A stretch of DNA of 64,000 nucleotides, from the NCBI GenBank assembly GCA_036674765.1, contig JARVKI010000062.1:62001-126000 (forward strand), given 5' to 3'. Below, piece after piece: positions 1 through 64,000 of the stretch. The position numbers and the translations under genes were made by a program. Positions within the stretch are counted from its first letter, which is position 1. The number at the start of each line of letters is the position of its first letter. The notes under the pieces are model-generated. The model was not told the DNA's origin and searched no databases. It saw only the letters and a program-made list of their open reading frames with translations. The DNA is from Seiridium cupressi. Its lineage: Eukaryota > Ascomycota > Sordariomycetes > Amphisphaeriales > Sporocadaceae.

Positions 1-747
1 CGCACTGGGGGCATCAGTCAGCCCCAGCAAGGCTTAGATGACATGATCTCACATTTAGTCTCGGTACTTCCTGGATCCGGTCCGCGCTTGATCTTGTCTT
101 GACAGCCCAGATGGTATTACTACCCGTTGTAACACTAACGTGGGGTACCTACACTTCAGCACTAATTTCTGACGAGCGAATGGGATAATTGTAGGATTAG
201 CTAGGCGGACGTTAGCGAGTGCATAAGCCTCGAAAGCCTGGGGGCTGTCAAACTTAATTACACAGACGATCGCTTGTAAGTTCTTAAAATACAGCAAGTA
301 AGTGATGTGACTAAGTTGGCTGTTTTCACCACAAAGCAATGAGAACATGAGGATGGGTGCGAGGAGTAGCGTCAACTCATACCAAGTCATTGCAAGGTTG
401 TCAACTTAGTGCCGGCCTTCCGGTGGTGGGCACACCACCTCCCAGCCATGTGTCTTCGTAGCACGGGAGGGCCATCTCGACTGTCTGAGCCTCTCGCTGA
501 GAAGGTCAACCATCTCGCAGTCCTTCAGACATACCTGACCAGCCTTCCTCACAACCAAATTAAGATATAAACTGACTCATCACCGCTTTATCCCCCACCC
601 GCCATTCATTCCATGCCCATCAGAGCTTACTAGACCGACACATAAACTGTCTAAGTAATTTCCGCCTCGACACCAACTATATTTCATTCTTCACCTCATC
701 TGCAAGCTTTCGTTGTAGCGCCTATCAGAGCTTCCCACGAAGTGAAC
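1..747. other. Intergenic leader, no gene recognised
   Basis: I see no supportable gene here. The segment before the first gene is pyrimidine-rich in its last 200 bases, as is common for fungal promoters and 5' leaders. Confidence 0.5.
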
Positions 748-1919
748 ATGCGTTCCGGCCTATTCTCAGTTGCTCTGTTTGCTCTAGGGGTTGCTTGCGC
801 TCCAACTGCGCCGGCCGCTCTGAAGAGGTCATCAGATCAGAAGGATTTTTCATTTCCTCTATCAGATGGGTTTCCAAATGTCGCCCCGGGATCAGTAGCC
901 CTCCAGAGTATACAAAAGCAAGCTCGAGGCACGTTACCAGATGGGCCGCTTCCCACCCATATCGCAGATCTCACTGCCGTCATTTTCCAACTCATTGCTT
1001 TCAATGAGATCTTTGAGGTGGCATACTTCAACAGTCTTGTCAACAACATTACCGCCAACGTTCCTGGATATGAGATCGGTAGTCCTGCTGCTCTCAGGGT
1101 TGTTTCCAACGCTCTTACGGCCGTTATAGCCCAGGAGGAACTTCATGCACTTGGGGCCAATGGAATTCTCCAAGCGGCGGGCCGGAAGACCATCGAACCA
1201 TGTGAATACATTTACCCCGTGGACAATTTTGATGATGCAATCGCTTTTGCGTCTGTTTTCACCGACATCGTTCTCGGGACTCTGCAAGAGGTTTTGACAA
1301 ATTTCGCCATCGACGGTGATGGCCCTAATTTTGTCGGTCTTATTGGCTCTGTCATCGGTCAAGAGGGCGAGCAAAATGGTTTCTATCGGACCATTGGCCA
1401 GCCAACACAAATACCTTCCTCACAGCCATTCCTAACTGCTGCGGCGGGGCAATTCGCTCTATCGGCATTGCACCAGATGGTTATTGTACCCGGATCATGC
1501 CCCGATACAATAGCAGTTCCCACCTTCAGTGCCCTGAAGGTCGAAACAAGCAACATCGGACCACGGACAGAGGCGGTACAATTCAGCTTTCACACCAACG
1601 GAACGGATCCCGACATTGAAGAATTGAGCCTTGTATATATCAATGGGCAAAATCTTCCTGTAGTAGAGAGGCCCGCTGGTGTTCGGTAAGCCAGTCTCCT
1701 CAAACGACGACCATGTCGTGAACGATTTGTATACTAACTGTGACTATCTTTAGGATTTCCAACGGCCTAGTGCAGTTCTCTGCGCCATTTCCGTACCAAA
1801 AGTACCAAATGGACGGTCTCACCATCGCTGCTGTAACAACCAGTGCCGGGCCGTTTGCAAATGCTACTGACGTGGCTTCTAACACACTTTACGGTCCTGG
1901 ATTAATCGAGGTCGCCTAA
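748..1919 (+). CDS. Secreted ferritin-like domain protein (Rds1-like)
   Basis: Two exons, 748-1685 and 1754-1919, joined over a GTAAGC...TTTAG intron give 367 aa. The ATG at 748 is chosen because it starts directly with a signal peptide (hydrophobic to about residue 19, ending in a CAPTAPA stretch). The body resembles the fungal ferritin-like (Ferritin_2, Rds1/stress-response) family: long helices with acidic and His residues such as FNEIFEVAYFN, AQEELHALGANG and IGQEGEQNGFYR that could form a di-metal site. The C-terminal part is beta-rich and ends in LYGPGLIEVA. Members of this family are secreted or wall-associated and are often induced by stress or during sexual development; no enzyme activity can be claimed. 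No neighbour is functionally linked. Confidence 0.85.
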
Positions 1920-3518
1920 TTCTGATGGGGTTGCTGTTGAATTCCGTACGAATTCTTCCTGTTTTATTGTGTTTTGGAGTTTTGTCCAGAAATCAGCGGA
2001 GGCTGCCGACTAGTGCAAGCGAGCGCTGCTTTATTATGCAAGCATTAGCTTTCTCTTCCTTTTTTTATATTAAGGTCTTACTCGATTACTAATGTATTTT
2101 ATTATATTATATTTATGAAACTCTCCTTTTAGTAACAGACTTATAAGTCTTTACGCTTTAAGCTATCTTAAATAAAAATGTGGATAATTTGTTTCTACCA
2201 TGTGTAGCTTTGCCTTCTGGCGCTGTTGAATTACTTGCGACCTCTTAAATCGCAGCGAGCCGTGGACCGAAACTCCACGATTACTTGGCCGTGCATCAAT
2301 TTTTGGCGCAGTCTTTTCACCATTCTCCTGGTTTATGCACTCGCAATTGCCGTTCACATTAGTTCAGCCATAGCCCACCGGCGAAAACAATAATATATTG
2401 TATGTACCTCTGCGTGAGCTGTTCAGCCCTGGCATGGGATCGTTTTTATGGGTATAGAAAACGTAGGTGAAGGAAAGATGAGTCACAAGCGGTTCCAGCC
2501 TACTATAAATGTCCCAGTATAAGCAAATCCATCTGAACGATAAACCCCATCTGTCTGACTGGAAGCTTGTTGGGATGCAACCTCCAGAAACAGAACAAGG
2601 TCGTTGGCATTCGCCAACCCATGTAGAAGGAGCATTAATGAGGATTCAAGACCGCCGCGACATTTACGATTTCTTGGCCATGATTTGCTCAATCAATCAT
2701 GGTTGATATTGGTATAAAATTCGCTCTGGCATAAGTATTTTGGTTCGTGATACATGATCTATTTACCCTCCTTGATGTAGCAGGGGACTAGCTATTGGAG
2801 CTATCACCCAGGCACTCAGCTAAAGTTAGTGACTCGGAGGGAAGTAATTAAGTAAATGGAAGAAGAAAAGGACGAGAGAGGAAAACAAACATATACTGTC
2901 AAACTAACATCTGCTGGGATCCAGACTTATATTTCAACTTCGGACTCGGTGAGCGAAGAGGTCACTCAAGCTGTCTACAATCAATCATCCCACATTGCCC
3001 TTTGAGCTATTATCCTGGAACTATGTCCAGCTTTAGCTGTTACTTCACTCAATTTGGCTGTCTTTCTACGAGCTACAAGTGCCGTTCGCTCCCAGAGTGC
3101 ACATGCTATGGCCTTCTACAAGTTATATATTGATCAATACGACATACAAACACGAGAGTAGAGCAAAAATCCATGAACTATTGCCTTACAGATGCAAGCC
3201 TTGTCCATCCTGATTCCCGCAGCGCACTAGGTTAGGGTTGTGGTGCCAATCGGCCGTCTCAGAATAAGTGTGTAATCAATGACAACAAGGTTGGTCCAGG
3301 CATAATGATAGAATTGGACAGCAGCATTATTACATGCTAATTGTCTCTTCGAAATTCCTCTATAAACTATTCTCGAATAGATTTACCTATGGCCGAACAT
3401 GTCCGCTGTGTTATCATCACGCATGGCGCAGTCTGAACCACAACGGCGCCGGAAACGACGCCTTCGTTTTCGCCAACTCGAAGGTATATATCTTCACAAA
3501 TAACTTTCCCATTGCGAG
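1920..3518. other. Gene-poor spacer
   Basis: The segment 2040-2170 is AT-rich and follows the ferritin-like gene, probably containing its terminator. The remainder holds only short open frames without family features. I recognise no RNA gene or transposon. Confidence 0.5.
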
Positions 3519-4847
3519 TCAAAATCTCACGGTATACAATATCACGCCAGAGACGACCATAAAACAGCCGCTAAAGATCCACGAAAGGTTCCAGTGAAGA
3601 TTCTCTAGATTCGTCCCGATATTGCCGCCGCCTCCAGGGCCGCTGGCGAGAAGGCCTAGCCCGCAAGTCACTGTGCCCAGCCCGATCCTTGTCCCGATCT
3701 TGGATTTGTCCTTGGTCAACCGAAGCAAACTGGTGGTAGCGCGACGAATACGCCGCTGAAGAAGCCGAAGAAGAGAGACACAAAAGTCACGCGGACAAGT
3801 GTCTTGACGGCGACCATGGAAAGGATAAGTATGCCACATATCATAGCCGCAGAGCCAAACAGATCCATTCGGCCAAACTTATCCAACAGGTAATTCGGCA
3901 CCGTCCGCCCAGCTTTGACGTGGCATTCAGAATTGGGATTAGGTAGAATAACAGAGCGGCGTCGGTCAAGCCGGCGGCGCTGGGAAACTGGGAAATGTAT
4001 ACTAGCATGATATACAGCCCCGTAAAGCCCACCGTCGCGCCTAACGTAAAGACGGCGTAAGGCCAGTCGGTAAAAGCCGACCAGTCGAAGATATCACGAG
4101 GCGTTGCCGGCTTCACGCGCATGCCCAAGAATATAACAGGGATATACAAAGTAGCCAGAGTCGTGAAGGCCATAATGCACGTCGCCCAGTCGAAACCGAC
4201 GTCAAATAGTAGGTTATAAAACATGATAGGGTATACCGCACCGCCGTTGGACGACCCGGCGGCCTAGCCGCGTGCTAAAATAGGCCTGCAGCACGGCCAG
4301 CGTGGGCACGAACAGTAACCCGGCGCTAATATGGACAGAGAAGCCCTGGGCGAGATAAACCTGCCAATACGTCTTGCAGATGCTGAGCATTAGGAGCCGA
4401 AGACGATGTGGAAGGACGACAAGCAGGTATTGGAGATGGCCTCGGTCGTAGATGGGCCCGCTGAGCAGGTCGGCCGAGAGCACGGCGAAAGCCTGCCCGC
4501 AACCGGTCCACGAGATGATCGACGAGCTCCCCCTGGAAGATTGCGCTGGACTCGTAGTAGGTCTGGAACACGCGGAAGGTGTTGAGCATGCCCCAGGTAT
4601 TGAAAAGGACGAAGAGGGCGGCGACGACTTGCATCTAGGCGAGCGTGCCGCCGTTGGGCTGCTGTCCCACGGGTGAAGGTCTGGCCCGGCGGGTAGCCGA
4701 GGCGTTTTGGATCGAGGGTGCCACTGATGGGTCCGGCTTTTCGGTCGTGTAGGCGTGGTCTAACTCGGAATCCAATTGGCTATTTGCCGTCGTGTCGGAC
4801 CACACGGACGGCGCAGCCGATAGAACCGGCTCATAGCAGGACAGCAA
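3519..4847 (-). pseudogene. Broken monocarboxylate-type MFS transporter
   Basis: Reading the minus strand, pieces of one MFS permease of the fungal monocarboxylate-transporter (MCT-like) type appear in order but in different frames. They are an N-terminal cytoplasmic segment (4847-4635); a first helix with FNTWGMLNTFRVFQTYYES (4634-4500); the middle with GLLFVPTLAVLQAYFSTRLG (about 4480-4250); the second half with LGMRVKPATPRDIFDW and FTLGATVGFTGLYIMLVYIS (4224-3910); and YLLDKFGRMDLFGSAAMICG (3901-3720). At the start of helix 1 an in-frame TAG stands where the family has Trp (TGG to TAG), and at least four frameshifts follow, near 4525, 4255, 3905 and 3716. The gene cannot encode a working transporter. 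Intact relatives import carboxylates or metabolites. No introns are needed to explain the breaks, so decay is more likely than misread splicing. Confidence 0.8.
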
Positions 4848-5338
4848 TCATTGCTCAGAAAAAAACCGTGGAAATCTTTTCAAGCAGGACAGTATGTTTC
4901 CGATGAGACTTTATCATTAAATACGAGAATGCAACTTGTTATCAGAGCTTATGCTATAGAAATGTATCGTGGATCATGAAGTGCACCTTGAATGGATCCG
5001 ACCCTGCCAGGGTGTAGATGGGCGATGCGATAAGACGATACCCTTGCGCAATGTAGAATGGTAGCTGTATCGACCATATCAGCGTCTTCACGTATGGAGA
5101 GTCATTGCTCTTTACTCACGATGTTCTCATAGTTCGGACATGAAGCAATCTTTTTGCCTCGCGTACCTGGCAAATTGTTCAAGTCAGCCAACTCTCACGG
5201 CGACTATTCTTTCTAACCGGGAATGTACGACTTTCCTTGTATACTCATCGAGCAAGTCACCAATTCCTTTCCTCTGATGAGCAGGACTATCAAGGTTTCA
5301 GCGAGGTATACAATACGACCTCATAATGTCGTCTTACT
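4848..5338. other. Spacer without recognised gene
   Basis: The spacer lies between the decayed transporter and the unrecognised minus-strand gene. I see no coding or RNA feature. Confidence 0.4.
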
Positions 5339-6147
5339 CTACCGCGATGATTGAAGTAGGTTAGTGTAGTACTCGCTCGGGGTCAAGCCAAACTCTTTGT
5401 TATTGTTGCTCGACTTTTCTCCCCATTCTTGAAGCCGGCTAATATACTCGGCTTGCCCGGCAAGCTCCAGGAAACGGTCCCAATCTTCTTTCTCGGCTAG
5501 CCTCTTCTTGTTTGTCAGTCTGTCCCGGCTTTGGCTTTGGCTTTGGAGACTAAGAGATGTAAGAGACTTACGTAGTCCGTAACATACGGCAAACGCGACT
5601 TGCCCGGCTTGAAGAACGCCCGGAAGCCGCGCCACTCTCCATCCTCACGAGCTCCTATAAGCATCCCTGACACTGCTACCCGATCGAGGTGTGAAGACCA
5701 AAATGTCTCGTGCATATCCACGTTAGATTCATATGGAGCACCGCCGAAGAACATAGTCAGCGCCGGTGTTGCAGCTTTGGGTGTCATGGTTCTGTAAGTG
5801 TGATTGTTTCCAGCGTGGAAGCAAGCGGGGTTCGGCTTACGGGCTTGGGCAAATGCTTTGGCCATCCACACGGCGGCTTTCTGGCAATCCTGCCGGGGAA
5901 GCCCCACGCCAGTGAGGTCGATAATATCGACTTTTGAGGCATTCATGCTGGTAATGTCTGAACCCTGAAGGGCTGCTGAGTACGGCCAGACAAAGGTGAG
6001 CCTTGGTTCTGAATAGAATGTTAATGCGGCGCCAGAGCGGGTGATAAGCTGTCGCATGACGTATCGTAAGCACTTCCGGGAAATGGGTCCATACCGATTC
6101 ATACGAATCTCACTGGAAAGCCCACCAAGAATGATACTACAGATAGT
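5339..6147 (-). CDS. Unrecognised intron-containing protein gene, 5' end unresolved
   Basis: An open frame from 6147 down to 5572 continues, over an intron at 5571-5507 (GTAAGT, CTGAC branch, CAAG acceptor), into 5506-5339. The joined product ends in a charged helical tail with KEFGLTPSEYYTNLL. I do not recognise a family. The frame upstream of the ATG at 6102 (ILGGLSSEIRMNRYG) still looks coding, so the true start is probably in an earlier exon around 6200-6470, where a plausible coding stretch (MPYLVGDYNDYGMSEPVIP) lies in another frame. I could not find a phase-consistent splice between them, so the 5' half may be damaged or have more exons. No signal peptide or membrane helix is visible in the part read. 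Confidence 0.45.
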
Positions 6148-6726
6148 CTAGAATCGTCTTGATTCTAGCATTGTGCAATCAAAAAACGATCTCTACTAAC
6201 GATGCCTTAAGCTGATATCTCCACGATGAACGGTCCAGCTATATGGCTGGTAATTCAGTTATGTAGGGATTGTATATCAAGAGAACTGACTGTTACTATT
6301 CAATGAGTTCATGCACGTGAGAAACCCGTCGGCGTGGAGAGGTGGACAAGAAGGAATCACGGGCTCGGACATGCCATAGTCGTTGTAGTCACCAACCAGA
6401 TAGGGCATCAAAGTGAAACAGTTCAAGAGATTTCCTTGCACATCGAATGAGGTTTAGATAGAAAAAAGAATGTATTGACTGGCCGGTCTGATTAAGAGAT
6501 TTGCGTAAGTAGCGCACTGTCGGGGGATCCATGGATACCATTATTACTTCGTATGCTTCGTAAACATTCAAGCCTCGAGCGAGGCTTGCACCACCACCAC
6601 CCACGTCCCCCATGATAGTTCGAGGGCTTAAGCAGTAATCATGCCAGTGAAAGACACCTAACAGCGATCTTAACAATCACATGATTACTCTTCATCCACC
6701 ATGAGTATAATTCCCGCATCACCACT
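6148..6726. other. Probable upstream exon area of the preceding minus-strand gene
   Basis: A minus-strand stretch around 6470-6290 reads as protein-like sequence and may be an additional exon. Nothing else is recognised. Confidence 0.3.
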
Positions 6727-7537
6727 TTAGACGGTCTCGACAATAGAGTACTTGATGTTGTCGAACAGAGTCGAGCCGAGGAGGTTGATTCCGGAGTATG
6801 TGGAAGCCAATCTGACATAGCTGAGGCCCGTGAACTGATTGTTGAGCTTGGCGTACTGCATGCTGGCGGTGACCTTGATACCACTTGCAGGGTTGAAGAG
6901 GAGCTTCTGGTAAGCAATGAGCTTGTTGGTGCTGTCGTAGCCAGCAAGTGCCACAACGCAGCGGGTGGGGAGGACGGCTACCTGGCCAACACAGCCAAAG
7001 TACAGAGAGTCGATACTGAAGCTCGTAGTCGGGGATCCACTGAACTGCGCAGTGAGGATGGGTTTGGTGGTGATGGCCGAGGTCAATGTTCCGTAAACGG
7101 CCGCATTCTTTGGCGAGACCGGTTGGATTCCAAGGATCTTGCTACCCGTCCCAGCGTTGACGGCACCTAAAGTTATGATACTCAACAAGATCGTTCCTGG
7201 ATCTCAGTGGATTTGGGGATTCCTCACCGATACCCGACCAGAAAAGGCCTCCGTACTTGCCAATCTGCTTAAGCCCAGCTGCGCTAGTATCGACTTTCTC
7301 AAAGTCCGCAAGACCATTGAGAGTCTTTGTGGCCCGGGCGTCGACCTCACGCTCATCGAGCTCGAGGTCGCGCGCCTCAAGTTCGAAATCTAGGACGGCA
7401 CGGGCTGCTTCGAGATCACGATCCTCGAGTTCAAAGTCGCGTGCATCAAGCTCGACGTTAGCAGCGTCGATGGGTGCGGGGACGGCCTGGACAAGAGCGG
7501 CAGCCAAAAGGGCCAAAGTTGCAAGAGACTTGTACAT
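6727..7537 (-). CDS. Small secreted protein with acidic pro-region
   Basis: Exons 7537-7228 and 7166-6727 join over a GTGAGG...TTTAG intron to give 249 aa. It starts with a clear signal peptide (MYKSLATLALLAAALVQA, cleavage before VPAP). Residues about 25-70 form a Cys-free acidic segment of repeated E/D-L-E-x-R-D units (for example LEARDLELDEREVDAR), which looks like a pro-region or disordered linker. The C-terminal half (KYGGLFWSGIGAVNAGTG to the end) is Gly/Ser/Thr-rich and beta-prone, with two Cys residues (FGCVGQVAVLPTRCV) that could form a disulfide. Comparable small secreted proteins are common in plant-associated and saprotrophic fungi, but I recognise no function. The phase-consistent splice and absence of stops make it a real gene. 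Confidence 0.75.
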
Positions 7538-10084
7538 CCTGATTGGAGGTAATGTGGTTGGTGGCTTTGAAGCGGGATGTGTTGGCAGGAGTATCTAGGA
7601 CGTGGGATATTGGATTGATCTGAGAGCTGTGTGAATGAATTTCTACTTTTGGTCAACGAGGATCCTTTTATATCTCAATCTGGTGTCCTGAAAGATCCGA
7701 TAGGTGGACCAATACACTATTCATGGGTGACGAGAGTGTTTCTGCAAAGGCTTAACTTACAGTAAGCCTCTGTGCCTAGACAGCAGCTCAGCCGCAGTAG
7801 AAAAGGTTGAAACACGACCACGATTTTCGGTAGCAAAGCGCCTCTTCGAAAGCCTTCCACTCTTTACTGGATGGTTTTTTTTTTTCGTCTGGGTTTTAAT
7901 GCCCAAGCTAATGTAGAGTAAGACTCTAGTTCGTATTCTGGTAAAGACCTGAAAAGCAAATTAAGCTTATAGTATATCGCAGATTGAGTGGAACACCTGA
8001 TTTATAGTATGCAGACTGATCATAAAGTTAGCCTTTAGTCTGCGAGAAAATGGCCAACTACCCGGCTCATGTAAAACTACTACACGTTTTGCAAACTAAA
8101 GATTGGATCGCAATTCGGGAAATTTCACTCCGCGTTAAGGCTAAAATTCTAGAAGTCATATACTGTAGTTGAGGCAGAAGTCATATGGTGAATGGAAGAA
8201 TGACCACAGTCCCGATAATATCACCGTTGTGGGCAAGACATGTCTTCCCAATAAACACTGGATCCGGGAATTTTAGTTGAGTTCGATCATGATCCACACA
8301 TATGTCGACATTGAAGACCCAAACTCTCCGGGAGGCTGGTTTCTGGGAATCATAGACTTCGTCGCATGGCAAGAGGAGGTCTCAAGTTTGGCGATGTGTG
8401 GCCATAACGTTCGGAGCACACGAGAAGAATCTATGGAGAGGAGGTTTTCTAAGTCACCGGCATGGCTTGCAACCGAAAATTCCACATGGATAATCACACC
8501 ACCTCGCCAATTCTCGTCATTCACGGGAGACTGGCGGTTGAGACAATTCCGGCTATCACGCCGCCAGGTCTTAGGACAGCGTGGCAAACATCAACGGTTT
8601 ACCACTCCCAACCAACTCAAAAAGGTCACACCAGGCAGTCAACGGATATGCCGCGTGAATTAGGTGTAGAAAATGAATAACGTTAGATATTATTCATGTC
8701 GATCCGCGCAGATTTAATAGTTGTAAATAACCATCACCATACTACTGTACATGGTACTGTATATGTAAGGAAAGCGATCGAATTGTCGCCATTGTCCGTT
8801 ACAAATATAATTGATGCAGTCCTCAGTAGTGAATAGTCAAGTAAGTTAATTTCCTCCATCTTGATAATGTCCAGCATGATACTAACGTCTATCCCGTCAC
8901 AACCCGTTGCTGGCGCGCTACCTGCGCATGTCGTACGATCAACTTTTGAAGATCGATTACAAGCACGGACACGAACTCGGTTCTCGGGATGTCGGCAGCG
9001 TTTCAAATCCACAGCGAGCAGATTCTGGACAAAAACACCAGAGATAAAGTTCATCTCCTCAAACCTTCTCCACCTGTGTAACCGCGGAGCTGGTAGAAAC
9101 TAATGCTCGTGACGTGACTTATCAGTTCACGATGTATGGAAAAGGAAAACGTGGCACACGAGCGTCTCGTCCCCGGATCTCGGCTGTCAACTAGAGCCCC
9201 AAGTGTATCTTAAACTCTATTTATTGCTTTTACGATCTGCCACCGTTGAAACGTCAATATCAGTCTACTCTTCATATGGTAATGCCAAGTTCACCAACCA
9301 AATGGTTGTGAATCTTGTCTTCATCAGAGACGAGTCCAAGTTCTTTTCCTTGATTCATTCACCGCTAGGGGTCTCACCAGGATGCCGAATCGGGCCATTA
9401 TTGCGGCTTGGATCGCCCAGTCGGTTACGGCTAACTGCAGACTGAATTAAGCCACCATGGAATTTCTTGGAGTGGCGCTTAGATTCTGTTGTGACAGCTC
9501 ACAGCTACTTTGAAGCTCCTAGCCACTGCCAAGAAAGTCAGTGTAGAGACTGGGAAGCAGTATTGTGCGTCAGACCATAGCTATTAGCAGCTTTACGAAA
9601 CAGATATTTCTATCAACTGGCTGACGGTATTCTCTCAGTATGTAAACTAGTAGTTTAAGCTCCAATAAGCTGGAGACCCTCAGATAATATCCTAAAAAAT
9701 GCATATACCTCTACAAGATTCCTTTGTGCGCCCGAGCGTTACCAAAGATGTTGAACCTGCTGTCAAAGCACGATCAGAAGTATAACTAAACAGTAATTGG
9801 CAGTGACAGCCGTTAGGAGACTGGCAACCTGACATGGTTCTTTTTCTTGTAGTGGCGTTTGAGACGGGAATTCAGCTGAACTCCGAGCACCAGTTGTGGT
9901 GAGCAAAACTTCTAGCTTCTGGAATCCCAACATAAAATCGCCGTTAGGATGAAGCAATATCTATTCCTCGGCTAACCGTGTCTCATTGTGACATGAGGTG
10001 GGTATCATCTGAACCAAAAGCAAACCTATAACGCCCATATGATCCGGACCCTCATCGCCAACCAATGCTGTTCCCCCCAGTCCT
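7538..10084. other. Gene-poor region
   Basis: This is 2.5 kb without a gene I can support. Open frames near 8180-8680 occur on both strands in overlapping positions without recognised motifs or splice continuity. No RNA gene or transposon was identified. Confidence 0.45.
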
Positions 10085-10671
10085 TTACCGGAGCTTGATC
10101 ACTGCTTCCAGACAGCTGACCAGTCGCTCTCGTTCACCCACGCCCAACGCCAGCCCATTCTCCTCCTCCTCTGGCATGATCTCATCAACCGTCCCCAAAC
10201 TGCCCGTCCGTAACTGGACTTCTACATCTCCTTGCCCTTGAAAGAAGGCAGCGACATTGACTACCTTCTCAATAGCCTTGCCAGCACCAATCACCACGAC
10301 CTCGCGCGCATTCCCCAGCGCAATTCCATCGTCTGGTCCCTTTTGCAGGGCCTCTATGCGTTTCGACAGCGGAAGAAGATGATTTTTAGCGGCCACCTTA
10401 TTGGTGAGAGATTGTGGGTCGGTTGAAGATACGGCTCGAAGAGACTTGTCGAGCTGCTTGCGTACTCTGGTTGTAATGGAGCGGAACGGCGAGCGGCCGT
10501 TGACGTAGATGCGATGCGCGGAGTGGGTGCTGGGATCGCGGCGGGGGAGTGCACCTCGGTGAACAGCCTGGCCTGGTCGAAGTTAGACGGCGTCACGGAA
10601 GTAGTTGTTGTAGGAGACTGACCTTTGGTAATATGTGATGGCTTCTTTAGTGTCGCTTTGGAAGATGCCAT
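10085..10671 (-). CDS. POP7: RNase P/MRP protein subunit Pop7/Rpp20
   Basis: A 49-base first exon (10671-10623, MASSKATLKKPSHITK) is joined over a 50-base intron (GTCAGT, CTAAC branch, ACCAG) to 10572-10085, giving 178 aa. Without this splice the frame would be wrong. The product has the Alba-like fold pattern of Pop7/Rpp20: HRIYVNGRSPFRSITTRVRKQL, a helix ending in LLPLSKRIEAL, the strand REVVVIGAGKAIEKVVNVAAFF and the strand DVEVQLRTGSLGTVDE, with a basic N-terminus. Pop7 pairs with Pop6/Rpp25 on the P3 arm of the RNase P and MRP RNAs and acts in nucleolar and nuclear tRNA and rRNA processing. It is divergently transcribed from RAV2 with 485 bases between the starts. Confidence 0.85.
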
Positions 10672-11156
10672 GATGAAGGCGAGTCGATTGGGGAAATCAA
10701 CTGGACAAGAAGATCCAATGCGTCTCCAGATGCCTAGCGCAACACCCGCTTATTACATCGAAATGCCAAAGTGTGGCCTCTAGATATCCTTGAGGTCAAG
10801 AGCTTGTGATGACTGGAACTGCATGGAAGCTGCAGCAGGATCTCTAAAATCCCGAAAAGGAACGTGGGGTTTTCAGCGGAGGCATTCCGCCGGCCAGGGT
10901 TGGCCCACCGCGTTAGAGCCGCTAAAGCTTACATCGTAGCGAGCAGCACTACCTATTCCCCGGTGCCTGTCGGCGAGCTGTCGCAGCTCACTAGTCGCAG
11001 CTCCCCACCTTGTGACGTGCCATCTTCAACTTCTCAGTAGCCTTCGCGCCGTGCTAGACGAAGGCAGCCTCATTCCACCGAGCCGCTATGACCTTATGAT
11101 ATACAGTTGCCTGAAGGCAGCGACCATTCGACTGAGCAGAAGAAGACAGCATCAAT
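10672..11156. promoter_or_regulatory. Shared divergent promoter region POP7/RAV2
   Basis: The 485-base region separates the divergent start codons of POP7 and RAV2 and must contain both promoters. No specific operator is recognised. Confidence 0.45.
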
Positions 11157-12374
11157 ATGTCTGTAGAAGTCTGGCCTTACGTTGCGCCAGAGCAGCTTAA
11201 AATCGAGCAGGACGCTTCTCTTGTAAGTCATGCGAAACAGCGAGTACCACAGGAGACCATGGCTCAATTACTCCCATCTACACACACTACATTCTCCCAC
11301 ACAAGCACTTTGTTAGAAGAGCTTGACGATGACTGGCTCCTGGTCCCGACCTATCCAAGACCAGTCAAGGAACTGACCCCGTTCATCCAGGCCCGCGAAC
11401 TTAACTGGCTTCTATCCGAACTTCAAACAACCCTCAAAACCCTCAAAACCTCCCTCGAAGAAACATATGCACTTCTCGCACCGATCGACCCAGGAAGTAC
11501 TCTGGTCGTCAGCACACCGCGGCAGGAAGCGGTCAAGGGCCATGTCACGCGCGTAGGAACACGCCTGGTGAAGGGCAGCATTCAGTTGCGTCTGAAGACC
11601 GTGCCTCACCAGACGCTGACGCTTGACCCGGCGAACCCAATCCATATACCCGAACTTACGACGCTGAACACACTCCTAACGCAATCCGTCGACATCCTAT
11701 CATTCATCGTGACCGAGTCAACGTCCCCCAGTGGTGGCAATGGCAACACCGCGACCGCCGGCGTCGATCCAAAATTCCTCTCCTCTCAGCTTCGTCTGCT
11801 CTCAGAATATCTCTCCGAGTCACTATTCCTCATCAAAGGCCCACAGCTGATCGACCAAGCACAAGACCCCACCGCTGACACGGCATGGACCAGCTCCTCG
11901 GTCCCACCGCCATGCTTCAACCCTCCACTGCCCGCGAACATAAGCTTCTATCTCACCCTCCAAGATGCCTCTTTAGTCCTATTTCTACGAGCTCTCGAAC
12001 CGGCAGATGCGCCCGTCGCCTTTGGCACAAAATTCGCCCTGGCAATCGGAACCACGCGACGGCTGGAACATGACGAAGCAGATCGCGTCTTCGCCTTCTG
12101 TCCGGAGGGCGCTGATGCACAGTCGCCCATCACCGAGGCCGGGTCCGTCAGGGGCACTCTCCATCGCACTAAGAGCGGAGGGCGCGGCGGTGGGATGGGG
12201 AAAGGGCGGGGCACCGAGACGCAGGTCTACGTGCGCGAGAAGGTACGGGTCGAGAGTGCGGACCCGAGCCTCATGAGTCTCAGTGCGAAGCTCGGTGCTC
12301 TGGGCCATACTCTGTTGTTGGCTAGGAAGAACCTGGCCGTGGTCATGGGAGAGGATTTCGACATTGGGGCCTAG
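11157..12374 (+). CDS. RAV2: RAVE complex subunit Rav2/Rogdi
   Basis: The protein matches the Rav2/Rogdi family, which with Rav1 and Skp1 promotes assembly of the vacuolar V-ATPase. Landmarks are ARELNWLLSELQTTLKTLKTSLEE near the N-terminus, the central strand VKGHVTRVGTRLVKGSIQLRLK, the PPLPANISFYLTLQDASLVLFLRAL block and a C-terminal helix ending in VVMGEDFDIG. The whole segment is one open frame of 405 aa, but 11223-11390 is very probably an intron: it begins GTAAGT, has AACTGAC close to a CCAG acceptor, and removing it gives EQDASL|ARELNWLL, the usual family continuity. The spliced product is 349 aa (exons 11157-11222 and 11391-12374). The intron is 168 bases, a multiple of three without a stop, so retention would insert 56 residues. 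Confidence 0.85.
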   Translation: MSVEVWPYVAPEQLKIEQDASLVSHAKQRVPQETMAQLLPSTHTTFSHTSTLLEELDDDWLLVPTYPRPVKELTPFIQARELNWLLSELQTTLKTLKTSLEETYALLAPIDPGSTLVVSTPRQEAVKGHVTRVGTRLVKGSIQLRLKTVPHQTLTLDPANPIHIPELTTLNTLLTQSVDILSFIVTESTSPSGGNGNTATAGVDPKFLSSQLRLLSEYLSESLFLIKGPQLIDQAQDPTADTAWTSSSVPPPCFNPPLPANISFYLTLQDASLVLFLRALEPADAPVAFGTKFALAIGTTRRLEHDEADRVFAFCPEGADAQSPITEAGSVRGTLHRTKSGGRGGGMGKGRGTETQVYVREKVRVESADPSLMSLSAKLGALGHTLLLARKNLAVVMGEDFDIGA

Positions 12375-12854
12375 AATGTCCCGGATGAGTACGACGCTTC
12401 CGGTAGTGGGAGTGAGAGTTGGCGCGTGCCATTGTGTAAGCATATGAAGATCAAGTCCGCTTGGTTGCGTGAAGAAACACTTTTGGATGGCCAGGATGAC
12501 GAGTCACTGAATAGCAGATGGCGGGGAGTTGACATGCAGCAGGACCAGGCGTCTTCTATATGTTGTCCTCCGAATGTGTGGTGCATACGTCCCTGAAGAG
12601 TGGAGGGTGTATACTCCATTTGAGTCGACCTATACTAACTTCATTCATTGCAAGCAAGAAACTCGACATAGATTCAAAAGATCCTTACTAAAGTATTGGC
12701 CATACTTGAATTAAGTCTTCAAATGTCGGATTAAATGTTTCACATTGAAGATGGGACAGGCAAGGAACTGCGTTGTAGATCAAATCCAAATCACTGCAAC
12801 GCAAATGCAATTTGATTTTTAGTGGTATGGTGATTGGCACACTGACCTGGACCT

Positions 12855-12896
12855 TGTGCCCCATGTGCCCCATGTGCCCCATGTGCCCCATGTGCC
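12855..12896. repeat. 9-base minisatellite (TGTGCCCCA)
   Basis: About 4.7 perfect head-to-tail copies of TGTGCCCCA. The repeat is noncoding and lies between convergent genes. Confidence 0.9.
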
Positions 12897-13052
12897 AACA
12901 AATACCTATTTTGATATTACAAATAGAATGTCCTATCCGCTGTAGGGCAATGCTCGCCCGGGCAATATTTGCTTGCGACAATACGGGCGAGACTTGTTTG
13001 CTCGTCTCTAATCACATGCAGCCTTTTTCTTGTTCCAACTGGCGTCCCAGCC

Positions 13053-13075
13053 AAAAAAAAAAAAAAAAAAAAAAA
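13053..13075. repeat. Poly-A tract (23 A)
   Basis: An uninterrupted A run just beyond the NIPSNAP stop codon (minus strand). Its length may be unreliable in the assembly. Confidence 0.9.
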
Positions 13076-13083
13076 TTCTCTCT

Positions 13084-14172
13084 TTATGCGACAGGTGACC
13101 ATGGCATGGGAGTCAGGATTCTTGACTTCATGGTCTGAATGAGCGGCACCGTCTTGTGTACAGTATCGGCCCAACCCTCGTGCTTCCAACTCTGCTCACG
13201 TCGTGTCTTGCGCTCCTCAAGGTTGGCGAACTGCCACAGATGATGGACTGTGTTCAGATCCCCAATCTGGACGAACCAAGCTCCTACGCCCTCCATAACC
13301 TCGCGACGTGCCTTCAGCCCCTTTCGCCAGTATGTCTCCCAGTCCAACAAGTTACCAGGGTGTAGAGTGTAGGATCTCAGCTCGAACACACCGCCTAACT
13401 GGCGAGGGGCTGTCGTGGGCCAGAAGCTAAACTCCTGCATGATGGAAGTGTTCTTGCTCTTGATCAGGGTTCTGAGCTTCTTGTCAAACTCGGGGAATCC
13501 CGGGTGGCGCGAGATCGAGTGCAGCGACTGGTGGTAACCCTGGTATCGCTGGTACTCCCAGATGTGGACGAAGGTGTCGCAGTCGCCCACATCGGTTCGC
13601 CAGCTGCCCACGAGATGGACCTTATTCTCTTCGATGGACGCCATCTTCGGATACCACTTGCCGACGAGATCGACATACTCATCCACCTTGTCCGGCTGGA
13701 CTTCGTGGAACACGATGGAATGGACGTACTTGCCGCGGGCAAGAACCGCAGAGAACGAAGCCTCGAGCTGGGCGTCCAGCTCCCTGCCCTCCTTTGTGCC
13801 GTAGATCAGATTGGTCAGTATGCCCTCGGGTCGGTTAGGCTCGTGCTTAGCGGCCTTCTCGCGAGCTTCGGCTTTGTGTCCTGTGGTACAAAAGGTGCCA
13901 TTAGCTAAGATCCTCGAAATCATAATGTAGAGTAGCCTTGGAAGCTACCTCTGAAAGGGATCGGGCGAATCAGGTAGCATACTCTCTTCCTTCTCCCTCT
14001 GGATCTTCATCAAATGGTCACGGAAGACCTTCTGCTTGGAATTGAACTGTTCGACCTGATCCAGAGTGATATCCGACATGGACGGAACTTTCTGTTGGGC
14101 AGCCGAGGCACTAAAAGCTCGCAAAGAGCGTGGTGCAGCTACAGCTGCGCGGGCGAAGCTTCGGGACAACAT
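13084..14172 (-). CDS. NIPSNAP family mitochondrial protein
   Basis: Exons 14172-13983 and 13880-13084 joined over a 102-base GTATGC...CACAG intron with a GCTAATG branch-like site give 328 aa. The start at 14172 is chosen because it opens a typical mitochondrial presequence (MLSRSFARAAVAAPRSLRAF). After a charged coiled segment come two NIPSNAP (ferredoxin-like) domains: NRPEGILTNLIYGTKEGREL, then VHSIVFHEVQPDKVDEY with FVHIWEYQRYQGYHQSL, and a second beginning FELRSYTLHPGNLLDWETYW with HLWQFANLEERKTRRE. NIPSNAP proteins are mitochondrial and linked to lipid handling and mitophagy signalling in animals; the fungal role is not settled. Its start faces the ATP18 gene, another mitochondrial protein, over about 760 bases. 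Confidence 0.88.
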
Positions 14173-14936
14173 GGTGATGGTAGTGATGACTGTGCCGTGC
14201 TGGCGAGATGACTGGCGATGTGGGGATAGGCGTTGACTGTTGGGGAAGAGGAATGAGCTTGACCGCGTCGTCAACCAAAGTCCCAGCTCTGAAGGACTTG
14301 GTGTTTTGGGGAATGTGAACGCAGTGACGGACAACTGCGTTGTACCGACAAGTATCACCTAGAATGTGTATTCACTTGTAGTGGGCCAGGGAGCGGTCGG
14401 TGGGAAAGTGGCTCGCGATTGAGTTTGAGAGGAAGATGCAAAATGTCACAAAACCCAAATGAAACCAATTAGGCCCGAAGAAATGGTATGTTGTTGGGAT
14501 GATAGATCACGCGTTCCCCCGCACTTTTGGAGGTTGAAGGTCTGTGTAATGTATGGACGTTGTAGCTCTCCACAGTCCGATGGATGCTACTGCATACCCG
14601 GGGGAGCTCTCAGCTGCTTTGGTGTCGCGGACCGTAAGCCGTGGGCTGAGTGCTGAGCGTGATGTCATTTATGTGGATAAATTCCTCAGATGAGGCTTTG
14701 CATCTAACAGACAGAGCGAAGAGATAACCGAGCCTATCCATCTATCCGAGCCGACTAGGCCAGCAGCCCAGAGTTCAGCCTCGGAATCAAGGCACGCACG
14801 GATTCCGGGTCCTGCCTCGCTAGCGCTAAGCAGAGCTTTGGAGCATCGCGGCTTTTCTGCACCCTCCGAACGACAACCTTCAATTCAATACAGACCGACC
14901 CATCTCCTCGCAAAACAACGCCTTCTACCCTTCACA
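14173..14936. promoter_or_regulatory. Divergent promoter NIPSNAP/ATP18
   Basis: This 764-base region lies between two divergent nuclear genes for mitochondrial proteins and could be a shared promoter. I recognise no specific factor site. Confidence 0.4.
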
Positions 14937-15306
14937 ATGTCTTGGCTCGGTGTCACCCCCCTCAAGAAGTTCCCGGCTCCTGTCCGTACGTCAATTGGCC
15001 CCTTCCCGATGACTCACTGCGACAGTCTACTAACAACATCAATGCAGTGAAGCCGATGGCCCCCTTCTTCGTTGCTGGTACGACGACCTTTTTCGATTCG
15101 AGATCCGACAACATTGGGAAGCGCGGAAGCTGACAAACAAGCAGGCATTATCATCGCTTACGGTGTCAACTCGGCCCAGAACGCCATGATGAAGAGTACA
15201 ATCTGATCCCCAGCCCGGCCGAAGGAAGACCTACTGACACGGAATTGCAGCTGACGAGTGGAAGAACGACCCGCGCAACCCTAGCGCTGGCAAGGCTGCT
15301 CACTAA
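14937..15306 (+). CDS. ATP18: ATP synthase subunit i/j (Atp18)
   Basis: Four small exons (14937-14985, 15048-15077, 15145-15195, 15251-15306) separated by 62, 67 and 55-base introns give a 61-residue protein. The first intron contains a perfect TACTAAC branch site. The product starts MSWLGVTPLKKFPAPVLKPM, has one membrane helix (APFFVAGIIIAYGVNS) and ends TDEWKNDPRNPSAGKAAH, closely matching fungal Atp18. Atp18 is a single-pass subunit of the membrane sector of mitochondrial F1Fo ATP synthase, on the peripheral side near subunit a, and helps stabilise the complex. The gene is too fragmented to be seen as one open frame, so the call rests on splice reconstruction; every junction is in phase. 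Confidence 0.92.
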
Positions 15307-16147
15307 GGCCCTGGGACTCCAGAATGGTGAATAGTGCTGGGCTGGAAGGCATTTGCGACATGGCATGCATCATAGAGACGAGGCCCCGACCGGACGAGGC
15401 GGATCTGTATCATAGAGGCAGTACCTTCTTGAATTGAGGATTGCAACCATACTTTGTCGATGTTCCTTGCATGGCTTCGAACCTCTCCGCACATCTCTAG
15501 AGGCTCTACTCCTACTTGCGCGACGGCTGAGATGTGGTTGTCTATTGAGAGACATCCATGATTAACCGGTTGCAATGGAGGCTTTTTCACTGCTTTTTCC
15601 GCATTTCTCCTCGGTGCAGGAACTGCGCAGACTCAGGCCTTGCATTGCGAGTACACTGAAACGCACGACGTAACAGCACAATGACAGTAATTAGTGAAAG
15701 GTGATGTGTATCACGACTTGGACAACCCATAATATACCACCATGACGAGGTATCGTGGAGAGCCGGGGCTTAGTTGTTGGTCAATCTCTCGCAAGGCAAG
15801 CCATAAGTTACTTGGAGCAAAAGCAAGTGCGAGCTCCTTACCATATAACTGTGCTAAGTGGTGATGGTTAGGCATGCGTGGAATGGACGTGGAAGGTCTT
15901 GGGAGTTGGGCAGTATTGACGTTCGTAGTACAAATTGTTCTATTTTCGAGCGATTCCAATGCTCCTCCGTTCCCCTGTCAGGCCCATTCAGTGATGCGAT
16001 TCTCGAGATCTAACCGCCGTCGAGTACAGTGTCTATAGTTCAAAGACAGTTCTATCGGTATCTATCTCTATGATACTGGATAGTCTTCCTGTAACAAACG
16101 TTAAGGCAACCTGACTCAACCGACTGCAAATACCAACCATCCCCGTC
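15307..16147. other. Intergenic region
   Basis: It contains the 3' ends of the convergent ATP18 and hydrolase genes. Only short meaningless open frames are present. Confidence 0.5.
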
Positions 16148-17170
16148 TCACAATTTCTCGTCGGCCTCCTCTGACTCCTTCGGCTCTTGCAGTACCTCCC
16201 TCAACCACATTACTAGCGCCCCCGTCCACTCTTTCGAGACCGGCACATAATGACCTCCCGGATGTACTAAGACCCTCGTCCGATCTTCTCTGCACTGCTC
16301 CGTAAGGCCTCTACTCCGAGATTCCTCCACTACGGTGTCAAGGCCCCCAATGAAATGCAGCGTCGGGGTCTGAATCCCGCCCTCATACATCCACTGTAGA
16401 TCTTCATCCCTGGCCACGAATCCAGAGTACACAACACCGAACTTGAGCTGTTTCCCACCGTTCGCCTCCCTCAACTTGCGCGCCCACGAGTCCTCGGCAG
16501 CCAGGTGCGCAGGCAGAGCCCGCTCAGTCTCGAGCGCCGCAGCGACGAGGGAGGCCATGGCGCTGCCCTGCGAGAAGCCAATGACGCCGTCGACGCCGCC
16601 GTTCTCGCTGACCGTCTCAGCGACACGCAGCATGCCCTCGGTGAAGCCCTTGTAGGTGCCGGTCGCCTCGTCGCGGCGGAACCAGCCCCAGTTGTCCGTC
16701 TCCTCGTCGTCGACCTCGTCCAGCGACTTGCCCTCCGGCGGCTGGTAGCCGGGAATATCCGAGGGCTTGAGGCGGTGGGGGGCCGTCGGGTAGATGAGCT
16801 GCGGCTGCAGGTTCAGGGGCGCAGTGCCGAGGAATTTCTGCAGAATCTTATTGAGCGCGCCCGTCTTGTTGCGGAACAGTGGTCCCGATTGTGTATAACC
16901 TTGGAATTTGCGTTAGCGCCATGCTCTATGCGTCGAGTTAAAGTACGTGGTTGACGTTATATAGGGGGGGAGTGCGAGTGCAATGGGGGGATGAAAGATT
17001 AGGATGCACCGCATGAGATCTCAGGACAGGGCATGAGGTCGAGGTGCAACCAGGTGTGTGAGGCATTATGAAAACTTATTTTTACCATGCAGCATCAAGA
17101 TCTTGAATTCCTTCTTTCCATTAGGCTTGGCTGCGCCCTTCGCTGCGCCGTTTTGCGCCGGAGCAGACAT
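16148..17170 (-). CDS. FSH1-family serine hydrolase
   Basis: Exons 17170-17086 and 16899-16148 join over a 186-base intron (GTAAAA donor, GCTAAC branch) to give 278 aa. Exon 1 carries an Ala/Lys-rich tail and the first strand KILMLHG; exon 2 continues YTQSGPLFRNKTGAL, the characteristic start of the FSH1 alpha/beta-hydrolase family (yeast Fsh1-3, human OVCA2). The nucleophile elbow is GFSQGSAMA, the likely catalytic Asp is in FIGGLDTVV and the His in HPGGHYVPVS, so the triad is complete. Substrates of the family are generally short esters; a specific one cannot be assigned. An acidic EEADEKL tail follows the last helix. No signal peptide is seen, so it is probably cytosolic. Confidence 0.88.
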
Positions 17171-17721
17171 CTCGCCAGTACAGTACCTTGCGGCCGGGAA
17201 AACTCCGAACTGCAAAAACTTCAAAGGCAAGGAGTGACGAGCTATGTTGAGATGCAGGAGCATGAAGAGCACCGGACTGGGAGATGGATGGTAAGAGTTG
17301 GCTTGCTGTGTTATTTTGAGGGATTCCGTAATGGGGCGATTTCTCGGTCAGCCCGATTTGTACAGGTGTTGATGCCGACTCCACCGATAAATTCGGTGGT
17401 GGTGGTGGTGGAGGAACGTCGGTATTTCTGGAATGGCACAACTCTACGCGTACCACTGTTCGAAATCGTCAGATTATGCATCAACTACCTGAACATCTTG
17501 CAGTAATGACTATTTCAAAGCGCGGTACGATGGGCGGTTCCCAAACGTATCAGTGCAGGCACAATATTGCCCAATTCTGCGGCACAATGCTCCTGCTCTA
17601 CTCAAATTGTAGTGTACACTGCGCAATTGCCATGCGAGCCTGTATTTATCCTCATTATGCATGATCCGATCTCCATGGTCGAACCAATGCTATGACCATT
17701 TAGCAGCCAGAGATAGTCCCG
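17171..17721. other. Intergenic region
   Basis: It includes the promoter of the hydrolase gene and the 3' end of RPN5. A (GGT)n-like run lies near 17397-17413. No gene is seen. Confidence 0.5.
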
Positions 17722-19391
17722 TTACGCCTTAGCCTTCTTGCCTTTCTTCTCCTTGCCGCCCTTGCCTTGTGCACCTGGCTGGATCCGAGCCATCATCTCC
17801 TCCTTAGTGATGAGATGGTCGACACGCTCCAATAATCCAAGCAGGTCCTTCATGTTGTGGCTCCATTCATTCAAGATGTCGTCGGTGTCTCTCGGTTTGG
17901 CAAAAGTCACGAGCTGTGCGGGCCGGTCGATACGGGCATGGATGGTCTTGGAGCAGACCAGTTCCGAGATATACTTCTCGGTCTCTTCTGCTGTCAGATC
18001 AAGCAGCTGTGTGAGGCGCTTCATGCCAATGCGAGTGTAGTACTTGGCGATGACTCGGACATTGTGCTCAATGACGCGCTTCCTCAGATCTTGCCAGCGT
18101 TCGTGTGCCTTCTCATCCCCGGAAGCATTGGCTGTGTTGTCGAAGATATCGGTGGAGCAAAGGTGTGGGCCGTAGACTTTGGCAATCTCGGGCCACCGCA
18201 TCAGCTCATGGACAGTGAAGTGCTTCAATAACCGGGCGTCATCTTCAATTTTCTCATTGCGAGCATCGCGGAAGACGCGCTGCAACAGATCATGTTGCTC
18301 GTTGTCGTGGGGGGCAAGGATGACAAAGTAGATGATGCGCTGGAGGGTCTGCACAGGCAATATTAGTGGCTGTTCATCTCCGTCCAGGGGAGCAAGTACT
18401 CACGGGGAGAAGCTTCTTGGGATCCTCCTCTACGGCTTCCGTGTCTAGGACCTGTCTGTAGTGCTTGCATACATCCAGGTATTTGGCATCATGCTTGGCG
18501 AGGAGGATCTGCTGCTCGTAGTATCGCAGCTTCAAATCTGTAGTATCGTCATCCTTGACCTCGGGAGCCTCCTCGCCCCGCTTCAGCTTCTCTTCCCGCG
18601 CCTTCTTCTCCTTCTCTAGTTGCTCGGGAGTCTTCTTCGGTTTCCGAGCCAGAAACCTGGTGCTGATCTTGCGCGAGAGGATGCCTGCCTGCTGCCAGTC
18701 GTCGTTCTCAATGCAGAGTGCCACTTGCGCCAAGATGAACTCGGTCTTCTCGCGCCTCTCCATAGACCCAAAAGTCTCGACTTGAAGCTCGCATAGAATG
18801 TCTGCGGCAGCCTTGAGGTCGCCCTGCTGCTTCTTGATGTCGGAAAGAATCTTGGTCACACGGGCTCTCTCCACCTCGACAAAGATCTTGCCTTCTGTGA
18901 CGGTCCTTAGTGTCTCGATGACGGATAGCTTTGTCTCGAGGTTGGGCGTGTCGTCGATGAATGTCATGACCGTCTGCACCATCTTGGTGATGGCTTGCTT
19001 GAGCTGACTGTGCTTCTTCGACAGGACCAGCACTTGGTCGTTCAACAGGCTCCAGTTTCCAGCTTCCTTGCATAGTGTGCATATTGCGATGAGGACTCTC
19101 GATGTTGAGGCGAGATCCGATGCCTGTGTACACATGCATTAGTATACACCCTACTCGCCGAAGATAGCTGGAAGAGCGGGTAGTACCTGTCTGGTCTGCT
19201 TCTCGAGGACTGTGAGCTTGTCGATGGCGGCGGTGAGATCGTTCTGCGAGACTTGAAGTTAGTCATGCGCCATACACCGAAACCAGGAAAAGCGCAGCGC
19301 ATTGTACCTTGGCCAGCTTCTCAGCCTCGGGGATCTGTTTGTCAGCCTCCTTGCTGAAGTCCTTCTCGGGCTTCAGAGCTGCGTCCGCCAT
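17722..19391 (-). CDS. RPN5: 26S proteasome regulatory subunit Rpn5
   Basis: Four exons (19391-19308, 19243-19187, 19123-18404, 18348-17722), all in phase, give 495 aa. The product is Rpn5/PSMD12, a PCI subunit of the 19S lid: N-terminal helical repeats (NDLTAAIDKLTVLEKQTRQ, then ASDLASTSRVLIAICTLC), a central charged segment with KKTPEQLEKEKKAREEKL, and a C-terminal PCI winged-helix part with KYYTRIGMKRLTQLLDLTAE and HARIDRPAQLVTF. It ends in a Lys-rich tail (GKGGKEKKGKKAKA). Rpn5 holds the lid together and contacts the deubiquitinase Rpn11 and the base. The length is close to that of other fungal and animal Rpn5 proteins, slightly longer than the budding yeast one. Confidence 0.93.
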
Positions 19392-20182
19392 GATGGAAGA
19401 TCTTGGAGATTGGAGATCTGGAGTTCGTGTGGTAGAGGTAGGGGGTAACAAGTTGTGATGTTGCAGACGGGCGGAGTGGTGGAGGTGGGAAATCTGTGGA
19501 TCGGGTGTTTGGTGTTGACGTTGAGCTTTGGTTGACTGATGATGAGCTGCTACTTGCAACCCGCAAGGCGACGAAAGCTCAGGCTGCCTGCAGCTGGGGC
19601 TGTTGGCCTGTGCGTCTTGGGAGCTAACATGGGTGGATAACAAGCAGGGCTTCATTATCGATAAGACTCTCCAACCATTGTGCCGCCCTAAGCTTGACAA
19701 TCTAACATGACTACATTGTATCCTTCTTTTAGTGAACAAGCAGACGATGTCTCTTTCCCCATGCGGGCACTTATTGCCACGTAGTACCACAATTACATAG
19801 GTACCTACATTGTACTCAGAAAATTGCCTTCATTCTCGCAGTCACCCATCAATACTACTTCATAGTACGCCTTAAATCAAGATAGTCAAGCATCATGGCT
19901 TTGTCGGTAGGTCTCGTACATGTGATCATTCTTCTTATTAAGTACCTATGTAGCTACCCAACTCTGGGTTGGTCAACTAGATTAACACACAACCAAATAA
20001 ACCTATCACCTCACCCACAAAAAAAAAAAAAAAAAAAAAAAAAAAGTCAATGCACAAGAAAGCATCACGTTCCTCCGACAGACGACAATCTTGATGCCAT
20101 TTTAGGCGACAACCGGGAAATGGAAATCTCCCAGTACAGGACGCGGGCCGTCTTTCCATGGAAATGGTGCTGCACTCTCAAC
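19392..20182. other. Intergenic region with poly-A tract
   Basis: It includes the RPN5 promoter. A 27-base A run at 20019-20045 is described separately. No gene is recognised. Confidence 0.5.
20019..20045. repeat. Poly-A tract (27 A)
   Basis: An uninterrupted A run in the 3' flank of the RRM gene on the minus strand. Confidence 0.9.
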
Positions 20183-21766
20183 TCACTGATCGCATGGGTC
20201 TCTACCATAATAAGCGTAAACCTGACCCCAGGCCTCATTGAGACCCGCAGCAGGGACGGCGAGACGACGTCTCTCCAAAACACTCATAGCAGCTGATGCC
20301 TGACAGCGGAAAGATGCGAACCTCCACTCGATTTCTCTTTGGCCATCTTCTTCCACATCTTCGCTAACAATGAAAATCTCATCAGTCTGGAAGTTAAAAT
20401 AACGGCCAAAAGTTTCCATGAGGGTATCCACATTGACGACAGACCTGGGCCCGATGATATTGACGACCCTCGACTCCGGGCCTGCTGGCCGTGAAGGAGT
20501 TCGGATACGGTTATAAACAACTCGGGGCCATACGTTATTAATAATAAATTCTCCAGTATGTGCTCGGCGGAGGAGTTCTCGAGCACCTGTGTCATTGAAG
20601 AAAACCACCTTTGCTGCGCAGGCCAGATGGCCCTGAACCGCGTCAGGGGCATTTATCACGGTCGCATAGACCTTGCCGCATCCCCGCAGTGCGAACAATA
20701 GCTCACGATAGGCTGTCTGATTTGCTTCAAGGCGGAGGTTCGTGATCCATACCGAGCTAGACGCCCATTGGGGAATATTGGCTGACTGGTTGTCGGCGAG
20801 GGCAGCATTGCCTCGATAATTCGGCGAGCATGTTGACATGTATGGTTGGATCCAGCCTACCTGTTGATGGACATCCTGCTGACCAGGGTACTGCTGATGG
20901 ACATCCTGCTGACCAGGGTACTGCTGATGGAAATCCTGCTGACCAGGGTACTGCTGATCAGGGTACGGCTGATGAAGGACCTGATGATGAAGTTCCTGTT
21001 GGTGAAAGGGCTGCTGGTGAAGGACCTGCAGGTAAAGGGCCTGCTGACCAGGGTCCTGTCCCACATCGTTGCTTTCATGTCGGTCTGCCTGTTGAATTGG
21101 ATGCAGGTATCGTTCAACCGCTTGCTGCATGCGCAGCTCCATTGTTCTTTGGCTGAGTTCATGCAGCCTATCTCTATTGGAATCATTCGGAACACCGCTG
21201 CTCTGAGATTCGGGCTGAGTGTTGCGAGGGCGTCTATCTCCGATAACTCCAAACTGCTTGTCGTCTTTATTGCTGTCAGAATGATATTGTTTCAATGTAG
21301 AGATGATCATACCTGTTGAGTCGTTGGCAGTTTCACTGCACGTGTTGGACTGGGGATCATTATCCAGCATATCTGCTGGATTGTGAGAACCTAGGGTTCT
21401 GTGTCTATATCCTTCGGCGTCCATATCTTCCACTTGATTCCCACTGTCGAAGGGCTGGTTCTCAACGATACATGCAACAGAGCTTGTGAATACCTGGAGA
21501 GGGTCATATTTAGCTAATATTCGGTGGGTTTCAATGGGTTTAAACGCTGATGCAGAGATGGGAATGGTATCAGCGTGGTACCATGTTAACGATGGGTGAG
21601 TTCTTCCAACGAGATCCGGTCCACATAGATGACAGAATGGGTATGATGGCTTGTTGTGCTCCGTACGATGCTCCTCGTTGACAAGACACTCCCTTGCCTG
21701 GACAAACGCTCGACGAGGAATGATATGGACGCCTTTCGATATGTGTAGGGTTCCCATCATGGCCAA
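20183..21766 (-). CDS. Q-rich RNA-binding protein with two RRM-like domains
   Basis: A single 527-residue open frame. The N-terminal quarter contains a Cys pair near HRTEHNKPSYPFCHLCGPDL. Residues about 215-305 form a Gln/His-rich repeat tract (units such as QQYPGQQDVH). The C-terminal half has an RRM, SSVWITNLRLEANQTAYREL with a CAAKVVFFND RNP1-like strand, and a second more divergent one starting SRVVNIIGPRSVVNVDTLME and ending RFASFRCQASAAMSVL. This organisation, a low-complexity Q tract followed by RRMs placed late in the protein, resembles Mei2/meiosis-type and other fungal RNA-binding proteins, but I cannot name an orthologue. Prion-like condensation through the Q tract is an inference. 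Confidence 0.75.
   Translation of the reverse strand: MAMMGTLHISKGVHIIPRRAFVQARECLVNEEHRTEHNKPSYPFCHLCGPDLVGRTHPSLTWYHADTIPISASAFKPIETHRILAKYDPLQVFTSSVACIVENQPFDSGNQVEDMDAEGYRHRTLGSHNPADMLDNDPQSNTCSETANDSTGMIISTLKQYHSDSNKDDKQFGVIGDRRPRNTQPESQSSGVPNDSNRDRLHELSQRTMELRMQQAVERYLHPIQQADRHESNDVGQDPGQQALYLQVLHQQPFHQQELHHQVLHQPYPDQQYPGQQDFHQQYPGQQDVHQQYPGQQDVHQQVGWIQPYMSTCSPNYRGNAALADNQSANIPQWASSSVWITNLRLEANQTAYRELLFALRGCGKVYATVINAPDAVQGHLACAAKVVFFNDTGARELLRRAHTGEFIINNVWPRVVYNRIRTPSRPAGPESRVVNIIGPRSVVNVDTLMETFGRYFNFQTDEIFIVSEDVEEDGQREIEWRFASFRCQASAAMSVLERRRLAVPAAGLNEAWGQVYAYYGRDPCDQ
20861..21053. repeat. Coding tandem repeat, 30-base unit decaying to 15-base units
   Basis: Three near-perfect 30-base copies (20861-20890, 20891-20920, 20921-20950), each containing CTGATGGACATCCTGCTGAC or a one-base variant, are followed by degenerate 15-base units. 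They encode the Q/H/P-rich tract of the RRM protein on the minus strand. Confidence 0.9.
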
Positions 21767-22663
21767 GGGGTGGGGAGGGAATTATGGATGTGTATAGGGG
21801 ATATATGGGTTGTATTTTGAACCTACCTCTGAGTGCAGGTTGCTGCGGTTCTTTGTGGGATCGAAATTTAGTTGACTATCGTCACCTCGTTAGAGCTCTG
21901 ATTATATGTAAAGTGGCGTGGGAAGATTTAGAAATATTTAGAAACGTGAATAGTACTGCCACAAGGATGACTAGAATACCCTTGGTGTTCGTACTGTAGG
22001 GATGGATTTCTGTGAAGGGGAGGGGTCGTTGATATACGTCTGAACCGTACAGTGGTATGGCGGAGAGATATTGGAGGGAAATTTGACAGGTGATTGTATT
22101 GTATTGTTTTGTTGATAAGTACTATATGAGATGTGGAAAATATAACATACCTTTAGTATACGCTGCAAGGCTCTGGTTTGGATGCCAGAAGAAGCACTCG
22201 AAAAGGAAATAACTATAGAGTGAATGTAAGCTTCTAAACGCCAGAGAAAAGAAAATGATGAAGGAAATCGACATTGTAAGGGAGGAAAAATTAGAGGCGA
22301 TTGAATACCAGTTCACTGACGTTAATGGCGATTCCAGTGACGTTAGTTGTGAATTCACCAATAATTTCGTGATTTACTGACGCTCACTGTGTGCTCACTG
22401 GGATGAGTACATGTGATGGCGACCAGAAACAGAAAGTAACAGCGGCAAATTAATGACGGTCAACAGGGGATTCTTTTCGAGATGGACAACCAAAATGGGT
22501 CAAATGTAGCTTTGAAAGAAACAGCAACTAACCTTCGTGCTTGTCCACAGACAAACAAATGAGCAAGCGTCTCGTACAATGGCGAATAGAGTCCGTGTCG
22601 TAGATGTGGTTGAGGTATGCAGAAAGGCCTAAGGAAGTCTTGACAGATTGTGTGTGTGGGGGC

Positions 22664-22692
22664 GAGAGAGAGAGAGAGAGGGAGGGAGAAAG
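22664..22692. repeat. GA microsatellite
   Basis: A run of GAGAGA grading into GGGAGGGAGAAAGAGA. It is noncoding. Confidence 0.85.
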
Positions 22693-22884
22693 AGAATCGG
22701 AGTTGTAGAATTTATTGAGGGTATGTAGAAAGGTCCGGGGAAAATCTTGATCTGTCTGGTAACATCGGCATCGCAGAGTTGGTTGCTTAGTGACCGTGTT
22801 CTTGTCCAGAGTTGGCAGGATTTAGTAATGCTTCTTCAAAGAAAGAATGGAAGAATTCAGAAAACCTCAGAAGAGATAATGCGC

Positions 22885-22924
22885 ACGCGTAATTTGATTC
22901 ACGCGTAATCTGATGCAAACGCGT
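22885..22924. promoter_or_regulatory. Three ACGCGT boxes (MCB-like)
   Basis: ACGCGT occurs at 22885-22890, 22901-22906 and 22919-22924, i.e. three times in 40 bases, each flanked by TAAT or TAGT. In fungi ACGCGT is the MluI cell-cycle box bound by MBF. The nearest gene is the RRM gene, whose start is about 1.1 kb away on the minus strand, so a regulatory link is only possible. Confidence 0.45.
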
Positions 22925-24075
22925 AGTCAGTGGGAGCAGATGGAAGCAGAGATAAACCCCGTCGCGTAGTGGCTCTCTACCACAAGTTTCTTCTTAGGCA
23001 GGTTTGTTTCTGCCCGGAGAAAGCCTCAGGCGCTTAAGATTACAGAAAAAGCATCCATACAGTAAAACGCGCTAAATCCAGCACAGCAACGGACTGGGCA
23101 GAGGCAAAGAGTCCTTGGTAGTGCAAATTCAGCAGCGCAGTCATCCACTGCTGAGAAAAGTTTCTTGACAAATTATCATGTTCACTGGGGCAGAGTATCA
23201 CTGCAATTTTTTATGTTTACTCGAGTTGTTCCAAATGACTATCAGAGCGAAATAATAAGACCATCCATCTCTACGACGTTCATGTTCAATTTGTTGCTAT
23301 CCTCTTCCTGATAGACACTTCGGACTGGCCCATTTGCCCTCAGCAAATACGCACGATAAGGTTATTTTAGACAGTTTGTAAGTCTCTCCTGCGTAGCGTT
23401 GAACATTGTAGAAGGTTTCATTCAGCTTCTATTGCCTGTCAGCGAATAGACGATGTCCAGCTAAGTGGAAGTGAGAGGAGCAGCCAGCATTTCGATAGCC
23501 TTGACATCGAGCACAGGGTATCGATACGAGTTAGGGACCCGGGAGGCCCAACTATAATACTGATCAGAGAGGTATGGCGCCGCGGTTCTCCAAGGAAGCA
23601 TATGTGTTCCAACCTGAATCTCAGCACGAGAGTTAACGTTTCCAACCATAAGTGGTTCCAGCAGGGAGCAGAGTGCAGAGCTCAAACAATATTTTTGTCA
23701 CCCGTTCATGAATCGCAACGCTGTGTCTTGGAAGATGGAGGAGTCGTTTTGGCACTAAATCGACAGCAAAATTCGCTGCTTTTCGAACAAGGCATGTCAC
23801 GCATGGTACCTACTACACGGGTCAGCCCAAGATGGATACGGAGTGCGGTCTTTAGCTAATCCAAGAACCTTCCACGAAGGTCAATGCTCGAGACTATGCC
23901 TGGCGATCCACATCCCACGTCGGGGATTTGCCTCCCCTGCATCCGATACGAATAATCCATACCCTAGGACATCGACCTGTCCCTATGTAAATATTCAACC
24001 AGGCTTCCCAAAGGTCAAGCAAGATGCGAGGGCACGAACCCGGAAGCTTCAATATGCAGAGCGAAAAGAGGGATG

Positions 24076-24194
24076 ACACACGCACACACACAAACACAAA
24101 GATGGAGATGGAGATGGAGATGGAGATGGAGATGGAGAGGGAGATGGAGATGGAGAGGGAGAGGGAGAGGGAGAGGGAGAGGGAGAGGGAGATG
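24076..24194. repeat. CA and GAGATG/GAGGGA microsatellite
   Basis: A short CA tract is followed by repeated GGAGAT hexamers grading into GGGAGA hexamers. The run is purine-only on the plus strand from about 24099. Confidence 0.9.
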
Positions 24195-27006
24195 AGAAAA
24201 CTGTGGGCAGAGACACCACCCTTCTACGTATAGTTGAGACTAGGCCGATGGGATAGAGGCAGCCTCAATGAATCTTCCATAATTACAATAGTTTGAATGG
24301 ACCTGTGATCCTTTGCTGTGGTGTTCAGTTTCGTATCTTGGTCCTTGAGCTACCCATCGAATACATGTGATAACTTTGATATCCATGCCCGCATCGTGAC
24401 GGACCGTGGAGGCTATCCAAGTGAGGTTCGGATCCAGCACAAGATGTGAAGCTTATTCTGCATAGTACACCTCCAATGAGTAGCAATTGTATCGCCGGAC
24501 ATTAGATGTAGGACTGTGACATGGTGACTGTGTACAAATGTACGGTACCTATGGACTTAGAGGGACGTAGATTGTGCCAAGGGTGTCTCCCATCGGTAGT
24601 ATCATCATGGATACCATCAATCACGATAATTTTTCTATGTAGTGATCATCATATACAGTCTCGATTGGGAAGCCTAAACCTCTCTATAGCCAAGTACACT
24701 CTACGACAACGTTCGTGATGCCTGAGTTAGGGGCGCTCCTACAGCGACGTAACATGACTCCTATTGGCAAATTTAGTTGACAGGGAAGTTCCTTTGAAAT
24801 AGAGGAGCAAAATTAGATCTAGAATCAGTAATCCAACATCTGTGTAGGGCTTGCTTTGATTGGCGCGGAACCGCCATATTCTACTGCTTGACAGTCATCT
24901 TCGAGCCAATAGGTGTATGATTTGGACGAGTATCCCTAGAGCGGAATCGAGAGTGTACTCGAATTCATGGCGTTCAACGTTCAGAGGATGGATATTCATG
25001 GAAATTAACCGTCTACTCGAAACTAGAAGCCGACGGACCAAGCAGTGTAACACATATATATATATGCGCATCCTTTTTTGGATTCATATGCATATAAACC
25101 AAACGACCACTCCGTATCCTTCTCCTCTGTTTTATCTTGAACATTCACAAGGTAAAAGATCTGAACACCATCTTTCAGTTATTCTCCTATAACAACACGA
25201 AGTTCTCTTTTCCGACTTCCTTGGGCTATCCGTCTGTTAATAGTCGTTGCTAACATGGGTATCCCCCCTTAGGTACATCGGGCTGCCCAGAGGCACTGGC
25301 TACCCATGAAGCCTTCAAGTACGACCCTTCGTTGCGATGAGACTATTTATACCGAGCCGTGACAGTCACTGAACGATATCAGTAAGGAGACGCAAGCCTG
25401 AACATGGGCTGAGGATGCTCCCCTACGGCAGGAGGTTCGGCCATTCGAAGGGAACTTCAGAACAGATCCGGTTTGGCACTAGAGTAACTACACATGGCTG
25501 CCATGAAACCCCTTTGACCCATGGCGAGAAATCAGCGTCATATTGTAGTTCTAATGCGGATCAGGACAGGGTACAAGTAGCCTTCAGGCTTTTCTGCACC
25601 CATCTTTAGATTAGCACATTCTCTCCCAACGTTTGAATGCCATGACAGAACACACGGAATTCAAGGTGAATGGCAACACGTATGGCGAGCGTGTGGTGTT
25701 TCCAGACGGTGGTTGCATGCATTGGGGTAATGTTGTACGTCTCGGTGCCTCACACAGTAAACCTCAGAAGGACATGGACGACTGTCTAATCAGCTTGGTA
25801 GATGGAATTGTCGTGCCTTTACATCTTCGCAATGTCGTGAAAGAGACGTCCGGAGAAAATACGACCTTGTCAAAGGTTGATGATGTAGGAATCGTTCTTC
25901 TTTTGATTTGATTTGGGAATGTTTCGAGACTTGGTATCATCGTTTACAGACGTAGTGGACGATTCTTTCACTGCATAGCTGTATTTGAAGAGATCATTCA
26001 AACCTCGAAACCAATGTCCTCTGCAACGCCATCTTGCTGTGGTTCTTTTTAGTTCCTTGGGTCACTATTTAAATGTCTTTCCAGGTCATAGGACTTGGGA
26101 ATCATAAACCCACCTAAGCTGCCGTTCACTGTCCTTCCAACTGGCCCACATCCCTGCAGTGACCACATTGGAGGCCCATGGCTGGAATGATGCGTCGTGC
26201 AAAACGAGACGATCTTTCGCCGTCTGGCCGGTGTCGTACTTGCGCGGAGAAGAAGAGGGGTCAGGGCATTTTCTAACCAGCGTTAGTATGGAGAACGTGA
26301 CATCCCTGATTGGAATTTCCAATTAAGGAATGACGGTTGCACATCAATCGATCCCTCACGGAGAGATGTACGTTGGCGAGCAAGCCAGAAGCCGAAGCAC
26401 CAGCCTTCAGCAGAGCCTCTCTATTGTCGCCGTCGGGATCATCTCCTATCGGACCCTGCTATCGATCATACGTTTCAACAGTAGCGGGGTAGCGCAGACG
26501 GCCTCGTCCTTATTTACGCTGTTAGGTGATGCGTGAATGGCTTGGCAGCGCGGGTTACTTGTTCGTCAGGTTCCGAAAAGCTCGATGGTAAGCGGACTTC
26601 CCCCGCTACGAAATGCACCTAGCCAGCATCTACTTTGGGCTCCCATGATTGCCCATGGGGTTCGGTGGGGATGCGATTACACGGCGTCGATACCCTCAAT
26701 TTGTACAAAGCATGGAGGTCCGCAAACAGTCCGAGTCGCGTTAATCATTCCTCGAATCTACCAGATATCAATCGATAACAACTTGAACTGACATATTAGG
26801 TGGGGCTAGGCCGTCGCACTTTGGGCATGTTTACGGTTTCAGATTCTATGGTCCTGAACAAACTCTGAGACGATCTCTCTGAACACCTAAGATCGAAAGA
26901 AAAACATCGCATCACAATTGATTGTGGGGTTGAATGCATCCGTCACGCCTTTTCTCCCATACGGCATCTATCTATCATCAGTACTAGTTGCGAGACACCC
27001 TACAAC

Positions 27007-28837
27007 ATGGCTCCCGAGCGACTTTCGACATGTCACTCCCAGGCGCAGGAAAATGACCTCGACAAGGAGAACGACGTCAATACGTACCGTGTCGAAGCCA
27101 ACTCTGCGGCTGCTGCTCTAGCTGCCGCAACGGCCGCTGTTAGGCCACGGATGTTCTCCCCTGGGATGATTAGACTATGGATTATTGTAATGTCGCGTGC
27201 AGCTAAGACGTCGAGGTATGCTGACGAGTTCTCAGTGCCTTATCGGATACACAGTAGCCACCATAAATGGATTCGATGGCTCTCTTATGGGCAGCCTCAA
27301 CGCCATGGAGCAATATCAAGATACATTTGGTCTGAATGGTGCCGGCGCGAGCAGCGGAATTGTTTTCATAGTGTACAACCTAGCCCAAATTGTGGCATTC
27401 CCCCTCTGCGGCTTGCTGGGAGATGGACTGGGTCGGCGCAAGACGATCGCGATTGGATGTTTTATTATACTCGTCGGGACGGCAATACAGACCCCTGCTC
27501 AGAGCATGGGTTGGTTTATTGGTGGCCGAGCTGTGTTAGGCTTGGGCGCAGCTATTGCTCAAGCAGCGGCGCCCGTCTATATCGTCGAGGTCGCGCATCC
27601 ATCATTCCGTGGAATCATAGGGGGCATGTATAATAACTTCTGGTGGGTTGGAAACAGTGAGATAAATTTTCCCGAGCCTTCCGCGGAGTGTGTTACTAAT
27701 TTCTTTGGTGGCAGTTGTTGCAAGTTGGACGACGTATGGCTGCAACAAGAACATTTCCAGCAGCTGGGCCTGGAGGATTCCAACATTGGTTCAATGCTTC
27801 CTGCCTGCAATCGTCTTAGCTGGCGTCCTTTTCTTGCCTGAATCTCCTCGGTGGTTGATTGCGCATGACCGACATGAGGAGGCAGAAAGATTCTTTGCCA
27901 AGTATCACGCCGACGGCAACCGTAACGCACCCATCGTTCGTCTCCAGATTGACGAGATTCTGGAAGAGATGCACCTTTACCGCGACGATAATCCTTGGTG
28001 GGACTTTCGCGAGCTTTTCAATACCCGTCAAGGTCGTTATAGGACTTTTATGGTTGTTTGCATGGCCTTCTTTGGTCAGTGGAGTGGCAACAATGTGGTA
28101 AGTCCGACCTTGTCAATCGTGGCGCATCACTACGGGTTTCCCTGCTTCTATTTGGCGTGGGCCATTCTCCAAGACATGGGCTAACGTGTGCTAAGGTAAG
28201 CTACTTCATGCCTTTGATGTTGAAGGAAGGAGGTATCACCAATACGTCGACTCAATTACTCTTGAACGCTATCTACCCCATTTCCAGCATGATCGCTTCC
28301 ATCGTTGGTGCCATGCTACTGGACAAGGTGGGGCGTCGAAAAATGCTTCTTGTTGGGCTGTTTGGGGCCCTGGGCTCGTATGTCATGTTGACGGCCTTTA
28401 CTGCTGAGGCTTACCTGAACACGAGCCTCATTTATGGTGTTATCATATCAATCTATCTCTTCGGGATATTCTTTGCCGGTGGATGGACACCGTTACAGAG
28501 TCTCTACCCAACCGAGTGCCTCGAGAATCGGACGCGTGCCAAGGGTGCGGGGATGAAATTCTTGTTCCTGAACATTGCCAACATGACCAACACCTTTGGT
28601 GTCGCGGTCGGTATTGACGTGATTGGCTGGAAACTCTACCTCGTTTATATTGGTTGGCTATGTCTTGAAATAGTAGTTGTCTACTTATTCTTCGTCGAGA
28701 CGGCTGGAAAGACTCTTGAGGAATTATCGGTAATTTTCGGGGCGAAGAACCCGGTCAAGACAAGTCTGGACAAATCTGAGCTCATTATCACGACTCAAGG
28801 TTACGGAGCTAAAATCGATGTCACAAAGGTAGCATGA
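27007..28837 (+). CDS. MFS sugar transporter (lactose/hexose permease type)
   Basis: Four exons (27007-27186, 27236-27656, 27715-28097, 28196-28837) give 541 aa with all junctions in phase. The N-terminus is cytoplasmic and Ala-rich. Family marks of the sugar-porter branch are GYTVATINGFDGSLMGSL in helix 1, GLLGDGLGRRKT after helix 2, GRAVLGLGAAIAQAAAPVYI, PESPRWLI at the end of the first half, DKVGRRKMLL after helix 8, GGWTPLQSLYPTECL in helix 10, and a terminal VETAGKTLEEL. It is therefore a 12-helix plasma-membrane proton-coupled sugar importer; the SLYPTECLENRTRAKG loop is typical of the fungal lactose-permease-like group, so disaccharides are possible substrates. Neighbouring genes give no hint of the sugar. 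Confidence 0.9.
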
Positions 28838-29331
28838 TATGGATACGGGGAAATCTGGGGCGTCCATATCATTCAGGTCTATGAAGAACATCTAAATCAG
28901 CCGATAGTGGTGGAGGGCACCACTTAGTGGCATGGTCTCGGACTCGTACGCAGAAGTACTTCTATAGTATCCTATCATTACATTTTCCTGTACAGGTGAT
29001 CAGTCGAGGAGACATTTTCCGTCTAGTCTTGGTCTCCCCCTCGGCCGGCCAAAGTATGTGGTGACTGATGTGAATCGAAGTTGACGATTTCAAGCTCAGG
29101 TTGGCATACCACGCTGCATGTACTCTGATGCCCTTGCTGACTTTGTCGAGAAGCTAGTGGTGATACCCGCCCACCGAGGTAGTTACCAACTTGCACTGGC
29201 TGTACGCTTTCCTTTTGGCACAGAGATAGCCATAGGAGTTATCATGGGGAAGTTGTACGAATTCATGCTGTTCTAGTCTAGGTCGCCGGTAACGTGGAGA
29301 CCGGGTCATTAAGCACTAATGGCCTATCCAC
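28838..29331. other. Intergenic region
   Basis: It holds the 3' ends of the convergent transporter and RRM genes. Nothing else is recognised. Confidence 0.45.
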
Positions 29332-30411
29332 TCATTCTTCGAGTCTGATGTCTCGGTTTGTTGCTCGCCCCCTCTGTTCTCTGGGCTCTCTGGGCTCTCT
29401 TGCTGCCCTGTTGGCATATCTGTCCGTTTTCGGAACCGCTTCCGAGACCTTTAGGGGTGCTTCCCTGTAAGAGATGCCGTGGATAGCGCTCTTAGCCGCC
29501 TGGGCCTGTTCGCGGGTCGTAAAGTCTACAAAGCAGAAATTTCGGCGACCCTCGCCTGGCTCGCCTGACTCGCGCGGGCTCACTCTCTTACTTACACCAT
29601 CCCTATCGAGGTTGTTAGTATTGTGGACCACTCGGATTTTGGGGGTAGAGACTTACACTTCAAAGTCCTTGAAGATGTCCCGAATCTCCACCTCGTTCTC
29701 AGCCTGGTCGAGCATTCTCGGCAACCCGCCAACGTAAAGCTGTCGGCCCTCTTCCTGAGCCTTTGAGGACTGGAAGGGTTTCATTGCATCGCTGGGGCCA
29801 CTCCTTGCCGCCAGCCTGTCAGGCTCCGCCTGGCCGGACCCTGAGCGGTCCCAGTTACCCCAGCGGCTGTTGCTGGAACTTTGGCCTTCATCTTGCTGCC
29901 ATCGGCCTGGCTGCCGCATGTTGCCCTTGGGTTGGCAAGGCCGGCACTTGACTGGCCTGTCAAACATCAAAACGCCCTCCAGCTTCTCCATAACCTCGTC
30001 CGCAGTTTCCTTCTCTGCGAACACAACGAAGCAGTACCCAGGATTCCGGCCACTAAAAGGGTCGACTGAGATGTGAACCTTTACGAAGCTGGGAAATCCG
30101 TTGTTGACAAGAAATTCTTCGACGTCCTTGGGAGTGGTGCTGTACAGAAGGTTTCCGAGGTAGATCCGACGGCCCTCCATGATGGCTGTCGCGGTTTCCG
30201 GTGAGTCCTCATGTTGTCGATTTGGCCTGTAGACTTTCACGTCGTCTGAGCGGCTCCTCTCTGCGAGTGCCACATTCGGCTGGCGTTCCAGAGGCTGTCC
30301 TTCGCGCGAAGGACGATCCTCCCTAGGGGCGCGCGAGGCGTAGTTGGTCCGGCGCGGCTGGGCACTAGGATCCACGGGGGCGCGAACCCTCCAGTTCGAT
30401 GAGTCTGACAT
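29332..30411 (-). CDS. RNA-binding protein with two RRMs
   Basis: Exons 30411-29657 and 29602-29332 are joined over a 54-base intron (GTAAGT, TACTAAC branch) to give 341 aa. The open frame reaches further upstream to 30573, but the start at 30411 (MSDSSNWRVRAPVDPSAQPR) fits the conserved fungal protein better. RRM1 runs from RRIYLGNLLYSTTPKDVEEF to KLEGVLMFDRPVK, with GYCFVVFAE as RNP1. RRM2 starts RQLYVGGLPRMLDQ; its RNP1 NFCFVDF lies just after the splice junction. A basic, Arg-rich tail with repeated REPRE units follows. Fungal proteins of this form are thought to act in mRNA processing; no specific role can be given. Confidence 0.85.
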
Positions 30412-32740
30412 TGTTGTTTGACGATCACGATGGTATGGTGGAGTAGGGGAGGAGTCTGGAGTGAATGTTTGCTCAACGCAGGGTTTTTCGCTAGTGCCCT
30501 CGTGTGATGAGCTTGTCCCAAAAGAGGCCAAGCTCAGCTGTGGGTATCCAGGGGACGTTTCGCAGCCGCACACGTTTTATATGTAAGAACAACAAGCGGC
30601 AATTTGAGCGATTTGGACTAGCCTATCACTAGTTAGAACACAGCCACTTAATGAATCTGAGCACCTTTCGAGCGCCAACTCGTCAAATCCCTCTCATATC
30701 CGTCACTCGTCCTACCCACATAAAGCACTTGGTGATATAAGGTTTATTATTTTGACTAAGCTCTCATATCTGCTCCCGGTTATCGATTAACAGCGCTGTA
30801 GCAGAACTTGACTGTTTTTATAGTTTATTATGTCATGGTTTCCATGGCTTTTTACTACCATTGAATTCTGCCGACATGTCATCGTTAAATGTATTCGTGA
30901 CTGATTAATGACTGATCCCAGAGGTAATATAATCGCAAACTATCGCTTACTCTTCACCACTCTATCATGTCCCCCAGCCTACCAGGTAGCAGCAAGAGTG
31001 TGATAGCATTGTAAGGATATCGAGCTCCCAGGCTTGATCAAACTTCTACCGGCCAATCAAAACTCTGGCCCCATCTAGTTGGGTGCAAGCAAGCTATTCC
31101 CTTTTGATATTTCAATCCTAGCGAAAACTAACATGAAATAGGGAACGTACTTAGTGTTCTGCACGATGTCTCTATCACTAGACCTAGGGGTGGTCTGTGC
31201 ACCCTACTTGTACATATGAGATGCAGAATTGAGAGGAAGCAAAGCCAGAGATGGAATGGACAGTGCGATCTTGGACATGAAAACATACGGGTCTCAGGGG
31301 ACAAGATCGCTATAAATTGCTTGTGAAGTAGGGTATTGCTGTAGAAGAGTGCTTGATCATGTATAAAACGTTGGAGCGCTAGGTGGTCTTTACCTTGCGC
31401 AGATGTGAATATCGTGAAAGGCATTAGGATTCGGGCAAGTATGGTGATAATTGAGTCCTGCCACAGGTCAGATTGTTCTCGGAGCACCTCGACTGAAAGG
31501 CTAGTCAGTATGGAGCCGCCGCCAACCAAGTTAATGGAACTCGTTGAGGTTTATCGAATCAATAGGGATTGTGGGGAGAAGCCACGCGTGAGTGCTTAGC
31601 ATTTTGGTTCTTGAAAACGTATCGGGCTCAGGTAATGATCAAGCATCCCTAACAAAGCCTTGATGATCGATTAACCAACTTCATCATCAAGCTCTGGGTG
31701 ATGGACATGTAGCCGGTGGCCAGGGTTATTGTCCTTTTAACGTCATCAACACCGAATCATCTAAGATTGACCTCCGACGGTACTTGAATATAATGTTTCC
31801 TGCGTGTGGTGGCCCAGATGCTTATTGCAAGCCAATCTTGATGTATAGACAGCTGGGTAAACACTTTGATGTTTATAGGCGGATCTTCAAGCACATAATT
31901 GGAATGCTACGTCTATAACGCGTTGTCTTGTTGCCGTTCCAGGACGGTGAAAGCAGCAAATAGACGAACCAGTACTAGCATTCTCCTTGATGTGCTGCAA
32001 CGAGCACTTGGGCGTTGGTTCGCTCGTGTACTTGATCGTACGGATGTCCGATGCATAAAGCCATAAAACGCCCCATCCGACTATATGACTGTGCTGGGAT
32101 GGGTAATATTAATTCCCGGAACGTGTTCGCCAGCTCTGTATTACAGAAGCACTAACATATTTGGACCGTCGTACTGGTCGAAGTCGGGTGGAAGTTTTCT
32201 AGTGCACGGCAAACATGGCAGTCGCTCAGAAAGATCCGAAGCATGCATGTCGTGCACTATGGGCTAGTTGTGCAGTGGAACGTCCTTTTATCTATAACGT
32301 ACCCAGTTCATCCGATGTCATCGCGTCTCACGAGGATGGCGGTATTGTAGGACGGCAGCTAAGTGGAAGCACCATCCCCTTGTGGCAGTTGAGCTTGGCA
32401 CGGGGAGCACTAGCGCCGATCACATTGGCTGTCAAGTAGGAACCAGCAAGATCCACCTTCCACGAGGGGCAAGGTGCGATATAGCTTATATCTAAGGAAC
32501 CCCTGCCACCTTTCGGATTCGGCACACTATTCGCTATGCCTGTGGCCTTCATTTGATTCCCTATGGACCTTGTCGGCACCCACCGAAAAGCTTATTTCCT
32601 CTCGCTTCTCTGGTCTCATCCAGATAAAGGGCACAGTATTTCTTGGCGGACAGACTGAGAATGCCCAGGCTTGCTCACTCTTGCTTGGCTTTCTTGATCT
32701 TGCAGTCTTGGCCACAAGCCCACACAAGCTATAGCTCAAA
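30412..32740. other. Gene-poor region
   Basis: It begins with the promoter of the RRM gene and ends with the promoter of the carboxypeptidase gene. Open frames at 31128-31529 and 32527-32952 (minus) lack recognised motifs, and the latter overlaps the carboxypeptidase start. Confidence 0.45.
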
Positions 32741-34595
32741 ATGGCCATCATGAAGTCTCTCACTGCTTGGTTCTTGACTGCATCGGCTGCCCTTGCCCTT
32801 GCGGCTCCATCAGCCTCGCCGTTCAAGATCGACAAGAGGTATGTCGAGGTCCGTGATGATATCACGTACAATGTCTTTGAGCACGCCGCCACGGGGACCA
32901 AGATGTCCTTCGTCAACAACTCCGGCATCTGCGAGACAACTCCTGGTGTCAACCAGTACTCTGGTTATCTGACCGTCGGAACGAACATGAACATGTGGTT
33001 CTGGTACGTATGGTTCTTCGTGGATGACTGTCCGCTATGGGCGATCTATTAATCTTCATGAAAGGTTCTTCGAAGCTCGCAACAATGCAAGCACTGCTCC
33101 CCTGGCCACGTGGTTCAATGGCGGCCCGGGCTGCAGCTCCATGATCGGACTGTTCCAGGAGGTAAGCGACAAATACCGCCCCTTACCAGTGCTACATTAC
33201 CCTACTTCCCGTGAAATGACCCGACAGATACCTCTTTGGTTTCAGTGAGCTCGTACTCCAGAAATCTCAACACTAACCATTTACCTTGCACACAGAATGG
33301 ACCTTGTCAGTTCTACGATGGCGCGTCCACGCCATCACTCAACCCATACAGCTTCAACGAATATGCCAACATGATCTACGTTGACCAGCCAATCGGCACG
33401 GGCTTCTCGTATGGTACTGATACCGTTACATCCACAGTCACTGCAGGTTAGTACTACTCACACTCCCGTCACTCTTTGGCTCGCATACCAGGCTGTTCCA
33501 AGAGCATGCGTCCCGTTTTGGAATCTGGATTAATAGTATTTGTATAGCACCATTCGTCTGGAAGCTGCTCCAGGCCTTCTTCACCCAGTTCCCCCAGTAC
33601 GAGAGCCGCGACTTTGGTATCTTTACTGAGAGTTATGGTGGACACTACGGGCCTGAGTTCGCTCACTACATCGAGACTCAAAACGCAGCCATCGACAGTG
33701 GGAGTGTCTCAGGAGAAAAAGTCAACCTTGTCGCACTCGGTATCAACAATGGTCTCTACGATGAGACGATCCAGTACAAGGCCGATATCCAGTTTGCTTA
33801 TAACAACACCTACCGCAAGCTGATTACGGCCGCTCAAGTTACCACGTTGAACAATGCTTACACATCCAAGTGCCTGCCTCTGCTCGAGAAGTGCACCGGT
33901 CTCACTGGCGCAGATACCTACTGCGAGGAGGCTTTCAACACTTGCGACAATGACATTGACGAGGTCATCTACAACAGCGCCAACTTCGACCCGTATGACG
34001 TGCGCGCCGGGAGCAATGACCCGAACCCACCTGAGACTTACGCGACGTATCTTGCCCGCGCCGACGTCAAGAAAGCGATTGGTGCTGCCACGACGTATCA
34101 GGAATGTCCCAACAGCGTCAATTCCAAGTTTTTCACCACCGGCGACTGTAAGCTAGAGGGACCCCATACCTACGTTTGCACTACTCTGATTTACTGACAA
34201 TGCATTAGACCCTCGCTCTTTGGTATCCACTCTTTCGGAGGTGGTTCAATCAGGTATCCGCGTCCTCACCTGGGCTGGTGATGCCGATTTCATCTGTAAC
34301 TGGTTCGGCAACCTTGCCGTTGCCAATGCCCTCACTTACTCGGGTTCGGCCGAGTTCAAGGGCAAGGCGCTCGCATCTTACACCGTTGACGGGACAGAGT
34401 TGGGCCAGTTCAAGTCGGTCGACAACCTCAGCTTCATCCGAGTCTACGGTGCAGGCCATGAGGTGCCGTATTATCGTAAGTCTTACATTGGCCATTGCTA
34501 GACAATTGATGATTAATTCAATGTTTGCAGAACCCAAGCTCGCCCTCCAGGCATTCACCCAGACGATGAAGGGACAGCCAGTTTCATCTACTTAA
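32741..34595 (+). CDS. Secreted serine carboxypeptidase S1-type (peptidase S10)
   Basis: Six exons (32741-33003, 33065-33161, 33296-33446, 33548-34147, 34209-34475, 34531-34595) give 480 aa, all in phase. It has a signal peptide ([21 protein letters not shown]) and a short pro-segment ending KIDKR. Peptidase S10 landmarks are [20 protein letters not shown] (oxyanion region), [17 protein letters not shown], the nucleophile Ser in [13 protein letters not shown], the Asp in [11 protein letters not shown] and the His in [10 protein letters not shown]. The sequence places it with fungal carboxypeptidase S1, which removes C-terminal residues from peptides, often with basic or broad preference at acid pH. 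Several Asn-X-Ser/Thr sites are visible. It is probably an extracellular digestive enzyme. Confidence 0.93.
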
Positions 34596-35898
34596 AGATT
34601 GAAAGGGAGGAGCTTCAAATGTCGTAAAGTCTCTCGACGGACGAGCAGTGCGGGACCGATGCGGGGCGCTTTAGTGCTTTCACTCACCACTAGTAGTGCT
34701 AGATGCTGCCACCGTAGTAGGTCAACTCACAGGAATCACGACATCATAGTTCTCTATCTTCCGGTGCATTGTCTTGAAAATATATACACTATTCATGATT
34801 CAAAACAGCCTTCTAAGATCGACGGCAGGAATACTCTATGATTTCAGTGACCATTATGCGCCAGTTCTTGATGCTGTCATCGCTCGGATGCGGGGCAAGG
34901 GCGCCATCAATGTACCTTCAACTAACTAATCGCTGTTCTCACTTCGAAGTATAATTGAGCACAGGCTATTCCTCACGAGATCTGTCATCATGTCTGCTGT
35001 ACTCTTTTCCTCTGCTTACTCGCACTTTTAATCAATGGCTTGTAGACCGCAGTGGTAGCACGGTGGAAACAAGCATGTGATCTGCGACACTACGATCTGT
35101 GTGCATGTTTGTATGAGGAATAGAGTGTACCGCGTACACCGTCGGCGCATGGATTGACGCTACATCAGCGGGACAGGAAGAGCAGCTTAGCGCGCAACCA
35201 TGTTGTTCACGCCACCATTGCGTCAACGGCAGTCTGCAGTAAGATACAACTGAACATTATTCATTTGGGCGACAATTTTAGATGGAACTACAATGGATTC
35301 TAATGAGCATGGGACGCGGAGCTCCCATTGAGGTTTGAGATATACTATTATCCCAAGCCCCAGTATTAGCCAGTTACTTGATCTAGCAATGCCAATCGAA
35401 TCACTGGTCAAGACGACAGAAGGATTAGCCAATATCAAGATTTTAGACCTATACGCTACTCATTCTACTCTCAGACTTGCTAATTCTGACAAGCAATTGC
35501 AGGCTGTCATGGTCAAAAGTCTTTAGAACTTGGAAGTCGGGTTACTGGAACTTTGTTATGACGCCGACTAGGCGTAAACCACAGTAGTTGGTCCGTGCCA
35601 CCAGTTCTCATTGGCCTGCATAGTAGCACCATCTACGACTCACCGGTCTCTGCCGGTATTACAACGACGTGAGAATGATGTATTTCGGCGAGTTTCGTTT
35701 CGGTCTCTTCCTCATGACGTGGATTCTAGCGCAGACATTTGTTAGCTGGTTTTAATCGACCGCGCACATGGTTGAGTACATAATGCCGTTAGAACCTGGC
35801 TTCAACGAGGCATAATCACAAGTCAACTTATACGTCGGAAAAAATCTATATACGACAGGGCTGCCATAATCACCCCAGAAGCACTTGCAAAGCTTAAG
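34596..35898. other. Intergenic region
   Basis: No gene is supported; only short open frames with no motif occur. Confidence 0.45.
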
Positions 35899-36525
35899 AT
35901 GCGATTCCCAGCAATGCTGACCGCCCTCGTCGGGCTCTCCTGCACTACACACGTCTTGGCAGACGAAGCTCGAGCTGTTCCTGAGGCTGGAGCCGCGCGA
36001 CCTGGGCTTGCTATCAGACAGCAAGCCGCTTGTACTGCAGCAGCTTCATCGGTGCTCAGTGCAATCCCAACCGCGACGGGGACATTCGGCAAGGTCTTTT
36101 CATCCCTGATCGGCACGGGCGGTGCTATCAGCCCTACCCGGGTCTGTCAAGCGATCCAAGCGCTCCCGTCTTCCCTCGAATCAGAGGCTTCATCATACGA
36201 GAACAGGGTGGCTTCGTGGTGGAGTTCTGACAGCTCGCGGATCGCTTCTCTAGTTTCGTCCTGCTCGAGCGATTCTCAGATACAGAGCATTCAGTCTTTG
36301 ACTTCAAACCTTCAAGCCTATGCTACAGGTTGTAATGCTACCAGCTCGTCCGGGAGCGCCTCTGGAACCTCGTCCGGAAGCCAATCGACTGGATCCGGTG
36401 GGGGCGGCGCCAGCTCTACTGGATCCGCTACTGCAGGGTCATCTGCCGGTGCACCGAAGGAGACGGGATTCGTTGCTGGCGCTGTTCTGGCTGCGGGTTT
36501 CTTAGGGGCCGTCATCGTTTTATAG
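35899..36525 (+). CDS. GPI-anchored Ser-rich cell-surface protein
   Basis: An intronless 208-residue protein with a signal peptide (MRFPAMLTALVGLSCTTHVLA). A central region with Cys at VCQAI, SSCSS and TGCNA follows. A Ser/Gly/Thr-rich stretch (residues about 150-185) precedes a terminal hydrophobic segment, FVAGAVLAAGFLGAVIVL, that fits a GPI-attachment signal with a likely omega site in the SSAGAP region. It is expected at the plasma membrane or cell wall. I recognise no enzymatic domain; conserved fungal proteins of this layout are usually annotated as hypothetical GPI-anchored proteins. Confidence 0.8.
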   Translation: MRFPAMLTALVGLSCTTHVLADEARAVPEAGAARPGLAIRQQAACTAAASSVLSAIPTATGTFGKVFSSLIGTGGAISPTRVCQAIQALPSSLESEASSYENRVASWWSSDSSRIASLVSSCSSDSQIQSIQSLTSNLQAYATGCNATSSSGSASGTSSGSQSTGSGGGGASSTGSATAGSSAGAPKETGFVAGAVLAAGFLGAVIVL

Positions 36526-37432
36526 GTAATGTAATACACAGGTAAGGCACTACGATAGAAATCTGTTCCAGTTTTTGAGCACCCATATTTACAGACACTA
36601 TCAGGATCAAATAATATCGCTATTTGGAGAGCAGAAGCAGCCCCAATCCAAGCGCAAGCCTTTCTTGGGATATCAAGTTTTCACGCAATAATATCAGTGG
36701 GGTATATTATGAGACATACTTGGCTAAGGTAGTGTTGCTTAAGAGTGATGGAGTAAGAAGATGTGGTGAACAGGAGCTGCCTATCCACATATGCGGTACG
36801 CGTGACAAAAGTCATTAAGGGTTGTACAGACAGGGCGGTCCAAAGTTCGGTCGTGATAACGACCAATGTCCCATACATTATTAGACAGCTCGGACTACAC
36901 ACGAATAAGAGAGCCTTTCAACTTCTAAAGTGGTTTTCCCTATATGGTGAATAATAATATATAAGGCCTGTCTTGAAATACGCCAAAAATAGATGACAAC
37001 GAAACAGGAATAAATGTAGACACGAAGTGACACATGTGACGACGGGGTTACCGAGCTCGTTCGGCGGATGTCCAAAATAACCGGTCATCCCTGCTTGCTG
37101 CACATGTTAGCCACATTAATGGTTATCGAGTAAAGTCAACTGGTAAGCCAATTCGGTGGAAAGTAAATATAATATGGTCAACCTATCACTTTGCGCGTGC
37201 TTCAAACGATATATATAGTGCTTATTCTTTAAACCGTTTAGAGAATTACCATTATTATATAATTATCAATATAACCCTAGTGTGCTTAGAGGTTTAAATA
37301 TGAATAAGCCGAAACCCCGCATCTGGTTGCAACCAATCCCATGAGCCAAATTAGCGAGCCCTCTGGAGATCTAAACTCACACAAACTGACAAGCAAGTCG
37401 TACGAACAACAATGTACTAGGCTCCAAGGCTG
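36526..37432. other. AT-rich intergenic region
   Basis: It is AT-rich, especially 36930-37310. No gene is recognised; it includes the promoter of the HET gene. Confidence 0.45.
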
Positions 37433-39139
37433 ATGCTACTAGACCAAAATATGTGGCTTATTAAGACCGACACACTCAAGCTCAAGAATGTTATCAATCC
37501 GGAGCCAGGTTCCTGCGCGATCCTCTCGCATACCTGGAGAGAAGAAGAGATTTCTTTCCAAGATTTTCGAGATACTGATAAGGCGAAAGCCATGATGGAT
37601 TTTGGAAAAATTAAGAAGACTTGTGAGCTAGCACTGGACCGAGACATCCCTTATGCCTGGATAGACACTTGCTGCATTGACAAGACTAGTAGTGCGGAAT
37701 TGTCAGAGGCCATCAATTCCATGTTCACATGGTATCACAATGCCGCGGTCTGCTTTGTTTACCTCTCAGATCTGGGTCCCTCGTCGGAGCCGACTGTGGT
37801 AGCCTTAAGGCGCTGTAGATGGTTCTCTCGCGGTTGGACTCTACAGGAACTCATAGCCCCGACCAATGTACAATTTTACAATAGTCACTGGCAGCCAGTC
37901 GCCACCAAAACAGAAATACCAAAGGAGTTGATGGAAGTGACGGGCATCAATGAGTTGGCGATTATCTTCCGAGACAGAGGCACAGATGTGCGGGAAGTTC
38001 TTAGATCCCTCCCTGTGAGCATCAAGATGTCCTGGGCAGCAAGCCGAGTAACAACTAGGCCTGAGGATATGGCTTATTGCCTATTGGGTCTTTTCGACAT
38101 CAACATGCCAATACTCTATGGGGAGGGTGAACGTGCGTTCATCCGGTTACAAGAGGCAATTTGCGGGCAGACGAACGACCTAAGCCTGTTTGCATGGACC
38201 GCGGCCCCGGCTGCCTCGTCTGTTCCATCAACCCCATATAGGAGAATACTTGCTCACCATCCAAGAGAGTTCGGCGAGCAGCCTAACAAGCTCTCCCCGG
38301 AGCGCCACAGCTTCAACCTGAGTGTCTGGGGTTTCGACTTCCAACATTGTGATTTTACGATTACGAATAGGGGCTTGCAAATGGACAATGCACGGCTTCT
38401 CCATGCACCACACAACAGAATCTTCATTGATCTAGGGCTTCCAGTACATGGCACTAATGGAGATGTGACGTCCGACGCTTCAATAAAACGCGTGGGGATC
38501 TTCGTAGAGTGGACCCCAGAGGGATATTTTCGAGTCAAGCCAGATCGAATGGCTGTCTTGACGCGGAAGGAGCTCGGAATGAGAATAAGGGCGCATCGAA
38601 TCTATGTCCACACAATTGGCAGAGCTCCGGGTTCTACTTTCAACAGCTACTCAGCCGTCATTGATGGAGCATATAGCAGGCTATATTTTGCGATTGACAA
38701 GCGTTGTTACGCGGAAATCTTAGACGCTGCTCCCGCATCAGCCTGGAGTTACAACAAAACGGCGTTTATATTCCCATTGGCGGCCGAAGAATTCGCCGGA
38801 GTCCTGCACTTGAAGCTGCGAGTAGAAAGCTGGATTGGTCAAGCCGTTTTAATATTCTACAAAACGCTCAGCACAACGCATTGGCGTTATCATATAATCA
38901 TCGAAGGGTCGTCGGAATGGAATCACTGGGTGCAAGCGGAGTACGGCCTTGAAAACCTCTTCAGGTCCCGTATATTTAGAGACTACATGGAGACAGTCAA
39001 AAGGGCAATGAGTACAGCGCCGGAAGGGTACGAGGCCAGGGCGACATTCGGCGTTAATCGCCTGCGTGCAATCCTGAAGACGTCTGAGTCTACTCACCGG
39101 CTGTCCGAAAGCATTCTTACATATGATTACCGCGGCTGA
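37433..39139 (+). CDS. HET-domain protein (HET-E/HET-D type, no NACHT-WD40)
   Basis: An intronless open frame of 568 aa; the second ATG at 37451 (MWLIKTDTLKLKNV) matches the usual start of this family and would give 562 aa. The HET domain occupies about residues 25-170: CAILSHTWREEEISFQDF, IPYAWIDTCCIDKTSSAELS, INSMFTWYHNAAVCFVYLSD and RCRWFSRGWTLQELIAP. After it come the conserved MAYCLLGLFDINMPILYGEG and SLFAWTA motifs seen in HET-R/D/E relatives. The C-terminal half is a beta-rich region of unknown function and not the NACHT-WD40 module. HET domains trigger vegetative incompatibility cell death when activated and resemble TIR domains. An upstream sensor partner is not encoded next to it. 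Confidence 0.9.
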   Translation: MLLDQNMWLIKTDTLKLKNVINPEPGSCAILSHTWREEEISFQDFRDTDKAKAMMDFGKIKKTCELALDRDIPYAWIDTCCIDKTSSAELSEAINSMFTWYHNAAVCFVYLSDLGPSSEPTVVALRRCRWFSRGWTLQELIAPTNVQFYNSHWQPVATKTEIPKELMEVTGINELAIIFRDRGTDVREVLRSLPVSIKMSWAASRVTTRPEDMAYCLLGLFDINMPILYGEGERAFIRLQEAICGQTNDLSLFAWTAAPAASSVPSTPYRRILAHHPREFGEQPNKLSPERHSFNLSVWGFDFQHCDFTITNRGLQMDNARLLHAPHNRIFIDLGLPVHGTNGDVTSDASIKRVGIFVEWTPEGYFRVKPDRMAVLTRKELGMRIRAHRIYVHTIGRAPGSTFNSYSAVIDGAYSRLYFAIDKRCYAEILDAAPASAWSYNKTAFIFPLAAEEFAGVLHLKLRVESWIGQAVLIFYKTLSTTHWRYHIIIEGSSEWNHWVQAEYGLENLFRSRIFRDYMETVKRAMSTAPEGYEARATFGVNRLRAILKTSESTHRLSESILTYDYRG

Positions 39140-40365
39140 TATTATATCAGGTTGCATCTATTTGGCTTCGAAGAAGGCAGGGCTTTAATGTGACGAATCA
39201 TGATTACGAAAGAGAGATACTGCTCTTTTTACTGAATCTAGGCCTCATCACTGATCGATTACTTCCTCCTGACACTTGCAGACGAGTCGTCCGGCGAAGA
39301 ATTCGGTATGGGGGTCTGGCCGTGTCAGAATAGGGGCTCCAGCCACCTGGATTATCGGGCCTCACAGCCACTACATATAGACTAGCTACCTCCTCCTCTC
39401 CTCCTGCCTCTGGTACCCTTCTGATACTCAATCAATCACTTGATACACCTCATAGCCTTCGTTCCATCTCAACAGGCCGAGACCCACCAACACAGCCCAT
39501 GGCAGCTGCCTTAGGGTACCTTGGCATCATATTTGGCCAATCTACGGAGGAGGCATGATCTCGTCAGGGCACCATGACATTGGACTCTGCCACTTTCAAG
39601 CTCCTTGAGATGTACAAATAGGTGTCATAAGACTTCCACACGGCAACAGTCAATCAATTATAAGCCTTAGGAATAAGACAGACATGGCTTTTCGATGACG
39701 AGGCTGCTGCGGGGCACTTTTGGTATTTTTCCTTGGCGTTGTAGTATTCTTTAGCTGGAGGCCTCTCTTGGCCACCCGCCCCACCCCCCCGATGATGATC
39801 ATGGTAAAGGAGACTATGTTATTATTATTGGCATTGCAAGTAGACTTTGGCTAGTTGATATCTGAAAAGATTGGCTAACTCTTTACAGGACATAGGCGGT
39901 GTACGTGGGACTCACAGCTGTAACCCTCAGTGGACAGCCTAAAATGACATTTTTCTCGTTGCCAACATACCTTGGGGTACCACATACCATATTTAACTGC
40001 ATACGCCGGGATCGGCATTTGCGGTTCGAGACCACGTGTTTCCCGGACCGCCGGGAATTGGTAGGTCAAGGTCCTAATGAGTATGCCTTTAATGCTAATT
40101 GCATTATGCTTTTCGGCGATATAAACCGCATAACGCCGTTATTAGGATATCCTGCGTGGGAATTGTAATCGACATTGTAACTAGGGGATGAATGGGGAGG
40201 CCATGCTCGTTGTTCGTTGGACATTGCAGATGATGGTCAGTCGGGATACGTCACAACTGCTTCCATGCATACATTCGAGTTCAATTTTGGGGTAAGTGTG
40301 AGTGTCACATCTTTCATCTTTTTGCTTGCTTTCCTCTTTGTTGAGCTTCCTAGCTTGGTTGAAAA
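39140..40365. other. Intergenic region
   Basis: No gene is supported. A possible further exon of the membrane-protein gene to its right could lie here, but I could not identify it. Confidence 0.4.
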
Positions 40366-40932
40366 TTAGGGGCTTACCTGGAAGTTTTGTGTTGATCCAA
40401 CCAGGGGTGTTGCTGTGCTTATTACGCTTACTGTGTCTGATGCGCTTGTTGTCTGCTCTAAGGAACTAGACGATGTAGGAAGAGAAATCGTCCCTACAGC
40501 GCTGGAAGTCTTCATATCAAAAATGGTCGTTTGTAGAGTTGTCGGTACCGCTCTTGGCTTTGAAGCTGACTCCGACGTGTTTATAGATGTCTGACTCCTT
40601 GTGTTCGACTGAGTAGTACCAGCCGCTGACGTGGGAGCCGTACCAGCTCCTGATAACCCTTCCGATGAAGATTTGGTTGAATTGATAACCATAATCAGTA
40701 CTAGAATTACAATCACTAAACCGAGGACGAAGCTGCATATCCAGCTGATAGGCAGCCCATTGAACTTCATGTTCCAACTGACCCTCCGTTTTCTCGCTGC
40801 TGGCATATGTGGGCCTTGGCCTTTCTCTTCGAAACCAATCACCACTTCCGGCAGCGTCCGGTCACAAGCGACTTCGAGACCAACTGCTCGAACCACTTCA
40901 AGGCCACCAATTGAGTATATTGACCGTCCCAT
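40366..40932 (-). CDS. Single-pass membrane protein with Ser/Thr-rich ectodomain, possibly incomplete
   Basis: The 188-residue frame has a cytoplasmic N-terminus of about 60 residues, a basic stop-transfer region (PAARKRRVSWNMKF), one strong membrane helix (ISWICSFVLGLVIVILVLIM) and then a Ser/Thr-rich stalk. The layout is that of fungal type II membrane proteins in which a stalk precedes a larger folded domain. A good splice donor (CAG|GTAAGC) lies at 40378/40377, three codons before the stop, so the annotated end may be intron read-through with further exons on lower coordinates. I found no convincing downstream exon, so a truncated gene is also possible. Function unknown. Confidence 0.5.
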   Translation of the reverse strand: MGRSIYSIGGLEVVRAVGLEVACDRTLPEVVIGFEEKGQGPHMPAARKRRVSWNMKFNGLPISWICSFVLGLVIVILVLIMVINSTKSSSEGLSGAGTAPTSAAGTTQSNTRSQTSINTSESASKPRAVPTTLQTTIFDMKTSSAVGTISLPTSSSSLEQTTSASDTVSVISTATPLVGSTQNFQVSP

Positions 40933-42960
40933 GACAACGGTCGTGATGGTTATTATGTATGATTACAAATGGAATGAGACACTGCTTGTTTGAAGGGCAA
41001 AAGGTAGAATTGGCAGCCAAAAAGAAAAGTTGGGATTTTGAATTGGATATCGGAGGGACCAGTTCACGCCTTAGCCAGGTTGCGTCTATCCCTCTTCTCC
41101 TACTTCTGTACGCTCCTACAGTGGCTAGCCTGAAACACGGGCCAGTATTGAAGTCAGTATTGGAACCGTATGAATTCTGCATGCTGTGCCGCCAATATTG
41201 GCTTGATGCATCCCAGCTGAAAGGCGTCTGCTTTGGTTGGCGGGATTCCCAAAGTCGGCCCAAATTCCGCGCCCGAACAACCTAGCGTAGGATTCGCCCC
41301 CCTGAATTGCCTGCTGGAATCTGGTGTATTTGAGGCCTATCATCTGGATGTGCGACGCGTTCTGTTTCAAGGTATCATGAATGATGTCGATTGCTTTGGT
41401 TTTGAATTTGGTGTCTTTAAGTGTATTGCTAGATAGTTCTCTCGCGGGCGCATTTACAACTGCATCTAAGCAAAATGTCAACCGATACATTATAAACTCA
41501 ATGCGAACGGATTATGCTGTCAATGTGATCGGTGATGTGATTGATACTGAAGGGCGACAATAAGTGGTGGGGGAGATTATGGAGGCCTGCAGCGCATCCA
41601 GCCTTGGTGGCATGAGTGGTGCGGTGTAGCTTTGGATCACCGCCTGTCTGGCTGTTAAAGTCGGTCATTATATGTAGGGAGAACCACTGAGCCGAAGATT
41701 GTATCAGAATGGGCCCCGGGATCCGCATTGAGAATCGCAATTTGTTTTATTGTATAGTCGTGTACTCGACATGTTGCCTGCTTACCCGGGTCGCGAAGTG
41801 AGTACGGTAAAGCAAAATCGCTGCGGCAACAAAAGCCATGGTGACGTCTGATACAATCAAATAATCACTGGCAATGCGAGATTCATTGAATAATGATTTC
41901 TGCTGAAATTCACCCGGGAGTGAGCACGTCTTCACAAGACATGAGTATTGTCAAATATATTTGCATTCTTTAGGTCTGGAGGCAGGATGGGCCATCGAGG
42001 GCCGTATGAAACTTCCGTCAAGCACACCGTTCAAGCAGCAATTGCGGCTTGTGAATAGTTTCTCATATCTTAATTAACCCTATCCGGCCTCATCTCGGCT
42101 CGTCTTACATCATCCCTTGTTAGCTCTTACTTGTCGATTATGGGCTGACTCATCCCGACCGGCTTAGTCGAATCTTGTGGCTGCACAGGGTGACTACATG
42201 TAGTTGACCAGAGTGCTACGGAAAGTTTCTTTTCCAATACAGTGAATATGTGGTCTTTTAGTATGTAGCGAGCGTGGCGTTTATAATCATTTTGTCGACT
42301 CTTTAGTACTTTCATGCTTATCCTGACCGGCAATGAATGGATTGCCTTCTAATCACTCACAGTAACTTATTTGTATGTCCAAGAAAGAAATCAGAAAAAC
42401 GATCCACCGGGAATGACTATCCTTAAGCGTAAAGAGGAGTTGCTTTCCGCCCCTCTGACTCGATATGAGGACTCATTGCTGAACCAAGCCTGCTATTGGG
42501 TGTTCTGAGTGGCTGATCCTTCTAGCTGACCAACAGTCAGCTTGAACTGCTTGCATTTCAAGGCTACAGCTCAGTCCATCGAGCGCGTTGGTTAGAATTC
42601 AATGGATGATTTGCAGGACTTTAATCCAAATCAGGCGCCACGTAATATCTCGTATTTCAAACGCTGAGTGGCGCACAATCGGAGCCTTAGTAGCGCTGAC
42701 GAGTTTGCGGCACGGAACCTGTAATACGAGAGGAATGAGTTGTGCGGTATGTCAGGAGATCATTTTACTACCCAGAATCAGTAAAGACTGAGGAGAAGGC
42801 GGTTTTCTGTATAATTATAAGTAGTCTTAATCTGCATCGTAATTCGGATCTGGTCGACAAATTTTCTTATTACTCCTAAATATTTAGTGGTGATTAACTT
42901 GCTATACCACAACCTTTGGACCATAATTGTATATATTAAACGCCTTTCTACACGGTTAAG
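40933..42960. other. Gene-poor region
   Basis: Overlapping open frames occur on both strands at 40898-41740 without recognised motifs. Nothing else is seen. Confidence 0.4.
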
Positions 42961-43566
42961 ATGCTCGCCTTAACGCTTTCAGCCTCGCTCTTGCTCACCT
43001 CCACCCTCGCCATTCCCTTGCAATCACGGCAAACACAGGTATTCCAAATTACTGCCCTCTCCGCCAGGTTTCCTACAGACGGAACAACTGGCACTGGGCC
43101 AATAGACTCTGACATCAGCATCACACTCACGTACCCAGACCCGTCGTCCACCGACGCGAATCTGACCACGACCTGCAGCTATGCCTGGCCCGCTAGCCCG
43201 GGCCCCGGCCCAACCAATTGGACCACGTGCGCCGACTCTCGGGTGCAGTGGCGTCTGCCTGAGAAAGGCTGGACAAGTGATACCAACTTCCGTGTCCAGG
43301 TCTTTGAGACTTTGACTGATGGGTAAGCATGGATGTATAATATTAGTGCTGGGAAGGCTCTGCTAATCACGACGAACAGCGCTGGATTAGAGGGCTCTCA
43401 CTACCTTGACTTCAACCCCGGTGGCACGAACGACGACTCAGCCTACCTGAGCTGCATCCAGATGGGAAAATTCAACCCACTCACGTGCACATTGGGCGGG
43501 ACATTAGCGCCACACCAGCCACCGGTCATCTTGACCGCTACGCCTCTCGCTGCAATTCCAGAATAG
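42961..43566 (+). CDS. Small secreted protein, AA1-like fold suspected
   Basis: Exons 42961-43322 and 43380-43566 joined over a 57-base intron (GTAAGC...ACAG) give 182 aa. A signal peptide (MLALTLSASLLLTSTLA) precedes a beta-rich domain starting QTQVFQITALSARFPTDG. Four Cys residues (TTCSYAW, TTCADSR, LSCIQMG, LTCTLGG) could form two disulfides. The size, Cys spacing and all-beta look recall Alt a 1-like (AA1-like) secreted fungal proteins, but I am not certain. Such proteins are extracellular and sometimes act at the host interface. Confidence 0.75.
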
Positions 43567-44027
43567 GTCCACGGGGAGCACATTGTAAGGAGAAAAGACG
43601 AGAGTTCGGTGTAGGCACTGTGTGTTTCATTCAAGAGTAAGGGTTGTTACAATAAGAAAAAACGACGTATTTCGTTGAGGCAAATTGTCAAGAAGATTAT
43701 AGTCCATCCGGAAACTAGGACATACTTGGATGAGAGTGGGAATACGGTGATAGGCGCCGGAGTTTGTGTTAATTTCGGCATTCTCAATCTATATTATTCT
43801 CCAGAACGAGCGTGCTTCTTTGTTCCCTCTCCTCAAGTATGAGCGATACCCAACGCCGATTGGATCGGTATGAAACGACTCTCTAGACATGAACCGCATC
43901 GCTCAGAGGATGAATTCATGCGGTCTAGCAATTTGTCTTCCGAAGGGCGGTCGGCCAAGACACCCTGAGTCTACGGACAATCCAAACATCCCTTGTATAA
44001 CCTTGTTCTCTATCGCCACTCGATTGC
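43567..44027. other. Short intergenic region
   Basis: It contains the 3' ends of convergent genes; nothing else is recognised. Confidence 0.4.
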
Positions 44028-45260
44028 CTAATCTCCCAATCCAAATACTGTCCAGAACAAGTAGAAAAGAAAACAGCTCAACGGCAACACGGTTCCCATC
44101 GCTTGCTGAGTACCAGCACTGGAACTTGTGCCGCTACTGCTCTTGGAGCCACTACTACTCCCATTGCTGCTGCCATTAACGTCTCCATCAGACGTGACCG
44201 TGGTGTGGCTAGCCTCAAGGCTGTAGCGTCCGAAAAAGTCCAGTATCATCGGCGTCGCATCAAATGAAGCCGTGGACCCGCTTGAGTTTGCCAAGTCTTT
44301 AGAAATCGGCCAGACGTGTCCCACCTTGCTTCCATCATAGACGTGAGAGACGAGCCCAAGGTTATCACCGCTACCAAACTGGTACATCGTAGCCTCGTTC
44401 GTAAGGTCACTCGATATATTCGAAGTGCTCAGGTTATTCTGCTTCGCCCATGTCTGGGCCCAATGGGGGATGGCGGGAAGGCAGGCATCTCTTTTATCAT
44501 CCAGACCGTCGTAAGGAACGACATCATCATCACCGCCGTGAAACTCCAGAATCGGAATATCGCTCCGCCCAGGCGAACACTTGATAGTGACGGTATCTGG
44601 GTCGCACCCGTCCTTGTTTTTGACGTAGAAAGCGCCGGAGACGGGCGCGAATGCTGCTATCTTCGTTGACATGTCTTCGTCGCACTAGATGATCTGGGTC
44701 AGCGATTAGGCTTCCGGGTACATATTGTGGGGTTGAAGATGTAGCACTCCGTTATCTGTCATATAGGCTGCGTCAGGTTTCTTACGGCTAGCATTCCCAC
44801 CAACCCTCCACCCTGCGACTTTCCTGTGGCATAGATGCGAGACTCATCGATGCAGAGCTGGGATTCAACATGGCCTAGTATTTTCGAAACGAACCCGATA
44901 TCGTCACTGTCGCTGTCGGGGCTGACTTCCCATTGTCCCTATATTGAGTGCATGAGTTTCCAGCCACCGAGGAGAGCATGTGCGGACTATACTCACGCCG
45001 ACAGCCTCTGGATAGATGAGGATATATTGATCGTTGATCGTCGAATTGGTTAAGAGATCCGCGTTCAGTTGTGCTGTAGCGTCTTGGCCACCGCCATGAA
45101 ACGAGAAGATGAGTGGCGACGGGTACCAAATCGAGTACTTGGGCGGGATGGAGAGCAGATAAGACCGGCCTGAAATCGTATCGTTGTTTATGCCTACCTT
45201 AGCTTCGTTATTACCACCTAAGCAACCCGATGAGGGCACATTGGGAGCCATCGCGATCAA
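44028..45260 (-). CDS. GPI-anchored feruloyl-esterase-type hydrolase
   Basis: Exons 45260-44997, 44938-44786 and 44684-44028 join in phase to give about 357 aa. The fold is the FaeC/acetylxylan-esterase/PHB-depolymerase type of alpha/beta hydrolase: RSYLLSIPPKYSIWYPSPLIF, oxyanion motif FSFHGGGQDATAQ, nucleophile Ser in YATGKSQGGGLVGMLA, then APVSGAFYV, acid residue in FHGGDDDVVPYDG and His in KVGHVWPISKDL. After the catalytic domain comes a Ser/Gly-rich linker and a hydrophobic tail (VLPLSCFLFYLFWTVFGLG) fitting a GPI signal. No signal peptide is found at the apparent start, so a 5' exon encoding it may be missing from my model. The likely role is de-esterification of plant cell-wall material at the cell surface. 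Confidence 0.8.
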
Positions 45261-47294
45261 TATTCATGGTCAACGAAGAGGTTCAAAGATAGGCGCCATC
45301 ATCAGGCGGGACAGCGTCAGGTTTTGAGACGCATGCGCGGTTCTCAAGCCATTATGGGCCAGGGTTGGTGATATGGAAATCTGCCAATCAAGATTTGGTC
45401 GCACATTTGTGCGATCAGTCAGATCCAGTCGCGCCAATTATGGGGCGGATTCGATATATCCACGCTGAATTTTAGTGCCGGTACATGCCTGGATCGGTTC
45501 TCAATTCAGGAAGGTCCAAGTTGGTCGGGTCGGGATTGATCGGGTCAGAAAGGGATGTTTCATAGGAAACGGAGTTCAACGGTAATCTGCCCGCTATAAC
45601 ATCCAGTTGTGTTAAGGTGCACAGACCACCACACATGCCCAGGTCTATGATGTCGCATTGATACTATTTTTGAAACTTATGCTGTGGGTCTGAAACCGCG
45701 TATCTATCACACTGCCACATGCAGTAGGTGGCAGTAGATATGCCAATGCTGCTTGGTATCTATGCTGGGGGCAGAGATTATCAATGATCAAAAGGCATTT
45801 ATAGCTTCAGTGGACGACAGAAATTGTGATAATGATCTCCCTATCTTGTATTCGACGGGCGTGTTCGATACCTAAGAACCTAAGGCTGCGGTCGTTGTGA
45901 TGCTCTCATATCAAGACGAATTCGAGGTTGGACTGCTACGATGAACTAGTTATTTCTCGATTAAAACACAGTATGTATTTTCAAATTGTTGCAGGAAATA
46001 AACCCATCCGCTCGTCAGACCCACTAACCAATTGCTTGCGACGCGGCAACCCGACAAAAGACATCACATCTCCCGCCACCTTCTGCCTCTTGTTTCCTCA
46101 ACCTGTTCTTCAAAGATACCATGCAAATGCATATAAGTTCGATGCTGATTGTATTATAATTACTTTACCCTTCTGTTTCAGGCCGCTGCGCGCCGGTACG
46201 CCAAAGGTAAGGGTTAGGCTAGTACGCCGCAGGAATCAACAGAGCCTATAGACCCACATCGATATTCGTCTTACAGGGTTCAAGGTTCATTTCCCACCTT
46301 CGCTATACCTGCGCAGCTTCCACACTAGGCATCTGACGCTTTTTTTATAGAGTTTTCCGTCACACGCGGCCGCGACAGACGCAAAGTCACAATCTGGGAG
46401 AGATCCTGGCTTTCCACCAAGAGGTATTTCCTGTACCAGTTCACGGGCATCACCACCCCTACAATCAAATACAAGAAAGCTACATGTCGGCTACTAGCCC
46501 ACGGCACCATAACTAGCAGGTGCTGGCCGAAGGCGTTTATCGCAGTGCCAGCCTCACATTATCAATGACAGTGTGGCTACTCTTAGTAAAAATTCAAAAA
46601 GGTGCCTGATATTTGGTTATTCTATATCATCGTACTCCGGACAAAGTTGAGCAAGATAGGCGATAAAGACTCTCAGTGCTACTGCAGATTGAGGAGTTAC
46701 ATACGGGCGGCTTCGATAATATCTTGTAACATTCGTTTGGCTTGATATTAAATTGGACCGGGGGCTTTCCTATTGCTAGAAAGTTTATTTAACCATAAGC
46801 CCTACTTTGATTTTGTATTCTCATGGGCAGCGAAGATATAAATTAAGCCAGCAGTGCCTATGCAGATCATTTCGCCCAAGACTAAAGGATATTTATTAAT
46901 TGACTGAATGTTATATTCCACAGCTTTGGATAATCCAGATAATGTTGGTAGTGGGTCAGTCTGCCAAGATGACTTGCGTTATGCACACCCTCCAACCAGC
47001 CGTCTCCAAAAGTGTCCTTAATCAGTATTTGACCCGCGGAGTGAAGGGAGAATAGCCGTCGGATTTGGTGTGACATACTATCTCGTCGGTTCAAGCTTTC
47101 ACTCGCATGCTGTTTGTGCCGAACATTGCCGGTCGAGCTCGGCAGGGGTGAACTAGAGGATACTCGGTTCGAGCGTGAGTACTTGGAAAGTCCATCCACA
47201 AGATTTGAAAACGTTACGATTACCACATAAATGCAAGAAAGGTCCCTTTCCGCGCTGATGATGCTTCCTTCGCACATATATATTTGATGGCATA
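45261..47294. other. Gene-poor region
   Basis: It is AT-rich in part. The open frame at 46882-47298 (minus) lies just downstream of the HET relic and could be its degraded C-terminal continuation, but no motif is visible. Confidence 0.4.
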
Positions 47295-47640
47295 TCATTG
47301 TTCGATTTCGCAGCTCAACTTCACGATATTCTGACTTGATCTTGTCTTGAACAGGCCGGCGCCGTGGTCAGGAGAGTCCTGAGCGGCAAACGCAATCGAA
47401 GCATTTTCGTAGACTGTACACATTTGTGGAGATTCATGCTGCAATTCTGCGATACATTCTTGTAGATCGCACAAAAAGTCGATCCATAAAAAGGGTATAT
47501 TCAATGCCGGATCAACCACAACCCCGTCGCCGCAAGCTTTGGGAAGTTCGTCAAGCAAAATCCTTTTCTCAAAATCCAAATAGGTGGACCTGGTCACTTT
47601 ACCGATCAACCTAATGCGGCTTTCAATCTGTGCTCTTTTT
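47295..47640 (-). pseudogene. HET-domain gene relic
   Basis: The minus strand encodes a recognisable second half of a HET domain: a DELPKACGDGVVV helix, IPFLWIDFLCDLQECIAELQ, ESPQMCTVYENASIAFAAQ and GAGLFKTR, matching the order LP-DA, LWID-LC, E-S-RM-IY-NA, GLF-R of the family. The upstream part with the usual LSYCWG motif is missing, and the frame ends shortly after GLF. No intact start can be assigned. It is a truncated remnant rather than a spliced gene, unless exons lie outside what I can read. Confidence 0.65.
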
Positions 47641-48451
47641 GTCCGGCCCCAAACGGATTTTTGTCATTTCCGCGCATGTGGTAACATCCCCCTTTGCGAA
47701 TGTCCGTTTTGTCAAGATGGACGAAGGTATGGGGAATGAGTTGATTGGTTGTGTGAGTATCAGTAGTAGCCGTAAGGAGAATAAATAGCTATTATATGTC
47801 CACATGATAATAGAGGTGCCGCGTATGCCCGAAATATTGGTGGCCGGTACCTATCTCAACACGTTTTGATATTCTTTTTGTCGCGGAATCAACACCTGCT
47901 CAAGCCGGCAGGCGCACATTTGCCGACCATCCAGAAGCTGTCATGTAGTCACTTTGGCATGTAAACCAAGTTGGACCTTGATGAAGCCTTGGCCGGTTGC
48001 TCAGATTGATATGGCGCATGGGAACGGATCTCGGTCATGATACGATACAGGGTGCCTACTGTAGGCCGACGACTGATTCTGGGCGGCCGATCTTGCAGTT
48101 GCATTAGCTCTGCAGCCATCTGGGCGTCACACGGCATATGTAGCAATACGCATATCCATAAGCATCCGCCTACAGGCACACCACATCAACACCGTACGCT
48201 CAAGATACCAAAAGTCCAACCAAATGCTGCTGCATCCCTTCCGTGGAACGACGCAGCGAACTGCGCTGTGCCACCGTCCTCGAAGAGGTGCAGTGTGCAG
48301 CCTGGATGGCCTTCGATACACCGGGGAATGCCACGGGTACATGATACCAAACGACACAGCACGAGTTCCTTACGGCCTTGTGAGAAGTGAGGCAACGGAC
48401 CAGATGTCGACTAGGTCGCCGCCTTGTATTTGTTGCATTAATGTGTAGCAG
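47641..48451. other. Intergenic spacer left of the biosynthetic cluster
   Basis: No gene is recognised. The stretch marks the likely left edge of the cluster beginning with the MFS transporter. Confidence 0.4.
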
Positions 48452-50347
48452 CTATGAAATCCTTTTACTGATTGAAATTCCTGTAGTTTCCCCTTCCGTC
48501 TTCGATACGTCTCCCTGTGTTTGAATCTTGAGGAATGGTACAATCAGAAGACTGGTGAAGCTTAATGCAGTCGCTAGTAAAAAGAGCGCGGCGTAAGGCT
48601 CGAAGGGATTGTGAGCATAGTAACCACTAGATGCCGGATTCGCCTTGACGCTGGTAAACAGCGCTGCACAGATACCGAGACCTATGGCTGTGGCCAGTTT
48701 CACGGCTGTTTGGAAGATCGAACTTGCTACTGACTGCTGCGACTTTTCCAAGGAAGAAACCACGTACATCTTCAAGGTACTGTCAGCAAGAGGATCCTGC
48801 AAGTAGCTTTTTGCAGAGAACTGACATTGACGACATTGAACTCAAAGTCAGTCCCAACTACCACAAAAATCAAGGCTGGAAAGGTAAGTGCCCAGTATGA
48901 GATACCAGAGCGTTGAAGTGCCACTAAAAGGAAGGCACTGGTAAATCCAGCGGCGCCAATTGCCATCAATAGCTTGTTCGACACCTTGTGTAAGAGTCTC
49001 CCAGCTAGTATCTTCAGTCTGTTGTTAGCATTGTCCTCCAAGTCGAATTGGGTCGTCTTGCATTTATAATCACCCCAGAAACTGCCGACGGCAACAAGCA
49101 CACGGCAGCTATTAGCGCAGAGTACCCAAAAATATCTTGCAAGTAGAGGGCTGTAAAAAAGTAAAGAGATGGAAATGAGATGAAACCGAGTAGTAGTATA
49201 AGAAGAAGCTGCGAATAATAAGTATTTGAGATATTCATAAGGGGCCTTGTTTAGTTTACTAGACTGAATTCTCTGTCTCGCCAGATATGCATCGGCATCA
49301 AAGGATGCTGGAAGTTCATCTCCCACCAGATAAAAACGGCGAGCAATGCGGGCCCCAGAACGATGAAGACGATGATATATGGCGTTTTCCAGCCATTAGG
49401 TGCATCGGGACCAACGCTTAGTGCTAAGTTAGCATATATTACATCCGTAATTGGGAAAATATTTGAATACCTGATACCGACTGTGAAAAGACCGATTCCG
49501 GTGATCGTCAGGAATGCTCCGACAAAGTCGAATTGTTTCAAGGATTCCATATTCAGAGGGAGTTTTTCGCCGTCATCCGAGGGGACTGTGAAGCATGCAA
49601 TGATGGCTACAACTAGGTACAAGGCGGCAATGAGCCAGAAAGCAGCCGGCCAACCGAATTCCTCTGTCACGATACCAGAAATTATGGCGCTAAAGACAAA
49701 GCCAAGGTGATTACCTGAGCTATAACATGCAAAAGCGTAGTTTTTTCTTTTGGAGGGTTTGTCGTAAACACTCCCTAAAATACCTTGAGCTGCGGGTATC
49801 ATAAATGCCGCAATAAGTCCTATGAATCCATTGAGAATATCTAAAGTGAGGGCGTTACGTGAGAACCCCGTCACCAAAGAGAAAAGCGCGATCAAAAAGA
49901 GACTAATGATCATAATACCTCTTCGGCCGAACATATCTGCAAGCCTGCCAAAGAATAGCATGAATGAGCCCGAAGTTAATCTGCTTGCAGAAGAAGTTGT
50001 AAATCTGTCGGACTCTTGGAAGAATTTGCAGAGGCTTACGAAGATGAAGCCATCATCCATGTCAACTCAGCAGTCGCCATACTGAGATCTCTTTGGATCG
50101 CAGGCCCAACAATGAGAATGCTCCCTTGAAGAAAGCTTGGCATTGCTATAGTGAATGTTGTGGTTATTACAAACAAAACCTCTTGAGCCAGTGACCGGAA
50201 GACTGCTGGGCGACCGTTGGGGTTGGCGGCTTCGCCCGCGGAATCCATAGCGCTTTCGGTATACTGTAGTTGTTGCAATTGCTTCGAGAGGGTTAAATTC
50301 TCATCACACTCCCGTGCCACGCTCTCTATTGGGTCCATTCTGGCCAT
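48452..50347 (-). CDS. 14-TM MFS exporter, cluster transporter
   Basis: Six exons (50347-50040, 49980-49471, 49416-49260, 49208-49062, 49011-48826, 48769-48452) give 541 aa in phase. Intron 4 uses a GC donor (AAT|GCAAGA ... CTGAAG|ATA) with a GCTAAC branch site; the GC-AG choice is forced because no GT donor keeps the family reading GVIIN|ILAGRLLHKVSN. Markers of the drug:H+ antiporter-2 type are LTWMMASSSLTSGSFMLFFG, RLADMFGRRGIMI, MIPAAQGILGSVY, GPDAPNGWKTPY and the C-terminal SSLEKSQQSVASSIFQT. It is expected in the plasma membrane to export the cluster product or give self-resistance. It is transcribed away from the aminotransferase gene. Confidence 0.88.
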
Positions 50348-51156
50348 TAACGATTAAAGCATTGATCATGGAAATAGGTTCTGATAAAGATGGGATGGAC
50401 GCCGTACAAGGAATGACACAAGGAGCAGGATAGCATCAAGGATCGGTTAGATCTTAAATGAGATTGATAATCAATTGTCTTGGTAATCCCAGGCGGCAAG
50501 TCGGTAAGCCACGTTCGGAGGGTAAGGTCAGGAGAAAGCATTGGACACAACTAAAGCCCATGATTCGCTGAGATATGTGACCCTGCATGTGGGTTTGTGG
50601 ATTAAGGTTCACGCACAGCCTCAATGCGTGAGCAAGTCCGGAATTTATGCCTTGCAGAGGGGAAAGATCGGCTGATTTCGGCAAAGGTCTAGCTTTTTTA
50701 TTGACCGGAAGCACGGGTATGTACATAGGCCCCGTAGAAGCTCACCGGTTGAATGTTTACATCTCCCTGTCGGTTGATTCTTCCTAGAGGAGGGTACGAC
50801 AATCGAAACAAACATGCATGATGCGAGACAAACCCTGCAAAGATAAAACTTTAATGCCCGCCCGGCAAATTTACATTACCGATCAGATTGAGCTTCATAA
50901 TTTATGTGCAAAATTGGTGTGGGGCTTTACATCCCTGTGCAAGAGTTCGGAAATGCTCTGATGTAGTCCTCCTGACTACACATTCACAATACAGAAATAT
51001 TGGCAGGCAAGTATTACTTAGAAGTATGTAATATTTATTGAGATTATCAAGATCTAATTTGGAAAAAAAACCTTTCTTTCTGCTTCCCAAAACATAAAAA
51101 TTGGAGGACGACGCTGCCAAGACCATTAGTCGACATTTTGTGCCCGTCGTATCATC
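50348..51156. promoter_or_regulatory. Divergent promoter MFS exporter/aminotransferase
   Basis: 809 bases separate the divergent starts of the exporter and the aminotransferase genes, consistent with shared regulation in a cluster. No specific operator is recognised. Confidence 0.4.
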
Positions 51157-52359
51157 ATGACAGACTTCCTGCCACCCCCAACCAACGCGGTTGACTGGCT
51201 GAACCTAGGAATCAATTTTATTGAAGGTGGGTTGAATATACCTCAATAACCTCGGATAACAAATCATCTAAATTTCCCTCAAGTCAACGGCCATGTCGAG
51301 TCCACCTTTTCGAAAGCCAAGGGGTGCTGGTCGCCACTCCGTTTTGTAGCGGATCCTTACTTACGACTTCATGGAATGGCGCCGGGACTCAACTACGGCC
51401 AACAAGCTCTCGAAGGCCTCAAGGCCTTCCGCGGACCTGGTGATACAGAACTAACGGTTTTCCGCCCCGACTCTAATGCACTACGCATGCAGCACTCCGC
51501 CGACGTGGTTTCAATGCCACAAATTCCAGTTGACATGTTTGTGCAAGCTTGTCTCTCGGCCGTAGCTCATAATGCTTCATTTATTCCGCCCCACGACTCT
51601 GGCGGGGCCGCGTATCTGCGCCCACTGCTCTTCGGATCAAGCCCCCACCTCATGATGTCGGCGCCTGAAGACTACAAATTTTGCGTTTACGTCGTACCTG
51701 TGAGTGGGAGCCGGAGCACAAGCCCGGCAAAGGCAATCATCGCTGAAGGATTTGATCGCACAGCGCCCAATGGCACTGGTCATGCCAAGCTTGGTGGAAA
51801 TTATGCACCTGTATTGAAATGGGCTGAAAAGGCCAAGAACGATGGCTACAGCATAATACTCCATCTGGACAGTGCTAAACACGAGGAGATTGACGAGTTT
51901 AGCACTTCTGGGTTCATCGGCGTCAAACGTTCTGGTCCCGATGAAATCACACTCGTCGTGCCTGACTCCAGGTGCATCATTGAAAGTGTTACGAGTGACA
52001 GCATCATAAGAATTGCGCAAAGCTTTGGGTGGACTACAGAGAAGCGTCCCATCAACTATAGGGAGTTGCCAGATTTTGTTGAGGTCCTGGCTGCTGGAAC
52101 TTTCCTCGGCCTAGTGCCGATACGTTCCATAACCCGACACAATTATCCGCCGAAGCTCTCAAACGACATTGAATCCAGCACGCATTTCAGCTTGGAGACC
52201 ATTACATATATATCCGAGTCTAAGAATGATGGTGGTCCAGTCTTCCAGAGACTCTTCGCGAGGTTACGAGCTTTACAACGGGGCACAGCCGGTGATGATT
52301 TCGGCTGGAGATTTACTGTAACTGCAGAAGATCAAATAGCATGTCCTGTCAGAGAATGA
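51157..52359 (+). CDS. Branched-chain-type aminotransferase (PLP fold type IV)
   Basis: Exons 51157-51226 and 51284-52359 joined over a 57-base intron give 381 aa. The protein is a class IV PLP aminotransferase of the BCAT group: LNYGQQALEGLKAFRG (substrate loop), LRPLLFGSSPHLMM, YKFCVYVVPVSG, and NGTGHAKLGGNYAPVLKWA, where Lys192 is the predicted Schiff-base lysine. SGFIGVKRSGPDEITLVVPD and TEDEQ-like elements follow. Such enzymes interconvert amino acids and their alpha-keto acids using glutamate/2-oxoglutarate. No mitochondrial presequence is seen. The position between the exporter and the NRPS-like gene suggests a dedicated role in making a keto acid or amino acid building block, for example before or after methylation by the neighbouring methyltransferase. 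The C-terminus GDDFGWRFTVTAEDQ is longer than in housekeeping BCATs. Confidence 0.88.
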
Positions 52360-52756
52360 GGTAGCCGTTGACTTCGTAGGGGTCTAGCTTTGTCCTATAT
52401 GGCTTTGGGGTGCTTTAAGGTAGCTTGTTTCACGAAAAGTGTGACTTTCAAATATATTCCCAATAATTCTACAGCCACCTTGCGCTGGGGCAGTGGGGGT
52501 TGGCATGGGGCTTGGTTGCATGGCTAGTGTCCTGTGGTTCTGCTTGTACATCTAAATAGCCAGTCTCCTCATTTTCGTATATTTGGAATGAAACAACGCT
52601 CATTCCCATACTCAAGAGGTGCCTATACGCGCGTTCTCGCGACAGATTGGTATGTATTTTCATTTCTCGAGATCTGATCAACGCCGAGTCAATTTACTTC
52701 CGACGTAGTTAGCGCGCGTCCTTGATAATTGACGTTGGAGCCCTTGTAAGGCTAGT
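52360..52756. other. 3' flank of the aminotransferase gene
   Basis: It includes the terminator region. No gene is seen. Confidence 0.4.
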
Positions 52757-53380
52757 CTAGTACTTAACTAGAATTGGATCAGCATCCCATCCCTCACGGA
52801 TAATTCCCTTCTTTGGTGCTATGTAGCCACGTGTCTCTGCGGCATTAGCTGTAGCAGTTTCAATGATCGTTAAAGATGACATACCTGCCTGTTTCACTGC
52901 CCACATAAGCGTAGAACCGCTGTGCCTTGATGCTTGTGATGGTGGGACTTTGCATTTACACTCAATACTGCGGTAGGCGGACGCCAAAGCTATCTTCATG
53001 TTTCTCCGAACAGCTTGTCGATACGTTTAGGCTTCTAACTGGGAGTTGGCGACCTCTAATATTTTGTTTCTCATCCGAGGCTGTACAAGGTGGATATTTT
53101 ACGAAGTTTCTTCCCCTAGATCTCGCATGACCAAAAGAATGGCACATTTTTCTCTCATAGAAACGCTAATTGTTTAGTGAGGTATCTATCCAATGTGCTC
53201 GATTATACGTATACCGGCCTCAACTGCCGCTGTAAAAGACGCACACCCTTGAACAATAATATTCCGTTGACCCCTGGACAAAGCCCGAAACTCCCGAACG
53301 CCCTTGCATAGTCCCCACCAAGTCACCTGTGCCGTTTGACATATACCCCACACAGTCATGAAGCGAAGCATAGTTGTCAC
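52757..53380 (-). pseudogene. Amidohydrolase relic inside the cluster
   Basis: Two minus-strand pieces in different frames match the second half of an imidazolonepropionase/prolidase-type amidohydrolase. Around 53280-53186 reads GCASFTAAVEAGIRIIEHIG, the equivalent of HAYT..AI..AVEAGV..IEHG with the first His replaced. Around 52950-52757 reads AVKQAGMSSLTIIETATANAAETRGYIAPKKG followed by GWDADPILV, the family C-terminus. The metal-binding His of the N-terminal HxH motif and most of the barrel are absent, and the pieces are not joined by a plausible splice. It is a dead remnant of an enzyme that may once have belonged to the cluster or of an older insertion. Confidence 0.6.
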
Positions 53381-54066
53381 ACATTCCTCTTATTGCGACG
53401 AATATGATCCCACTGATAACCCAAATACATAGATAGGTACTGAGATTTTATGCTGACAGGATATGCTAGTCCCACTTCGCTAAGACGTAGTCTCAACTGG
53501 GAAGAGAAGTGTAGAAAACGAATACAGTCTTGAAGGATTCACGAGCATAGTCGTCAGAGCTCGACAGGCCTCACCTATGGGTATGATAGATGCCATGCTT
53601 GATCATTGAAGTAATGACTGTCTATGTGGCTAGGAAACCCTTCTCAACATACATCTACCCACTCCCTCACTGCTGTTCACTATGGCACTCCGGGCTTGAT
53701 GCCCTAAGTGCCAATAGGGACACTTTAGTCGCAGTGACCCTGATATTCTTGTCACGTCAATTCCTTGCTTGTTCTGCATCATCTTTTGGCTTTTTCGTCG
53801 GAGCTGTCGACCAGTTGTGCAAGTGGCGTATCTACTGTTCTCGGAGTCTAGTCGCATGTGGCCATGTTCGTAACAAGCATCCAAGTCCTGGGAATAGCGC
53901 CTAGTGGATAACGTCTTTGGTGACGTACCACAGCCAAAATATCTGCTTCTTGTCATATCAATTTTCAATCATCCTTCAATGGTACATTCGTGAATGCGCA
54001 CAAAGATCATCTTTTAAAAGCCTTAAGGACTGGGGAAAACACCCGAAGTGGCCCGATGGAAGGACC
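53381..54066. other. Spacer before the NRPS-like gene
   Basis: Only short open frames are present and no gene is recognised. Confidence 0.4.
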
Positions 54067-57000
54067 TCATTTTATGGCTGTGGAATCCACTAGATGAGCC
54101 ATTTCGTGTAGCTTGGGATGGCGAAAGATGGCTGGTACGGTAAGATTAAAACCAAACTTCCGAGCATCTTGCACCACCTTCATGGCTATGATTGAGTCCC
54201 CTCCGAGTTGGAAAAAGCTGTCGTTGAATCCTATCATGTTAGGTTCAATATTAAGAGCCTTCCCCCAAATCTCTAGCATTTGGCTTTCTGTTGGCGATAT
54301 CGTTTTTGGTCGTTGGAAGACTGCTTTCTCAATTGTCCCCCGGTGAGAACTCTTCTCAAGAAGCTTTCGATCAACCTTGCAGTTGTTGTTAAGTGGCATC
54401 TCCTCAAGGATCTCGATAAACTGAGGAACCATGTATGAAGGAAGCTTAGCTTGTAGTGCCTCCAGCAACTGTTTCTCAATACCCTTCCTCAAATCCTCTC
54501 TCATGGGCTGCCTGCTAACCGAGCAGTGAGGCTGGTACTGCTGATCTTCAGTCGGAAATCGAAACAGAGTCCGTCTTCTGCCGTCGGCCAAGGGATATCG
54601 ATGGAATATGGCATCTAGACCTCCACGTTGGGAGAATTGTCGAGCCCAACTGAGTTCCAAGCGGTAGCCTGACGCTATAGCTAGTTCTCCCAAGTCACTG
54701 AGTGACAAAGAAGGTTGCTGCTGAGCCTGTTCTCGAGCCGATGCTATCCAGTCACTGGAGTCTGTGGCCGAGTAGCGTTGATTTCGAAGAAAGTCCGCTA
54801 AAAGCTGTCCGAAGACAGTTTCCCAATGAGGTATATTACAAATCATGACGAGGTCTGATGGATTATCAGATAGTAATAGTCCTAAGAGGGACTGGCGATC
54901 CAGACTATGTTCCCTGAAGTCAATCCACCGATGCGGGTCTATCTCGTAAACGTATTCGCGTGAAGCGCCTGGCTTCGTGACATGAACAGCAGCTGCATAA
55001 CGAAATATACCAGTTTCCTTGCTCGTATGGGTATTCTGGGGTACAATTTCGACGTGTTCTATTTGGTTCGGCAGACGCTCGGTAAGCGCGGTGAAAAACA
55101 CCGGATCAACGAGCAAATCGGACACAGCCAATTCCATGTTTTCAAGTACGCGTTGGACTTCGTCCTTGCGTGCCTTTCCCCCTGTGATGTTTAGTGCCCT
55201 CAAAGCCATCGATTGTCGGTATAAAGCATGTGACCGAACATCATCAAAAAAGAGCATTCTAACTCCCGGAAGTCTCAGAAGGTCCTTGACCATACTCAAA
55301 AGATAATCCTCTCCAGGAACATAGTGAACCATCGATTTCAGAATGACAATTCCAGAGGACTCAAGTGTGCCGAATTGACTGGAAGCTTCGCTGGTGTTCA
55401 ACACGTCAACCTGATACCTGATCTTCGAAATTGACCGAGCCGTTTTTGTGCTGAATTCCTCTGGGCTCAGATATGGCTCTTCAAAAACAGAGGTCGAAGT
55501 GTCGAAAGTTGGAAGGCTGAATATGATCGTCTCAGAAGCTGCTCCTTTCAAGGGCGAAGGGCCAACGTCGCGCGCAATTAGCAGCGGGTCGATACTATCA
55601 TCCAGCCATTTGCCTATTCGCTCCCTACCTAGGGAACAGTGTTCAAGCATTGTCGAAGTGCTGTTATGCATCAAACCATGCTCATTGTCAACCATCCTCG
55701 GCGTTAGGGATATCTGCTGACTGGGCTCGAACTCCAAGCGATGGTTGCGGACCGTCACGAAGCAAGCTATCATTTGCCCTTGACTCATAGTCTCTTGTTG
55801 GATCACAGCGACGGCATTTTCCACAAATTTGTGGCTTCTCAGGATGTGCTCGATCTCACCAAGTTCTATTCGTTGGCCACGAATTTTGACTTGCGCGTCT
55901 TTCCGGGCAACAAAGATCAATCTACCGTCCTCGCGATACCGTACGAGATCACCCGTCTTATAGAGGCGTCCATGCCTTCCAGGCTGGTTTGATGATCCCC
56001 TTAGAAGCCAAACTGGATCCTCAATGAACACAGCTGCAGTCCTCTCCGGGTCATGAAGGTAGCCAAGACCAACAGGCGGGCCTTCAAGGAGGAGTTCTCC
56101 CACGTCGCCAACTGGAAGTAACGTATCGTGGTTCTCGGGATCGACAATCCAGGTGACAAGGCCAACTCCTTTTCCCAGATAGGTAACCTCCTCCGGGCTT
56201 TGTGCATCCCAATTGATGGTAGTGGTAGGAGTGCATTCACATGGCCCGTAGAGACTCATGATGCGCACCCTTCCCCACCATACTTCTACATCCCGTACCT
56301 GAACTGCTTCTCCTCCGAGGAATATTGTTTGAAGACAGGGTACCTGGTCTGGAGACAACAGCTTAGCAACAGATGGAGTAAGATCGATGACGTTCGCATT
56401 TAGAGATAGAATGCTCTGTACGAAATCATCCCGCCGATCGATCTCATTGGGGACGCAAACGCAGCCACCTCCGATGAGAGTTGCAAAGGCGGTGCCTATA
56501 GCCGCATCAAAACTATAGGATGAGAAATCATAGAACCTCGACGTGCTCGTGAGACTCATGTATTCTTTTTGATGGTGCAGCGCTGAAGCGAGGTTTTGAT
56601 GAGTGATGACTGCACCCTTCGGTGTCCCGGTGCTTCCTGACGTGAAAGCCACATATACAGGAGAGGATGGCTTCACGACGCGCGGTGTTAAATGTCTTCC
56701 ATCGTGCAAAATATTGCGATAATCCGATGATAGGGTTATTACTCGTTGCACTAGCCTCAGGCTTAGGCTCTCTTTGGAGGGCGAGGATACGATTATCTTC
56801 GCTCGGACTTGTTCCACAATAGTCTGAAGACGTTGCTCTGGTTGGGACGCATCGAGCAGCACGAAAGCAGCACCCGCCTTCATGACCCCGAGCATGGCCA
56901 CGGTAGTCCACATAGACTTTTCGAAACACAATGGTATGATTGAGTTCGTCCTTGAATCAATGCCAAGGGCGATAAGCCGGCTGGCCAAACACGATGCGAG

Positions 57001-57264
57001 TCGATCCAGCTCGCCATATGTCAGCTCTCCGTCCCACGCACAAACTGCAGGCGCAAAACTTTGTGCTTCTGAGCGCTCTTGAACTAGATCATGGACACAT
57101 TTGTCAATGGAAAGGGGAACAGATTGGTTCCACTCCCAGATTTGCGCCAGATCGCTTTCCGATATATCGGAGGGGATAGTAGTCGTAGGACAGTCGAGGT
57201 CTGTACGAGGATCTTCTTGGCGACCACGTATCTGTGTTGGACTTGATAACATATCATCAGGCAT
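54067..57264 (-). CDS. NRPS-like protein: adenylation domain with embedded N-methyltransferase, then carrier domain
   Basis: Intronless, 1065 aa. Adenylation motifs: A3 at 207-217 (FTSGSTGTPKG), A4 with Asp253, A5 339-345 (YGPCECT), A7 TGDL at 437-440 and A8 452-472. About residues 520-900 are inserted before A10 (957-966, PLNNNCKVDR) and align with the N-methyltransferase domain found between A8 and A9 in fungal NRPSs: ILKSMVHYVPGEDYL (638-655), LFFDDVRSHALY, LLVDPVFFTAL (717-727), HVEIVP and FRYAAAVHV (754-762). The expected glycine-rich SAM motif (EIGTGTG) is absent; the aligned place reads GPSPLKGAASETIIFSLP. The carrier domain carries Ser1024 in FFQLGGDSIIAMK, and the protein ends about 40 residues later, so there is no condensation, reductase or thioesterase domain. 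It should activate an amino acid as a carrier-bound thioester. Transcribed away from the methyltransferase gene. Confidence 0.92.
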   Translation of the reverse strand: MPDDMLSSPTQIRGRQEDPRTDLDCPTTTIPSDISESDLAQIWEWNQSVPLSIDKCVHDLVQERSEAQSFAPAVCAWDGELTYGELDRLASCLASRLIALGIDSRTNSIIPLCFEKSMWTTVAMLGVMKAGAAFVLLDASQPEQRLQTIVEQVRAKIIVSSPSKESLSLRLVQRVITLSSDYRNILHDGRHLTPRVVKPSSPVYVAFTSGSTGTPKGAVITHQNLASALHHQKEYMSLTSTSRFYDFSSYSFDAAIGTAFATLIGGGCVCVPNEIDRRDDFVQSILSLNANVIDLTPSVAKLLSPDQVPCLQTIFLGGEAVQVRDVEVWWGRVRIMSLYGPCECTPTTTINWDAQSPEEVTYLGKGVGLVTWIVDPENHDTLLPVGDVGELLLEGPPVGLGYLHDPERTAAVFIEDPVWLLRGSSNQPGRHGRLYKTGDLVRYREDGRLIFVARKDAQVKIRGQRIELGEIEHILRSHKFVENAVAVIQQETMSQGQMIACFVTVRNHRLEFEPSQQISLTPRMVDNEHGLMHNSTSTMLEHCSLGRERIGKWLDDSIDPLLIARDVGPSPLKGAASETIIFSLPTFDTSTSVFEEPYLSPEEFSTKTARSISKIRYQVDVLNTSEASSQFGTLESSGIVILKSMVHYVPGEDYLLSMVKDLLRLPGVRMLFFDDVRSHALYRQSMALRALNITGGKARKDEVQRVLENMELAVSDLLVDPVFFTALTERLPNQIEHVEIVPQNTHTSKETGIFRYAAAVHVTKPGASREYVYEIDPHRWIDFREHSLDRQSLLGLLLSDNPSDLVMICNIPHWETVFGQLLADFLRNQRYSATDSSDWIASAREQAQQQPSLSLSDLGELAIASGYRLELSWARQFSQRGGLDAIFHRYPLADGRRRTLFRFPTEDQQYQPHCSVSRQPMREDLRKGIEKQLLEALQAKLPSYMVPQFIEILEEMPLNNNCKVDRKLLEKSSHRGTIEKAVFQRPKTISPTESQMLEIWGKALNIEPNMIGFNDSFFQLGGDSIIAMKVVQDARKFGFNLTVPAIFRHPKLHEMAHLVDSTAIK

Positions 57265-58190
57265 TTTGGTATTTGCAAGATATACAGATATTACGGCTCT
57301 TGAAACTTATTAAAAACGGCTATATCCATCCATCATATATATGCCGTTAGGAGTAGTGGCCTTCAGAAGCTGTGATGATAGTGGTAGCACGTTCTCCCGC
57401 GGCGACAAGAAATCTGTCTATATTAATGGCTTCATCTTCTTGCCGTAGGGTCTCCGCTTATGATGCGTAATGGTTGGCATCTGAGGCGGGGAAACACAAA
57501 TCTCGTTCACGGTAACAACATATTCACCGGAGCTTTTGAGCGGCGGAGCACAACACCAAGAGGCATATGGTTGAAACCGGCAGTTTATGGCGTGCGGGTA
57601 TTTTCTTAGTGTAAATTGTATTGTCTTGTTTTTACCTACATTCTGAACCTTGGTCTCGACTAACAACCGTCGGTAGTGACCCCTCGCGGGTCGCAGACGA
57701 TGAGTGCGGATAGCGATTCCCTCAGATGTCTCGGCTGGTTTCTGCCAGTCGGGTTATTTCATGCATGCTGCACCTTTGCTGGCTGATTAATTTACCGCAG
57801 GTGCCGGTTTTTAAGTGGGTCCTGGAATGAGTCTTTTGTCCTACTTTACCACATGATCTTCACAACCGACGAGGTGATCACATACGCTGGTCCACCCTGT
57901 TCCGTTTGATCCCTCTACAATGATATGTGGGAAACTTCGGTATACCTGTACCAAAAGGGCCGGAAAGAATGCTAAAGGCCCCCACTAGACCGACTGTAAC
58001 GAGTAATATCTGATTTAACAACCTGTCACTGTTCTAGAGGTTTTAACAGTCTTAGACCTGGGTATATAGGACACCGATTCGTCTTGCTGCTTTTCTAGCT
58101 CAGTTATTGTTACTTCCCATTCAGCGCCTAATTACCCATTTACTCCACTATCTCCTTCACGCGAGTTATACTGCCAAGCTAGAACTCAAG
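57265..58190. promoter_or_regulatory. Divergent promoter NRPS-like/methyltransferase
   Basis: 926 bases lie between the divergent starts. The region holds several CCG/CGG triplets, including an imperfect palindrome around 57729-57751 (CGGCTGGTTTCTGCCAGTCG), of the type bound by Zn2Cys6 regulators. No such regulator gene is seen in the window. Open frame 57418-57666 (minus) is not supported. Confidence 0.4.
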
Positions 58191-59222
58191 ATGAGTTCCC
58201 TCCCGAACAACACCAAGCATACTGTTGCAAACATCTTCAATTCATTTCTTGCAGCTCCTTCTATTGGGGCTGCGTGGGAAGTGGGTATTCTTGATCAGCT
58301 TCGCGACCAAAAGCGCCTAAATGTTGTGGACTATTCAATCAGGGAAGACTTACACATCCCTTCCGTTCAAGGCATGGTGACGACTCTGGCGATATTCCAC
58401 GTATTGAAGCGCAAGGGACAGCATATCGTACCCGGATCTTTATTCGAAGACGCCTACCAGACGAAGTCTTTGTTCCACTTCATTTCCCTTGGCCAAGGCG
58501 ACGTGTTCACGCGGATGCAGTATAATTTGAGAAACAAGAATCGTGGGGGTAATTTCTATACGAGGGATCCTGCCGCCATCTCATATGCATGTCGTGATAT
58601 CAATGAACGATACATTGATCCGCTGTTCTGGACTGTCATGGATGGGCTTAGCTTTGAATTTTCGGAAGTAGTCGACCTCGGATGCGGAAGTGGGGGAAGA
58701 TTGATGCAGATACTCGATCACTACCCTACAGCCAGGGGAATTGGCATTGATATCGCTACGCCTTCAAACGAAGTAGCTAAAGCCGAGGCATCAAAACTCG
58801 GCTATGCCCCTCGGCTGAGATTCGTCGAGGGTGACGTACTCAAGCTGGATTTTCGCGACGATTTCAAGGATGTCGAACTCCTGACCTGCTTCATGATGGG
58901 TCATGATTTCTGGCCACGTGCCAGCGCCATCGAGACGCTGCGGCGACTACGGGAGTCCTTTCCTAAGATCCGTCGCTTTATCCTAGGGGACACTACGAGA
59001 TGCATCTTGGGCGGGGGTGATCCCAAGTACAGCATCACAGAGGAAGAGGTACCCGTGTTCTCACTTGGGTTTGAGTTTGTTCATGCGCTTATGGGCGCTT
59101 ATATCCCTTCCTTGGCAGAATGGGACGATGCTTTCGCGGAAAGTGGTTGGCGTTGCGTGAAACGACATTTTACTAGCGACCGCCCGCCGGTGTGGGTTGT
59201 TTTTGAACTCGAACATGCGTAA
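58191..59222 (+). CDS. SAM methyltransferase, alpha-keto-acid beta-carbon methyltransferase type
   Basis: Intronless. The ATG at 58191 (MSSLPNNTKHTVANIF, 343 aa) is preferred over the in-frame one at 58107 (371 aa), whose extra residues look like untranslated leader. An N-terminal helical dimerisation part (residues 1-110) is followed by a class I SAM fold: motif I EVVDLGCGSGGR (159-170), GIGID (183-187), RFVEGDVLKLDF (210-221). The segment TCFMMGHDFWPRASAIETLRRL places His238-Asp239 and GFEFVHALMGAYIPSL places His298. In bacterial MppJ a His-Asp pair and a later His (recalled as 243/244 and 295) bind a non-haem iron that holds the alpha-keto acid substrate, so the three ligands seem conserved at nearly the same positions. 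MppJ, SgvM and MrsA methylate the beta-carbon of alpha-keto acids. An O-methyltransferase remains the alternative. Confidence 0.85.
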   Translation: MSSLPNNTKHTVANIFNSFLAAPSIGAAWEVGILDQLRDQKRLNVVDYSIREDLHIPSVQGMVTTLAIFHVLKRKGQHIVPGSLFEDAYQTKSLFHFISLGQGDVFTRMQYNLRNKNRGGNFYTRDPAAISYACRDINERYIDPLFWTVMDGLSFEFSEVVDLGCGSGGRLMQILDHYPTARGIGIDIATPSNEVAKAEASKLGYAPRLRFVEGDVLKLDFRDDFKDVELLTCFMMGHDFWPRASAIETLRRLRESFPKIRRFILGDTTRCILGGGDPKYSITEEEVPVFSLGFEFVHALMGAYIPSLAEWDDAFAESGWRCVKRHFTSDRPPVWVVFELEHA

Positions 59223-59447
59223 CTGTTCAGCTCTTGATTAGACCTAGCCGACATGCGCAAGAATTTGCGCAGGCATAACTTGAATGTGACTGTCGTTCTT
59301 GGTTTTAAGCGGCCTGTCCCCGGTACTATGTGTTAAAAGAGTACAGAACGCTAAATGCTTATTACTATACGCTTCACGCGTCTGCGATCATTTGTGAGAT
59401 AATTCCATAATGTGCTAGATCAAACCTCGTGGAAAGATGTGAAACTG

Positions 59448-59698
59448 AAAAAAAAAAAAAAAAAAAAAAATAAAAAAAAAAAAAAGGCACACGGAATTTT
59501 ATAATCAATATAAAAAAGGTTTTTATCAGGTTAATATTAGTTTAAAAGGNNNNNNNNNNACCCTATTCCTTATTTAAAATACCTTTACCGGTTCTTGGAT
59601 AATTTTTTTTTTATTTAAATAATTTGTTTTAAAAAAACACTTTTAAATTTTTTAAAATTAAAAAAAAAAAAAAAAAAAAAAAACAAAAAAAAAAAAAA
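59448..59698. repeat. Poly-A tracts flanking the gap
   Basis: A runs occupy 59448-59485 (one T) and 59660-59698 (one C). After each run begins a similar sequence, GGCACACGGAATTTT at 59486 and GGCACCGAGACTTTTC at 59699, suggesting two diverged or erroneous copies of one unit. Confidence 0.75.
59550..59559. other. Assembly gap (10 N)
   Basis: Ten N bases mark a scaffold gap of unknown true size between the methyltransferase and amidinotransferase genes. Confidence 0.99.
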
Positions 59699-60447
59699 GG
59701 CACCGAGACTTTTCGAATCTTGACTACAAGGATTTGAATCAGGATAGAATTAGGATAAACGGGACGAAATCATGATTTGCATTTAGGCGCATATAAATTG
59801 TGCCCTGCCAAGCACAAAAATGTGGTCCGTGCGAGTGCTTGATACATTCCGCGTATGTCATCCACAATTACTATCCTTGGTCGTTGTGCAAGAGAATTAA
59901 GGAGATGAGCAGGTCCGGTGAGGTCCATATAACAACAATGATTTTTACCGGCAGATTCCGGAACTTAAATCTGCATAGGCTTTCCCCATGCAGTAACAGT
60001 TCCGGGACATTGTGACTGCCGCCGGGGCGATCCGGCCGCATATGTAATCTTGCGGTTAGTGCATTGCGGTAAAAGCGGTGGGCAATTACGCTTGCCACAC
60101 CGACCTGCAATTTAGCGCCTCAGAGTTTGCTCCTATGCAATAACCGATGATTGGCCACACTGCAAGGCCCTCTCCGGACCATTCTGGAAGCTTCAGTCCA
60201 TGAGCTTTCATCTATCCGAATGTCTCAGTTTAGTGTGCTCCATTGTCGGATGAAAGTCCGACTGTCCTGGTTAGCGGCAATCTCGACTTCGTTACTGTTC
60301 TACGCAGGACTTTTCAACGCACTCTCAACTGTAATGAATACTAGTCTAGATAGTATATGAAACTGCGTAACATTGATCCTGGAACATGTGTTATGGTAAC
60401 GACTCCCACCGCCTTTGGTCTTCTACACCCTTCGTGCCTGATACGGT

Positions 60448-61554
60448 TCATATCTTGTTGCCATTTGGAAGGGATTCTCGAACTAGATCAACAGTAGCAC
60501 AATGAAAGGACCCTCCGATGCTGTTGACATTCTGGAAAGGGCATAGGATAGGCTCCATACCCACTGTTCTGAGCCATTCTGCGAATTTTGTGTCACTCGC
60601 TTCAACTAGAATTCGTTTGCCATCTAGGCACAGAGCGTTCAGGACCAACCACGGGCTGCACATGTACATAGGCGGCTGCGATGGCTTACGCGCCTCTGGC
60701 ACGAAAGGAAAAGGGTGCAACTCCCAGTCACGAAACACTTCGTGACTCCTAAGTTCAGACTCGGATACCCGTTCAGGGTGGTAAACCATAAGCCCTTTAC
60801 GCAGAGGGAGAAGTGTCGCATCAATATGCATGGCGTGCTCATCCGTAGTGTTCAAGAGTTCCACCTTATAGTTTTCGGGGATCAGAGCGCGCAGGTACTC
60901 AACGCCTTTTTGATTGGTAACATGACTCAGTTGACCAATAATGACCTTGCCAAACCGCATGAAATCAGCCGCATCGAACGCAGGCCTAGAGTTGTTGATT
61001 GACCAATGGCTGCCTGTAAGGCTCTCACTGTAGCCATTGCTGCGGGCGTCAGGCTTGGTGGTACCTTCGATATTGTCGTAAATAGTGTCGTGTCCGTTGA
61101 TTGAAGGGGCGCGACAGACAGTGACTGGATCACCGTCGCTCAACTCTAATAGTATATCCGAATAGGCCAGTTCAATTTCTCGGTGGCGACAGCGCCAAGC
61201 AAACGGCGCCGTAATAAGTGTAGAACCAACAGTCATCAGCCCATCTCGTGGCATGGCCCCGGTATAGCCCTGCGCTTCAACCCAATTGACCTTCTTAGGA
61301 CGATATACTCGCAACCCTTCTTTCTGCAATAGGTCCGCCAAGTGGTCCAGCTCCTCCTGAGCTTTGGTGAGGATCTCGGATGGAAACGGCGTTGCAGGTT
61401 TGAAGTTGACCAAATGTTCCGAGGGCATGGTATTTGCCATCATGTGCGGTGGTTCGGAAGGAAACGCCGAGTTCTCGGCTCGACCAACAATAACAGACTT
61501 GAGGGGTGACCACTCATCTTCAGCTGAGATAAGTCGTAGTCCGGTAGAAGACAT
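60448..61554 (-). CDS. Amidinotransferase (arginine:glycine amidinotransferase family)
   Basis: Intronless, 368 aa. It belongs to the guanidino-group modifying pentein fold, close to AGAT. Start: WSPLKSVIVGRAENSAFP. Catalytic residues by alignment with human AGAT (Asp254, His303, Cys407): Asp194 in PAFDAADFMRFGKVIIG, His243 in EHAMHIDATLLPLR and Cys352 in NSIGGSFHCATVDLVRE, with the same 49-residue Asp-His spacing. Other shared blocks are SQLSHVTNQKGVEYLRALI-like residues 208-225 and PWLVLNALCLDGKRILVEA. The enzyme should move an amidino group from a donor such as arginine to a primary amine of a biosynthetic intermediate, leaving ornithine. No mitochondrial presequence is present, unlike animal AGAT. 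AGAT-type enzymes in natural-product clusters are best known from cyanobacteria and actinomycetes; in fungi they are unusual, and the lack of introns fits horizontal origin. Confidence 0.93.
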   Translation of the reverse strand: MSSTGLRLISAEDEWSPLKSVIVGRAENSAFPSEPPHMMANTMPSEHLVNFKPATPFPSEILTKAQEELDHLADLLQKEGLRVYRPKKVNWVEAQGYTGAMPRDGLMTVGSTLITAPFAWRCRHREIELAYSDILLELSDGDPVTVCRAPSINGHDTIYDNIEGTTKPDARSNGYSESLTGSHWSINNSRPAFDAADFMRFGKVIIGQLSHVTNQKGVEYLRALIPENYKVELLNTTDEHAMHIDATLLPLRKGLMVYHPERVSESELRSHEVFRDWELHPFPFVPEARKPSQPPMYMCSPWLVLNALCLDGKRILVEASDTKFAEWLRTVGMEPILCPFQNVNSIGGSFHCATVDLVRESLPNGNKI

Positions 61555-62232
61555 ATTGCAATATAATGTGAAGTTCTTTTTGCAAAGCTCTCGTAGCTGA
61601 GAAATGAACTCGTTTCAAAGCTAAAGTAGGGGTGAAGACGCTAGAATTCCTTATCATCACCGTAAATGTGCCACATAAGATTTATATATATGCGGTACTC
61701 TTAACCACTTTCTTATCTCGTTTATTTCTGCTTCTATCAAGTGTAAGGATCTAAGACCGGCTATTTTTATATAAAGTGCCGAACTCGGAATTTCCACTTG
61801 CACGTGGGATTTATTCCATGACTCACAACATGATAAGCATACGGATTCACAACAAGTTTGGATGCCGTTAGGTCGGCATAGACACAATGACAGCGCCCTC
61901 GGGAAAGGATTGTTGTGCTAGTCGGAACCCAGGAACAAGAATAGTACATCCTCTCTATATAAGTCTTTCAACCATAATAAGAATCGGGAATATTCATTTT
62001 GCAAGCTAGTATTATTGTTTACGGCATAAAATTCGGTCTTTTTTTCGGTCTATTTTTCTCTGGCCTGTATCTTTCTTTTCGCTGACAAACAATCTTCCTA
62101 AACAGCCGATGAGTATTCATCCGGCGTAACGCCTATCCACAGCCTCAGAAAAAGTCATAACACAAATATATCGGACTCGGGTCAACGATCACGTCGACCT
62201 AGTTTCTTATCCTGAACCTCCCGCAAACTATT
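61555..62232. promoter_or_regulatory. Divergent promoter amidinotransferase/P450
   Basis: 678 bases between divergent starts. Several CGGA/TCCG-like half sites (for example ACTCGGAATTTCC and TATCGGACTCGGGTC) occur, but no repeated operator can be asserted. Confidence 0.4.
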
Positions 62233-64000
62233 ATGTCTCCGCAACTGACGATGTACCAATTAGCTTTATTAGTTATGACAATCGCCGCCACGATATGGAT
62301 CTGTCAGCATATCACCAATTGGTTCTGGTCCCCATTTGTTTCAATTCCCGCTGCACATCCGCTTGCCAATTTCACATCTCTCTGGATTGAATGGCAGCGT
62401 TTCCAGGGTACCGATTTCCAAAGCATATCCAAAGCTTTCGCCAACAAGGGCCCTTACGTACGCCTTGGACCGCGGGAGCTTGCTGTCAATGATATAGAGG
62501 CTGTAGGCTGTATATGGGGTGTTGGTGTCGCCGACTTCGACAAACATCCATCTTATAATTATTGGAAGACACTCGGGTATGTGTCATTTTCCCCCACGCT
62601 ACCTTTCCGTCAAGGTTGCCTTTGAGTCTAGCGTATATGCTCCCACTCTTTCGATACCAGCTGATTGATTGTTGCTGAGTAGGACCTCGAACACTTTTAC
62701 ATCTGTGTTAGGCGATGAACACCGTCGCCATCATCGCCGCATTCGAGGTGTTCACAATCGCCTCTTTATTAGCTCGTCGCCTCATGTGCGTTCCATTATG
62801 AGAGTTTTGATGACTGAACGACTTCTCCCTCTGCTCGACCAAATTTCAACCTCAGCTGATGGAACCGCGAATGTACTGCCCATTGCGCAGTCTATCACTC
62901 TTGACTGTACCTCTGCATTCGCTTTCGGGCTCTCTCTGTCTTTGAATTTCATTTTAGACACAGAATCTCGGCAACAGTGGTTCAACTTATTCGGTACTGC
63001 TTTCCCGACCGACCAATCTTCATTTTGGCTAAGGGAACACCCACAGCTCACTAAGTATCTTTGCTTTCTTGGAATTCCCATTGTCTCCCGCAAGACTGCT
63101 AGCGCACGTCGCGAATTTGAGGCATGGGCGCTGTCAAAGGTTGACGCAGCCGAGTTGGTGATGCAAAGACATGCAGCTGGACAACTAATACCAGAAGGAG
63201 ACTTCCCAATACTATACAGTGCTGTCCGAAAGCACTTGGCAGTGTCCGAGAGGGGGCCAGCAAAAGAAACCCCCACACAGAGTGTCATTGAGCGGCGGGA
63301 GCGAGCGAGTGAGTGTCTCGACCATATTGGTACGTTCTCGAAATCATAGACAAAGGCAAGCAATGGGACTAAGGCAGTGTCTTTACGTAAAAGCCTTTAC
63401 CGGCGAAGCATTTGGTACGGTTTATACGTACATGCTATACGAACTCTCACGTCACGCCGATATTCAGCGGGAGCTACATGAGGAACTATGCTCTGTTGAT
63501 AACCCACTCAACCAAGCTGACAGACCGGCTGATATATGCACTTCCGAGACTCTCGAACGTCTTCCTCTCCTAGGCGCAGTCATCAAGGAGTGCCTTCGAC
63601 TCCGCAACACGTCGCCCAACGCCGATCCTCGGGTTACTCCGGCCCGTGGTGTTTCCCGTATCGGCTCTGTTTCTGGTGTGCCCCCAAACACACGTGTATG
63701 CAGCTATGGGTGGTGTCTCCATCGCAATCCAGATGTTTACACCGACCCTCTTTGTTGGAATCCCAAACGCTGGCTTGAGGGTTCGTGTGACAATGCTACA
63801 GCGGCCAAAAAATGGTTCTTCGCTTTCGGCGCTGGTAGTAGAAGTTGTATCGGCCAGAATATTGCCCTGGAATGTAAGGGTTCGTTTTCTCTAAATTGAT
63901 CTTGCAGCGCTAACCATATTGGGTCTTTATAGTGTTCAGAGTGTCTCTAGCTACAGTATACACGCGCTATGCTACCTCTGTCGCCGATGAGTCCAATTAT
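62233..64000 (+). CDS. Cytochrome P450, 3' end beyond window
   Basis: Exons 62233-62576, 62683-63329, 63394-63873 and 63933 onward, in phase, give 513 visible residues; the stop lies outside the window. An N-terminal membrane anchor (LALLVMTIAATIWICQHI) places it on the ER. Motifs: a B-C region with NDIEAVGCIWGVG, I-helix region CLDHIAFTGEAFGTVYTYML in which the usual AGxDTT is replaced by FTGEAFG, ExxR in IKECLRLRN, the meander WNPKRWLEG and the heme-binding loop FFAFGAGSRSCIGQNIAL with the Cys ligand. Microsomal fungal P450s in clusters hydroxylate, epoxidise or couple the product. The I-helix lacks the acid-Thr pair usual for oxygen activation, which may point to unusual chemistry. Its start faces the amidinotransferase gene. 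Confidence 0.9.

Follow-up and report, generated by a model that had tools for sequence, protein, structure and literature searches.

What would a fungus make with an amidinotransferase, a keto-acid C-methyltransferase and a single NRPS-like protein encoded side by side? The question arises at the right-hand end of the window, the whole 64,000-nucleotide stretch of Seiridium cupressi DNA analysed here, where six genes run from 48.4 kb to 72 bases beyond its end on strands -,+,-,+,-,+, in the order MFS exporter, BCAT-type aminotransferase, NRPS-like protein, MppJ-type C-methyltransferase, AGAT-family amidinotransferase and P450 (Table 1). All six have long open frames and appear intact, and the family matches bear out the sequence-only reading's description of six adjacent intact genes on alternating strands. 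A Zn2Cys6 regulator lies to the right of the P450, just outside the window. We consider it reasonably probable that these seven genes, about 18.5 kb in all, constitute a fungal biosynthetic gene cluster, and this is our working model. They likely encode an uncharacterised fungal pathway combining a guanidine with C-methylation, since the pair of AGAT and methyltransferase recurs in fungi and an A-nMT-T relative of the NRPS-like gene is numbered beside an AGAT gene in one Monosporascus. The product is probably a small amino-acid-derived compound, with guanidine and methyl group possibly both on one amino acid.

Table 1. Features of the candidate cluster, with positions in the window
Feature	Position	Strand	Details
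MFS exporter	48452..50347	-	several exons, MARMDPIESV... start, stop at 48452; exon borders approximate
BCAT-type (class IV) aminotransferase	51157..52359	+	exons 51157-51226, 51284-52359; 381 aa
NRPS-like protein	54067..57264	-	1065 aa; Pfam, TIGR01733, alignment with A-nMT-T relatives
Decayed SAM-binding half of embedded N-methyltransferase	55345..55683	-	residues 528-640
MppJ-type keto-acid C-methyltransferase	58191..59222	+	343 aa, ATG at 58191
AGAT-family amidinotransferase	60448..61554	-	368 aa
Cytochrome P450	62233..64000	+	stop 72 bases past window end

The earlier assignments of exporter, aminotransferase and P450 hold in Pfam (MFS_1, Aminotran_4 and p450). MFS_1 matches the exporter exon 49251-50060 (E 5.7e-22), and the match of its last exon is weak (E 0.011, below cut-off). 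The aminotransferase matches Aminotran_4 at E 2.1e-23, stays under the cut-offs of the NCBIfam BCAT models (227.6 of 307 and 195.6 of 250 bits) and contains AKLGGNYAP, which we take to be the motif of the PLP lysine region; its upstream exon is joined through a GT..AG intron, giving a single open frame after splicing. For the P450, the Pfam match falls on exon 63390-63878 (E 1.6e-28) and the haem motif reads FGAGSRSCIG. Its piece 62684-63328 has no Pfam family, its exon borders are approximate, with many models open, and it is without the acid-alcohol pair usual in P450s, which we count against the cluster explanation.

The NRPS-like protein had been described as a stand-alone A-T protein. Its adenylation and carrier domains are there (AMP-binding E 1.2e-53; PP-binding E 6e-12; TIGR01733 354.4 bits, over the cut-off of 317.4), but it is not a plain A-T, since that description missed a degenerate N-methyltransferase embedded in it. 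The adenylation core (about 65-510) is followed by this degenerate region (about 525-770), the end of the A domain and the carrier (996-1059, with motif LGGDSI and its serine), so that some 400 residues of N-methyltransferase-like and linking sequence sit inside the A domain. Identity to eight relatives is 56-72% in the A core versus 17-30% in residues 528-640, the SAM-binding half that most relatives retain, and the SAM motif is SPLKGAASET where relatives have VLEIGTGSGM. No methyltransferase family in Pfam matches the embedded region up to E 0.1. A frameshift as the source of this odd stretch was rejected, as the other two frames hold stops and no matching sequence. On these alignments, our working model takes the embedded N-methyltransferase to be probably dead. 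Pfam scans found no condensation, thioesterase or reductase domain in the proteins scanned, so that no release step is evident, which also counts against the cluster explanation. One relative (P0253), named peramine synthetase in its source, shares the A-nMT-T arrangement. The second module of peramine synthetase is A-M-T-R, whereas the window protein is a single A-T with a decayed nMT. The A-domain code, read by motif, is D A G D F G L P T K; at positions that we presume to follow GrsA, its Asp falls at 278. An Asp there resembles some basic-residue codes and is unlike Phe codes. The predicted structure of the protein has a mean pLDDT of 49 and was left unused.

As regards the methyltransferase, the sequence-only reading had likened it to MppJ, SgvM and MrsA, and of this the MppJ likeness stands and the MrsA likeness does not. 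MppJ is the top phmmer match (E 6.6e-110, residues 35-369 of the 371-residue query; 370.7 bits versus 32.6 for MrsA), with 48-50% identity compared with 18% for MrsA, and it also comes first in a fold search with the predicted structure (E 3.3e-36, 48% identity, TM 0.60); at pLDDT 78, and with a TM to MppJ of only 0.60, that structure served for ranking alone. Grouping with O-methyltransferases had been named beforehand as a refutation; the enzyme groups instead with keto-acid C-methyltransferases, and MppJ, then MrsA, outrank RosA, RdmB and the O-methyltransferases in the fold search. SgvM, itself a keto-acid enzyme, ranks among the O-methyltransferases in that search. Assignment to the MrsA type was likewise rejected, as the match to the NCBIfam equivalog TIGR04543 scores 51.5 bits where 425 is the cut-off. 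The MrsA/MrsB route to beta-methylarginine resembles our model in combining keto-acid C-methylation with transamination and, to our knowledge, has no AGAT. Since a particular resemblance to MrsA is not supported, the earlier suggestion of beta-methylarginine is not indicated by homology.

The enzyme is the single match of its kind in its own genome. Its H238 and H298, at positions corresponding to the iron ligands of MppJ, which we take to be H243 and H295, are invariant in an alignment of 14 sequences. In a tree of the best 120 of 601 matches it falls in a fungal clade of 10 (SH-aLRT 100, stem 0.35). Within these 120 rows, P333 and W335 occur in all 10 clade members and in none of the others, S307 in 10 of 10 versus 1 of 110, and a residue other than Gly at 297, adjoining the iron ligand H298, in 10 of 10 versus 2 of 110. 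At all four positions the clade differs from MppJ, and these sequence differences make a substrate other than phenylpyruvate possible.

The amidinotransferase is an AGAT-family enzyme, as had been proposed. It matches HsvA (E 9.7e-55), human AGAT (5e-51), SxtG (7.9e-48) and the inosamine-phosphate type (8.7e-37), all four along its full length and the first two over residues 9-360 of 368, and keeps the catalytic D104, D194, H243 and C352; the Pfam ADI match, at 21.4 bits, is under the cut-off of 22.8. It differs from human AGAT in having His for Asn300 and Cys for Ser354, by a numbering that we presume and mapped onto the alignment. The pocket has H240 and A241 where the human enzyme has N300 and P301, from which no acceptor assignment follows. 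Because H240, A241 and M242 are the commonest residues at their positions (94, 105 and 105 of the best 120 of 505 matches), the acceptor is probably nothing peculiar to this cluster. Relatives number 505 at E <= 0.001, and the named ones among the best 120 are fungi. The window enzyme, again a single match in its genome, belongs to a clade of 18 of these 120 (support 98).

Whether the two enzymes travel together was assessed on the best 120 of 601 methyltransferase matches and the best 120 of 505 AGAT matches, clustered at 90%. Among the matches listed, four of the five named species in the methyltransferase clade (X. palmicola, Monilinia vaccinii-corymbosi, Monosporascus 5C6A and Zarea fungicola) are also in the AGAT clade, versus none of the 30 named fungi that fall outside the methyltransferase clade (Fisher 9.5e-5). 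The two subclades are thus co-inherited in fungi. In Xylaria palmicola each gene is on a contig of length 446,911, equal length being taken here and below to mean one contig, and in Monosporascus 5C6A their tags are 11 apart (002489 and 002500; 400,919 contig, taken as one); they are 611 tags apart in Monilinia and on different short contigs in Zarea. X. scruposa, of the methyltransferase clade, has no AGAT among the best 120 of 505, and Fulvia, Ascochyta lentis, X. telfairii and X. polymorpha have an AGAT without a methyltransferase among the best 120 of 601. Monosporascus CRB-9-2 has an A-nMT-T gene (003653) adjoining an AGAT gene (003654; 148,509 contig, taken as one), the latter outside the window's AGAT clade. 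Also outside the window clades are the methyltransferase (P0052) and AGAT (P0240) of Hirsutella rhossiliensis, whose A-nMT-T (P0243) is on another contig. Of the co-occurrence raised by the sequence-only reading, then, the pairing of AGAT with this methyltransferase subfamily recurs; the full six-gene set was seen in no relative, in searches that covered the methyltransferase, AGAT and NRPS-like protein.

An AGAT gene also adjoins the methyltransferase gene in 5 of 65 actinobacterial MppJ-like loci, at least four of the five with a large synthetase (C-A-T-C-A-T in one that was scanned). The bacterial AGAT-linked methyltransferases were rejected as the source of the fungal clade, as they occupy a separate part of a quick tree that has one very long row and the AGATs linked to them differ in the pocket (HPMHID versus HAMHID). 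A specific tie between residue 297 and AGAT in bacteria was also rejected: Ala is found in other bacterial rows too, and Gly stands there in one of the five rows that have a linked AGAT.

That an MppJ-type enzyme works in a fungus is known from UgsB of the unguisin pathway in Aspergillus candidus, which its paper places in the same family as a C3-methyltransferase of phenylpyruvate, like MppJ of mannopeptimycin biosynthesis; our comparison with UgsB is by this description only, as is that with AmtA of phaseolotoxin, an AGAT-family member. The window enzyme differs from MppJ in belonging to a clade that in other fungi occurs with an AGAT. The open-access literature searched, with subscription papers mostly outside it, yielded no characterised fungal AGAT-family enzyme, and from fungi neither an AGAT cluster nor one with MppJ-type and AGAT genes together (including PMC12113358, PMC3612039, PMC10502145, PMC10635010, PMC9113183, PMC6723126, PMC3202874 and PMC10967133, as far as their accessible text goes). 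The cluster links a fungal AGAT to a keto-acid methyltransferase whose active site is distinct; it offers a handle on the role of these enzymes and points to what may be a new class of fungal metabolites carrying a guanidine.

For the joint action of all seven genes, their substrates, the order of steps and the product, we infer the following. The AGAT would take an amidino group from arginine and pass it to an amine; the MppJ-type enzyme would methylate C3 of an alpha-keto acid by means of a non-haem iron with H238 and H298 as ligands; the BCAT-type enzyme would convert keto acid to amino acid; the A-T protein would adenylate an amino acid and hold it as a thioester; the P450 would oxidise and the MFS protein export. 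Guanidine and methyl group could come to sit on one residue, with AGAT making an omega-guanidino amino acid (e.g. homoarginine), BCAT giving its keto acid, C3 methylation and re-amination by BCAT following, and the A-T loading the beta-methyl guanidino product. A changed methyltransferase substrate would need residue changes of the kind seen in the clade that travels with AGAT, which departs from MppJ and most rows next to the iron ligand and within the C-terminal strand; the Asp in the A-domain code agrees with such a residue, and MrsA, whose structure was solved with ketoarginine according to its PDB title, is a precedent for this type of reaction. However, the closest characterised enzymes, MppJ and UgsB, take phenylpyruvate and MrsA is distant, the AGAT pocket is of the commonest type with a probably unremarkable acceptor, and A-domain codes transfer weakly to fungi, so that we regard this sequence of events as somewhat unlikely. 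We hold as unlikely its fuller form, in which the keto acid of an AGAT-built guanidino amino acid is C-methylated by the new MppJ subfamily, a beta-methyl homoarginine-like residue is loaded on the single A-T, and C-methylation has taken the place of an N-methylation once performed by the ancestral A-nMT-T and since lost. Alternatively, the methyltransferase and BCAT might supply an amino acid with a beta-methyl group, either aromatic (beta-methylphenylalanine, as with UgsB) or aliphatic (beta-methyl-leucine, as with SgvM), and the AGAT and A-T a guanidino unit, to be joined by an outside enzyme. UgsB activity on phenylpyruvate, the reported action of SgvM on alpha-ketoleucine, which suits a BCAT, and the synthetases at the actinobacterial loci speak for two such blocks; the want of a condensation domain in the proteins scanned and the movement of the fungal clade away from MppJ residues speak against them, and we entertain the idea tentatively, as a fair-sized minority chance.

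The A-T could also act in trans, as the starter module of a large synthetase encoded at another place in the genome, which is rich in NRPS genes, the cluster being half of a split pathway. A precedent for a fungal stand-alone A-T protein is fusaoctaxin B of Fusarium graminearum (NRPS9 and NRPS5), where NRPS9 loads a guanidino acid according to the section on its biosynthesis (PMC10967133); of 54 matches in the genome, 43 represent further A-domain stretches, a few of which may belong together as parts of a single domain, and a second BCAT gene, 58% identical, lies at C7:490693 near synthetase stretches C7:462803-487929. Yet no partner synthetase was identified, the two fusaoctaxin synthetases share a single cluster, and in that pathway a P450, a PLP lyase and an amidohydrolase, rather than an AGAT, produce the guanidinoacetate, that section mentioning no C-methyltransferase (PMC10967133); we find such a split rather doubtful. 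It is quite improbable, finally, that mere chance has placed a decaying A-nMT-T gene next to an AGAT-methyltransferase pair with which it has nothing to do. The decay of the N-methyltransferase half and the six-gene set not seen in relatives would suit this, but the window gene still has its A core, its carrier motif and an open frame, the A-nMT-T and AGAT genes of Monosporascus CRB-9-2 carry consecutive tags, and a regulator and an exporter flank the gene set.

The window (positions 62001–126000 of contig C62) comes from a genome of 45.4 Mb in 228 contigs, probably that of an ascomycete judging by its introns and by the relatives with names. It carries six genes which, with their neighbors, are collected in the table below. 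The set of six on alternating strands that the sequence-only reading described is real, with every gene present, and probably constitutes a biosynthetic cluster; its gene families are recognizable and its frames open, and the catalytic residues of the AGAT and the iron-ligand positions of the methyltransferase are in place. The Zn2Cys6 gene beyond the right edge is likely the regulator of the cluster, and one of its exons matches Fungal_trans at 21.1 bits, slightly under the gathering score of 23. No further gene was seen between ~3 kb of L009 (the sequence directly right of the window) and the tyrosinase-like gene in L010. Counting the regulator in, we use a working boundary of ~18.5 kb. The gene combination was not found described in the open-access literature searched.

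Features of the cluster, its surroundings and related loci
Feature	Location	Strand	Remark
MFS exporter, BCAT-type aminotransferase, NRPS-like protein, MppJ-type methyltransferase, AGAT-family amidinotransferase, P450 (in order)	48,452–64,072	alternating	right end 72 bases beyond window
Zn2Cys6 transcription factor gene	L009 ~465–2925, just right of window	minus	Cys motif by eye; Fungal_trans-like stretch
Tyrosinase-like gene	L010 ~7.5–9 kb		by eye
Hydrolase-like gene	44028–45260, left of cluster		by eye
Apparent fragments of a second HET-like gene	46882–47609, left of cluster		by eye
HET-like gene	37433–39139, left of cluster		by eye
Second BCAT-type gene	contig C7:490693–491719		58% identity to cluster BCAT in first piece
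Large synthetase stretches	contig C7:462803–487929		near second BCAT-type gene
Five AGAT-linked actinobacterial loci	L049, L056, L068, L074 (about 8400–10990), L071 (about 1022–3589)		

The methyltransferase had been read as a keto-acid C-methyltransferase like MppJ, SgvM or MrsA (2-ketoarginine methyltransferase), with the MrsA route as the model for its chemistry. The class is correct, as MppJ is the top match in both the PDB sequence search (E 6.6e-110) and the fold search (E 3.3e-36, 48–50% identity), but the MrsA likeness was not borne out: MrsA is matched at E 3.8e-7 in the sequence search and ranks second in the fold search (E 9.4e-18, 18% identity), followed by RosA and RdmB and then SgvM (E 8.9e-16), and the NCBIfam ketoarginine equivalog model gives a score of 51.5 where its cut-off would require 425. 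With MppJ far ahead of MrsA and the equivalog below its cut-off, we therefore assign the enzyme to the MppJ type. UgsB of Aspergillus candidus, a fungal enzyme described in print as MppJ-type, has been shown to methylate phenylpyruvate (PMC12113358), and a 2013 study reported horizontal acquisition of an MppJ homolog in Pyrenophora tritici-repentis (PMC3612039). The actinobacterial methyltransferase of Kibdelosporangium aridum (P0010, locus L030) is 59% identical to that of the window and is placed among fungal sequences in trees. Alternaria gaisen P0092 is also MppJ-type, and might account for the beta-methylphenylalanine that is a constituent of AK-toxin I.

When the best 120 of 601 homologs were placed in a tree, the methyltransferase of the window fell within a clade of 10 (SH-aLRT 100, stem 0.35) with Xylaria palmicola, X. 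scruposa, Monilinia vaccinii-corymbosi, Zarea fungicola, Monosporascus 5C6A and four further rows. Among these 120, Pro333 and Trp335 occur in 10/10 clade members and 0/110 other sequences, Ser307 in 10/10 versus 1/110, and position 297, directly before iron ligand H298, is Val, Ala, Ile or Lys in the clade and Gly in 108/110 others. MppJ itself aligns with the majority residues at these sites. Such clade-specific residues might fit an altered substrate, without indicating which.

Full-length matches of the amidinotransferase include HsvA, human AGAT, SxtG and one inosamine-phosphate amidinotransferase. Across the best 120 of 505 homologs, D104, D194, H243 and C352 are conserved in 118 to 120 rows, while human N300, P301 and M302 align with H240, A241 and M242, each the most frequent residue at its position (94, 105 and 105 of 120). 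Several homologs are labelled lysine amidinotransferase in their source records, and no test of that label was found for them. In the tree of these 120, the window AGAT lies within a clade of 18 (SH-aLRT 98) that includes X. palmicola, X. telfairii, X. polymorpha, Monilinia vaccinii-corymbosi, Monosporascus 5C6A, Zarea, Fulvia fulva and Ascochyta lentis.

The AGAT and methyltransferase subclades are co-inherited. Among the listed matches, an AGAT from the clade of 18 is present in 4/5 named species of the methyltransferase clade (the exception being X. scruposa) and in none of the 30 other named fungi on the methyltransferase list; one of those 30, Hirsutella rhossiliensis, has an AGAT outside the clade of 18. 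Counted by hand, this gives a Fisher value of 9.5e-5, which is indicative only because both lists are the best 120 (of 601 and of 505), ordered by likeness to the window. Equal contig sizes for the two genes in X. palmicola (446,911) and Monosporascus 5C6A (400,919, tags 11 apart) led us to take each pair as lying on one contig; in Monilinia they are 611 tags apart on one 6.2 Mb contig, and in Zarea on two separate short contigs.

The NRPS-like protein (1065 aa) has an A-(nMT)-T architecture in which the embedded N-methyltransferase domain has decayed. In an alignment with 11 relatives, identities were computed against eight, two of them partial: the A core is 56–72% identical, whereas the SAM-binding half of the nMT is 17–30% identical, compared with 37–84% among the eight themselves. 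SPLKGAASET stands where 10/11 relatives have VLEIGTGSGM, small changes allowed; the eleventh, P0242, which is also the top match, reads IPGIGTGSEM, a possible intermediate. Up to E 0.1 the window protein yields no methyltransferase Pfam family; of seven relatives in the same scan six do, partly under gathering scores, whereas P0242 does not. Both the motifs of the A domain and the Ser of the carrier domain are retained. At what we take to be the GrsA positions, the A-domain code by motif from the alignment is D A G D F G L P T K, in which Asp at 278 resembles some basic-residue codes, a weak hint from sequence. In Monosporascus CRB-9-2, the tag of the relative P0246 (DL770_003653, intact nMT motif) directly precedes that of an AGAT (DL770_003654), with equal contig size for the two, and therefore A-nMT-T and AGAT also co-occur.

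In our working model, a guanidino compound would come from the AGAT and a beta-methyl amino acid from the methyltransferase and BCAT, and the A-T protein would activate one of the two; the P450 would oxidize and the MFS protein export, with no candidate enzyme for release within the gene set. The specific product proposed from sequence alone, a guanidino-bearing, beta-methylated amino acid, is possible, but homology to an MppJ-type rather than MrsA-type enzyme gives it no support. Loading of a guanidino acid by a stand-alone A-T is described for fusaoctaxin B, where, however, guanidinoacetate arises without an AGAT (PMC10967133). In the P450 exon at 63390–63878, TGEAFGT replaces the acid-alcohol pair usual in the I-helix, so its chemistry may be unusual.

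A parallel arrangement occurs in bacteria. A survey of 84,980 species of bacteria and archaea, each represented by a single genome, detected 65 MppJ-like loci in actinobacteria; at five of them an AGAT gene lies divergently beside the methyltransferase gene. At least four of the five also have a large synthetase match (frame ~2130–2290 aa); the one scanned, from Nocardiopsis ansamitocini, is C-A-T-C-A-T, so that condensation, adenylation and carrier domains each occur twice. Because the AGAT-linked bacterial methyltransferases sit apart from the fungal clade in the tree and their AGATs have a pocket unlike that of the window AGAT, the pairing may have arisen repeatedly.
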